In this document: piece after piece, positions 1 to 64,000 of the stretch
Layout: every line of letters begins with the position of its first letter
How positions within the stretch are numbered: position 1 is the first letter of the stretch
Assembly: GCA_037974665.1 (NCBI GenBank)
Contig: CM075773.1
Location: 19,830,146-19,894,145, forward strand
Length of the DNA: 64,000 nt
Direction: 5' to 3'
Origin: Ehretia macrophylla
Taxonomy: Eukaryota > Streptophyta > Magnoliopsida > Boraginales > Ehretiaceae
The notes under the pieces: generated by a model
What the model was told of the DNA's origin: nothing
Seen by the model: the letters and a program-made list of their open reading frames with translations, nothing else
The model's database searches: none
Position numbers and translations under genes: made by a program

Positions 1-3000
1 TTTTGGGACACTTTTATCCTTTTGCGCTGTTTTTTCGTCCCGGATCGAACGTCGTGAGCTGCGAAAAGGACGACAGCCTAATCCATCACATTTCTATTAC
101 CGAATCCAACTGCGCCTTGGAACGAGACAACTTCACTTCACGTAGAGGCTGGGCCCGCAAATCGAGGGCGTGGCGCTTGGGACCAGGTCTCCGTCGCTAC
201 GGAGCCCATAACTTTTGATCCTTAAGGAGTTACGCAGCCCACAACATACCGTTGGAAAGCTCTCCGAGAGCTCTATGACGGGGCAGCTAAGCTTGCTTCG
301 CTGGGTCTTTTTTTAGAGCCCAAAATCGAACGTTTTCATCAATTTCGGGACACTTTTTTTCTTTTGCGCTGTTTTTCTGACCCGGATCGTACGTCGTGAG
401 CTGCGAAAAGGACGACAGCCTAATCCATCACATTTCTATTACCGAATCCCATAGCGCCATGGAATGAGACAACTTCACTTCACGTAGAGGCTGGGCCCGC
501 AAACCGAGTGCGTGGCGCTTGGGACTAGGTCTCCGTCGCTCCGGAGCCCATAACTTTTGATCCGTAAGGAGTTACGCGGCCCACAGCATACCGTTGGAAA
601 GCTCTCCGAGAGCTCTACGACGAGGCAGCTAAGCCCGCTTCGTTGGGGCTAATTTTAGAGCCCAAAATCAAACGTTTTAATCAGTTTCGGGACACTTTTA
701 TCCTTTTGCGATGTTTTTCCATCCCGGATCGTACGTCGTGAGCTGCGAAAAGGACGACAGCCTAATCCATCACATTTCTATTACCGAATCCAACTGCGCC
801 TTGGGACGAGACAACTTCACTTCATGTAGAGGCTGGGCCCGCAAACCGAGGGCGTGGCGCTTGGGACCAGGTCTCCGTCGCTCCGGAGCCCATAACTTTT
901 GATCCTTAAGAAGTTACGCAGCCCACATCATACCGTTGGAAAGCTCTCCGAGAGCTCTACGACGGGGCAGCTAAGCTTACTTCGCTGGGTCTTTTTTCAG
1001 AGCCCAAAATCGAATGTTTTCATCAATTTCGGGACACTTTTATTCTTTTGCGCTGTTTTTCCGACCCGGATCGTACGTCGTGAGCTCCGAAAAGGATGAC
1101 AGCCTAATCCATCACATTTCTTTTCCCAACTCCCACGGCGCCATGGAACGAGCCACCTTCACTTCACGTAGAGGCTGGGCCAGCAAGCCGAGTGCGTGGC
1201 GCTTGGGACCAGGTCTCCGTCGCTCCGGAGCCCATAACTTTTGATCCGTAAGGAGTTACGCGGCCCACAGCATACCGTTGGAAAGCTCTCCAAGAGCTCT
1301 ACGAAGGGGCAGCTAAACTCTCTTTGTTGGGGCTTTTTTCGGAGCCCAAAAATCGAACGTTTTCAACAGTTTCGGGACACTTTTATCCTTTTGCGCTGTT
1401 TTTCTGTCCCGGATCGTACGTCGTGAGCTGCGAAAAGGGCGACTGTCTAATCCATCACATTTCTATTACCGAATCCCATAACGCCTTGGAACGAGACAAC
1501 TTCACTTCATGTAGAGGTTGGGCCCGCAAATCGAGGGCGTGGCGCTTGGGACAAGGTCTCCGTCGCTCCGGAGTCCATAACTTTTGATCCTTAAGGAGTT
1601 ACGCAGCCCACAACATACCGTTGGAAAGCTCTCCGAGAGCTCTATGACGGGGCAGCTAAGCTTGCTTCGCTGGGTCTTTTTTTAGAGCCCGAAATCGAAC
1701 GTTTTCATCAATTTCGGGACACTTTTTTTCTTTTGCGCTGTTTTTCCGACCCGGATCGTACGTCGTGAACTGCGAAAAGGACGACAGCCTAATCCATCAC
1801 ATTTCTATTACCGAATCCCATAGCGCCATGGAATGAGACAACTTCACTTCACGTAGAGGCTGGGCCCGCAAACCGAGTGCGTGGCGCTTGGGACTAGGTC
1901 TCCGTCGCTCCGGAGCCCATAACTTTTGATCCGTAAGGAGTTACGCGGCCCACAGCATACCGTTGGAAAGCTCTCCGAGAGCTCTACGACGGGCCAGCTA
2001 AGCTCGCTTCGTTGGGGCTTTTTGTAGAGCCCAAAATCAAACGTTTTAATCAGTTTTGGGACACTTTTATCCTTTTGCGCTGTTTTTTCGTCCCGGATCG
2101 AACGTCATGAGCTGCGAAAAGGACGACAGCCTAATCCATCACATTTCTATTACCGAATCCAACTGCGCCTTGGAAAGAGACAACTTCACTTCACGTAGAG
2201 GCTGGGCCCGCAAATCGAGGGCGTGGCGCTTGGGACCAGGTCTCCGTCGCTACGGAGCCCATAACTTTTGATCCTTAAGGAGTTACGCAGCCCACAACAT
2301 ACCGTTGGAAAGCTCTCCGAGAGCTCTATGATGGGGCAGCTGAGCTTGCTTGGCTGGGTCTTTTTTTAGAGCCCAAAATCGAACGTTTTCATCAATTTCG
2401 GGATACTTTTTTTCTTTTGCGCTGTTTTTCCGACCCGGATCGTACTTCGTGAGCTGCGAAAAGGACGACAGCCTAATCCATCACATTTCTATTACCGAAC
2501 CCCATAGCGCCATGGAATGAGACAACTTCACTTCACGTAGAGGCTGGGCCCGCAAACCGAGTGCGTGGCGCTTGGGACTAGGTCTCCGTCGCTCCGGAGC
2601 CCATAACTTTTGATCCGTAAGGAGTTACGCGGCCCACAGCATACCGTTGGAAAGCTCTCCGAGAGCTCTACGACGAGGCAGCTAAGCCCGCTTCGTTGGG
2701 GCTAATTTTAGAGCCCAAAATCAAACGTTTTAATCAGTTTCGGGACACTTTTATCCTTTTGCGATGTTTTTCCATCCCGGATCGTACGTCGTGAGCTGCG
2801 AAAAGGACGACAGCCTAATCCATCACATTTCTATTACCGAATCCAACTGCGCCTTGGGACGAGACAACTTCACTTCATGTAGAGGCTGGGCCCGCAAACC
2901 GAGGGCATGGCGCTTTGGACCAGGTCTCCGTCGCTCCGGAGCCCATAACTTTTGATCCTTAAGGAGTTACGCAGCCCACATCATACCGTTGGAAAGCTCT

Positions 3001-3653
3001 CCGAGAGCTCTACGACGGGGCAGCTAAGCTTACTTCGCTGGGTCTTTTTTCAGAGCCCAAAATCGAATGTTTTCATCAATTTCGGGACACTTTTATTCTT
3101 TTGCGCTGTTTTTCCGACCCGGATCGTACGTCGTGAGCTCCGAAAAGGACGACAGCCTAATCCATCACATTTCTATTACCAAATCCCACGGCGCCATAGA
3201 ATGAGACAACTTCACTTCACGTAGAGGCTGGGCCAGCAAACCGAGTGCGTGGCGCTTGGGACCAGGTCTCCGTCGCTCCGGAGCCCATAACTTTTGATCC
3301 GTAAGGAGTTACGCGGCCCACAGCATACCGTTGGAAAGCTCTCCAAGAGCTCTACGAAGGGGCAGCTAAACTCTCTTTGTTGGGGCTTTTTTCGGAGCCC
3401 AAAATCGAACGTTTTCAACAGTTTCGGGACACTTTTATCCTTTTGCGCTGTTTTTCTGTCCCGGATCGTACGTCGTGAGCTGCGAAAAGGGCGACTGTCT
3501 AATCCATCACATTTCTATTATCGAATCCCATAACGCCTTGGAACGAGACAACTTCACTTCATGTAGAGGCTGGGCCCGCAAATCGAGGGCGTGGCGCTTG
3601 GGACAAGGTCTCCGTCGCTCCGGAGCCCATAACTTTTGATCCGTAAGGAGTTA
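1..3653 (+). repeat. Satellite array A, ~342-bp monomers, + orientation
   Basis: Head-to-tail copies of a roughly 342-bp monomer fill this stretch. A convenient phase marker is the segment beginning GATCC(G/T)TAAGGAGTTACGC, which recurs near 219, 561, 902, 1244, 1586, 1928, 2272, 2614, 2955, 3297 and 3639. The monomer has a GC-rich part (the GGCTGGGCCCGCAAACCGAG region), an AT-rich part with T runs, and a short palindrome AGCTCTCCGAGAGCT. The window opens inside a monomer, so the array continues to the left. About 10.7 monomers are present. The right end is cut by the insertion of element 1 at 3654 and the same phase resumes at 15558. No coding role is assigned; open frames occur because 342 is a multiple of three. 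Confidence 0.95.
1..3653 (+). repeat. Higher-order unit of six monomers (2053 bp) in array A
   Basis: The sequence from position 1 is repeated nearly identically from 2054, an offset of 2053 bp or six monomers; the second copy runs until element 1 cuts it at 3653. Inside the unit, monomers mostly alternate between a type carrying CCTTAAG (near 221, 904, 1588, 2274, 2957) and a type carrying CCGTAAGG (near 563, 1246, 1930, 2616, 3299). This is an older AB dimer embedded in the hexamer. Monomers of opposite type differ at many positions while the 2053-bp copies differ at few, so the hexamer duplication is the younger event. Confidence 0.85.
3649..3653. repeat. Target-site duplication AGTTA (left copy) of element 1
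   Basis: AGTTA lies immediately left of the LTR terminus TGTCACGCC. The same five bases lie immediately right of the other LTR terminus at 15558-15562. Removing the element and one copy restores a continuous satellite monomer (GGAGTTACGTGGCCC). A 5-bp duplication is the usual length for Ty3/gypsy integration. Confidence 0.95.
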
Positions 3654-5539
3654 TGTCACGCCCCAACCCGGCCTATAAAGGATAGACTATGGTGTGATCT
3701 AAACATTCAAGTCCTTTTACATCCTTAATCATTCTAGGAGGTTTATAATGTTTTATTCTGGACTTCAAAATTTTTTCGGAAATCCGGCAGCATAACGGCT
3801 GTAATTGGGCTCTTTGTTTTGACCTAAATTTTCTAACAGCCTCAAAATTTACCATCTCAAATTCAATTCCAGCTAAGAGTACTATTACTCCACCAGTTGA
3901 ATTGCCTATTGGTTAATTCGACGTCCTGTTTGATTTATAACCTAGCGTGATACTATGTCTCGTTTGTCCATTTATTCTCGTTTCAAAATATACCTGTTGA
4001 TCTTAACTTATTAGCGAGTACCTGTTGAGATTGGATAAGTTCATTTACCTATTCCTTAACTAAGCATCATAACCTGTGACAGATACTAGCGGTAGTAAAA
4101 GCAAAACGATCATAGTGTCATGTCTAGTATCAGTCTACTTAAAATAAGTACAAACCAAAATTAGACCCTAAATTACAGCGGGGGTCTTTTACATCACAAG
4201 CAACAAAGATCATAAGGGAAATAGTCTTCAAGCAGCAAAAGGTACACAAGTAGTCACGTTCAAGCAAAACAACAATAACAGGCAATCACTCCAGGGGTTC
4301 ATCATTAGGTACATTATCCGCTGGTTCCTATGCCTGTTCTTCTTCACCTGAGATGATAAAAGAGGGTGAATCCTTATGAACTCAGCGAGGGGGAACGAGA
4401 AATAAGTTTTGAAACTCGTTTTCAAGTTCAATTTATGAAAACCCCTTTTAAAACATGTCACATATTACAAATAATATGGTAAGCAATTATAAGAAACAAA
4501 TCGAGAAACAGATACAATTACCAATCATTTCAAGGATACGGTGAGCATTTGCTCTCAATTTCGATTTCGAATCAATTGTTGCGGCCGACTTCAGTAATCC
4601 ACTTATCACTCCCAATTGGGTGTACTCCGGATGTACCCCGAAACCTACGACCTAACTCTCCGAGGGTGAAATTCCAAGCGAGAGAGGGAATTGGACCATG
4701 GTAGTCACGGTAACACTAGCAAGCCCGATGCCACCCGGCGTGCGTGAAACACTACCATGCCACACGAAAGGTTGCAACCTCGTATGCAATGCACATTTAT
4801 AACATTTAACATATCATATTAGGAGGGCAACAAAGTAGGTTGCCTCCGAACAGTTGTAAGATCGCACGTTGACAAGTAGTCAAACGAGGCACGATAAGGC
4901 AAGTTATTTCACTTGAAAGGCATGTAGAGTCATATGAACATCAAACGGGCAGCCATGTACACATGTAAAACAGGCCATTTAACTCATTAAGAAGCTCATA
5001 TAATCAAGTGATACGAATTATTCAACATGCAACAACATTTACGTGGGTTCGGTAGCAAGAAAAGCTTATTTGACAACATGCAATCGTCAAAACCATAATT
5101 GAAGTTATAACACATTTGCGGGCAGCCCACTAAGCATATAACTTCCACACAATAACCAAGAGATCAACACTTAGCAAAACTACATGGTCATTAGGGTTTC
5201 TATTTCATGCTTATTCGTGTGATTAAAACCCTAAATCAACTCAAGGTTATTCTCAAGTCATGCATCATTCCATTCAAGCATCCTCAAGTACTCAAAACAG
5301 TCCACGTAATATTCCAACATCATAATTCCAAGCAATTAGCACCACAAGAGAGGTTACAATAGTTTTCCATTCATATAGCTAAGTGAAACACTCACTGCAA
5401 TAGGCTGTTTTCTCACAATCAATCGGGTAAGCAAAAAATCTCCAAATTCAGTGAATAAGATGTCAAATTAAATCTTAAGAAGTTAACTAAACTCAGAAAC
5501 AAACCTTGCATCAATTGGAGTCCAGAATCATTAGTTATG

Positions 5540-5930
5540 GCTGAAACAGTGAGGTAGCACAAAACTGTCCAGATTTGCACACTTTTCATAATTTGACGTT
5601 TTTAGGTCCTTAGAGTCAGTTTTAGCTTTGGTCCATTTCTGACAAAATTGTCCAGAACTGAAAAATATAGCAGCACACCAATTTTCATGAATTTTGGACA
5701 ACATTTACTAAGTCAAATATGGTTCGTTCTACAAGATCAGTGCATCTGCCAAAACCTGATTCATTTTTCCAGATTTCCAGATTTGGTCCCATTTTAATGA
5801 TTTGCCATTTTGAGGACCTTAGAGTCAACATTTTCTTCAGCCTATTTCTGAGAAAAATGTTCAAAACTGTCCAAACTAGTCACCCACCAATTTTCAAGCA
5901 TTTTCAACATCATTTGCTTAGCTAAACTTA
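5540..5930 (-). repeat. Internal LTR duplication, ~205-bp period
   Basis: Two diverged units each contain, on the plus strand, a CACCAATTTTCA motif followed by a T-rich stretch, a TTAGAGTC(A)-like motif and a CCAGATTTCCA or GTCCAGATTTGC motif. CACCAATTTTCA recurs near 5677 and 5884. The same pair is present in the other three LTRs (about 13895-14285, 31301-31700 and 56325-56720), so the duplication predates the split of these elements. Confidence 0.6.
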
Positions 5931-6954
5931 CCTCGAACAGACTGGTCAGAGAGCTGTCACATAAATTCGACTTCACCTACCATCATTTTCAAACCAAGTT
6001 CTTGCCATGCATGGTTGTTTAAGCTCATGGACGACTACATAACTCAAGTACAGAAGCAAGTATACTCATTTGTGAACATGCATGTGAAATTTCAAAGAGT
6101 TTTCAAAAGCTTTTAACCCTCACCTTAGCAATCAACCACAAAATGCTCAAGACCCTTTGTTGAAGCTCAAACCTTCTCCTTTCCCTTGCTTAGCCGAGAA
6201 CCTCACTAGTTTTTCTCTATTTTTCCTAGCTTAATGTTCAAACTCTTAGCACAAGCATGATGTTAAACTATGAAGAAAAGAAATGGATGCTTAGTAACTC
6301 ACCTAGGCCGAAATGAAGCTTCAAATGCACATGCAAGAGAAATTTTCGAACTCTAGCTTGTTTGCTTGGTTTTCTTGATGGTTTGCTTGCCTTGTTCGAC
6401 CAAGGTGTGATGAAGATGAACAAGGATGATGAGAGTTCAGCCAAGGACCGAAATGGAGAGAGAAGAATGAGAGGAGAGAGAGTTTGTGAGAGGAAATGAG
6501 AGAAATGACAACCAAATGAAGGTCTTGGCAATTTTTGAGGAGCATGTCGGCATTGGGCAGCCCATTTTCAGCTTTGTGTCTTCAAAATGCTTTAATTTGA
6601 AATGTTAAGCATGGGAAAAATGCTATGGCCGAGAATGGTGAAGAAATTGGGAGCAATTTGAGCAATTTTTTAATGCCTTATGTCTTATTTTGTCTTTGCA
6701 TGCAATAGAATAAAAAAAAATGCTCAAACCTTGTGCAAAACCATGGTATGGTCGGCCAAGGCAAATGAAATGGCTGAATTCTTGTCATCTTTTGGGTGTT
6801 AATTGTTGTGTGTTGAAAATGCAAAAAGAACAAAGAATAAAGAATAAGGAATGTCTAGTGTTTGGTGCATTTTTGTCTTCTAGTGAATGGAATTTGGATT
6901 ATTATATTGTTAGTGGATTTTGTAGGATTGTTTAATAGTCTAGTGCTTCGCGAA

Positions 6955-7202
6955 AGATGCTATCTCAGTTAGCGTGAAGGCACGCTTTTCTAGGTCTAAG
7001 GCACGCACTACGAGGCAGAACACGAACTACGAGACGAACGCACGTTTTTCAAGTAAACGCACGTAACCCTATATGAATGCACGAAATTCAATGCAAGGCA
7101 CACAAAACTAAATACAATTCTCAAACCTAGGTCATGGCACGCAAATCTAGGTTAGGGCACACGAAGTTAGGTTTCGCACGCAAATCGGGGTCGGGCCTCA
7201 CA
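6955..7202 (-). repeat. Degenerate ACGTG/GTGC mini-repeat run at the start of the LTR (3' LTR copy)
   Basis: Short units built around (A)CGTGC, separated by roughly 20 bases and joined by CCTAG- or TTAGG-like spacers, recur here. On the plus strand they appear as GCACG. The matching block in the 5' LTR is at about 15310-15557. Elements 2 and 3 have longer and better preserved versions (29735-30225 and 54795-55220). ACGT cores are recognised by plant bZIP/bHLH factors; an enhancer role is inference only. Confidence 0.6.
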
Positions 7203-10200
7203 TCCTCCCCTCCTTAAAAGAATTTCGTCCCGAAATTCAATATTACTTTGAAATAATGCTGGATACTGCTGCTCCATCTGGTCTCGCCTTTCCCACGTTG
7301 CTTCTTCGAGTCCATGATGATCCCACAGCACTTTCACCATAGGTATAGTTCTGTTGCGCAACTCCCGATCCTGTTGGTCTAGGATCCGAATGGGCCTCTC
7401 CTCGTAGGACAAGTTCTCCCGAAGCTGCAACGGCTCTGGCTCCAAGATATGCGACGGGTCGGGATGGTACTTCCGCAGCATTGAAACATGAAAGACGTCG
7501 TGAATGTTAGAGAGGTTCTGGGGTAGTGCTAGGCGGTACGCCAACTTGCCAACTTTCTCAACTATCTCAAATGGTCCTACAAATCTCGGGCTCAACTTTC
7601 CACCCTTGCCATGTTTAATCAGTCCCCTCCGGGGTGATATCTTCAAGAACACCTTGTCGTCGACCCCAAACTCGAGACTTCGTCTCCGCCGGTCTGCATA
7701 ACTCTTCTGCCTGCTCTGGGCGGTAAGCATCCGTTTCCGGATGAGGTGGATGTTATCAACAGTCTTCATCAGTTTAGGTAAAAGGGTCGGGTCAAAAGTT
7801 TTCATCTCACCTACTTTATCCCAGTAGATTGGGGATCGACACTTACGTCCATACAGCGCCTCAAAAGGGGCCATCCCGATCGTGGCCTGATAACTATTGT
7901 TGTAGGTGAACTCCGCTAGAGATAGATATTTCTCCCAACCTTTCCCGAAGTCTAAAATACATGCCCTCAGCATATCCTCCAAAATCTGAATAGTTCTCTC
8001 CGATTGACCGTCCGTCTGAGGGTGATAAGCCGTGCTAAAACTCAATTTTGTCCCCAAAGCTTCCTGCAATCTCTTCCAAAATCGGGAAGTAAAACGAGGA
8101 TCCCTATCCGATACAATACTCACAGGCATCCCGTGCAGTCTTATAATCTCTGCCACATACATATCTCCTAATTCCTCGGGACTATCCTCCTTGTTCATCG
8201 GTAAAAAGTGCGCCGACTTAGTCAATCTATCCACTATAACCCAAACGGCGTCACGACCCTTTTGTGATCTGGGCAGGTCCATGACAAAATCCATAGTGAT
8301 ATGTTCCCATTTCCATTGGGGAATTTCCAACGGTTGAAGTAAACCTGCGGGTCGTTGATGTTCTGCTTTGACTCTTTGGCAAGTCAAACACCGTGCTACA
8401 AACTCCGCAATTTCTCTTTTCATGTTATTCCACCAATAGTGTTGCTTCAAATCCCGATACATCTTCGTTCCACAGGGGTGAATAGTATATCTTGAATTAT
8501 GCGCTTCCTCAAGAATCTTCTTTTTCAGCTCTGGCTCATTGGGAACACAAACCCGGTTCCTATACCTCCAAACACCATCATCGTGAAACTTGAAATCTGC
8601 ATTGTTTTCCTTAATCTTCTGAAATTGTTGGTCCTTCTGTTGAGCCTCTCGTAACTCAGACAACAAGGTCGACTGAACTTGGGTAGTGGCAAAAAGTAAC
8701 CCCTTCTGAGTCAATTGTGGTTTCCAAAGAAACGCTTCCTCCAACAACTCCTGCACCTTGACTTCCAGTTTCGCCACGCTTGCTTTTCTGCTTAAGGCAT
8801 CTGCAACTACGTTCGCCTTACCGGGCACATAATTAATTGAGCAGTTATAATCATCCAAAAGCTCCATCCACCGCCTTTGCCTCATATTCAACTCCTTTTG
8901 AGAAAACAAGTATTTCAAGCTCTTATGATCGGTAAATACCTCAAATTTGTTACCCCACAGATAATGCCTCCATTTCTTGAGTGCAAACACAATAGCCGCT
9001 AATTCCAAATCATGCGTCGGGTAATTCATCTCATACGGCTTTGGTTTCCTAGAGGCATAAGCAATCACTCTTCCATTTTGCATCAACACACATCCCAATC
9101 CATCTTTCGAAGCATCGTTGTACATTACAAAACCTTGACTCCCTTCAGGTAATACAAGAACTGGTGAGGTAGTCAATCTTTTCTTCAACTCTTGGAAGCT
9201 GTTCTCGCACTTATCATCCCACGCGAACTTGGTTTTCTTTTGAGTGAGCTTTGTAAGCGGTCCTGCAATCTTAGAGAAATATTTCACGAACCTCCGATAA
9301 TAGCCGGCTAGACCAAGAAAACTACGAACTTCCGTAACATTTTCCGGCTTCTTCCAAGATATCACTGCATCGATCTTTGCTGGATCTACCGCTATTCCCT
9401 CTTGGGATATGATATTCCCCAAAAATGCAATCTGTTGCAACCAGAATTCACATTTGCTAAACTTTGCATACAATTGGTGCTCTCGAAGTTTCTGCAGTAC
9501 CAACCGCAGATGTTGCTCATGCTCCGCCTCCGATTTTGAGTATACCAAAATATCGTCAATGAAGATCACCACAAATTGGTCCAAGTAGGGTTGAAACACC
9601 CTATGCATCAAATCCATAAAGGTTGCAGGGGCATTAGTTAGTCCAAAAGGCATCACCACATATTCATAGTGCCCATATCTCGTCCTGAAAGCCGTTTTAG
9701 GCACATCTTCCTTCTTGATCTGTAACTGATAATATCCTTGCCTCAAGTCAAGTTTCGAATACACTTTGGCTCCTTGCAGTTGATCAAATAACTCGTCAAT
9801 CAGGGGAAGTGGGTATTTATTCTTGACAGTCACTTGGTTCAATCCTCGATAGTCAATGCATAGCCTCAACGTTCCATCTTTCTTCTTAACAAATAGAACT
9901 AGCACACCCCACGGTGAAGAACTCGGTTGCACAAACCCCTTCTTCAACAATCCTTGCAATTGGTCCTTTAATTCTTGTAGCTCGGCCGGTGCCATACGAT
10001 AGGGAGCTTTTGAAATCGGCTGGGCGCCAGGTAGCAACTCCATAACAAACTCGATCTCCCGATTTGGGGGTAAACCGGTTAATTCTTCAGGGAACACATC
10101 TGCATAGTCTTTGATCACAAGCATCTCCTCCAACTTAGCTTTATTCGACGGCTTGTTGATAAGGTAAGCCAAGTATCCGCTGCATCCTTTCCTTAAGGAC

Positions 10201-11756
10201 TTCACTGCTTTTGTAGATGAAATGATGGAACTCCCGGTGAAATCTCTTTGACCCATAATCTCCAGTATCAGTTGATCAGGTACCCGGAACGTTATAATCT
10301 TCGCCCGGCAATCTAGTTGGACATGATGTTTTGCCAGCCAGTCCATCCCTAAAATGACCTCGTAGTCTCGAAAAGGTAATACAATAAGATTGGACGAGAA
10401 TTCCCTATCCTTAATTTGGATTTTACATGCTTTACAAGCTGAACTAGTTACAAGTTTAGAACCCATTGGAGTACCAACTTCTACTTCATACGGCAAACAT
10501 ACAACTTTTAATTTCACACGTTCCACACATAAGGGAGTAATAAATGAATGAGTAGCACCCGGATCAATTAACACCTTAACAGGTTGATTCAGTATGAAGA
10601 ATGTACCTTCAACAACAGCGGTCTCATTTGGAATCTCATCACACTCGGTAGCATAGGCTCGAGCCTGGACCCTAGGAACTGGAGTCTTGCCTCTACTGGC
10701 TGGTTTAACCTGATTTTGTCCCCCTTGCCATTTAGGGCAATCCTTAACCAGGTGCTGATCACTGCCACAACCTATACATCGTCCCAATTTCCTCCAACAC
10801 TGGGCCTCAGTGTGACCCTTCCTGCTACAGTGAGAGCAAGTAACAGTCTGAGAAGCAGGTGAACTACCTGTGGATCCGCGGGTGGAAGAGGCTGATGGCG
10901 CTTTAGTCATCCCACAGTTATTCACTGACCTATTCTGGCTCTGGCCTTGACCGCGACTCTGACTCTGGAATTTCCTCTGCTGACTTGGAGGCTGGTATGG
11001 TTTCTTGTTTGGTTGACTCGAACCGGCTCCATCTAGTTTCCTCTTCTCAACTCGAGAGGCAGCAGCAAAGAGAGAAGAATAAGTATCGAAGTCATGAGAA
11101 GCTAACTGGTCTTGAATCTCTGGCTTTAATCCAACAGTAAATTTCCACATTTTCGCCTCCGGAGTACAAACCATATATTGAGCGTAACGGGACAGTCGAT
11201 CAAAACGTGCTTCGTACTGGGCCACCGTCATGTTACCCTGGGTCAAGTACATGAACTCCTCGATCCGCCTCTGCTTGGAAACTGCAGGTACATATTTCTC
11301 CTTAAATGCCTTAACGAAATTACCCCACAAGCGAGGTGTCTGATCAGTCTCCCACAGTGCCTCTACAGTGTGCCACCAATGCTCGGCATCTCCATGCAAC
11401 AGAAATACAGCAAACTCCACTTTCTCTTCATCTGTATAATCGAGTGGCCTGAAAATCTTCTCGATTTCGGACAACCAAGCCTCGGCTTTCTCATCATCAG
11501 CTTCCCCGTAGAATTTAGACGGGCGAAAGTCAAGGAATTCCTTCATTCTGTTATGTTTCCCACAGTTACCCTCATTCCTATTGTTGATGTTGTTGTTGGC
11601 CTCACGAGCATCCTGACGCTCCATTACCCGTGATACACGATCCATGGCAGTTGCCATCATATTAAACATAGCTATACCGGGATTAGTCTGATAGGCGTCC
11701 CCGGTCTCTTGAGGTTCACCACTCCTGTTAGTAGTACGGGTACTAGGGCCAGCCAT
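7167..11756 (-). CDS. Gag-Pol polyprotein of a Ty3/gypsy chromovirus, 1529 aa, intact
   Basis: One uninterrupted frame encodes the whole replication machinery. Residues about 70-240 are a retrotransposon Gag capsid-like domain (AEHWWHTVE near 124, [12 protein letters not shown] near 181). Two CX2CX4HX4C zinc knuckles follow at 307-320 and 327-340, for RNA binding and packaging. The aspartic protease motif is IDPGATHSF at 397-405, with DPG where DSG or DTG is usual. Reverse transcriptase spans about 575-770 with the active-site FIDD at 732-735 and a further Asp at 670. RNase H (about 870-990) keeps D881, E918, D943 and D986. Integrase has the H1086, H1093, C1123, C1126 zinc set and the D1156, D1217, E1253 triad with 35 residues between the last two. 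Residues about 1450-1502 are a chromodomain with the EATWE core, thought to direct integration to modified chromatin. No stop or frameshift is present. The start is the first in-frame ATG after the leader. The final 11 codons read through the polypurine tract into the LTR. It is probably able to make protein; activity is untested. Confidence 0.95.
7203..7215 (-). promoter_or_regulatory. Polypurine tract of element 1
   Basis: On the element strand AAGGAGGGGAGGA abuts the first base of the 3' LTR (TGTGAGG). In LTR retrotransposons such a tract resists RNase H and primes plus-strand DNA synthesis. It is also translated here, as part of the residues LRRGG of the polyprotein. The identical tract is present in element 2 at 29708-29720. 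Confidence 0.9.
7220..7238 (-). other. 19-base palindrome beside the polypurine tract
   Basis: GAATTTCGGGACGAAATTC has 8-base arms around GGA and lies four bases upstream of the polypurine tract on the element strand. It codes for EFRDEI of the polyprotein. The same palindrome is preserved in element 2 at 29685-29703. It could fold as a short RNA hairpin; a role in plus-strand priming is inference. Confidence 0.7.
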
Positions 11757-12001
11757 CTATAGGCACAATTTATTGAAATATGATAATTAAGAATCTAACG
11801 CATAAGATATGCAACATATTATAGATACAATTCTAAAAACATTCAAGGCATATAAGTCACTTAAGCACATAGAACATAAAAGGTATATTTATCACACAAT
11901 AACACATAAACAAGTCATCCTAATTATCTTAGGGCTCTACCCACGGTCCGAGAGTTAAACCCGGCTTAAGCAATCTAAGCTCTGATACCATTCTTCGAAG
12001 G
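11757..12001 (-). other. 5' untranslated leader of element 1
   Basis: About 245 bases separate the 5' LTR from the gag-pol ATG. The stretch is AT-rich and holds the primer-binding site near its LTR end; I see no reading frame of note. Packaging signals would be expected in such a leader but none can be recognised from sequence alone. Confidence 0.75.
11975..11990 (-). other. Primer-binding site, initiator-Met-tRNA type
   Basis: Read on the element strand, 11990 to 11975 is TGGTATCAGAGCTTAG. Its first 12 bases match the standard plant primer-binding site complementary to the 3' end of initiator tRNA-Met. It lies 11 bases inside the 5' LTR border (spacer 11991-12001), a somewhat wide gap. The tRNA would prime minus-strand cDNA synthesis here. 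Confidence 0.88.
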
Positions 12002-15000
12002 TGTCATGCCCCAACCCGGCCTATAAAGGTTAGACTAGGGTGTGATCTAAACATTCAAGTCCTTTTACATCCTTAATCATTCTAGGAGGTTTAACACTTA
12101 ATGTTTTATTCTGGACTTCAAAATTTTTCCGGAAATCCGGCAGCATAACGGCTGTAATTGGGCTCTTTGTTTTGACCTAAATTTTCTAACAGCCTCAAAA
12201 TTTACCATCTCAAATTCAATTCCAGCTAAGATTACTATTACTCCACCAGTTGAATTGCCTATTGGTTAATTCGACGTCCTGTTTGATTTATAACCTAGCG
12301 TGATACTATGTCTCGTTTGTCCATTTATTCTCGTTTCAAAATATACCTGTTGATCTTAACTTATTAGTGAGTACCTGTTGAGATTGGATAAGTTCATTTA
12401 CCTATTCCTTAACTAAGCATCATAACCTGTGACAGATACTAGCGGTAGTAAAAGCAAAACGATCATAGTGTCATGTCTAGTATCAGTCTACTTAAAATAA
12501 GTACAAACCAAAATTAGACCCCAAATTACAGCGGGGGTCTTTTACATCACAAGCAACAAAGATCATAAGGGAAATAGTCTTCAAGCAGCAAAAGGTACAC
12601 AAGTAGTCACGTTCAAGCAAAACAACAATAACAGGCAATCACTCCAGGGGTTCATCATTAGGTACATTATCCTCGGGTTCCTGTGTCTGTTCTTCTTCAC
12701 CTGAGATGATAAAAGAGGGTGAGTCCCTATGAACTCAGCGAGGGGGAACGAGAAATAAGTTTTGAAACTCGTTTTCCGGTTCAATTTATGAAAACCCCTT
12801 TTAAAACATGTCACATATTACAAATAATATGGTAAGCAATTATAAGAAACAAATCGAGAAACTGATACAATTACCAATCATTTCAAGGATACGGTGAGCA
12901 TTTGCTCTCAATTTCGATTTCGAATCAATTGTTGCGATCGACTTCAGTAATCCATTTATCACTGCCAATTGGGTGTACTCCGGATGTACCCCGAAACCTA
13001 CGACCTAACTCTCCGAGGGTGAAATGCCAAGCGAGAGAGGGAATTGGACCATGGTAGTCACAGTAACACCGGCAAGCCCGATGCCGCCCGGCGTGCGTGA
13101 AACACTACCATGCCACACGAAAGGTTGCAACCTCGTATGCAATGCACATTTATAACATTTAACATATCATATTAGGAGGGCAACAAAGTAGGTTGCCTCC
13201 GAACAGTTGTAAGATCGCACGTTGACAAGTAGTCAAATGAGGCACGATAAGGAAAGTTATTTCACTTGAAAGGCATGTAGAGTCATATGAACATCAAACG
13301 GGCAGCCATGTACACATGTAAAACAGGCCATATAACTCATTAAGAAGCTCATATAATCAAGTGATACGAATTATTCAACATGCAATAACATTTACGTGGG
13401 TTCGGTAGCAAGAAAAGCTTATTTGACAACATGCAATCGTCAAAACCATAATTGAAGTTATAACACATTTGCGGGCAGCCCACTAAGCATATAACTTCCA
13501 CACAATAACCAAGAGATCAACACTTAGCAAAACTACATGGTCATTAGGGTTTCTATTTCATGCTTATTCGTGTGATTAAAACCCTAAATCAACTCAAGGT
13601 TATTCTCAAGTCATGCATCATTCCATTCAAGCATCCTCAAGTACTCAAAACAGTCCACGTAATATTCCAACATCATAATTCCAAGAAATTAGCACCACAA
13701 GAGAGGTTACAATAGTTTTCCATGCATATAGCTAAGTGAAACACTCACTGCAATAGGCTGTTTTCTCACAATCAATCGGGTAAGCAAACAATATCCAAAT
13801 TCAGTGAATAATATGTAAAATTAAAGCTTAAGAAGTTAACTAAACTCAGAAACAAACCTTGCATCAATTGGAGTCCAGAATCATTAGTTATGGCTGAAAC
13901 AGTGAGGTAGCACAAAACTGTCCAGATTTACACACTTTTCCGAATTTGACGTTTTTGAGGTCCTTAGATTCATTTTTAGCTTTGGTCCATTTCTGACAAA
14001 ATTGTTCAGAACTGAAAAATATATCAGCACACCAATTTTCATGAATTTTGGACAACATTTACTAAGTCAAATATGGTTCGTTCTACAAGGTCAGTGCATC
14101 TGCCAAAACCTGATTCATTTTTCCAGATTTCCAGATTTGGTCACATTTTAATGATTTTCCATTTTGAGGACTTTAGATTCAAAATTTGCTTCGGCCTATT
14201 TCTGAGAAAAATGTTCAAAACTGTCCAAACTAGTTACCCACCAATTTTCAAGCATTTTAAACATCATTTGCTTAGCTAAAATTACCTCGAACAGACTGGT
14301 CAGAGAGCTGTCACATAAATTCGACTTCACCTAGCATCATTTTCAAGGCAAGTTCTTGCCATGCATGGTTGTTGAAGCTCATGGACGACCACATAACTCA
14401 AGTACAGAAGCAAGTATACTCATTTGTGAACATGCATGTGAAATTTCAAAGAGTTTTCAAAAGCTTTTAACCCTCACCTTAGCAATCAACCACAAAATGC
14501 TCAAGACCCTTTGTTGAAGCTCAAACCTTCTCCTTTCCCTTGCTTAGCCGAGAACCTCACTAGTTTTTCTCTATTTTTCCTAGCTTAATGTTCAAACTCT
14601 TAGCACAAGCATGATGTTAAACTATGAAGAAAATAAATGGATGCTTAGTAACTCACCTAGGCCGAAATGAATCTTCAAATGCACATGCAAGAGAAATTTT
14701 CGAACTCTAGCTTGTTTGCTTGGTTTTCTTGATGGTTTGCTTGCCTTGTTCGACCAAGGTGTGATGAAGATGAACAAGGATGATGAGAGTTCAGCCAAGG
14801 ACCGAAATGGAGAGAGAAGAATGAGAGGAGAGAGAGTTTGTGAGAGGAAAAGAGCGAAATGACAACCAAATGAAGGTCTTGGCAATTTTTGAGGAGCATG
14901 TCGGCATTGGGCAGCCCATTTTCAGCTTTGTGTCTTCAAAATGCTTTAATTTGAAATGTTAAGCATGGGAAAAATGCTATGGCCGAGAATGGTGAAGAAA

Positions 15001-15557
15001 TTGGGAGCAATTTGAGCAATTTTTTAATGCCTTATGTCATATTTTGTCTTTGCATGCAATAGAATAAAAAAAAAATGCTCAAACCTTGTGCAAAACCATG
15101 GTATGGTCAGCCAAGGCTAATGAAATGGCTGAATTCTTGTCATCTTTTGGGTGTTAATTGTTGTGTGTTGAAAATGCAAAAAGAACAAAGAATAAAGAAT
15201 AAGGAATGTCTAGTGTTTGGTGCATTTTTGTCTTCTAGTGAATGAAATTTGGATTATTATATTGTTAGTGGATTTTGTAGGATTGTTTAATAGTCTAGTG
15301 CTTCGCGAAAGATGCTATCTCGGTTAGCGTGAAGGCACGCTTTCCTAGGTCTAAGGCACGCACTACGAGGCAAGACACGAACTACGAGACGAACGCACGT
15401 TTTTCAAGTAAACGCACGTAACCCTATATGAATGCACGAAATTCAATGCAAGGCACACAAAACTAAATACAATTCTCAAACCTAGGTCATGGCACGCAAA
15501 TCTAGGTTAGGGCACACGAAGTTAGGTTTCGCACGCAAATCGAGGTCGGGTCTCACA
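12002..15557 (-). repeat. 5' LTR of element 1
   Basis: This 3556-bp copy runs on the element strand from TGTGAGACCCGACC at 15557 to GGGCATGACA at 12002 and is colinear with the 3' LTR. Visible differences include a 5-bp indel near 12093 and scattered substitutions, roughly 2% by eye. As the 5' LTR it would carry the element promoter; a CT-rich (element strand) patch near 14790-14870 follows an AT-rich segment, but no TATA box is claimed. It includes the ACGTG mini-repeat run (15310-15557) and the internal duplication (about 13895-14285). Confidence 0.93.
12639..12701 (-). other. Conserved short acidic frame inside the LTR (20 codons plus stop)
   Basis: The minus-strand frame reads GEEEQTQEPEDNVPNDEPLE then stop, and is preceded by TCTCAG, which resembles a splice acceptor. 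Element 2 has the matching frame at 33167-33229 (GKEEQVQVPEDGVSNDEPLE). The 3' LTR of element 1 and the lone LTR carry the same frame with one in-frame stop each. It may be only shared ancestry of the LTRs; there is no nearby ATG and I assign no function. Confidence 0.25.
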
Positions 15558-15562
15558 AGTTA
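15558..15562. repeat. Target-site duplication AGTTA (right copy) of element 1
   Basis: AGTTA directly follows the LTR terminus and matches 3649-3653 exactly. The satellite continues in phase (CGTGGCCCACAGC). Confidence 0.95.
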
Positions 15563-16229
15563 CGTGGCCCACAGCATACCGTTGGAAAGCTCTCTGAGAG
15601 CTCTACGACGGGGCAGCCAAGCCCGCTTTGCTGGGGCTTTTTTCGGAGCCCAAAATCGAATGTTTTCATCAGTTTCGGGACACTTTTATCCTTTTGCGCT
15701 GTTTTTCCGTCCCGGATCGTACGTCCTGAGCTGCGAAAAGGACGACAGTCTAATCCATCACATTTCTATTACCGAATCCCACGACGCCTTGGAACGAGAA
15801 AACTTCACTTCATGTAGAGGCTGGGCCCGCAAATCGAGGGCGTGGCGCTTGGGACCAGGTCTCCGTCACTCCAGAGCCCATAACTTTTAATCCGTAAGGA
15901 GTTATGTGGCCCACAGCATACTGTTGGAAAGCTCTCCGAGAGCTCTACGACGGGGCAGCCAAGCGCGCTTCGCTGGGGCTTTTTTCAGAGCCCAAAATCG
16001 AATGTTTTTATCAGTTACGGGACACTTTTATCCTTTTGCGCTATTTTTCCGTCTCGGATCATACGTCGTGAGCTGCGAAAAGGACGACTGCCTAATCCAT
16101 CACATTTCTTTTACCGAATCCCACAGCGCCTTGGAACGAAACAACTTCACTTCATGTAGAGGTTGGGCCCGCAAACCGAGGGCGTGGAGCTTGGGACCAT
16201 GTCTCCGTCGCTCCGGAGCCCATAACTTT

Positions 16230-17600
16230 TGATCCATAAAAAGTTACGCGGCCCACAGCATACCGTTGGAAAGCTCTTCGAGAGCTCTACGACGGGGCAG
16301 CTAGGCCCGCTTTGTTGGGGCTTTTTTCGGAGCCCAAAATTGAATGTTTTTATCAGTTACTAGACACTTTTATCCTTTTGCGCTGTTTTTCCGTCTTGGA
16401 TCGTACGACGTGAGCTGCGAAAAGGACGACAGCCTAATCTATCACATTTCTATTTCCGAATCCCTCGGTGCCTTGGAACGAGACAACTTCACTTCATGTA
16501 GAGACTGGGCCCACAAACCGAGGGCGTGGCGCTTGGGACCAGGTCTCCGTCGCTCCGGAGCCCATAACTTTTGATCCGTAAGGAGTTACGCGCCTCATAG
16601 CATACCGTTGGAAAGCTCTCCGAGAGCTCTACGACGGGGCAGCCAATCCAGCATAGCTGGGGCTTTTTTTGGAGCCCAAAATCGAACGTTTTCATCAGCT
16701 TCGGGACACTTTTATCCTTTTGCGCTGTTTTTCCGTCACGGATCGTACGTTGTGAGCTGCGAAAAGGACGACATCCTAATCCATCACATTTCTATAACTG
16801 AATCCCATGGCTCCTTGGAACGAGACAACTTCACTTCACGTAGAGGCTGGGCCTGCAAACCGAGGGCGTGGCACTAGGGATCAGGTCTCCGTCGCTCCGG
16901 AGCCCATAACTTTTGATCCGTAAGGAGTTACGCGGCCCACAGCATACCGTTGGAAAGCTCTCCGAGAGCTCTACGACGGGGCAGCCAAGCCCGCTTCGCT
17001 AAGGCTTTTTTCGGAGCCCAAAATCGAATGTTTTTATCAGTTACGGGACACTTTTATCCTTTTGCGCTGTTTTTCCGTCTCGGATCATACGTCGTGAGCT
17101 GCGAAAAGGACGACTGCCTAATCTATCACATTTCTATTTCCAAATCCCACGGCGCCTTGGAACGAGACAACTTCACTTCATGTAGAGACTGGGCCCGCAA
17201 ACCGAGGGCGTGGCGCTTGGGACCAGGTCTCCGTCGCTCCGGAGCCCATAACTTTTGATCCGTAAGGAGTTACGCGCCCCATAGCATACCGTTGGAAAGC
17301 TCTCCGAGAGCTCTACGACGAGGCAGCCAATCCAGCATGACTGGGGCTTTTTTCGGAGCCCAAAATCGAACGTTTTCATTAGCTTCGGGACACTTTTATC
17401 CTTTTGCGTTGTTTTTCCGTCTCGGATCGTACGTCGTGAGCTACGAAAAGGATGACAGCCTAATCCATCACATTTCTATAACTGAATCCCATGGCTCCTT
17501 GGAATGAGACAACTTCACTTCACGTAGAGGCTGGGCCCGCAACTCGAGGGCGTGGCGCTTGGGACAAGGTCTCCGTCGTTTAGGAGCCCATAACGTTTGA
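16230..17600 (+). repeat. 684-bp dimer duplicated in array B
   Basis: Two successive dimers match at an offset of 684 bp (for example 16608 with 17292, and 16489 with 17173). Shared rare variants include AGCCAATCCAGCAT within the variable segment and GTTACGCGCC at the monomer start. Neighbouring monomers inside the dimer differ much more from one another. Confidence 0.7.
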
Positions 17601-17739
17601 TCCGTAAGGAGTTACGTGGCCCACAGCATACCGTTGGAAAGCTCTCCGAGAGCCCTACGACGGGGCAGCTCAGCTTGCTTTGCTGGGGCTTTTTTCGGAG
17701 CCCAAAATAGAACGTTTTCATCAGTTACGGGACACTTTT

Positions 17740-19830
17740 ATCCTTTTGCGCTGTTTTTTCGTCCTGGATCGTACGTCGTGAGCTGCGAAAAGGACGACAG
17801 CCTAATCCATCACATTTCTATTACCGAATCCCACAGCGCCTTGGAACGAGACAACTTCACTTCATGTAGAGGCTGGGCCCGAAAACCGAGGGCGTGGCGC
17901 TTGAGACCAGGTCTCCGTCGCTCCGGAGCCCATAACTTTTGATCCGTAAGGAGTAACGCGGCCCACAGCATACCGTTGGAAAGCACTCCGAGAGCTCTAC
18001 GACGGGACAGCTAAGCATGCATTACTGGGGCTTTTTTCGGAGCCCAAAACCAAACGTTTTCATCAGTTTCGGGTCACTTTTATTCTTTTGCGCAGTTTTT
18101 CCGTCCCGGATCATATGTCGTGAACTGCGAGAAGGACGACAGCCTAATCCATCACATTTCAATTACCAAATCCCACGGCGCCTAGGAATGAGACAACTTC
18201 ACTTCACGTAGAGGCTGGGCCCGCAAACCGAGTGCATGGGGCTTGGGACCAGGTCTCCGTCGCTCCGGGGCCGATAACTTTTGATCCGTAAGGAGATAAG
18301 CGGCCGACAGCACACCGTTGGAAAGCTCCCCGACAGCTCTACCACGGGACAGCTAAGCATGCTTTGCCGGGGCTTTTTTCGGAGCCCAAAATCGAACATT
18401 TTTCTTTTGCATTTTCATCAGTTTCGGGACACCTTTTTCCTTTTGCGCTGTTTTTTCATCCCGGATCATACGTCGTGAGCTGCGAAACGGACGACAGTCT
18501 AATCCATCAAATTTCTATTACCGAATCCCACAACTCCTTGGAATGAGACAACTTCACTTCATGTAGAGGATGGGCCCGCAAATCGAGGGCGTGGCGCTTG
18601 GGACAAGGTCTCCGTTGCTCCGGAGCCTATAACTTTTGATCCGTAAGGAGTCACGTGGCCCACAGCATACTGTTGGAAAGCTCTCCGAGAGCTCTAAGGC
18701 GGGACAGATAAGCTCGCTCTGCTGGGGCTTTTTTCGGAGCCAAAAATCGAACGTTTTCTTCAGTTACGGGACACTTTTATCCTTTTGCGCTGTTTTTTCG
18801 TCCTGGATCGTACGTCGTGAGCTGCGAAAAGGACGACAGCCTAATCCATCACATTTCTATTACCGAATCCCACAGCGCCTTGGAACGAGACAACTTCACT
18901 TCATGTAGAGGCTGGGCCAGAAAACCGAGGGCGTGGCGCTTGAGACCAGGTCTCCGTCGCTCCGGAACCCATAACTTTTGATCCGTAAGGAGTAACGCGG
19001 CCCACAGCATACCGTTGGAAAGCACTCCAAGAGCTCTACGACGGGACAGCTAAGCATGCATTGCTGGGGCCTTTTTCGGAGCCCAAAACCGAACGTTTTC
19101 ATCAGTTTCGGGTCACTTTTCTTCTTTTGCGCAGTTTTTCCGTCCCGGATCGTATGTCGTGAACTGCGAGAAGGACGACAGCCTAATCCATCACATTTCA
19201 ATTACCAAATCCCACGGCGCCTAGGAATGAGACAACTTCACTTCACGTTGAGGCTGGGCCCGCAAACCGAGGGCGTGGCGCTTGGGACCAGGTCTCCGTT
19301 GCTCCGGAGCCCATAACTTTTGATCCGTAAGGAGTTACGCGACCGACAGCATACCGTTGGAAAGCTCTCCGAGAGCTCTACGACGGGACAGCTAAGCATG
19401 CTTTGCCGGGGCTTTTTTCGGAGCCCAAAATCGAACATTTTCCTTTTGCATTTTCATCAGTTTCGGGACACCTTTTTCCTTTTGCGCTGTTTTTTCATCC
19501 CGGATCATACGTCGTGAGCTGCGAAACGGACGACAGTCTAATCCATCACATTTCTATTATCGAATCCCACAACGCCTTGGAATGAGACAACTTCACTTCA
19601 TGTAGAGGCTGGGCCCGCAAATCGAGGGCGTGGCGCTTGGGACAAGGTCTCCGTTGCTCCAGAGCCTATAACTTTTGATCCGTAAGGAGTCACATGGCCC
19701 ACAGCATACTGTTGGAAAGCTCTCCGAGAGCTCTAAGGCGGGACAAATAAGCTCGCTCTGCTGGGGCTTTTTTCGAAGCCAAAAATCGAACGTTTTCTTC
19801 AGTTACGGGACACTTTTATCCTTTTGTGCT
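17740..19830 (+). repeat. 1039-bp trimer, two tandem copies, with a 13-bp insertion marker
   Basis: Sequence from about 17740 repeats from about 18779 at an offset of 1039 bp, that is three monomers plus 13 bp. The surplus is a duplication-like insertion (a second CATTTTC preceded by CTTTTG) near 18400, copied at 19438. Matching pairs include 18017 with 19056, 18281 with 19320, and 18636 with 19675. A related insertion monomer stands alone near 25245. Confidence 0.8.
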
Positions 19831-21739
19831 GTTTTTCCGTCCTGGATCGTATGTCGTGAGCTGGGAAATGGACGAAAACCTAATCCATCACATTTCTATT
19901 ACCGACTCCCACAGCGCCTTGGAACGAGACAACTTCACTTCATGTAGAGGATGGGCCCACAAACCGAGGGCGTGGCGCTTGGGACCAGGTCTCCGTCGCT
20001 CCGGAGCCCATAACTTTTGATCCGTAAGGAGTTACACGGCCCACAGCATACCGTTGGAAAGCTCTCCGAGAGCTCTACGACGGGGCAGCACAGCTCGCTC
20101 TGCTGGGGCTTTTTTCGGAGGCCAAAATCGAACATTTTCATCAGTTTCGAGACACTTTTATCCTTTTGCGCTGTTTTTTCGTCTCGGATCGTACGTCGTG
20201 AGCTGCGAAAAGGACGACAGTCTAATCCATCACATTTCTATTACCGAATCCCAGAGTGCCTTGGAACGAGACAACTTCACTTTATGTAGAGGTTGGGCCC
20301 GCAAACCGAGGGCGTGGCGCTTGGGACCAGGTCTCCGTCGCTCCGGAGCCCATAACTTTTGATCCGTTAGGAGTTACGCATCCCACAACATACCGTTGGA
20401 AAGCTCTCCGAGAGCTCTACGACGGGGCAGCCAAGCCCGCTTCGATTGGGCTTTTTTCGGAGACCAAAATCAAACGTTTTAATCAGTTTCGGGACACTTT
20501 TATCCTTTTGCGCTGTTTTTCCGTCCCGGATCGTACATCGTGAGCTGCGAAAAGGACGACAGCCTAATCCATCACATTTCTATTACCGAATCCCACGGTA
20601 CCTTGGAACGAGACAACTTCACTTCACGTAGAAGCTGGGCCCGCAAACCGAGGGCGTGGCGCTTGGGGCCATGTCTCCGTCGCTCTGGAGCCCATAACTT
20701 TTGATCCGTAAGGAGTTACGCGGCCCACAGCATACCGTTGGATAGCTCTCTAAGAGCTCCACGACGGGGCAGAATTGACTGCTTTGCTGGAGCTTTTTTC
20801 GGAGCCCAAAATCTAACGTTTTCATCAGTTTTGAGGTACTTTTATCCTTTTGCGCTATTTTTCAATCCCGGATCGTATGTCGTGAGTTGCAAAAAAGACG
20901 ACAGCCTAATCCATCACATTTCCATAACCTAATCCCACAGTGCCTTGGAACGAGACAACTTCACTTCACGTAGAGGCTGGGCCCGCAAACCCAGGGCGTA
21001 GCACTTGGGATCAGGTCTCCGTCGCTCCGGAGCCCATAACTTTTGATCCGCAAGGAGTTACGCGGCCCACAGCATACCGTTGGAAAGCTATCCGAGAGCT
21101 CTACGATGGGGCAGCTAAGCCCGCTTCGTTGGGGCTTTTTTCAGAGCCCAAAATTGAACATTTTCATCAGTTTCGGGACACTTTTATCCTTTTGCGCTGT
21201 TTTTCGGTCCCGAATCGTACGTTGTGAGCTGCGAAAAGGATGACAGCCTAATCCATCACATTTCTATTGCCGAATCCCACGGCGCCTTGGAACGAGACAA
21301 CTTCACTACACGTATAGGCTGGGCCCGTAAACCGAGGGTGTGGCACTTGGGACCAGGTCTTCGTCGCTCCGGAGCCCATAACTATTGATCCGTAAGGAGT
21401 TACGCGAATCGCAGGATACCGTTGGAAAGCACTCCGAGAGCTCTACAACGGAGAAGCGAAGCTCTCTTCGCTGGGGCTTTTTTCAGAGCACAAAATCGAA
21501 CGTTTTCATCAGTTTCCTGAAACTTTTATCCTTTTGCGCTGTTTTTCCGTCCCGGATCGTACGTCGTGAGCTGTGAAAAAGACGACAGCCTAATCCATCA
21601 CATTTCTATTATCGAATCCTACGACGCCTTGGAACGAGACAACTTTACTTCATGTAGAGGCTGGGCCCGCAAACCTAGGGCGTGGCGCTTGGGACCAGGT
21701 CTCCGTCGCTCCGGAGCCCATAACTTTTGATCCGTAAGG

Positions 21740-22280
21740 AGTTACGCGGCCCACAGCATACCATTGGAAAGCTCTCCGAGAGCTCTACGATGGGGCAGCT
21801 AAGCTTGCTTTGCTGGGGCTTTTTTCGGAGCCTAAAATTGAACGTTTTTATCTGTTTCGGGATACTTTTATCCTTTTGCGCTGTTTTTCCGTCCCGGATC
21901 GTACGTCGTGAGCTGCGAAAAGGACGACAGCCTAATCCATCACATTTCTATAACCGAATCCGACGGCGCCTTGCAACGAGACAACTTCACTTCACGTAGA
22001 GGCTGGGCTCGCAAACCTAGGGCGTGGCGCTTGGGACAAGGTCTCCGTCGCTTTGGAGCCCATAACTTTTGATCCGTAAGGAGTTATGCGGCCCACAGCA
22101 TACCGTTGGAAAGCTCTCCGAGAGCTCTACGACGGGGCAGCTAAGCTTGCTTTGCTGGGGCTTTTTTCGGAGCCTAAAATTGAACGTTTTTATCTGCTTC
22201 GGGATACTTTTATCCTTTTGCGCTGTTTTTCCGTCCCGGATCGTACGTCGTGAGCTGCGTAAAGGACGACAGCCTAATCC
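21740..22280 (+). repeat. Nearly identical adjacent monomers
   Basis: The monomers starting near 21727 and 22069 share rare variants (GAGCCTAAAATTGAACG, TTATCTG) and are far more alike than typical neighbours. This indicates a recent single-monomer tandem duplication. Confidence 0.6.
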
Positions 22281-25200
22281 ATCACATTTCTATTAACGAA
22301 TCCAATTGCGCCTTGGAACGAGACGACTTCACTTCACGTAGAGGCTGGGCCCGCAAACCGAGGGCATGGCGCTTGGGACCAGGTCTCCGTCGTTCCGGAG
22401 CCCATAACTTTTGATCCTTAAGGAGTTACGCAGCCCACAGCATACCGTTGGAAAGCTCTCCGAGAGCTCTACGACGGGGAAGCTGAGCTAGCTTTGCTGG
22501 GGCTTTTTTCAGAGCCGAAAATCGAACGTGTTCATCAGTTTCGGGACACTTTTATCCTTTTGCGCTGTTTTTCCGTCCCGGATCGTACGTCGTGAGCTGC
22601 GAAAAGGACGACAGTCTAATCCATCACATTGACGCCTTGGAACTAGACAACTTCACTTCATGTTGAGGCTGGGCCCGTAAATCGAGGGCATGGCGCTTGG
22701 GACCAGGTCTCCGTCGCTCCGGAGCCCATAACTTTTGATCCGTAAAGAGTTACGTGGCCCACAGCATACCGTTGGAAAGCTCTCCGAGAGCTATACGACG
22801 GGGCAGCCAAGCCCGCTTTGCTAGGTCTTTTTTTGGAGCCCAAAATCGAACGTTTTCATCAGTTACGGGACACTTTTATCCTTTTGCGCTATTTTTTCGT
22901 CCCGGATCGTACGTCGTGAGCTGCGAAAAGGACGACAGCCTAATCCATCGCATTTCGATTACCGAATCCCCGCGCCTTGGAACGAGACAACTTCACTTCA
23001 TGTAGAGGCTGGGCCCGCAAACCGAGGGCGTGGCATTTGGGACCAGGTCTCCGTCGCTCCGGAGCCCATAACTTTTGATCCGTAAGGAGTTACCCGCCCC
23101 ACAGCATACCGTTAGAAAGCTCTCTGAGAGCTCTACGACGGGGCAGCCAAGCCCGTTTTGCTGGGTCTATTTTTGGAGCCCAAAATCGAATGTTTTCAAC
23201 AGTTACGGGACACTTTTATCCTTTTGCACTGTTTTTCCGTCCCGGATCGTACGTCGTGAGCTGCGAAAAGGACGACAGCCTAATCCATCACATTTCAATT
23301 ACCGAATCCCACGGTGCTTTGGAACGAGACAACTTCACTTCATGCAGAGGCTGGGCCCGCAAATCGAGGGCGTGGCGCATAGGACCAGGTCTCCGTCGCT
23401 CCGGAGCCCATAACTTTTGATCCGTAAGGAGTTACGTGGCCCAAAGCATACCGTTGGAAAGCTCTCCGAGAGCTCTACGACGGGATAGCTAAGCATGCTT
23501 TGCCGGGGCTTTTTTTGGAGCCCAAAATCGAACGTTTTCATCAATTTCGGGACACTTTTATCCTTTTGCGCTGTTTTTTCGTCCCGTATCGTACGTCGTG
23601 AGCTACGAAAAGGACGACAGTCTAATCCATCACATTTCTATGACCGAATCCTATTGCACCTTGGAACGAGACAACTTCACTTCTCGTAGAGGCTAGGCCC
23701 GCAAACCGAGGGCGTGGCGCTTGGGATCAGGTCTCCGTCGCTCCGGTTCCCATAACTTTTGATCCGTAAGGAGTTACGCGGCCCACAGCATACCGTTGGA
23801 AAGCTCTTCGAGAACTCTACGATAGGGCAGCTAAGCCTGCTTTGTTGGGGCTTTTTTCGTAACCCAAAATCGAACGTTTTAATTAGTTTCGAGCCCCTTT
23901 TCTTCTTTTGCGCTGTTTTTTCGTCCCGGATCGTACGTCGTGAGCTGCGAAAAGGACGACACCCTAATCAATCACATTTCTATTAACAAATCCGATGGCA
24001 CCTTGGAACGAGACAACTTCACTTCACGTAGAGGCTAGGCCCGCAAACCGAGGGCGTGGCGCTTAGAACCAGGTCTCCGTCGCTCCAGAGCCCATAACTT
24101 TTGATCTGTAAGGAGTTACGTGGCCCACAGCATACCGTTGGAAAGCTCTCCAAGAGCACTACGACGGGGTAGCTAAGCATGCTTTGACGGGGTTTTTTCT
24201 GAGCCCAAAATCGAACGTTTTCATTAGTTTCGGGGCACTTTTATCCTTTTGCGCTGTTTTTCTGTCCCGGATCGTACGTCGTGAGCTGCGAAACGGACGA
24301 CAGTCTAATCCATCACATTTCTATTACCAAATCCCACAACGCCTTGGAAAGAGACAACTTTACTTCATGTAGAGGCTGGGCCTGCAAATCGAGAGCGTGG
24401 CGCTTGGGACAAGGTCTCCGTCGCTCCGGAGCCCATAACTTTTGATCCGTAAGGATTTACGTGGCCCACAGTATACTGTTGGAAAGCTCTCTGAGAGTCC
24501 TACGACGGGGCAGCTAAGCTTGCTTTGCTCGGGCTTTTTTCGGAGCCCAAAATCAAACGTTTTCATCAGTTACGGGACACTTTTATCCTTTTGCGCTATT
24601 TTTCCGTCCTGGATCGTACGTCGTGAGCTGCGAAAAGGACGACAGCCAAATCCATCACATTTCTATTACCGAATCCCACAGCGCCTTGGAACGAGACAAC
24701 TTCACTTCATGTAGAGGCTGGGCCCGCAAACCGAGGGCGTGGCACTTGGGACCAGGTCTCCGTCGCTCCGGAGCCCATAACTTTTGATCCGTAAGGAGTT
24801 ACGCGGCCCACAGCATACCGTTGGAAAGGTCTCCGAGAGCTCTACGATGGGACAACTAAGCATGATTTGCCGGAGCTTTTTTCAGAGCCAAAAATCGAAC
24901 GTTTTCATCAGTTTCGGGACACTTTTCCTCTTTTACGCAGTTTTTCCGTCCCGGATCGTACGCCGTGAGCTGCGAAAAGGACGACAGCCTAATCCATCAC
25001 ATTTCTATTACCAAATCCCACGGCGCCTTGGAACGAGACAACTTCACTTCACGTAGAGGCTGGGCTCGCAAACCGAGGGCATTGCGCTTGGGACCAGGTC
25101 TCCGTCGCTCCGGAGCCCATAACTTTTGATCCGTAAGGAGTTACGCGGCCCACAGCATACCGTTGGAAAGCTCTCCGAGAGCTCTACGACGGGACAGCTA

Positions 25201-26499
25201 AGCATGCTTTACCGGGGCTTTTTTCGGAGCCCAAAATCAAACATTTTCCTTTTACATTTTCATCAGTTTCAGGACACTTTTATCCTTTTGCATTGTTTTT
25301 TCGTCCTGGATCGTACGTCGTGAGCTGCGAAAAGGACGACAGTCTAATCCATCACATTTCTATTACCGAATCCCACAACGCTTTGGAATGAGACAACTCC
25401 ACTTCATGTAGAAGCTGGGCCCGCAAATCGAGGGCGTGGCGCTTAGGACAAGGTCTCCGTCGCTCCGGAGCCCATAACTTTTGATCCGCAAGGAGTTACG
25501 CGGCCCCCAGCATACCGTTGGAAAGCTCTCCGCGAGCTCTACGGCGGGGCAACTAAGCATGCTTTGCTGGGGCTTTTTTCAGAGCCCAAAATCGAACGTT
25601 TTCATCAGTTTCGGGACACTTTTATCCTTTTGCGCTGTTTTTCCGTCCCGGATCTTACGTCGTGAGCTGCGAAAAGGACGACAGCCTAATCCATCACATT
25701 TGTAGTACCGAATCCAACTACACCTTGGAATGAGACAACTTCACTTCACATAGAGGCTGGGCCCGCAAACCGAGGACGTGGCGCGTGGGACCAGGTCTCC
25801 GTCGCTCCGGAGGCCATAACTTTTGATCCGTAAGGAGTTTCGCAGCCCACAGCATACCGTTGGAAAGCTCTCCGAGAGCTCTTCGACGGGGCATCTAAGC
25901 TTGCTTTGCTGGGTCTTTTTTCGGAGCCCAAAATTGAACGTTTTCATCAGTTTCGGTACACTTTTATCCTTTTGCGCTGTTTTTTCGTCCCGGATCGTAC
26001 GTCGTGAGCTGCGAAAAGGACGACAGTCTAATCCATCACATTTCTATTACTGAATCCCATGACACCTTGGAACGAGACAACTTCACTTCATATATAGGCT
26101 GGGCCAGTAAATCGAGGGCATGGCGCTTGGGACCAGGTCTCCGTCGCTCCGGAGCCTATAACTTTTGATTCGTAAGGAGTTACGTGGCCCACAGCATACC
26201 GTTGGCAAGATCTCCGAGAGCTCTACAATGGGGCAGCCAAGCCCGCTTCGCTTGGTCTTTTTTCGGAGCCTAAAATCAAACGTTTTCATCAGTTACGGGA
26301 CACTTTTATCCTTTTGCGCTGTTTTTCCGTCTCGGATCGTACGTTGTGAGCTGCGAAACGGACGACAGTCTAATCCATCACATTTCTATTACCGAATCCC
26401 ACAACGCCTTGGAATGAGACAACTTCACTTCATGTAGAGGCTGGGCCCGCAAATCGAGGGCGTGGCGCTTGGGACCAGGTCTTCGTCGCTCCGAAGCCC

Positions 26500-28680
26500 A
26501 TAAGTTTTGATCCGTAAAGAGTTACGCGGCCCACATCATACCGTTGGAAATCTCTCCGAGAGCTCTACGACGCGGCAGCTAAGCATGCTTTGCTGGGGCC
26601 TTTTTCGGAGGCCAAAATTGAACGTTTTCATCAGTTATGGGACACTTTTATCCTTTTACGCTGTTTTTTCCAACCTGGATCGTACGTCGTGAGCTGCGAA
26701 AAGGACGACAGTCTAATCCATCACATTTCTATTACCGAATCCCACGGCGCCTTGGAACGAGACAACTTCACTTCATGTAGAGGCTGGGCCCGCAAACCGA
26801 GGGCGTGGCGCTTAGGAACAGGTATCCGTCGCTCCGGAGCCCATAACTTTTGATCCGTAAAGAGTTACGCGGCCCACAGCATACCGTTGGAAAGTTCTCC
26901 GAGAGCTCTACGACGCTGCAGCTAAGCACTCTTTGCTGGGCTTTTTTTGGAGAACAAAATCGAACATTTTCATCAGTTTCGGGACACTTTTATCCTTTTG
27001 CGCTCTTTTTCCGTCTCGAATCGTACGTCGTGAGCTGCGAAAAGTACGACAGTCTAATCTATCACATTTCTATTACCGAATCCCATGACGCCTTGGAACG
27101 AGACAACTTAACTTCATGTAGAGGCTGGGCCCGCAAATCGAGGGTATGGCGCTTGGGACCAGGTCTCCGTCGCTCCGGAGCCCATAACTTTTGATCCGTA
27201 AGGAGTTACGTGGCCCACAACATACCGTTGGAAAGCTCTCCGAGAGCTCTACGACGGTGCAGCTAAGCCTTCTTTGCGGGGGCTTTTTTCAGAGCCCAAA
27301 ATCGAACGTTTTCATCAGTTACGGGACACTTTTATCCTTTTGCGCTGTTTTTCCGTCCCGGATCGTACGTCGTGAGCAGCGAAACGGACAACAGCCTAAT
27401 CCATCACATTTCTATTATCGAATCCCCCGGTGCCTTGGAACGAGACAACTTCACTTCATGTAGAGGCTGGGCCCGCAAACCGAGGGCGTGGCGCTTGGGA
27501 CCAGGTCTCCGTCGCTCAAGAGCCCATAACTTTTGATCCGTAAGGAGTTACACGCCCCACAACATACCGTTGGAAAGTTCTCCGAGTGCTCTACGACGGG
27601 GCAGCCAAGCCCGCTTCGCCAGGGCTTTTTTTGGAGCCCAAAATCAAACGTTTTCATCAGTTTCGGTTCAATATTATCCTTTTGCAATGTTTTTCCGTCC
27701 CGAATCGTACGTCGTGAGCTGCGAAAAGGACGACAGCCTAATCCATCACATTTCTATTACCGAATCCCACGGCGCCTTGGAACGAGACAACTTCACTTCA
27801 CGTAGAGGCTGGGCCCGCAAACCGAGGGCGTGGTGCTTGGGATCAGGTCTCCGTCGTTCCGGAGCCCATAACTTTTAATCCGTAAGGAGTTACGCGGCCC
27901 ACAACATATCGTTGGAAAGCTCTCCGAGAGCTCTATAACAGGACAGCTAAGCCTGCTTAGCTGTGTCTTTTTTCAGGGCCCAAAATCGAATGTTTTCTTC
28001 AGTTTCGGGATACTTTTATCCTTATGCGCTGTTTTTCCATCCCGGATCGTACGTCGTGAGCTGCGAAAAGGACGACAGCCTAGTCCATCACATTTTTATA
28101 ACCGAATCCCACGGCGCCTTGGAAAGATACAACTTCACTTCACGTAGAGGTTGGGCCCGCAAACCGAGGGCGTGGCGCTTGGGACCAGGTCTCCGTCGCT
28201 TCGGAGCCCATAACTTTTGATCCGTAAGGGGTTACGCGGCCCACAACATACCGTTGCAAAGCTCTCCGAGAGACCTACGATGGGGCAGCTAATCCCGCTT
28301 CGTTGGGGCCTTTTTCGGAGCCCAAAATCAAACTTTTTCATCAGTTTTGGGACACTTTTATCCTTTTGCGCTGTTTTTCCGTCCCGGATCGTACATCGTG
28401 AGCTGCGAAAAGGACAATAGCCTAATCCATCACATTTCTATTACCGAATCCCACGGCGCCTTGGAACGAGATTACTTCACTTCACATAGAGGCTGGGCCC
28501 GCAAACAGAGGGCGTGGCGCTTAGGATCAGGTCTCCGTCGCTCTGGAGCCCATAACTTTTGATCCGTAAGGGGTTACGCGGCCCACAACATACCGTTGGA
28601 AAGCTATCCGAGAGCTCTACGACGGGGCAGCTAAGCCCGCTTCGTTGGGGATTTTTTCGGAGCCCAAAATTGAACATTTT
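26500..28680 (+). repeat. Multi-monomer block, copy 1 (paralogue at ~36455-38630)
   Basis: This run of about six monomers matches 36455-38630 in order, at an offset of 9951-9954 bp across element 2. Shared rare variants include GCGAAAAGTACGAC, the segment GTGAGCAGCGAAACGG, and GCTGTGTCTTTTTTCAG near 27959. The GCTGTGTC variant also occurs near 37912, 43389, 44413 and 47836, marking further copies. Confidence 0.75.
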
Positions 28681-29172
28681 CATCAGTTTCGTGACACTTT
28701 TATCCTTTTGCGCTGTTTTTTTGTCCCGAATCGTACGTTGTGAGCTACGAAAAGGACGACAGCCTAATCCATCACATTTTTATTACCGAATCGCATGGCG
28801 CCTTGGAACGAGACAACTTCACTTCACGTAGAGGCTGGGCCCGTAAACCGAGGGCGTGGCACTTGGGACCAGGTCTCCGTCGCTCCGGAGCCCATAACTT
28901 TTGATCTGTAAGGAGTTACGCGAATCATAGCATACTGTTGGAAAGCTCTCCGAGAGTTCTACAACGGAGCAGCGAAGCTTGCTTCGCTGGGGCTTTTTTC
29001 GGAGCACAAAATCGAATGTTTTCATCTGTTTCTGGATACTTTTTCCTTTTGCGCTATTTTTCCGTCCCGGATCGTACGTCGTGAGCTGCGAAAAGGACGA
29101 CAGCCTAATCCATCACATTTCTATTATCGAATCCTACGACGCCTTGGAGCGAGACAACTTTACTTCATGTAG

Positions 29173-29257
29173 ATAATCCATAACATGTGTATGTCTTACG
29201 TGCGAAAAGGACGACGCCTTGTGGAAATAATCCATAACATGTGTATGTCTTACGTGC
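29173..29257. repeat. Rearranged left junction of element 2 with 31-bp direct repeats
   Basis: Satellite identity stops at 29173. A 31-base sequence at 29173-29203 is repeated exactly at 29227-29257. Between the copies lies GAAAAGGACGAC, a fragment of the satellite monomer, plus a few other bases including GCCTT, also found in the monomer. Patchwork joins of this kind are typical of error-prone end-joining or template switching at a break. The event also removed the 5' part of element 2. Confidence 0.8.
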
Positions 29258-29663
29258 TAACAATTTGAAGCTAGTAGATATGATATGTAAATCGGATATA
29301 GACCTATCATCTTCAAATTAGTGTATGTAACCATAAGATCGCAGTATTATTGTGATATTCCTTTTGAGGTATGGATGCGAGATTGATACAACATGAGTCA
29401 TGATTTTGGAGTTATAGTTCTATTGTTAGGATACCGATGCAGTTTTGATGACTATGTTTGGAGATTCTAACCTTAGTTAATGAACTCGACCTTAAGATCA
29501 ATTGGAGAAAAGAGAGTTGTTCAAAGGAACGAACTGTAAATGTAGGGGTCACACCGAATTAAATGATTGGAGAAGGCTAGGAAGTGAATTCGTTGTGGTA
29601 AGAGAGATCACAGAGCAAAGGACGACCCGGAGTTGAAAATGACAATGGTCGGAATCCGTCTAA
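29258..29663 (+). other. Internal remnant of element 2, no recognisable coding
   Basis: This 400-base AT-rich stretch lies between the junction repeats and the polypurine region. Stops occur in all forward frames and I could not match it to the integrase or chromodomain region of element 1. It may be decayed pol, a 3' untranslated segment or foreign filler. Confidence 0.5.
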
Positions 29664-29771
29664 ATGACCTTAACAAGTAAGAATGAATTTCGGGACGAAA
29701 TTCTTTTAAGGAGGGGAGGATCTGAGGCCCGACACCGAATAACGTTTCTTACCTCGATTTACGTGCCTTAG
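29664..29771 (+). pseudogene. Remnant of the gag-pol C-terminus
   Basis: A short open stretch encodes [13 protein letters not shown] around 29682-29720, matching the [12 protein letters not shown] near the polyprotein C-terminus of element 1 (residues about 1507-1518). As there, the frame runs through the polypurine tract into the LTR, ending at a stop near 29771. An in-frame TAA sits directly upstream at 29661-29663, and nothing before it resembles pol. Confidence 0.55.
29708..29720 (+). promoter_or_regulatory. Polypurine tract of element 2
   Basis: AAGGAGGGGAGGA directly precedes the LTR and is identical to that of element 1. The GAATTTCG/CGAAATTC palindrome precedes it at 29685-29703. Confidence 0.88.
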
Positions 29772-30225
29772 ACCTAAAATTATATGACCGACCTAGGATT
29801 ACGTGTCCTGTCTTGGTTTTCGTGCATACCTCGTTATACGTGCCTTAACCTAGAATTGTGTGCCTTAATCCTTGATATACGTGCGATACCTAGATAAACA
29901 TGCCATGACCTTAATTTACGTGCGAGACCTTGATATGCGTGTGTCTCTTTGTTTCGTGTGCATTAACTTTGAACTGCATACCTTAACCTAGGTTTAAGAG
30001 TCGTGTCTTGAATTACGTGCATTGCTTTGAATTACGTGCCTTATTTGATCTACGTTCATTCACCTAGGATTGCGTGTGTTAGCATTAAAATCCGTGCACT
30101 TATCTTGAAGTATGTGCCTTAGTCTTGAAATACGTGTTGTACCTCGTAGTTCGTGTCTTACCTCGTAGTTCGTGTCTACCTCGTAATTCGTGCCTAGACC
30201 TTGGAATCCGTGCCACCACATTAAT
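29735..30225 (+). repeat. ACGTG mini-repeat block in the element 2 LTR
   Basis: More than twenty degenerate units of about 20 bp follow the pattern CCT-(A/C)G-(A/T)TTACGTGCCTTA. At least eight contain TACGTG. The block covers the first 500 bases of the LTR, where U3 regulatory sequence is expected. Plant ACGT-core (ABRE/G-box-like) elements share the core; regulatory activity is inferred. Confidence 0.7.
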
Positions 30226-32229
30226 CAAGAAAGAATCCTACACAAAGCACTAGACAATAAAATAATCCTACACAATCCACTAACCAATATTATATTCCTA
30301 ATTCAAATTCTCTACAAACTCCACTAACAATAAAATAATACTAAACTATTCCTACATTTTCCACTATCTATTATTCTATTCATAATTCAACTCATCAACA
30401 AACATTCCTATATTTTATTCTACCTAGATTCCCTAATTTCCCAACATTCCTATGACAATTCTAATGACACAAATGCATAAAAAATTAGTCCTAGACAAAC
30501 TATGACAAAACACTCAACACAATGCATAAAAATTGCCCAAAACCACCTCAATTTCCTCCCATTTTCGACCAAACCACTCATGGCCCATGCCAACATTTCA
30601 AAATGCCTCTTGAAGACATAAAAATCAGAATTGCTAAGCTCAAGGCTGAACCCATGCATCAACTTTTGCAAAAAGCCTCATTTTTCTCTCATTTCTCTCA
30701 CTTTCCTCACATTTCTCTCTCTCCCTCTCATTTTCTCTCTCCATTTCGGTTTTGGCTGAGTTATTCATCTCCATAGCTTCTCTTCTTCACACCATAGCTA
30801 AACCAAGCAAGCCACAAGCAAAGGACCTCAACCGAACAAGCTAGGATGCAAAAATCACTCATGCATGTGCATTGAAGCTTCATTTTCGGCCTTGGTGAGT
30901 TTTTAAGCTTCTATTTCTTTTCTTCTTGTTCTAACCACATGCATGTACTAAGAACTTGGCCACTAAGCTAGGAAAAATAGAGAGAAATCGGGTGGTGTCT
31001 TGGCTAAGCAAGGAAGAAGAAGAAAATCGTGCTTCATCAAGTTTTGTGCATCTTCTTGTTGATTTGCTAAGGTGAGGGTTAAAAGCTTTTGAAAACTCTT
31101 TGAAATTTCACATGCATGTTCATAAATGTGTATATTTTCCTCTGTATTTGAGTTATGTGGTCGTCCATGAGCTTAAACAACCATGCATGGCAAGATCTTG
31201 GCTTGAAAATGATGCTAGGTGAAGTCGAATTCTTGTGACAGCTCTCTGACCAGTCTATTCGAGGTAAGTTTGGATAAACAAATGATGTTGAAAATGCTTG
31301 AAAATTGGTGGGTGACTATTTTGGACAGTTTTGAACATTTTTCCCAGAAATAGGCCGAAGCTAATTTGGACTCTAAGGACCTCAAAATGGCAAATCATTA
31401 AAATATGACCAAATCTGGAAATCTGGGAAAATGAATCAGGTTTTGGCAGATGCACTGACCTTGTGGAGCGAACCATGTTTGACTTAGTAAATGTTGTACA
31501 AAATGTATGAAAATTGGTGTGCTACTATAATTTTCAGTTCTGGACAATTTTGTCAGAAATGGACCAAAGCTAAAAATGAATCTAAGGACCTCAAAAACGT
31601 CAATTTCTGAAAAGTGTGCAAATCTGGACAGTTTTGTGCTACCTCACTGTTTCGGCCATAACTAATGATTCTGAACTCCAATTGATGCAAGGTTTGTTTC
31701 TGAGTTTAGTTAACTTCTTAAGCTTTAATTTGACATCTTATTCACTGAATTTGGAGATTGTTTGTTTACCCGATTGATTGTGAGAAAACAGCCTATTGCA
31801 GTGAGTGTTTCACTTAGCTATATGCATGGAAAACTATTGTAACCTCTCTTGTGGTGCTAATTGCTTGGAATTGTGATGTCGGAATATTGCGTGGACTGTT
31901 TTGAGTACTTGAGGATGTTTGAATTGAATGATGTATGACTCGGGAATGATGTTGAGTTGACTTAGGGCTTGAACACACGATCGTGCATGAAACGGAAACC
32001 CTAATGGCTAAGTAGTCTTACTAAGTGTTAATCATTGGATATTGTGTGAAAACTGTACGTTGCGTGGGCTGCCCGTAAATGTGTTATAACTTCAATTATG
32101 GTTTTTACCATTGCATGTTGTCAAATAAGCTTGTCTTGCTACCGAACCCACGTAAATGTTGTTGCATGTCGAATAATTCGTATCACTTGATTATATGAAC
32201 TTCTTGATGAGTTATATGGCCTATTTTAC

Positions 32230-33000
32230 ATGTGTTACATGGCTGCCCGTTTAATGTTCATATGGCTCTAGGTGTTCTACAAAATGAAATTTCATGTCAA
32301 GCTTGCCTCGTTCGTTTACTTGGCAATATATGATCTTGAAATTGCTCGGAGACAACCTACTTTGTTGTCCTCCTAATGTGAATTGTTAAAAGATATTAAA
32401 CGGTTTATTTGAACATGATTACTTGGCTGCCCATTAAAGTTTAATTGCTTTCAAATGGATATATGAAATGATTATATGTTCTTACAATGCCTTATATGCC
32501 AATATGTCAAAATGTGATCATATACTTGCTCGGAGGCAACCTACTTTGTTGACCTCCTAATGTGAAATGTTAAATGACATAAATGGGCATTGTATACGAG
32601 GTTGCAACCTTTCGTGTGGCATGGTAGTGTTTCACGCACACCGGGCGGCATCGGGCTTGCCGTTGTTACCGTGACTACCATGGTCCAATTCCCTCTCTCG
32701 CTTGGCATTTCACCCTCGGAGAGTTGGGTCGTAGGTTTCGGGGTACATCCGGAGTACACCCAATTGGGAGCGATAAGTGGATTATTGAAGTCGGCCGCAC
32801 CAAATGAATCGAAATTGATATTGAGAGCAAATGCTCACCGTATCCTTTTTACTACGTGTATAAGTACTCTCGCTTGGTTCCTAGAGAACCTTGGGGAGGA
32901 AAGACTGGTATTCTTGTTCCTGTGCTTATATGTAAGTACTCTCGCTTGGTTCCTAGAGAACCTCGGGGAGGAAAGACTGGCATTTCTGTTCCCTTACTTT
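32230..33000 (+). repeat. Two tandem duplications private to the element 2 LTR
   Basis: A unit of about 184 bp is duplicated (GGCTGCCC at 32241 and 32425; TGCTCGGA at 32343 and 32527), with considerable divergence between the copies. A second unit of 72 bp is duplicated with little divergence (TAAGTACTCTCGCTTGG at 32861 and 32933). The lone LTR has single copies of both segments. Element 1 has one copy of the first and appears to lack the second. Confidence 0.75.
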
Positions 33001-36000
33001 GTATCCGTTACTCGATTTGTTTCTTATAATTGCGTACCTTATTATTTGTAATACGTGACATGTTCTCAAAAAGAGTTTTCATAAATTGAACCGGAAAACG
33101 AGTTTCAAAATGTATTTCTCGTTCCCCCTCGCTGAGTTCATAAGGACTCACCCTCTTTTCATCACAGGTAAAGAAGAACAGGTACAGGTACCCGAGGATG
33201 GTGTGTCTAACGATGAACCCCTAGAGTGATTGCCTGTCTTGTGTGCCTTGCGTGATTGTGGCTATTTGTGAACTATGCTACTTGAAGACTATTTCTTTTA
33301 TGTTGCTCGTTGTTTATTGATGTAAATGACCCCGTTGTAATTTGGGTCTAATTCTGAGATTGTACTATCTATAACCGGACGAACTTTTATTTGGTTGTTT
33401 GCTTCGTTTTCTTAATTAGTAGTTATCGTAGGCATTCAAACCACTAGATGAACAATCAACTAAGTTAATTCTATCTAATTTCACTTAGGTGTTCATTTGC
33501 AAACTAAAGGATAATAGGTACTTGCATGATAGGAAATTGAAAAATAAACGGGGCATAGTTATCATGTTAGGCTTATTAACCAAACGAGAGTTTCAAGATA
33601 AACAAGTAGGCAAATTGGTTGGTGACAAATAGGAGTCCTTAATGAAATTGGATTAATGATTGGAATAATTGAGGCGTTTAGAGAATTAGGTCAAACCAAA
33701 GAGTCCAATTAAAGCCGTTATGTTGTCGGTTTTCCGGAAAACATTGGAGTTTAGGCTAAAAACAATAAGTATTAAATCTTTATAAACAGTTAAGTACGAG
33801 ACGTGACTTGAATGTTTAGTTCACACCCTAGTCTAACCTTATTGGCCGGGTTGGGGCGTGACATTTATCCTTTTGCGCTATTTTTCCATCCCGGATCGTA
33901 CGTCGTGAGCTGCGAAAAGGACGACAGCCTAATCCATCACATTTCTATTAACGAATCCAACTGTGCCTTGGAACGAGACGACTTCACTTCACGTAGAGGC
34001 TGGGCCCGCAAACCGAGGGCGTGGCACCTTGGGCCAGGTCTCCGTCGCTCCGGAGCCCATAACTTTTGATCCGTAAGGAGTTACGCAGCCCACAGCATAC
34101 CGTTGGAAAGCTCTCCGAGAGCTCTACGACCGGGCAGCTGAGTTTGCTTTGCTAGGGCTTTTTTCGGTGCCGAAAATCAAACGTTTTTTATCAGTTTCGG
34201 GACCCTTTTATCCTTTTGCGCTGTTTTTCCGTCCCGGATCGTACGTCGTGAGCTGCGAAAAGGACGACAGTCTAATCCATCACATTTCTATTACCGAATC
34301 CCACGACGCCTTGGAACTAGACAACTTCACTTCATGTAGAGGCTGGGCCCGTAAATCGAAGGCATGGCGCTTGGGACCAGGTCTCCGTCGCTCCGGAGCC
34401 CATAACTTTTGATCCGTAAAGAGTTACGTGGCCCACAGCATGCCGTTGGAAATCTCTCCGAGAGCTATACGACGGGGCAGCCAAGCCCGCTTAGCTGGGT
34501 CTTTTTTCGGAGCCCAAAATCGAACGTTTTCAACAATTACGGGACACTTTTATCCTTTGGCGCTGTTTTTCCGTCCCGGATCGTACGTCATGACCTGCAA
34601 AAAGGACGACAACCTAATCCATCACATTTCTATAACCGAATCCCACTGCGCCTTGGAACGAGACAACTTCACTTCACGTAGAGGCTGGGCCAGCAAACCG
34701 AGGGCGTGGCGCTTGGGATCAGGTCTCCGTCGCTCCGGAGCCCATAACTTTTGATCCGTAAGGAGTTACGCGGCCCACAACATACCGTTGGAAAGCACTC
34801 CGAGAGCTCTACGATGGAGCAGCTATGCCTGCTTTGCTGGGGCTTTTTTTGGATCCCAAAATTGAACGTTTTCATAAGTTTCGGGACACTTTTATCCTTT
34901 AAAGCAGTTTTTCTATCCCGGATCGTACGTCGTGACCTACGAAAAGGACGACAGCCTAATCCATCACATTTCTATAACTGAATCCCATGGCTCCTTGGAA
35001 CGAGACAACTTCACTTCACGTAGAGGCTGGGCCCGCAAACCGAGGGCGTGGCGCTTGGGATCAGGTCTCTGTCGCTCCGGAGCCCATAACTTTTGATCCG
35101 TAAGGAGTTACGCGGCGCACAGCATACCGTTGGAAAGCTCTCTGAGAGCTCTACGACGGGGCAGCTAAGCCTACTTTGCTGGGGCTTTTTTCGTAGCCCA
35201 AAATTGAACGTTTTCATCAGTTTCGGGACACTTTTCTTCTTTTGCGCTATTTTTCCGTCCCGGATCGTACGTCGTGAGCTACAAAAAGGACGACAGCCTA
35301 ATCCATCACATTTCTATAACCGAATCCCACGGCGCCTTGGAACGAGACAACTTCACTTCACGTAGAGGCTGGGCCCGCAAACCGAGGGCGTGGCACTTGG
35401 GATCAGGTCTCCGTCGCTCCGGAGCGCATAACTTTTGATCCGTAAGGGGTTACGCTGCCCACAGTATACCGTTGGAAAGCTATCCGAGAGCTCTACGACG
35501 AGGCAGCTAAGCCGGCTTCGTTGGGACTTTTTTTGGAGCCCAAAATTGAACATTTTCATCAGTTTCGGGACACTTTTATCCTTTTGCGCTGTTTTTCCGT
35601 CCCGAATCGTACGTTGTGAGCTGCGAAAAGGACGACAGCCTAATCCATCACATTTCTATTACCGAATCCCACGGCGCCTTGGAACGAGACAACTTCACTT
35701 CGCGTAGAGGCTGGGCCCGTAAACCGAGGGCGTGGCGCTTGGGACCAGGTCTCCGTCACTCCGGAGCCCATAACTTTTGATCCGTAAGGAGTTACGCGAA
35801 CCACAGCATACCGTTGAAAAGCTTTCCGACAGCTCTACGACGGAGCAGTAAAGCTCTCTTCGCTGGGGCTTTTTTGGGAGCACAAAATCGAACATTTTCA
35901 TCAGTTTCGGGAAACTTTTATACTTTTGCGCAATTTTTCTGTCTCGGTTCGTACGTCGTGAGCTGCGAAAAGGACGACAGCCTAATCCATCACATTTCTA

Positions 36001-36454
36001 TAACTGAATCCGACGGCGACTTGGAACGAGACAACTTCACTTCAAGTAGAGGCTGGGCCCGCAAACTGAGGGCGTGGCGCTTAGGACCAGGTCTCCGTCG
36101 CTCCAGAGCCCATAACTTTTGATCCGTAAGGAGTTATGCGGCACACAGCATACCGTTGGAAAGCTCTCTGAGAGCTCTACGATGGGGCAGCTAAGCTCGC
36201 TTTGGTCGGGCTTTTTTCGGAGCCCAAAATCGAACGTTTTCATTAATTTCAGGATAGTTTTATCCTTTTGCACTGTATTTTCGTCCCGGATCGTATGTCG
36301 TGAGCTGCGAAAAGGACGACAGTCTAATCCATCACATTTCTATTACCGAATCCCACGACGTCTTGGAACAAGACAACTTCACTTCTTGTAGAGGATGGGC
36401 CCGCAAATCGAGGGCGTGGCGCTTGGGACAAGGTCTCCGTCGCTCCGGAGCCCA

Positions 36455-38630
36455 TAACTTTTGATCCGTAAGGAGTTACGTGGCCCACAGCATACCGTTG
36501 GAAAGCTCTCCGAGAGCTCTACTACTGGGCAGACAAGCCTTCTTTGCTGGGGCTTTTTTCGGAGCCCAAAATCGAACGTTTTCATTAGTTACGCGACACT
36601 TTTTTTTTTGCGCTGTTTTTCCGACCTGGATCGTACGTCGTGAGCTGCAAAAAGGACGACAGCCTAATCCATCACATTTCTATTACCGAATCCCACGGCG
36701 CCTTGGAACGAGACAACTTAAATTCATTTAAAGGCTGGGCCCGCAAACCGAGGGCGTTGCGCTTGGGACCAGGTCTCCGTCGCTGCGGAGCCCATAACTT
36801 TTGATCCGTAAAGAGTTACGCAGCCCACAGCATACAGTTGGAAAGCTCTCTGAGAGCTCTACGACGGGGCAGCTAAGCACTCATTTACTGGGTCTTTTTT
36901 CGGAGCCAAAATCGAACATTTTCATCAGTTTCGGGACACTTTTATCCTTTTGTGCTCTTTCTCCGTCTCAGATCGTACGTCGTGAGCTGCGAAAAGTACG
37001 ACAGTCTAATCCATCACATTTCTATTACCGAATCCCATGACGCCTTGGAACGAGACAACTTCACTTCATGTAGAGGCTGGGCCCGCAAATCGAGGGCATG
37101 GCATTTGGGACCTGGTCTCCGTCGCTCCAGAGCCCATAACTTTTGATCCGTAAGTAGTTACGTGGCCCACAACATACCGTTGGAAAGCTCTCCGAGAGCT
37201 CTACGGCGGGGTAGCTAAGCCTGCTTTGCGGGGGCTTTTTTCAGAGCCCAAAATCGAACGTTTTAATCAGTTACGGGACACTTTTATCCTTTTGCGCTGT
37301 TTTTCCGTCCCGGATCGTACGTCGTGAGCAGCGAAACGGACGACAGCCTAATCCATCACATTTCTATTACCGGATCCGCCGGTGCCTTGGAACGAGACAA
37401 CTTCACATCATGTAGAGGCTGGGCCTGCAAACCGAGGGCGTGGCGCTTGGGACCAGGTCTCTGTCTCTCCGAAGCCCATAACTTTTGATCCGGAAGGAGT
37501 TACGCGCCCCACAACATATCGTTGGAAAGCTCTCCGAGTGCTCTACGACGGGGTAGCCAAGCCCGCTTCGCTAGGGCTTTTTTTGAAGCCCAAAATCAAA
37601 ACTTTTCATCAGTTTCGGAACACTTTTATCCTTTTAAAATGTTTTTTCGTCCCGGATCGTACGTCGTGAGCTGCGAAAAGGACGACAACCTAATCCATCA
37701 CATTTCTATTACCGAATCCCACGGCGCCTTGGAACGAGACAACTTTACTTCACGTAGAGGCTGGGCCCGCAAACCGAGGGCGTGGTGCTTGAGACCAGGT
37801 CTCCGTCGCTCCGGAGCCCATAACTTTTGATCCGTAAGGAGTTACGCTGCCCACAGCATACCGTTGGAAAGCTCTCCGAGAGCTCTATAACGGGGCAGCT
37901 AAGCCTGCTTTGCTGTGTCTTTTTTCAGAGCGCAAAATCGAATGTTTTCTTCAGTTTCGGGATACTTTTATCCTTTTGCGCTGTTTTTCCATCTCGGATC
38001 GTACGTCGTGAGCTGCGAAAAGGACGACAGCCTAATCCATCACATTTTTATGACCGAATCCCACGGCGCCTTGGAAAGAGACAACTTCACTTCACGTAGA
38101 GGCTGGGCCCGCAAACCGAGGGCGTGGCACTTAGGACTAGGTCTCCGTCGCTCCGGAGCCCATAACTTTTGATCCGTAAGGGATTACGCGGCCCACAGCA
38201 TACCGTTGGAAAGCTCTCCGAGAGATTTACGACGGGGCAGCTAAGTCCGCTTCGTTGGGGCCTTTTTCGGAGCCCAAAATCAAACTTTTTCATCAGTTTT
38301 GGGACACTTTTATCCTTTTGCGCTATTTTTTCATCCCGGATCGTACGTCGTGAGCTGCGAAAAAGACGACAGCCTAATCCATCACATTTCTATAACCGAA
38401 TCCCGTGGCGCCTTGGAACGAGACAAGTTCACTTCATGTAGAGGCTGGGCCTGCAAACCGTTGGCATGGCGCTTGGGACCAGGTCTCCGTCGCTCCGGAG
38501 CCCATAAATTTTGATCCGTACGGAGTTACGCGGCCCACAGCATACCGTTGGAAAGCTCTCCGAGAGATCTACGACGAGGCAGCCAAGCCCGCTTCGCTGG
38601 GGCTTTTTTCGCAGCCCAAAATCAAACTTT
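36455..38630 (+). repeat. Multi-monomer block, copy 2 (paralogue at ~26500-28680)
   Basis: Colinear with the block in array B, sharing the GTGAGCAGCGAAACGG and GCTGTGTCTTTTTTCAG variants, with the offset steady at about 9952 bp. The copies have since diverged at many positions, so this duplication is older than the 1023- and 2053-bp ones. Confidence 0.75.
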
Positions 38631-39194
38631 TTCATCAATGTCGGGAAACTTTAATCCTTTTGCGCTGTTTTTTCGTCCCGGATCGTACGTCATGAGCTGC
38701 GAAAAGGACGACAGCCTAATCCATCACATTTCTATAACCGAATCCCATGGCGCCTTGGAACGAGACAACTTCACTTCATGTAGAGGCTGGGCCCGCAAAC
38801 CGTTGGCGTGGCGCTTGGGAACAGGTCTCCGTCGCTCCAGAGCCCATAACTTTTGATCCGTACGGAGTTACGCAGCCCACAGCATACCGTTGGAAAGCTC
38901 TCCGAGAGCTCTACAACGGGGCAGCCAAGCCCGCTTCGTGGGGCCTTTTTTCGGAGCCCAAAATCGAATGTTTTCATCAGTTTCGGGATACTTTTCTTCT
39001 TTTGCTCTATTTTTCTGTCCCGGATCGTACGTCGTGAGATGTGAAAACGACGACAGCCTAATCCATCACATTTATTTTACCGAATCCCACGGCGCCTTGG
39101 AACGAGACAACTTCACTTCACGTAGAGGCTGGGCCCACAAACCGAGGGCGTGGCGCTTGGGACCAGGTCTCCGTTGCTCCGGAGCCCATAACTT

Positions 39195-39627
39195 TTGATC
39201 CGTAAAGAGTTACGCGTCCCACAGCATACCGTTGGAAAGCTCTCCGAGAGCTCTACGATGGGACGGCCCAGCCCGCTTGGCTGGGGCTTTTTTCAGAGCC
39301 CAAAATCGAACGTTTTCATCAATTTTGGGTTACTTTTATCCATTTGCGCTGTTTTTCCATCCGTAAAGGGTTACGTGGCCCACAGCATACCGTTGGAAAG
39401 CTCACCGAGAGCTCTACGACGGGGCAGCTAAGCCCGCTGTTTTTCGGTCCCGAATCGTACGTCGTGAGCTGCGAAAAGGACGACAGCCTAATCCATCACA
39501 TTTCTATAACTGAATCCCACGACTCCTTGGAACGAGACAACTTCACTTCATGTAGAGGCTGGGCCCGCAAACCGAGGGCGTGGCGCTTGGGACCAGGTCT
39601 CCGTCGCTCCGGAGCCCATAACTTTTG
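39195..39627 (+). repeat. Rearranged satellite monomers with two internal deletions
   Basis: Spacing between successive phase markers here is 430 bp, not 342. The sequence jumps from TTTTTCCATCC to GTAAAGGG at 39361/39362. After about 77 bp it jumps again from GCCCGCT to GTTTTTCGG at 39438/39439. Both joins fall at short microhomologies (ATCCG; GCT). The product is two deleted monomers fused side by side. Confidence 0.75.
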
Positions 39628-39879
39628 ATCCGTAAGGAGTTACGCGGCCCACAGCATACCATTGGAAAGCTCTCCGAGTGCTCCACGACGGGGCAGAAAA
39701 GCTTGCTTAGCGGGACCTTTTTTCAGAACCCAAAATCGAAAGTTTTCATCAATTTCGGGACACTTTTATCCTTTTGCGCTATTTTTCGGTCCCGAATCGT
39801 ATGTCGTGAGCTGGGAAAAGGACGACAACCTAATCCATCACATTTCTATTACCGAATCCTATGACGCCTTGGAACGAGA

Positions 39880-40840
39880 CAACTTCACTTCATGTAGAGG
39901 CTGGGCCCGCAAACCGAGGGCGTGGCGATTGGGACCAGGTCTCCGTCGCTCCGGAGCCCATAACTTTTGATCCGTAAGGAGTTACGCGGCCCACAGCATA
40001 CCGTTGAAAAGCTCTCCGAGAGCTCTACGACAGGGCAGCTAAGCTCGCTTTGCTGGGGCATTTTTCGGAGCCCAAAATCGAACATTTTCTTCAGTTTCGG
40101 GACACTTTTATCCTTTTGCGTTATTTTTCCGTCCTGGATCGTACGTCATGAGTTGCGAAAAGGACGATAGCCTAATCCATCACATTTCTATTATCGAATC
40201 CTACGACGCCTTGGAACGAGACAACTTCACTTCATGTAGAGGCTGGGCCCGCAAACCGAGGGCGTGGCGGTTAGGACCAGGTCTCCGTCGCTCCGAAGCC
40301 CATAACTTTTGATCCGTAAGGAGTTACGCGGCCCACAGCATACCGTTGGAAAGCAGTCCAAGAGCTCCACGACGGGGCAGAAAAGCCTGCATTGCTGGAG
40401 CTTTTCTCAGAGCCCAAAATCGAACGTTTTCATCAGTCTCGGGACACTTTAATACTTTTGCACTGTTTTTCCGTCCCAAATCGTACGTCGTGAGCAACGA
40501 AAAGGACGACAGCCTAATCCATCACATTTCTATAAACGAATCCCACGGCGCCTTGGAACGAGACAACTTTTGATCCGTAAGGAGTTACGCGGCCCACAGC
40601 ATATCGTTGGAAAGCTCTCCAAGAGCTCTACGACGGGGCAGCCAAGCCCGCTTCGCTCGGGCTCTTGTCAGAGCCCAAAATCAAACGTTTTAATCAGTTT
40701 CGGGACACTTTTATCCTTTTGCGCTGTTTTTCCGTCCTGGATCGTACGTCGTGAGCTGCGAAAAGTACGACAGCCTAATCCATCACATATTTATTACCGA
40801 ATCCCACGGCGCCTTGGAACGAGACAAATTCACTTCACGT
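39880..40840 (+). repeat. Satellite block, copy 1, with an 81-bp deletion
   Basis: This block matches 53800-54779 at an offset of 13924 bp before position 40570 and 14005 bp after it. The 81-bp difference is a deletion joining GACAACTT to TTGATCC, with AACTT present at both ends in the intact copy. Both copies share the variants CAGAAAAGCCTGCATTGC and GCTTTTCTCAG. The restored offset is 41 monomers. Confidence 0.8.
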
Positions 40841-43800
40841 AGAGGCTGGCCAAGCAAACCGAGTGCGTGACGCTTGGGACCAGGCCTCCGTCGGTCCGGA
40901 GCCCATAACTTTTGATCCGTAAGGAGTTAGGCGGCCCACAACATACCGTTGGAAAGCTCTCTGAGAGCTCCACGACGGTGAAGAAAAGCCTGCTTCACTG
41001 GAGCTTTTTTTGGAGCCCAAAATCGAACGTTTTCATCAGTTTCGGGATACTTTTATCTTTTTGCGCTATTTTTCCGTCCCGGATCGTACGTCGTGAGCTG
41101 CGAAAAGGACGACAGCCTAATCCATCACATTTCTATTACCGAATCCCATAGCTCCTTGGAACGAGACAACTTCACTTCACGTAGAGGCTGGGCCCGCAAA
41201 CCGAGGGCGTGGCGATTGGGACCAGGTCTCTGTCGCTCCGGAGCCCATAACTTTTGATCCGTAAGGAGTTACGCGGCCCATAGCATACCGTTGGAAAGCT
41301 CTCTGAGAGCCCTACGACGGAGCAGCTAAGGCAGCTTTGCTGGTGTTTTTTTTGGAGTCCAAAATTGAACGTTTTCATCAGTTTCAGGACACTTTTATCC
41401 TTTTGCGCTGTTTTTCCGTCCCGGATCGTACGTCGTGAGCTGCGAAAAGGACAACAGTCTAATCCATCACATTTATATTACCAAATAACACAACGCCTTG
41501 GAACGAGACAACTTCACTTCATGTAGAGGCTGGGCCGGTAAATCGAGGGCATTGCGCTTGGGACCAGGTCTCCGTCGCTCCGGAGCCCATAACTTTTGAT
41601 CCGTAAGGAGTTACGCGGCCCACAGCATACCATTGGAAAGCTCTCCGAGAGCTCTACGACGGGGCAGCTAAGCCCGCTTTGCTGCGTCTTTTTTCGGATC
41701 CAAAAATTGAACGTTTTCATCAGTTACGGGTCACTTTTATTCTTTTGCGCTGTTTTTTCGTCCCAGATCGTACGTCGTGAGCTGCGAAACGGACGACAGT
41801 CTAATCCATCACATTTCTATTACTGAATCCCACAACTCCTTGGAATGAGACAACTTCACTTCATGTAGAGGCTGGGCCCGCAAATCGAGGGTGTGGCGCT
41901 TGGGACAAGGTCTCCGTCGCTCCCGAGCCCATAACTTTTGATCCGTAAGGAGTTACGTGGCCTACAGCATACCGTTGGAAAGCTCTGCGAGAGCTCTATG
42001 ACGGGGCAGCCATGCCCACTTTTCTGGGCTTTTTTTGGAGCCCAAAATTGAACATTTTCATCAGTTATGGGACACTTTTATCCTTTTGCGCTGTTTTTCC
42101 GTCCTGGATCGTACGTCGTGAGCTACGAAAAGGACGACAGCCTAATCCACCACATTTCTATTACCGAATCCCACGACGCCTTGGAACGAGACAACTTCAC
42201 TTCATGTAGAGCCTGGGCCCGCAAACCGAGGGTGTGGCGCTTGGGACCAGGTCTCCGTCGCTCTAGAGCCCATAACTTTTGATCCGTAAGGAGTTACGCG
42301 GCCCACAGCATACCGTTGGAAAGCTCTCTGATAGCTTTACGACAGGGCAGCTAAGCTCGCTTTGCTGGGGCTTTTTTTGGAGCCCAAAATCGAACAATTT
42401 CATCAGTTTCGGGAAACTTTTATCCTTTTGCGCTGTTTTTCCGTCTCGGATCGTACGTCGTGAGCTGCGAAAAGGACGACAGTCTAATCCATCACATTTC
42501 TATTACCGAATCCATGACGCCTTGGAACGAAACAACTTCACTTCATGTAGAGGTTGGGCCCGCAAATCGAGGGCATGGCGCAAGAGACCAGGTCTCCGTC
42601 GCTCCGGAGCCCATAACTTTTGATCCGTAAGGAGTTACGTGGCCCACAACATACCGTTGGAAAGCTCTCCGAGAGCTCTACGACGGGGCAGCTAATCTTG
42701 CTTTGCTGGGGCTTTTTTCGGAGCCCAAAATTGAACGTTTTCACTAGTTACGGGACACTTTTTTCCTTTTGCGCTGTTTTTCCGTCTCGGATCGTACGTC
42801 GTGAGATGCGAAACGGACGACAGCCTAATCCATCACATTTCTATTACTGAATCCCACGGTGCCTTGGAACGAGACAACTTCACTTCATGTAGAGGCTGGG
42901 CCCGCAAACCAAGGGCGTGGCGATTGGGACTAGGTCTCCGTCGCTCCGGAGCCCATAACTTTTGATCCGTAAGGAGTTACGCGCCCCACAGCATACCGTT
43001 GGAAAGCTCTCTGAGAGCTCTACGACGGGGCATCCAAGCCCGCTTCGCTAGGGCTTTTTTCGGTGCCCAAAATCAAACGTTTTCATTAGTTTTGGGACAC
43101 TTTTATCCTTTTGCGCTATTTTTCCGTCCCGGATCGTACGTCGTGAGCTGCGAAAAGGACGACAGCCTAATCCATCACATTTCTATTACCGACTCCCACG
43201 TCGCCTTGGAACGAGACAACTTCACTTCACCTAGAGGATGGGCCCGCGAACCGAGGGCGTGGTGCTTAGGACCAGGTCTCCGTCGCTCCGGAGCCCATAA
43301 CTTTTGATCCGTAAGGAGTTACGCGGCCCAAAGCATACCGTTGGAAAGCTCTCCGAGAGCTCTACGATGGGGTAGCTAAGCCTACTTCGCTGTGTCTTTT
43401 TTCAGAGCCCAAAATTGAACGTTTTCTTCAGTTTCGGGATACTTTTATCCTTTTGCGCTGTTTTTCCATCCCGGATCGTACGTCGTGAGCTGCGAAAAGG
43501 AAGACAGCCTAATCCATCACATTTCTATAACCGAATCCCACGGCGCCTTGGAAAGAGACAACTTCACTTCACGTAGAGGCTGGGCCCGCAAACCGAGGGG
43601 GTGGCGCTTGGGACCAGGTCTCCGTCGCTCCGGAGCCCATAACTTTTGATCCGTAAGGGTTACGCGGCCCACAGCATACCGTTGGAAAGCTCTCCGAGAG
43701 TTCTACGACGGGGCAGTTAAGCCCGCTTCGTTGGGGCATTTTTCGGAGCCCAAAATCGAACGTTTTCATCAATTTTGGGACACTTTTATATTTTTGCGCT

Positions 43801-46800
43801 GTTTTTTCGTCCCGGATCGTACGTCGTGAGCTGCGAAAAGGACGACAACCTAATCCATCTCAATTCTATTACCGAATCCCACGGCGCCTTGGAACGAGAC
43901 AACTTCACTTCACGTAGAGGCTGGGCCTGCAAACCGAGGGCGTGGCGCTGGGGACCAGGTCTCCGTCGCTCCGGAGCCCATAACTTTTGATCCGTAAGGA
44001 GTTTCGCTGCCCACAGCATACCGTTGGAAAGCTCTCCGAGAGATCTACGACGGGGCAGCCAAGCCCGCTTCGCTGGGGCTTTTTTCGCAGCCCAAAATCG
44101 AACGTTTTCATCCGTGTCGAGACACTTTTATCCTTTTGCGCTGTTTTTCCGTCCCGGATCGTACGTCGTGAGCTGCGAGAAGGACGACAGCCTAATCCAT
44201 CACATTTCTGTAACCAAAGCCCATGGCGCCTTGGAACGAGACAACTTCACTTCATGTAGAGGCTGGGCCGGCAAACCGTGGGTGTGGCGCTTGGGACCAG
44301 GTCTCCGTCGTTCCGGAGCCCATAACTTTTGATCCGTAAGGAGTTACGCGGCCCAAAGCATACCGTTGGAAAGCTCTCCGAGTGCTCTACGACGGGGCAG
44401 CTAATCCTGCGTCGCTGTGTCTTTTTTCAGAGCCCAAAATCGAACGTTTTCTTCAGTTTCGTGATACTTTTATCCTTTTGCGCTATTTTTCCATCCCTGA
44501 TCGTACGTCGTGAGCTGCGAAAAGGATGACAACATAATCCATCACATTTCTATAACCGAATCCCACGGCGCCTTGGAAAGAGACAATTTCACTTCACGTA
44601 GAGGCTGGGCCCGCAAACCGAAGGCGTGGCGCTTGGGACCTGGTCTCCGTCGCTCCGGAGCCCATAAATTTTTAATCCGCAAGGAGTTTCGCGGCCCACA
44701 GAATACCGTTGGAAAGCTCTCCGAGAGATCTATGACGGGGCAGCCAAGCCCGCTTCGCTGGGGCTTTTTTCGGAGCCCAAAATCGAACGTTTTCATCAGT
44801 GTAGGGACACTTTTATCCTTTTGCGCTGTTTTTCCGTACCGGATCGTACGTCGTGAGCTGCGAAAAGGACGACAGCCTAATCCATCACATTTCTATAACC
44901 GAATCCCATGGCGCCTTGGAACGAGACAACTTCACTTCATGTAGAGGCTGGGCCCGTAAAACGAGGGCGTGGCGCTTGGGACCAAGTCTCCGTCGCTCCG
45001 AAGCTCATAACTTTTGATCCGTAAGGAGTTACGCGGCCTACAGCATACTGTTGGAAAGCTCTCCGAGAGCTCTACTACGAGGCAGCCCAGCCCGCTTGGC
45101 TGGGGCTTTTTTCAGAGCCCTAAATCGAATGTTTTCATCAGTTTTGGGTTACTTTTATCCTTTTGCGCTGTTTTTCCATCCCGGATCGTACGTCGTGAGT
45201 TGCGAAAAGGACGACAACCTAATCCATCACATTTCTATAACCGAATTCCATGCCACCTTGGAACGAGGCAACTTCACTTCACGTAGAGGCTGGGCCCGCA
45301 AACCGAGGGCGTGGCGCTTGGGATCAGGTCTCCGTCGCTCCGGAGCCCATAACTTTTGATCCGTAAGGGATTACGCAGCCCACAGCATACCGTTGGAAAG
45401 CTGTCTGAGAGTTCTACGATGGGGCAGCTAAGCTCGCTTTGTTGGGGCTTTTTTCGGAGCCCAAAATTGAACATTTTCATCAGTTTCGGGACACTTTTAT
45501 CCTTTTGTGCTGTTTTTCCGTCCCGGATCGTACGTCGTGAGCTACGGAAAGGACGACAGCCTAATCCATCACATTTCTATTATCGAATCCTATGACGCCT
45601 TGGAACGAGACAACTTCACTTCATGTAGAGGCTGGGCCCGCAATCCGAGGGCATTGTGCTTGGGACCAGGTCTCCGTCGCTCCGGAGACCATAACTTTTG
45701 ATCCGTAAGGAGTTAAGCGGCCCACAGCATACCGTTGGAAAGCTCTCCAAGAGCTCCACGACGGTGCAGAAAAGCCTACTTCACTGGAGCTTTTTTCGGT
45801 GCCCAAAATCGAACGTATTCATTAGTTTCGGGACACTTTTATCCTTTTGGGCTGTTTTTCCGTCCCGGATCGTACGTCGTGAGCTGCGAAAAGGATGACA
45901 GTCTAATCCATCACATTTCTATTACCGAATCCCACGAAGCCTTGGAACGAGACAACTTCACTTCATGTAGAGGCTGGGCCCGTAAATCGAGGGCGTGGCG
46001 CTTGGGACCAGGTCTCCGTCGCTCCGAAGCCCATAACTTTTGATCCGTAAGGAGTTACGCGGCCCACAACATACTGTTGGAAAGATCTCCGAGAGCTCTA
46101 CGACGAGGCAACCCAGCCCGCTTGGCTGAGGCTTTTTTCGGATCCCTAAATCGAATGTTTTCATCAGTTTTTTGGTTACTTTTATCCTTCTGCGCTGTTT
46201 TTCCACCCCGGATCGTACGTCGTGAGTTGCGAAAAGGACGACAGCCTAATCCATCACATTTCTATAACCGAATCCCATGGCGCCTTGGAACGAGACAACT
46301 TCACTTCACGTAGAGGTTGGGCCCGCAAACCGAGGGCGTGGCGCTTGGGATCAGGTCTCCGTCGCTCCGGAGCCCATAACTTTTGATCCGTAAGGGATTA
46401 CGCGGCCCACAGCATACCGTTGGAAAGCTGTCCGAGAGCTCTACGATGGGGCAGCTAAGCCCGCTTTTTTGGGGCTTTTTTCGGAGCCTAAAATTGAACA
46501 TTTTCATCAGTTTCGGGACACTTTTATCCTTTTGCGCTGTTTTTTCGTCCCGGATCGTACGTCGTGAGCTGCGAAAAGGACGACAGCCTAATTCATCACA
46601 TTTCTATTATCGAATCCTACGACGCCTTGGAACGAGGCAACTTCACTTCATGTAGAGGCTGGGCCCGCAAACCGAGGGCGTGGCGCTTGGGACCAAGTCT
46701 CCGTCGCTCCGGAGCCCATAACTTTTGATCCGTAAGGAGTTACGCGGCCCACAGCATACCGTTGGAAAGCTCTCCGAGAGCTCCAAGACGGTGCAGAAAA

Positions 46801-48769
46801 GCCTTCTTCACTGGAGCTTTTTTTGGCGCCTAAAATCGAACTTTTTCATCAGTTTCGGGACACTTTTATCCTTTTGCGCTGTTTTTCCGTCTAGGATCGT
46901 ACGTCGTGAGCTGCGAAAAGGACGACAGTCTAATCCTTCACATTTCTATTATCGACTCCCATGACGCCTTGGAACGAGACAACTTCACTTCATGTAGAGG
47001 CTGGGTCCGCAAATCGAGGGCATAGCACTTGGGACCAGGTCTCCGTCGCTCCGGAGCCCATAACTTTTGATCCGTAAGGAGTTACGTGGCCCACAACATA
47101 CCGTTGGAAAGTTCTCCAGGAGCCCTACGACGGGGCAGCTAAGCCAGCTTTGCTAGGGCATTTTTTGGAGCCCAAAATCGAACATTTTCACTAGTTACGG
47201 GACACTTTTTTCCTTTTGCGCTGTTTTTCCGTCCCGGATCGTACGTCGTGAGCTGCGAAACGGACGACAGCCTAATCCATCACATTTCTATTACCGAATC
47301 CCACGGTGCCTTGGAACGAGACAACTTCACTTCATGTAGAGGCTGGGCCCGCAAAGCGAGGGCGTGGCGCTTGGGACTAGGTCTCCGTCGCTCCGGAGCC
47401 CATAACTTTTGATTCGTAAGGAGTTACATGGCCCACAGCATACCGTTGGAAAGCTCTCCGAGAGCTCTACGACTGCGCAGCCAAGCCCGCTTTGCTAGGG
47501 CTTCTTTTGGAGCCCAAAATCAAACGTTTTCATCAGTTTCGGGACACTTTTATCCTTTTGCGCTGTTTTTCCGTCCCGGATCGTACGTCGTGAGCTGCGA
47601 AAAGGACGACAGCCTAATCCATCACATTTCTATTACCAAATCTCACAGCGCCTTGGAACGAGACAACTTCACTTCACGTAGGGGCTGGGCCCGCAAACCG
47701 AGGGCGTAGTGCTTGGGACCAGGTCTCCGTCGCTCCGGAGCCCATAACTTTTGATCCGTAAGGTGTTACGCGGCCCAAAGCATACCGTTGGAAAGCTCTC
47801 CGAGAGCTCTACGACGGGGCAGCTAAGCCTGCTTTGCTGTGTCTTTTTTCAGAGCCCAAAATCGAACGTTTTCTTCAATTTTGGGATACTTTTATCCTTT
47901 TGCGCTGTTTTTCCATCCCGGATCGTACGTCGTGAGCTGCGAAAAGGACGACTGCCTAATCCATCACATTTCTATAACCGAATCCCACGACGCCTTGGAA
48001 AAAGACAACTTCACTTCACGTAGAGGCTGGGCTCGCAAACCGAGGGCGTGGCGCTTGGGACCAGGTCTCTGTCGCTCCGGAGCCCATAACTTTTGATCCG
48101 TAAGGGGTTACGCGGCCCACAGCATACCGTTGGAAAGCTCTCCGAGAGCTCTACGACGTGGCAGCTAAGTCCGCTTCGTTAGGGCCTTTTTCGGAGCCCA
48201 AATTCGAACGTTTTCATCAGTTTTGGGACACTTTTATCCTTTTGCGTTGTTTTTCCGTCTCGGATCGTACGTCATGAGCTGCGAAAAGAACGACAGCCTA
48301 ATCCATCACATTTCTATTATCGAATAACACGGCGCCTTGGAACTAGACAACTTCACATCACGTAGAGGCTGGGCCCGCAAATCGAAGGCGTGGCGCTTGG
48401 AACCTGGTCTCCGTCGCTCCGGAGCCCATAACTTTTGATCCGTAAGGAGTTTTGCGGCCCACAGCATACTGTTGGAAAGCTCTCCGAGAGACCTACGACG
48501 GGGCAACCAATCCCGCTTCACTGGGGATTTTTTCGGAGACCAAAATTGAACGTTTTCATCAGTGTCGGGACACTTTTATCCTTTTGCGATGTTTTTCCGT
48601 CCCGGATCGTACGTCGTGAGCTGCGAAAACGACGACAGCCTAATCCATCACATTTCTATAACCGAATCCCATGGCGCCTTGGAACGAGACAACTTCACTT
48701 CACGTAGAGGCTGGGCCGCAAACCGTGGGCATGGCGCTTGGGACCAGGTCTCCGTCGCTCAGGAGCCCA

Positions 48770-49805
48770 TAACTTTTGATCCGTAAGGAGTTACGCGGCC
48801 CACAGCATACCGTTGGAAAGCTCTCCGAGAGCTCTACGACGGGGCTGCGAAGCATGCTTGGCTGGGGCTTTTTTCGGAGCCAAAAATCGAACATTTTCAT
48901 CAGTTTCGGGACACTTTTATGCTTTTGCGCTGTTTTTTCGTCCCGGATCGTACATCGTGAGCTACGAAAAGGACGACAGCCTAATCCATCACATTTCTAT
49001 TATCGAATCCTACGGCGCCATGGAACGAGACATCTTCACTTCATGTAGAGGCTGGGCCCACAAACCGAGGGCGTGGCGCTTAGGACCAGGTCTCCGTCGC
49101 ACCGGAGACCATAACTTTTGATCCGTAAGGGGTTACGCGGCCCACAGCATACCGTTGGAAAGCTCTCCGAGAGCTCTACTACGGGGCAACTAAGCCCGCT
49201 TCGTTGGGTCATTTTTCGGAGCCCAAAATTGAACATTTTCATCAGTTTCGGGACACTTTTATCCTTTTGCGCTGTTTTTCCGTGCCTGATCGTACGTCGT
49301 GAGCTGCGAAACGGACGACAGCCTAATCCATCACATTTCTATTATCGAATCCTACAACGCCTTCGAACGAGACAACTTCACTTCATGTGGAGGCTGGGCC
49401 CGCAAACCGTGGGCATGGCGCTTGGGACCAGGTCTCCGTCGCTCAGGAGCCCATAACTTTTGATCCGTAAGGAGTTACGCGGCCCACAGCATACCGTTGG
49501 AAAGCTCTCCGAGAGCTCTACGACGAGGCTGCGAAGCATGCTTGGCTGGGGCTTTTTTCGGAGCCAAAAATCGAACATTTTCATCAGTTTCGGGACACTT
49601 TTATGCTTTTGCGCTGTTTTTTCATCCCGGATCGTACATCGTGAGCTTCGAAAAGGACGACAGCCTAATCCATCACATTTCTATTACCGAATCCCACAGC
49701 GCCTTGGAACAAGACAACTTCACTTCACGTAGAGGCTGGGCCCGCAAATCGAGGGCGTGGCACTTGGGACCAGGTCTCCGTCGCTCCGGAGCCCATAACT
49801 TTTGA
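48770..49805 (+). repeat. 684-bp dimer duplicated in array C
   Basis: The monomer starting at 48776 reappears at 49460 almost unchanged (shared GGCTGCGAAGCATGCTTGG and TTATGCTTTTGCGC), with a different monomer between them. The offset of 684 bp is two monomers. Confidence 0.75.
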
Positions 49806-50469
49806 TTCGTAAAGAGTTACGCGGCCCACAGCATGTCGTTGGAAAGCTCTACGACGGGGCTGCTAAACCTGCATTGCTGGTGCTTTTTTCTGAGCCCAAA
49901 ATTGAACATTTTCATCAGTTTTGGGACACTTTTATCCTTTTGCGCTGTGTTTCCGTCCCGGATCGTACGTCGTGAGCTGCGAAAAGGACGACAGTCTAAT
50001 CCATCACATTTCTATTACCGAATCCCATGATGCCTTGGATCGAGAAAACTTCACTTCATGTAGAGGCTGGGCCCGTAAATCGAGGGCATTGCGATTGGGA
50101 CCAGGTCTCCGTCGCAACGGAGCCCATAACTTTTGATCCGTAAGGAGTTACGTGGCCCACAGCATACCGTTGGAAAGCTCTCCGAGAGCTCTACGACGGG
50201 ACAGTTAAGCCAGCGTTGCTGGGTCTTTTTTCGGAGCCCAAAATTGAACGTTTTCATCAGTTACGGGATACTTTTATCCTTTTACGCTGTTTTTTCGTCC
50301 CGGATCGTACGTCGTGAGCTGCGAAACGAACTACAGTCTAATCCATCACATTTCTATTACCGAATCCCACAACGTCTTGGATTGAGACAACTTCAATTCA
50401 TGTAGAGGCTGGGCCCGCAAATCGAGGGCGTGGCACTTGGGACAAGGTCTCCGTCGCTCCGGAGCCCAT

Positions 50470-53400
50470 AACTTTTGATTCGTAAGGAGTTACATGGCCC
50501 ACAGCATACCGTTGGTAAGCTCTCCGAGAGCTCTACGACGGGGCAGCCGAGCCCGCTTTGCATGGTCTTTTTTCAGAGCCCAAAATTGAACATTTTCATC
50601 AGTTACGGAACACTTTTATCCTTTTGCGCTGTTTTTTCGTCCCGGATCGTACGTCGTGTGCTGCGAAAACGACGACAGTCTAATCCATCACATTTCTATT
50701 ACCGAATCCCACGACGCCTTGGAACGAGACAACTTCACTTCACGTAGAGGCTGGGCCCGTAAACAAAGGGCGTGGCGCTTGGGATCAGGTCTCCGTCGCT
50801 CCGGAGCCCATAACTTTTGATCCGTAAGGGGTTACGCGGCCCACAGCATACCGTTCGAAAGCTCTACGAGAGCTCTACGACGGGGCAGCTAAGCCCGCTT
50901 CGTTGGAACTTTTTTCGGTGCCCAAAATTGAACATTTTCATCAGTTTCGGGACACTTTTATCCTTTTGCGCTGTTTTTTCATCCCGGATCGTACATCGTG
51001 AGCTGCGAAAAGGACGACAGCCTAATCCATCACATTTCTATTATTGAATCCTACGACACCTTGGAACGAGACAACTTCACTTCATGTAGAGGCGGGGCCC
51101 GCAAACTGAGGGCGTGGCGCTTGGGACCAGGTCTCCGTCGCTCCAAAGCCCATAACTTTTGATACGTAAGTGGTTACGCGGCCCACAGCATACAGTTGGA
51201 AAGCACTCCGAGAGCTCTACGACGGGGCAGCTAAGCCCGCTTCGTTGGGTGTTTTTTCGGAGCCCAAAATTGAATATTTTCATCAGTTTCGGGACACTTT
51301 TATCCTTTTGCGCTGTTTTTTTGTCCCGGATCGTACGTCGTGAGCTGCGAAAAGGACGACAGCCTAATCCATCACATTTCTATTATCGAATCTTACGATG
51401 CCTTGGAACGAGACAACTTCACTTCATGTAGAGGCTGGGCCCGCAAGTCGAGGGCGTGGCGCTTGGGACCAGGTCTCCGTCGCTCCGAAGCCCATACTTT
51501 TGATCCGTAAGGAGTTACGCGGCCCACAGCATACCGTTGGAAAGCTCTCCGAGAGCTCCACGACGGGGAAAAAAAGCATGCTGCACTGGAGCTTTTTTCG
51601 GAGCCCAAAATCGAACGTTTTCATCAGTTTCGAGACACTTTTATCCTTTTGCGTTGTTTTTCCGTCCCGGATTTTACGTCGTGAGCTGCGAAAAGGACGA
51701 TAGCCTAATGCATCACATTTCTATTACTGAATCCAACGATGCCTTGGAACGAGACAACTTCACTTCATGTAGAGGCTGGGCCCGTAAATCGAGGGCATTG
51801 CGCTTGGGACCAGGTCTCCGTCGCTCCGGAGCCCACAACTTTTGATCTGTCAGGAGTTACGTGGCCCACAGCATACCGTTGGAAAACTCTCCGAGAGCTC
51901 TACGACGAGGCAACCAAGCCCGCTTTGTTAGGTCTTTTTTTGGAGCCCAAAATTGAACGTTTTCATCAGTTACGGGACACTTTTATCCTTTTGCGCTGTT
52001 TTTTCGTCCCGGATCGTACGTCGTGAGCTGCGAAACGGACGACAGTCTAATCCATCACATTTCTATTACCGAATCCCACAACGCCTTGGAATGAGACAAC
52101 TTCACTTCATGTAGAGGCTGGGCCCCCAAATCGAGGGCGTAGCGCTTGGGACAAGGTCTCCGTCGCTCCGGAGCCCATAACTTTTGATCCGTAAGGAGTT
52201 ACGTGGCCCACAGAATACCTTTTGAAAGCTCTCCGAGAGCTTTACGACGGGGCAGCTAAGCTCGCTTTCCTGGGGCTTTTTTCAGAGCCCAAAATCGAAC
52301 ATTTTCATCAGTTTCGGGACACTTTTATCCTTTTGCTCTGTTTTCCCGTCTCGGATCGTACGTCGTGAGCTGCAAAAAGGACGACAGTCTAATCCATCAA
52401 ATTTTTATTACTGAATCCCATGACGCCTTGGAACGAGACAACTTCACTTCATGTCGAGGCTGGGCCCGCAAATCGAGGGCATGGCGCTTCGGACCAAGTC
52501 TCCGTCGCTCCGGAGCCCATAACTTTTGATCCGTAAGGAGTTACGTGGCCCACAACATACCGTTGGAAAGCTCTCCGAGAGCTCTACGACGGGGCAACGA
52601 AGCCTACTGGGGGCTTTTTTCGGAGCCCAAAATCGAACATTTTCATCAGTTTCGGGACACTTTTTTCCTTTTGCGCTGTTTTTTCGTCTCAGATCGTACG
52701 TCGTGAGCTGCGAAAAGGGCCGACAGTCTAATCCATCACATTTCTATTACCAAATCCCACGACGCCTTGGAACGAGACAACTTCACTTCATGTAGAGGCT
52801 GGGCCCGCAAATCGAGGGCATAGCGGTTGGGACCAGGTCTCCGTCGCTCCGGAGCCCATAACTTTTGATCCGTAAGGAGTTACATGGCCCACAGCTTACC
52901 GTTGGAAAGCTCTCCGAGAGCTCTACGACGGGGCAGCCAAGCCCGCTTTGCTGGGTCTTTTTTCGGAGCCCAAAATTGAACGTTTTCATTAGTTACGGAA
53001 CACTTTTATCCTTTTGCGCTGTTTTTTCGTCCCGGATCGTACGTCGTGTGCTGCGAAAAGGACGACAGTCTAATCCATCACATTTCTATTACCGAATCCC
53101 ACGACGCCTTGGAACGAGACAACTTCACTTCACATAGAGGCTGGGCCCGCACACCGAGGGCGTGGCGCTTGGGATCAGGTCTCCGTCGCTCCGGAGCCCA
53201 TAACTTTTGATCCGTAAGGGGTTACGCGGCCCACAGCATACCGTTGGAAAGCTCTACGAGAGCTCTACGACGGGGCAGCTAAGCCCGCTTCGTTGGGGCT
53301 TTTTTTGGAGCCCAAAATTGAACATTTTCATCAGTTTTGGGACACTTTAATCCTTTTGCGCTGTTTTTTCATCCCGGATCGTACATCGTGAGCTGCGAAA

Positions 53401-53550
53401 AGGACGACAGCCTAATCCATCACATTTCTATTATCGAATCCTACGACGCCTTGGAACGAGACAACTTCACTTCATGAAGAGGCTGGGCCCGCAAACCGAG
53501 GGCGTGGCACTTGGGACCAGGTCTCCGTCGCTCCAGAGCCCATAACTTTT
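50470..53550 (+). repeat. Seven-monomer spaced duplication in array C
   Basis: Monomers near 50475-51160 and 52865-53550 share rare variants at an offset of 2390 bp, close to seven monomers. Examples are GTCGTGTGCTGCG in place of GTCGTGAGCTGCG, and GCTCTACGAGAGCTC in place of GCTCTCCGAGAGCTC in the monomer that follows. The intervening monomers match less clearly. Confidence 0.6.
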
Positions 53551-53799
53551 GATCCGTAAGGGGTTACGCGGCCCACAGCATACTGTTGGAAAGCTCTACG
53601 AGAGCTCTACGACGAGGCAGCTAAGCCCGCTTCGTTGGGTCTTTTTTCGGAGCCCAAAATTGAACATTTTCATCAGTTTCGGGACACTTTTATCCTTTTG
53701 CGCTGTTTTTCCGTCCCGGATCATACGTCGTGAGCTGCGAAAAGGACGACAGCCTAATCCATCACATTTCTATTATCGAATCCTACGACGCCTTGGAAC

Positions 53800-54779
53800 G
53801 AAACCACTTCACTTCATGTAGAGGCTGGGCCGGCAAACCGAGGGCGTGGCGATTGGGACCAGGTCTCCGTCGCTCCGGAGCCCATAACTTTTGATCCGTA
53901 AGGAGTTACGCGGCCCACAGCATACCGTTGGAAAGCTCTCCGAGAGCTCTACGACAGGACAGCTAAGCTCGCTGTGCTGGGGCATTTTTCGTAGCCCAAA
54001 ATCGAACATTTTCATCAGTTTTGGGACACTTTTATCCTTTTGCGTTATTTTTCCGTCCCGGATCGTACGTAATGAGCTGCGAAAAGGACGATAGCCTAAT
54101 CCATCACATTTCTATTATCGAATCCTACGACGCCTTGGAACGAGACAACTTCACTTCATGTAGAGGCTGGGCCCGCAAATCGAGGGCGTGACGGTTAGGA
54201 CCAGGTCTCCGTCGCTCCGGAGCCCATAACTTTTGATCCGTAAGGAGTTACGCGGCCCACAGCATACCGTTGGAAAGCTCTCCAAGAGCTCCACGACGGG
54301 GCAGAAAAGCCTGCATTGCTGGAGCTTTTCTCAGAGCCCAAAATCGAACGTTTTCATCAGTTTCGGGACACTTTTATACTTTGGCGCTGTTTTTCCGTCC
54401 CAAGTCGTACGTCGTGAGCAGCGAAAAGGACAACAGCCTAATCCATCACATTTCTATAAACGAATCCCACGGCGCCTTGGAACGAGACAACTTCACTTCA
54501 CGTAGAGGCTGGGCCCGCAGACCGAGGGCGTGGCACTTGGGACCAGGTCTTCGTCGCTCCGGAGCCAATAACTTTTGATCCGTAAGGAGTTACACGGCCC
54601 ACAGCATATCGTTGGAAAGCTCTCCAAGAGCTCTACGACGGGGCAGCCAAGCCCGCTTCGCTCGGGCTCTTTTCAGAGCCCAAAATCAAACATTTTAATC
54701 AGTTTTGGGACACTTTTATCCTTTTGCGCTGTTTTTCCGTCCTGGATCGTACGTCGTGAGCTGTGAAAAGGACGACAGC
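53800..54779 (+). repeat. Satellite block, copy 2, cut by the lone LTR
   Basis: Paralogue of 39880-40774. It lacks the 81-bp deletion and stops at GACGACAGC where the lone LTR begins. In the uninterrupted copy the same sequence continues past 40774 as CTAATCCATCAC, so 40774/40775 is an empty-site reference for the left edge of the LTR. Confidence 0.8.
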
Positions 54780-57700
54780 TGTGAGGCCCGACCCCGAATA
54801 ACGTGCCTTACCTTGATTTGCGTGCCTTAGACCTAGAACTGTACGACTGACCCTAGATTACGTGCCCTGTTTTGGTTTTCGTGCATGCCTCGTTATACGT
54901 GCCTTAACCTAAAATTGTGTGCCCTAATCCTCGATATACGTGCGATACCTAGATAAACATGCCATGACCTTAATTTACGTGCGAGACCTCGATTTGCTTG
55001 TGTCTCTTCGTTTCGTGTGCATTAACCTTGAACTGCGTGCTTTAACCTAGGTTTAAGAGTCGTGTCTTGAATTACGTGCCTTGTATTGGTTTACGTACAT
55101 TTATATAGGGATTGCGTGCATTTGCATTGAAATCTGTGCATTAGTCTTGAAGTACGTGCATTAGTCTTGTAGTTCGTGTCTACCCCGTAATTCGTGCCCT
55201 AGACCTAGGAATCCGTGCCACCACGTTGATCAAGAAAGAATCCTACACAAAGCACTAGACACTAAAATAATCCTACACAATCCACTAACCAATATTATAT
55301 TCCTAATTCAAATTCTCTACAAACTCCACTAACAATAAAATAATACTAAACTATTCCTACATTTTCCACTATCTATTATTCTATTCATAATTCAACTCAT
55401 CAACAAACATATCCTATATTCTATTCTACCTAAAATCCCTAAATACCCAACATTCTCTTACACACATGTTAAAACAATTCAAAAGATGACACAAAATCAG
55501 ATTTTTGCATGCATGTTTAATTCAAAATGATTCTAGACAAGTCATGACACAAAAACACTTATCAATGCATAAAAAATTGCTCAAACCACCTCAATTCTCA
55601 CACCATTTTCGACCAAACCACCTATGCCCATGCTAACATTTCAAAATTCCATCTTGAAGACAAAAAAATTCTGAATTTGTATGCCCAAGGCTGACCACAT
55701 GCTCAAAAAATTGCAAAAGCCTCCTTTTTCTCTCATTTCTCTCACTTTCCTCACATTTTCTCTCTCCATTTCGGTTTTGGCTGAGTTCTCTACCTCCATA
55801 GCTTCTCTTCTTCACACCATAGCTAAACCAAGCAAGCCACAAGCAAAGGACCTCAACCGAACAAGCTAGGATGCAAAAATCACTCATGCATGTGCATTGA
55901 AGCTTCATTTTCGGCCCTAGGTGAGTTTTTAAGCTTCCATTTCTTTTCTTCTTGTTCTACCCTCATGCATGTACTAAGAGCTTGGTCACTAAGCTAGGAA
56001 AATAGAGAAAACCAAGTTTGAATCTCGGCTAAGCAAGAAGAAGAAGAGATTTGAAGCTTCAACACGTTTTTGAGCATCTTTTGGTTGATTGCTAAGGTGA
56101 GGGTTAAAAGCTTTTGAAAACTCTTTGAAATCTCACATGCATGTTCATAAATGTGTATATTTGCTTCTGTACTTGAGTTATGTGGTCGTTCATGAGCTTA
56201 AACAACCATGCATGGCAAGATCTTGGCCTGAAAATGATGCTAGGTGAAGTCGAATTCTTGTGATAGCTCTCTGACCAGTCTGTTCGAGGTACGTTTAGCT
56301 AAGAAAATGATGTTGAAAATGCTTGAAAATTGGTGGGTGACTAGTTTGGACAGTTTTTAACATTTTTCCCAGAAATAGGCCGAAGCTAATTTTGACTCTA
56401 AGGTCCTCAAAATGACAAATCTTTAAAATGTGACCAAATCTGGAAATCTGGAAAAATGAATCAGGTTTTGGCAGATGCACTGACCTTGTGGAACGAACCA
56501 TATTTGACTTAGTAAATGTTGTCCAAAATGCATGGAAATTGGGGTGCTGATAGATTTTCAGTTCTGGACAACTTTGTCAGAAATAGACCAAAGCTAAAAA
56601 TGACTCTAAGGACCTCAAAAACGTCATTCTCTGAAAAGTGTGCAAATCTGGACAGTTTTGTGTTACCTCACTGTTTCGGTTATAACTAATGATTCTGAAC
56701 TCCACTTGATGCAAGGCTTGTTGCTGATTTTAGATAACTTCTTAAGCTTTAATTTGACATCTTATTCACTGAATTTGGAGATTTTTTGATTATCCTATTG
56801 ATTATGAGAAAACAGCCTATTGCAGTGAGTGTTCCACTTAGCTATGTGCTTGGAAAACTATTGTAACCTCTCTTGTGGCACTAGTTGCTTGGAATTGTGG
56901 TGTTGGAATATTATGTGGACTGTTTAAGCACTTGAGAATGTATGAATTGAATAATGTATGACTTGGGAATGATGTTAAGTTGACTTAGGGTTTGATCGCA
57001 CGATTATGCATGAAATGGAAACCCTAATGACTAAGTATCCTTGCTAAGTGTTAACCATTGGATATTGTGAGGAAACTGTACGTTGCGTGGGCTGCCCGTA
57101 AATGTTTTATAACTTTAAAAGTGATCTTGACCATTGCATGTTGACAAATAAGCTTTTCTCGCATTTGAACCCTTGTTGATATCACTGCATGTTGAGTAAT
57201 CTTATCACTTGATTGCGTGGACTTTTAATGAGTTATATGGCCTATTTTACATGCGTTACATGGCTGCCCGTTTAATTTCCATATAACTCTATATGCCTTT
57301 CAAGTGAAATTTCCTGTCTTATCATGTCCTGCCTGTTTATCTGTCAATGTGCAATCTTATGACTGTCCGGAGGCAACCTACTTTGTTGTCCTCCTTCTGT
57401 GATATATATTATCTGTCATAAATGTGCATTGCATACAAGGTTGCAACCTTTCCTGTCGGCATGGTAGCGATCACGTACGTCGGGCGGCATCGGGCTTGCC
57501 GGTGATACCGTGACCACCATGGTCATATTCAGTCTCTCGCGTGGGGGCTAGACTTCCTCGGAGAGTTGGGTCGTAGGATTTTGGGGTACATCCGGAGTAC
57601 ACCCACCTGGTGTGTTTGGGGAATGATTTGAAGTCGGCCGCAACTTCTGATTCTGAAACTGATCTGAGAGCAAAAGCTCGCCGTATCCTTTTTATTATGT

Positions 57701-58605
57701 GTATAAGTACTCCCGCTTGGATCCTAGAGAACCTCGGGGAGGAAAGACCGGTATTCCTGTTCTGTACTTGTATTTCTGTACTTGTATTTCTGTTGTATTC
57801 ATGTTTAAAAAGGGATTTTCATAAGTTTAACCGGAAAATGAGTTTCAAAACTTATTTCTCGTTCCCCCTCGCTGAGTTCATAAGGACTCACCCTCTTTTA
57901 TCATCTCAGGTGAAGAAGAATAGGTACAGGAACCCGATGATAATGTACCTAATGATGAACCCCTGGAGTGATTGCCTGTTATTGTTGTTTGCTTGAACGT
58001 GACTACTTGTGTACCCTGTGCTGCTTGAAGACTATTTACCTTATGTTGTTGTTGTCGTTAATGTAAATGACCCCGTTGTAATTTGGGTCTAATTCTGGGA
58101 TTGTACTATCTATAACCGGACAAACTTTTATTTGGTTGTTTGCTTTTGTTTTCTTCATTAGTAGTTATCATAGGCATTCAAACCACTAGATGAACAATCA
58201 ACTAAGTTAATTCTATCTAATTTCACTTAGGTGCTCATTTGCAAACTAAAGGATAATAGGTACTTGCATGATAGGAAATTGACAAATAAACGGGACATAG
58301 TTATCATGTTAGGCTTATTAACCAAACAAGACTTTCAAGATAAACTAGTAGGCAAATCGGTTGGTGACAAATAGGAGTCTTTAATGGAATTGGATTAATG
58401 ATTGGAATAATTGAGGCGTTTAGAGAATTAGGTCAAAACAAAGAGCCCAATTACAGCCGTTATGCTGCCGGATTTCCGAAAAAATTTGGAGTCTAGAATA
58501 AAACGTTAAGTGCTAAACCTCCTAGAATGATTAAGAATGTGGAAGGACTTGAATGTTTAGATCACACCCTAGTCTAACCTTTATAGGCTGGGTTGGGGCG
58601 TGACA
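54780..58605 (+). mobile_element. Lone LTR (element 3), 3826 bp, at a satellite orientation switch
   Basis: It begins TGTGAGGCCCGACCCCG and ends GGTTGGGGCGTGACA, with no internal region beside it. Layout follows the other LTRs: ACGTG mini-repeats (54795-55220), an AT-rich part with a CT-rich tract near 55728-55780, the 209-bp-type duplication (about 56325-56720), and the conserved block with GTCGTAGG and GGTACATCCGGAGTACACCC near 57570-57605. The five bases on the left are ACAGC and on the right CCAGC, not a clean duplication. Satellite on the left is + orientation A-C type; on the right it is reversed D type. It is therefore not a simple solo LTR left by recombination within one element. Confidence 0.88.
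54795..55220 (+). repeat. ACGTG mini-repeat block in the lone LTR
   Basis: Same degenerate units of about 20 bp as in element 2, aligning nearly unit for unit through GATAAACATGCCATGACC, then with a few units missing. TACGTG occurs repeatedly. Confidence 0.7.
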
Positions 58606-60073
58606 CCAGCAAAGCGGGATAAGCTGCCCCACCGTAGAGCTCTCGGAGAGCTTTCCAACGGTATGCTGTGGGCCGCGTAACTCCTTGCGGATCAAAAGTT
58701 ATGGGCTCCGGAGGGACAGAGACCTAGTCCCAGGCCACACGACCTCGGTTTGCGGGACCAGCCTCCACGTGATGCGAAGTTGCCTTGCCCAAGTTGCCGT
58801 GGGATTCGGTAATAGAAATGTGACGGATTTGGTTGTCGTCCTTTTCGCGGCTCACAACGCGCGATCTGGGACGGAAAAACAGCCCAAAAGAAGAAAAGTG
58901 TCATGAAACTGATGGAAACGTTCGATTTTGGCCTCAAAAAAAAGTCCAAGAGAAGCGAGATTAGCTGCCCCGTCGTAGAGCTCTCGGAGAGCTTTCCAAC
59001 GGTATGCTGTGGGCCGCAAAACTACTTGCGGATCAAAAGTTATGGGCTCCGGAGCGACGGAGACCGGGTCCCAAGCCACACGACCTCGGTTTGCGGGCCC
59101 AGCCTCCACGTGATGCGAAGTTGCCTTGCCCAAGGTGCCGTGGGATTTGGTAACAGAAATGTGACGGATTAGTTTGTCGTCCTTTACGCGGCTCACGACG
59201 CGCGATCTGGGTCCGAAAAACAGTGCAAAAGAAGAAAAGTGTCCCGAAATTGATAAAAACGTTCGATTTTGGGCTCCGAAAAAAGGCCCAACGAAGCGAG
59301 CTTGGCTGCCTCGCCGTAGAGCTCTCGGAGTGCTTTCCAATGGTATGCTGTGGGCCGCGTAACTCCTTGCGGATCAAAAGTTATGGGCTCCGGAGGGATA
59401 GAGACCTAGTCCCAGGCCACACGACCTTGGTTTGCGGGCCCAGCCTCCACATGATACGAAGTTGCCTTGCCCAAGTTGCCGTGGGATTCGGTAACAGAAA
59501 TGTGACGAATTTGGTTGTCGTCCTTTTTGCGGCTCACGACGCGCGATCTGGGACGGAAAAACAGCCCAAAAGAAGAAAAGTGTCCCGAAATTGATGAAAT
59601 CGTTCGATTTTGGGCTCCGAAAAAAGGCCCAGCAAAGCTGGCTTAGCTGCCCCGTCGTAGAGCTCTCGGAGAGCTTTCCAACGGTATGCTGTGGGCTGCG
59701 TAACTACTTGCGGATCAAAAGTTATGGGCTCCGGAGGGACAGGGACCGGGTCCCAGGCCACACGACCTCGGTTTGCGGGCCCAGCCTCCACGTGATGCGA
59801 AGTTGCCTTGCCCAAGGTGCCGTGGGATTCGGTAACAGAAATGTGACGGATTAGGTTGTCGTCATTTTCGCGGCTCACGACGCGCGATCTGGTTCGGAAA
59901 AACAGTGCAAAAGAAGAAAAGTGTCCCGAAACTGATGAAAACGTTCGAATTTGGGCTCGAAAAAAAGGCCCAGCGAAGCAAGCTTCGCTGTCGCGCCGTA
60001 GAGCTCTCGGAGAGCTTTCCAATGGTATGCTGTGGGCTGCGTAACTTCTTGCAGATCAAAAGTTATGGGCTCC
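58606..60073 (-). repeat. D-array block, copy 1 of an ~11-monomer unit
   Basis: This 1.47-kb block is matched by 62354 to about 63821 at an offset of about 3748 bp (11 monomers). Shared variants include CAGCAAAGCGGGATAAGC at the start and CCTCAAAAAAAAGTCCAAG. The second copy is preceded by normal satellite, so it shows what stood left of 58606 before the LTR. Confidence 0.75.
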
Positions 60074-62119
60074 GGACCGTCAGAGACCTGGTCCCAATCC
60101 ACACGACCTCGGTTTGCGGGCCCAGTCTCCACGTGATGCGAAGTTTCCTTGCCCAAGGTGCCGTGGGATTCGGCAACAGAAATGTGACAGAATAGGTTGT
60201 CGTCCTTTTCGCGGCTCACGACCCGCGATCTGGGACGGAAAAACTTCGCAAAAGAAGAAAAGTGTCCCGAAATTGATGAAAACGTTCGATTTTGGGCTCC
60301 GAAAAGAGTCCCAGCAAAGCGGGCAAAGCTGCCCCGTCGTAGAGCTCTCGCAGAGCTTTCCAATGGTATGCTGTGGGCCGCGTAACTTCTTGCAGATCAA
60401 AAGTTATGGGCTCCGGACAGTCAGAGACCTGGTCCCAATCCACACGACCTCGGTTTGCGGGCCAAGCCTCCATGTGATGCGAAGTTGTCTTGCCCAAGGT
60501 GCCGTGGGATTCGGTAACAGAAATGTGACGGATTAGGTTGTCGTCCTTTTTGCGGCTCACGACGCGCGATCTGGGATGAAAAAACAGCGCAAAAGAAGTA
60601 AAGTGTCCTGAAACTGATGGAAACGTTCGATTTTGGCCTAAAAAAAAAGTCCAAGCGAAGCGAGATTAGCGGCCTCGTCGTAGAGCTCTCGGAGAGCTTT
60701 CCAACGGTATGCTGTGGGCCGCGTAACTACTTGCGGATCAAAAGTTATGGGCTCCGGAGCGACGGAGACCGGGTCTCAAGCCACACGACCTCGGTTTGCG
60801 GGCCCAGCCTCCACGTGATGCGAAGTTGCCTTGCCCAAGGTGCCGTGGGATTCGGTAACAGAAATGTGACGGATTAGGTTGTCGTCCTTTTCGCGGCTCA
60901 CGACGCGCGATCTGGTTCGGAAAAACAGTGCAAAAGAAGAAAAGTGTCCCGAAACTGATGAAAACGTTCGATTTTGGGCTCGAAAAAAAGGCCCAGCAAA
61001 GCATGCTTCGATGCCCCGCCGTAGAGCTCTCGGAGTGCTTTCCAACGGTATGCTGTGGGCCGCGTAACTCCTTGCGGATCAAAAGTTATGGGCTGCGGAC
61101 CGTCAGAGACCTGGTCCCAATCCACACGACCTCGGTTTGCGGGCCCAGTCTCCACGTGATGCGAAGTTTCCTTGCCCAAGGTGCCGTGGGATTCGGCAAC
61201 AGAAATGTGACAGAATAGGTTGTCGTCCTTTTCGCGGCTCACGACCCGCGATCTGGGACGGAAAAACTTCGCAAAAGAAGAAAAGTGTCCCGAAATTGAT
61301 GAAAACGTTCGATTTTGGGCTCCGAAAAGAGTCCCAGCAAAGCGGGCAAAGCTGCCCCGTCGTAGAGCTCTCGCAGAGCTTTCCAATGGTATGCTGTGGG
61401 CCGCGTAACTTCTTGCAGATCAAAAGTTATGGGCTCCGGACAGTCAGAGACCTGGTCCCAATCCACACGACCTCGGTTTGCGGGCCAAGCCTCCATGTGA
61501 TGCGAAGTTGTCTTGCCCAAGGTGCCGTGGGATTCGGTAACAGAAATGTGACGGGTTAGGTTGTCGTCCTTTTTGCGGCTCACGACGCGCGATCTGGGAT
61601 GAAAAAACAGCGCAAAAGAAGTAAAGTGTCCTGAAACTGATGGAAACGTTCGATTTTGGCCTAAAAAAAAAGTTCAAGCGAAGCGAGATTAGCGGGCTCG
61701 TCGTAGAGCTCTCGGAGAGCTTTCCAACGGTATGCTGTGGGCCACGTAACTCCTTGCGGATCAAAAGTTATGGGCTCCAGAGCGTCGGAGACCTGGTCTC
61801 AAGCCACACGACCTCGGTTTGCGGGCCCAGCCTCCACGTGATGCGAAGTTGCCTTGCCCAAGGTGCCGTGGGATTCGGTAACAGAAATGTGACGGATTAG
61901 GTTGTCGTCCTTTTCGCGGCTCACGACGCGCGATCTGGTTCGGAAAAACAGTGCAAAAGAAGAAAAGTGTCCCGAAACTGATGAAAACGTTCGATTTTGG
62001 GCTCGAAAAAAAGGCCCAGCAAAGCATGCTTCGATGCCCCGCCGTAGAGCTCTCGGAGTGCTTTCCAACGGTATGTTGTGGGCCGCGTAACTCCTTGCGG
62101 ATCAAAAGTTATGGGCTGC
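60074..62119 (-). repeat. 1023-bp trimer, two nearly identical tandem copies
   Basis: Sequence from about 60074 repeats from about 61097 at an offset of exactly 1023 bp (three 341-bp monomers). Only a handful of differences are visible, clustered near 60660-60770 against 61680-61795. The match breaks down abruptly just before 60074 and after 62119. Within the unit, neighbouring monomers differ at many positions, so this is a very recent three-monomer duplication. Confidence 0.88.
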
Positions 62120-62353
62120 GGACCGTCAGAGAGGTCCCAAGCCACACGACCTCGGTTTACCGGCCCAGCCTCCACGTGATGCGGAGTTGCCTTGCCCAAT
62201 GTGCCGTGGGATTGAGTAACAGAAATGTAGCGGATTAGGTTGTCGTCCTTTTCGCGGCTCATGACGCGCGATCTGGGACGAAAAAACAGTGCAAAAGAAG
62301 AAAAGTGTCGCAAAACTGATAAAATCGTTCGATTTTGGGCTCCGAAAAAAGGT

Positions 62354-63821
62354 CCAGCAAAGCGGGATAAGCCGCCCCGCCATAGAGCTCTCGGAGAGCT
62401 TTCCAACGGTATGCTGTAGGCCGCGTAACTCCTTGCGGATCAAAAGTTATGGGCTCCGGAGGGACAGAGACCTAGTCCCAGGCCACACGACCTCGGTTTG
62501 CGGGCCCAGCCTCCACGTGATGCGAAGTTACCATGCCCAAGTTGCTGTGGGATTCGGCAACAGAAATGTGACGGATTTGGTTGTCGTCCTTTTTGCGGTT
62601 CACGACGCGCGATCTGGGACGGAAAAATAGCCCAAAAGAAGAAAAGTGTCCTGAAACTGATGGAAACTTTCGATTTTGGCCTCAAAAAAAAGTCCAAGCG
62701 AAGCGAGATTAGCTGCCCCGTCGTAGAGCTCTCGGAGAGCTTTCCAACGGTATGCTGTGGCCACGTAACTACTTGCGGATCAAAAGTTATGGGCTCCGGA
62801 GCGACGGAGACCGGGTCCCAAGCCACACGACCTCGGTTTACAGGCCCAGCCTCCACGTGATGCGAAGTTTCCTTGCCCAAGGTGCCGTGGGATTCGGTAA
62901 CAGAAATGTGACGGATTAGGTTGTCGATCTTTACACGGCTCACGACGCGCGATCTGGGTCCGAAAAACAGTGCAAAAGAAGAAAAGTGTCCTGAAATTGA
63001 TAAAAACGTTCGATTTTGGGCTCCGAAAAAAGGCCCAGCGAAGCGGGCTTTGCTGCCTCGCCGTAAAGCACTCGGAGTGCTTTCCAACGGTATGCCGTGG
63101 GTCGCCTAACTCCTTGCGGATCAAAAGTTATGGGCTCCGGAGGGACAGAGACCTAGTCCCAGGCCACACGACCTCGGTTTGCGGGCCCAGCCTCCACGTG
63201 ATGCGAAGTTGCCTTGCCCAAGTTGCCGTGGGATTCGGTAACAGAAATCTGACGAATTTGGTTGTCGTCTTTTTTGCGGCTCACGACGAGCGATTTGGGA
63301 CGGAAAAACAGCCCAAAAGAAGAAAAGTGTCCCGAAATTGATGAAATCGTTCGATGTTGGGCTCCGAAAAAAGGCCCAGCGAAGCGGGTTTAGCTGCCCC
63401 GTCGTAGAGATCTCGGAGAGCTTTCCAACGATATGCTGTGGGCTGCGTAACTACTTGCGGATCAAAAGTTATGGGCTCCGGAGGGACAGGGACCGGGTCC
63501 CAGGCCACACGACCTCGGTTTGCGGGCCCAGCCTCCACGTGATGCGAAGTTACCTTGCCCAAGGTGCCGTGGGATTCGGCAACAGAAATGTGACAGAATA
63601 GGTTGTCGTCCTTTTTACGGCTCACGACGCGCGATTTGGGACGAAAAAACAGCGTAAAAGAAGAAAAGTGTACCGAAACTGATGAAAATGTTCGATTTTG
63701 AGCTTAGAAAAATGTCCCAGCAAAGCGGGCTTAGCTGCCCTGTCGTAGAGCTCTCGGAGAGCTTTCCAACGGTATGCTGTGGGCCGCGTAACTTCTTGCA
63801 GATCAAAAGTTATGGGCTCCG
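62354..63821 (-). repeat. D-array block, copy 2 of an ~11-monomer unit
   Basis: Matches 58606-60073. Here the satellite is continuous on its left side (AAAAAAGGT then CCAGCAAAGCGGG), giving an empty-site reference for the right edge of the lone LTR. After about 63821 the sequence again resembles the start of the trimer unit, as expected for a repeating higher-order unit. Confidence 0.75.
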
Positions 63822-64000
63822 GACCGTCAGAGACCTGGTCCCAAGCCACACGACCTCGGTTTGCGGGCCCAGCCTCCATGTGATGCGAAGCTGTCTTGCC
63901 CAAGGTGCCATGGGATTCGGTAACAGAAATGTGACGGATTAGGTTGTCGTCCTTTTCGCGGCTCACGACGTGCGAACTGGGACGAAAAAACAGCGCAAAA

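Follow-up and report, generated by a model that had tools for sequence, protein, structure and literature searches.

Reciprocal lone LTRs in satellite DNA point to an inversion by LTR-LTR recombination in Ehretia macrophylla

How did a single LTR come to join two satellite blocks that differ in both orientation and subfamily? This question is raised by a stretch of Ehretia macrophylla DNA of 64,000 nucleotides (assembly GCA_037974665.1, contig CM075773.1, positions 19,830,146 to 19,894,145; hereafter, the window), which lies on C10. The LTR occupies 54780-58605 on the plus strand (3,826 bp, TGTGAGG...GTGACA). These limits, given by the initial annotation, are borne out by the boundary sequence: ...GGACGACAGC precedes TGTGAGG, and the right end of the LTR, GCGTGACA, is followed by CCAGCAAAGCGGG. 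It is a lone LTR: satellite adjoins it at both ends, and the internal sequence seen next to the LTRs in complete copies is missing. To its left TRF shows an A-C-type 342-bp satellite array in plus orientation (33864-54779; 60/60 monomers plus), and to its right a reversed, minus-strand D-type satellite (58606-64000; 15/15 monomers minus). We cut 123 monomers from the window, each with at least 325 aligned bases, and dropped shorter pieces. The strand was plus in 108/108 monomers left of the LTR and minus in all 15 to its right. Mean identity among the 123 was 89.2% within A-C, 89.9% within D and 83.3% between A-C and D, and the nearest neighbour gave the correct subfamily class for every monomer (123/123). 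Thus, strand and identity confirm the earlier description of a lone LTR across which orientation and subfamily both switch. The differing pentamers described beside it are also present in the sequence, ACAGC on the left (54775-54779) and CCAGC on the right (58606-58610), both read on the plus strand. A matching duplication on both sides, the mark of a solo LTR formed within one element, is therefore missing at the window LTR; it is present at the single LTR at C10:19.76 Mb.

The window LTR was assigned to a Ty3/gypsy family on its similarity (80% across about 3.1 kb) to a full-length relative at 3654-15557 on the minus strand. This element has a 1,529-aa gag-pol frame, with gag, protease, RT-RNase H and integrase in Ty3/gypsy order, and its LTRs are 97.75% identical. 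With AGTTA on both sides, it exemplifies the family's structure and 5-bp target-site duplication. A related LTR at 29721-33863 (plus strand) is still preceded by the polypurine tract, and it was therefore classified as a truncated element and not as a solo LTR. As read at the LTR ends, the single LTRs at C10:19.76 and C20:52.305-52.309 Mb have CCAGC on both sides. The family's insertions seem to recur at the same monomer position of the satellite.

The initial annotation proposed recombination between two LTR copies and pointed to a reciprocal junction elsewhere in the assembly. This junction was found on C20, exact to the base. At C20:51838284-51842096, D-type satellite ending in ...GGTCCAGC is followed by an LTR and then by A-C satellite beginning with ACAGCCTAATCC. 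When at most one mismatch was allowed, the LTR 3' end plus ACAGCCTAATCC had 28 matches in the genome, and the sole exact one was this junction. The duplications are mismatched within each junction LTR but matched across the two (ACAGC/ACAGC and CCAGC/CCAGC). The window's ACAGC can be read as the 5' half of the A-C insertion's target-site duplication, with its partner in ACAGCCTAATCC on C20, and its CCAGC as the 3' half of the D insertion's duplication, with its partner in GGTCCAGC. C20 also carries a second, colinear copy of the window junction (C20:52422881-52426707), which is 98.7% identical to the window over 6.5 kb covering flank, LTR and flank. In genome pattern searches, the exact left and right window junctions were each confined to this window-type pair. 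The two C20 junctions, 580,784 bp apart, are mutually inverted, and a related LTR is present at both breakpoints of the proposed C20 inversion. Satellite orientation on C20, mapped in 800-bp samples, was minus in 11/11 samples outside the junctions (left 7/7, right 4/4) and plus in 8/8 between them. When the segment was turned back computationally, these samples formed a single array of one orientation, in which the A-C and D blocks were each contiguous.

Several other copies were rejected as parents or partners. The copy at C20:52598977 (5' flank ATGTCCAGC) was first read as an intact D parent; its D flank matches that of the reciprocal over 256 bp only (99.6%), after which a different satellite type takes over abruptly, and its LTR chain is flanked on the 3' side by ATGGAG. 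Mismatched flanks (CACGTGA and GTCTTGCC) are also found at the lone LTR at C10:19.52 Mb, where orientation does not switch, and with these flanks C10:19524300 was rejected as a C10 reciprocal. Two further exact occurrences of GTCCAGC next to the LTR, on C7 and C14 (loci L028 and L040), have different flanks.

When the four flanks were cross-joined, two empty sites reappeared, both in register and each with a 5-bp duplication. The A-C site, composed of the window left flank and the right flank of the C20 reciprocal, matches an uninvaded paralogue at 40565-42252 (plus strand; 97.1% over 1,689 aligned positions, one gap). The D site, composed of the left flank of the reciprocal and the window right flank, matches an uninvaded paralogue at 61962-62758 (minus strand; 93.9% over 800 positions, one gap), in which the site lies at 62354-62358, and also matches locus L010 at 94.1%. 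Gapless spanning matches were obtained with 0/40 wrong-register joins for one site and 0/40 for the other, and the right-register joins gave one in both. A direct join of the window LTR's own two flanks had no spanning match among the loci compared. Both uninterrupted paralogues noted in the initial annotation exist. The one near 62353/62354 reads GGTCCAGCAAAGC at 62351; the one at 40774/40775 reads TACGACAGC and then CTAATCC, one base different from the GACGACAGC first given.

These sequence comparisons suggest that a crossover between two inverted LTR copies inverted about 581 kb of C20, and that the window is a further copy of one junction on C10; we give this reading a probability of roughly 0.87. 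An ancestor of C20 would have carried two LTR copies, both from the same young Ty3/gypsy subfamily, in opposite orientation within a single satellite array. One would have lain in an A-C block with the duplication ACAGC and the other in a D block with CCAGC, both blocks being equally oriented at that time. A non-allelic crossover between the LTRs would have inverted the roughly 581 kb between them and swapped the flanks, leaving two lone LTRs with mismatched duplications. The products would be the two observed junctions, A-C, LTR, D (C20:52.423 Mb and, on C10, the window) and D, LTR, A-C (C20:51.838 Mb). In the window, the A-C array would represent one side of the inverted segment and the D satellite would lie outside it. 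Both parents were presumably solo LTRs already, or one product may have collapsed afterwards.

C10 holds just one of the two junctions, and the second breakpoint is absent there; at its left boundary, about 19,486,016, satellite of one orientation directly adjoins satellite of the other, and no LTR lies between them. Several LTR insertions are common to C10 and C20 in the same order over about half a megabase. The block was probably duplicated later between C20 and C10, with loss of the second breakpoint on C10, or one of the two may be a misplaced haplotype. The shared insertions, together with the position of the window copy on C10, could also reflect a reciprocal translocation or unequal exchange between arrays of different chromosomes such as C10 and C20, without any inversion. 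However, C20 carries both junctions in mutually inverted orientation, and in the C20 samples simple un-inversion restores both the orientation and the two subfamily blocks, so we consider this exchange highly improbable. Of the two outcomes that the initial annotation allowed for recombination hidden inside an LTR, inversion agrees with the reciprocal junction and the inverted arrangement on C20, and translocation does not.

The junction LTRs are inverted and 98.9% identical (reciprocal versus window type, 43/3,812 sites different). An assembler could thus have crossed paths between two near-identical 3.8-kb LTRs and flipped the 581-kb segment; the C10 and C20 scaffolds contain N runs, and the evidence comes from the assembly itself. 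We aligned six LTRs: the window LTR, its C20 copy, the reciprocal, the 5' LTR at C20:52598977, a C10 3' LTR and the lone LTR at C10:19.52 Mb. The window and C20-copy LTRs differ at 16/3,826 sites and have in common 12 differences from the other four (between columns 69 and 3812; 11 are substitutions and one is a gap). Among the six there are 19 shared-variant columns, of which 12 are private to this pair and one joins the pair with C20:52598977. No column pattern locating a crossover point was seen in these six LTRs. Because the window-type junction occurs in two contigs, in LTRs with these differences and shared variants, it behaves as an inherited unit. The fetched pieces that bear the junctions are free of N, and pattern searches of the assembly found no un-recombined parent or uninverted copy. 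The initial annotation had named an assembly join as a refuting case; within the assembly none appeared, and an artefact is highly improbable. Its other refuting case, a full element carrying the same two flanks, was likewise absent from pattern searches of the assembly. That the switch is older and one LTR inserted exactly there, its duplication mutating afterwards, is rejected: ACAGC and CCAGC do agree at 4/5 bases and an LTR-less switch is known at C10:19,486,016, but this account needs the LTR to have landed at the very base of the switch, with each flanking pentamer wholly native to the array on its side, and it is contradicted by a reciprocal junction, which it does not predict, with exactly the two missing duplication halves.

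An inversion by LTR-LTR crossover would show directly that a retrotransposon can drive inversion in satellite DNA. The origin of oppositely oriented satellite blocks is usually guesswork, because breakpoints in tandem repeats are hard to locate; here, the LTR duplications serve as molecular tags with which both breakpoints could be placed to the base. Swapped target duplications are thus a simple signature with which further cases can be searched for in complete assemblies. If the family repeatedly inserts at the same one or two monomer positions, it may seed equivalent 3.8-kb hinges, so that satellite inversions and subfamily reshuffling recur predictably. We regard this as a doubtful though possible extension; if true, the C20 event would be a single example of a continuing process by which the mosaic of orientations in satellite arrays is determined.

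Inversion by ectopic recombination between inverted copies of an element is a textbook mechanism; the point of interest here is that both breakpoints are resolved to the base inside satellite. A literature search surfaced no paper on reciprocal LTR-hinged inversion breakpoints in a satellite array, which speaks only for the results returned. Plant solo LTRs without matching target-site duplications have reportedly been ascribed to inter-element recombination (by Devos 2002 and Ma 2004). In the available portions of two papers, such LTRs form a category 'solo-notsd' (PMC3060143) and inter-element LTR recombination is discussed (PMC2672092). Like them, the window LTR is lone and has non-matching flanks; unlike them, it has a recovered reciprocal product. 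In African rice, excerpts of PMC3060143 describe an inversion of which one breakpoint falls in an LTR retrotransposon, so that an LTR element again lies at a plant inversion breakpoint; there the element is split with a deletion at each breakpoint, whereas here two clean single LTRs lie in satellite. In Atlantic cod, as far as the accessible text of PMC12368964 goes, inversions arose when inverted transposable elements recombined ectopically (non-allelically), and the likeness extends to related, oppositely oriented elements at both breakpoints, the inversion between them and the remaining recombinant copies. The cod elements are tandem MITE-type repeats, and the term target site duplication is absent from that text. 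In contrast, the breakpoints here are single LTRs in satellite, and the exchange is tagged by swapped 5-bp target duplications. The recovery of this product indicates that the flanks of the window LTR mismatch through exchange and not through decay of a duplication.

The assembly comprises 1.58 Gb in 20 contigs. The window (C10:19830146-19894145; C10 is contig CM075773.1) is mostly a 341/342-bp satellite, interrupted by three members of a single Ty3/gypsy family. These are a full-length element at 3654-15557 on the minus strand (LTRs 97.75% identical, TSD AGTTA), whose 1,529-aa frame carries gag, protease, RT, RNase H and integrase domains; a truncated copy at 29721-33863, recognized by the polypurine tract retained ahead of its LTR; and a lone LTR of 3,826 bp at 54780-58605. 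The initial annotation claimed that satellite orientation and subfamily both switch across this lone LTR, and the monomers bear this out. Among 123 window monomers, each with at least 325 aligned bases, all 108 on the left are in plus and all 15 on the right in minus orientation, and the nearest neighbour gave the correct subfamily class in 123/123. Monomers are on average 89.2% identical within A-C and 89.9% identical within D; A-C and D monomers are on average 83.3% identical to each other. An irregular 261-bp satellite unit was observed within the 342-bp array at 40304-40827, beside the uninvaded paralogue of the A-C site.

The window junction is no isolated join: a second copy is located on C20, another contig of the assembly (C20:52422881-52426707). 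At C20:52422871 the left junction is matched without a difference (100%) across 10 flank and 291 LTR bases, 6.5 kb of flank-LTR-flank shows 98.7% identity with one gap, and the two LTRs differ at 16/3,826 sites. Genome-wide, the exact left junction has two copies, on C10 and C20 (2 exact among 25 matches at up to two mismatches), as does the exact right junction (2 exact among 7 matches at up to one mismatch).

The predicted reciprocal junction, D satellite ending in CCAGC, then LTR, then ACAGC and CTAATCC, was found at C20:51838284-51842096 on the minus strand, where it reads CGAAAAAAGGTCCAGC, LTR, ACAGCCTAATCCATCAC. It is the sole exact match among 28 genome matches to the LTR end plus ACAGCCTAATCC at up to one mismatch. 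The upstream sequence expected from the window paralogue at 62354, AAAAAAGGT, was also present upstream in the reciprocal. The reciprocal LTR is 3,813 bp long and differs from the window LTR at 43/3,812 sites.

Exchanging flanks between the two junctions restores both empty sites. The A-C cross-join, made of the last 210 bp of the window left flank and the reciprocal right flank minus one ACAGC, aligns to window 40565-42252 at 97.1% identity across 1,689 positions, with a single gap; joins of this kind also align to other A-C stretches, at ~90% over lengths of up to 4.5 kb. The D cross-join, made of the reciprocal left flank and the window right flank minus one CCAGC, aligns to window 61962-62758 at 93.9% identity across 800 positions, with a single gap; its alignment to a C20 locus (L010) is gapless at 94.1%. 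Right-register joins gave one gapless spanning match each for A-C and D; register-shifted joins gave 0/40 for A-C and 0/40 for D. When the window LTR's own two flanks were joined, a spanning match was absent among the loci compared.

On C20, the window-type and reciprocal LTRs lie in opposite orientation, 580,784 bp apart. Twenty 800-bp samples at round positions (19 satellite, one mostly N) revealed that the satellite is minus at 51.00-51.81 Mb (7/7), plus at 51.87-52.38 Mb (8/8) and minus at 52.48-52.78 Mb (4/4). With subfamily added, the map reads A-C minus (51.76, 51.81), then the reciprocal LTR, D plus (51.87-52.12) followed by A-C plus (52.18-52.38), the window-type LTR and D minus, the D type directly past the window-type LTR being taken from flank comparisons rather than from these samples. 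Outer samples (≤51.70 and ≥52.48) fit poorly to either A-C or D, and an extra 400-bp sample at 51.990 matched none of the references. When the inner segment is un-flipped, the whole stretch becomes minus, A-C meets A-C and D meets D. The sample at 52.88 Mb falls on a scaffold N run near the array. A chain with three LTR starts ~6.7 kb apart was also observed at C20:52598977-52616177 (L014, L050); its first LTR is preceded by 256 bp of D flank shared with the reciprocal, bounded by an abrupt change of satellite type. This chain is a second rearrangement involving the reciprocal's D-flank junction.

C10 was sampled in the same way (n=20; one retrotransposon, two N). Its satellite is minus at 18.60-19.44 Mb (9/9), plus at 19.50-19.80 Mb (5/5) and minus at 20.03-20.25 Mb (3/3). 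At the left switch, ~19,486,016, satellite joins satellite directly with no LTR between; therefore, C10 carries one original breakpoint, that in the window, and its left edge is a different one. At this switch (L123, C10:19485100-19488300) two satellite alignments overlap by 3 bp, and the satellite to its left fits A-C and D about equally. C10 and C20 share further insertions, all in the same order: an LTR with 5' flank CACGTGA, a single LTR flanked by CCAGC on both sides, and a chain of LTRs whose 3' flank is ATGGAG and whose 5' flanks differ between the two contigs. This resemblance may reflect either a duplication or a misplaced haplotype. Whichever reading holds, the window-type junction is older than the C10/C20 split, because the two window-type LTRs are set apart from the four other aligned LTRs by the same 12 differences (11 substitutions and a gap). 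A lone LTR within C10:19519600-19526599 (L047; C20 counterpart L006) has non-matching flanks, CACGTGA and GTCTTGCC, which lie about ten bases apart within the monomer, and shows no orientation switch. C10:20250000-20250800 (L100) contains 5S rRNA genes (two Rfam matches, of which one is truncated at the locus end) whose spacer holds one satellite monomer copy, ~79% identical, which suggests a common origin of the satellite and the 5S spacer. Scaffold N runs lie near arrays at the 20.4 and 20.7 Mb samples.

As a control, LTR ends were paired from genome position lists alone, leaving out the two window-type copies. Of 23 LTR 5' ends next to flanks resembling the A-C site, five paired with a same-strand 3' end flanked by CTAATCC, 3.5-10.9 kb away (three on C9, one each on C13 and C16); partners of the other 18 were absent from the 3'-end list, which covers just 3' ends close to the pattern. 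The pentamer ACAAC was identical on both sides in 4/5 pairs and was ACAAT versus ACAAC in 1/5. Therefore, ordinary A-C-site insertions can retain both duplication halves, unlike the window LTR.

[AC]CAGC followed directly by the LTR occurs exactly 32 times among 265 matches at up to one mismatch, and 30 of the 32 (including L017-L046) were fetched and read. The survey is biased in that the search pattern fixed the pentamer; the genome has 5,888 exact LTR starts in total. The insertion lies at the D site in 25/30, at the A-C site in 1/30 (the window) and elsewhere in 4/30. Of the two remaining exact junctions, one belongs to the C20 window-type copy, at the A-C site, and the other lies at C20:52598972, at the D site. 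CCCACAGC, AAAAACAGC and GGGCCCAGC, each common in A-C monomers, were the insertion point in 0/30. The D-site pattern, AAAA..GG..CAGC before the LTR, recurs on many chromosomes (e.g., L028, L029, L043), suggesting that the LTR family prefers one monomer position. Some loci are copies of one event, namely L018 with L019 and L034 with L046. Pairs such as L028 and L043, with young LTRs (3.7% diverged) in diverged flanks (18.7%), point to independent insertions. Many same-site loci may nevertheless be old shared insertions, because median LTR divergence (27%) exceeds that of the flank (19%) over 325 pairs of 26 loci.

Of the readings considered, only a crossover between two inverted LTRs, which would have produced both C20 junctions, accounts at once for the two junctions, the two restored sites and the orientation map. 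Both products being solo LTRs suggests that both parents had become solo LTRs before the crossover, or that one of the products collapsed later. Assuming 1.3e-8 substitutions per site and year, the 1.1% divergence between the window and reciprocal LTRs would correspond roughly to 0.4 million years. The mechanism is ordinary; its resolution within satellite DNA is unusually good.
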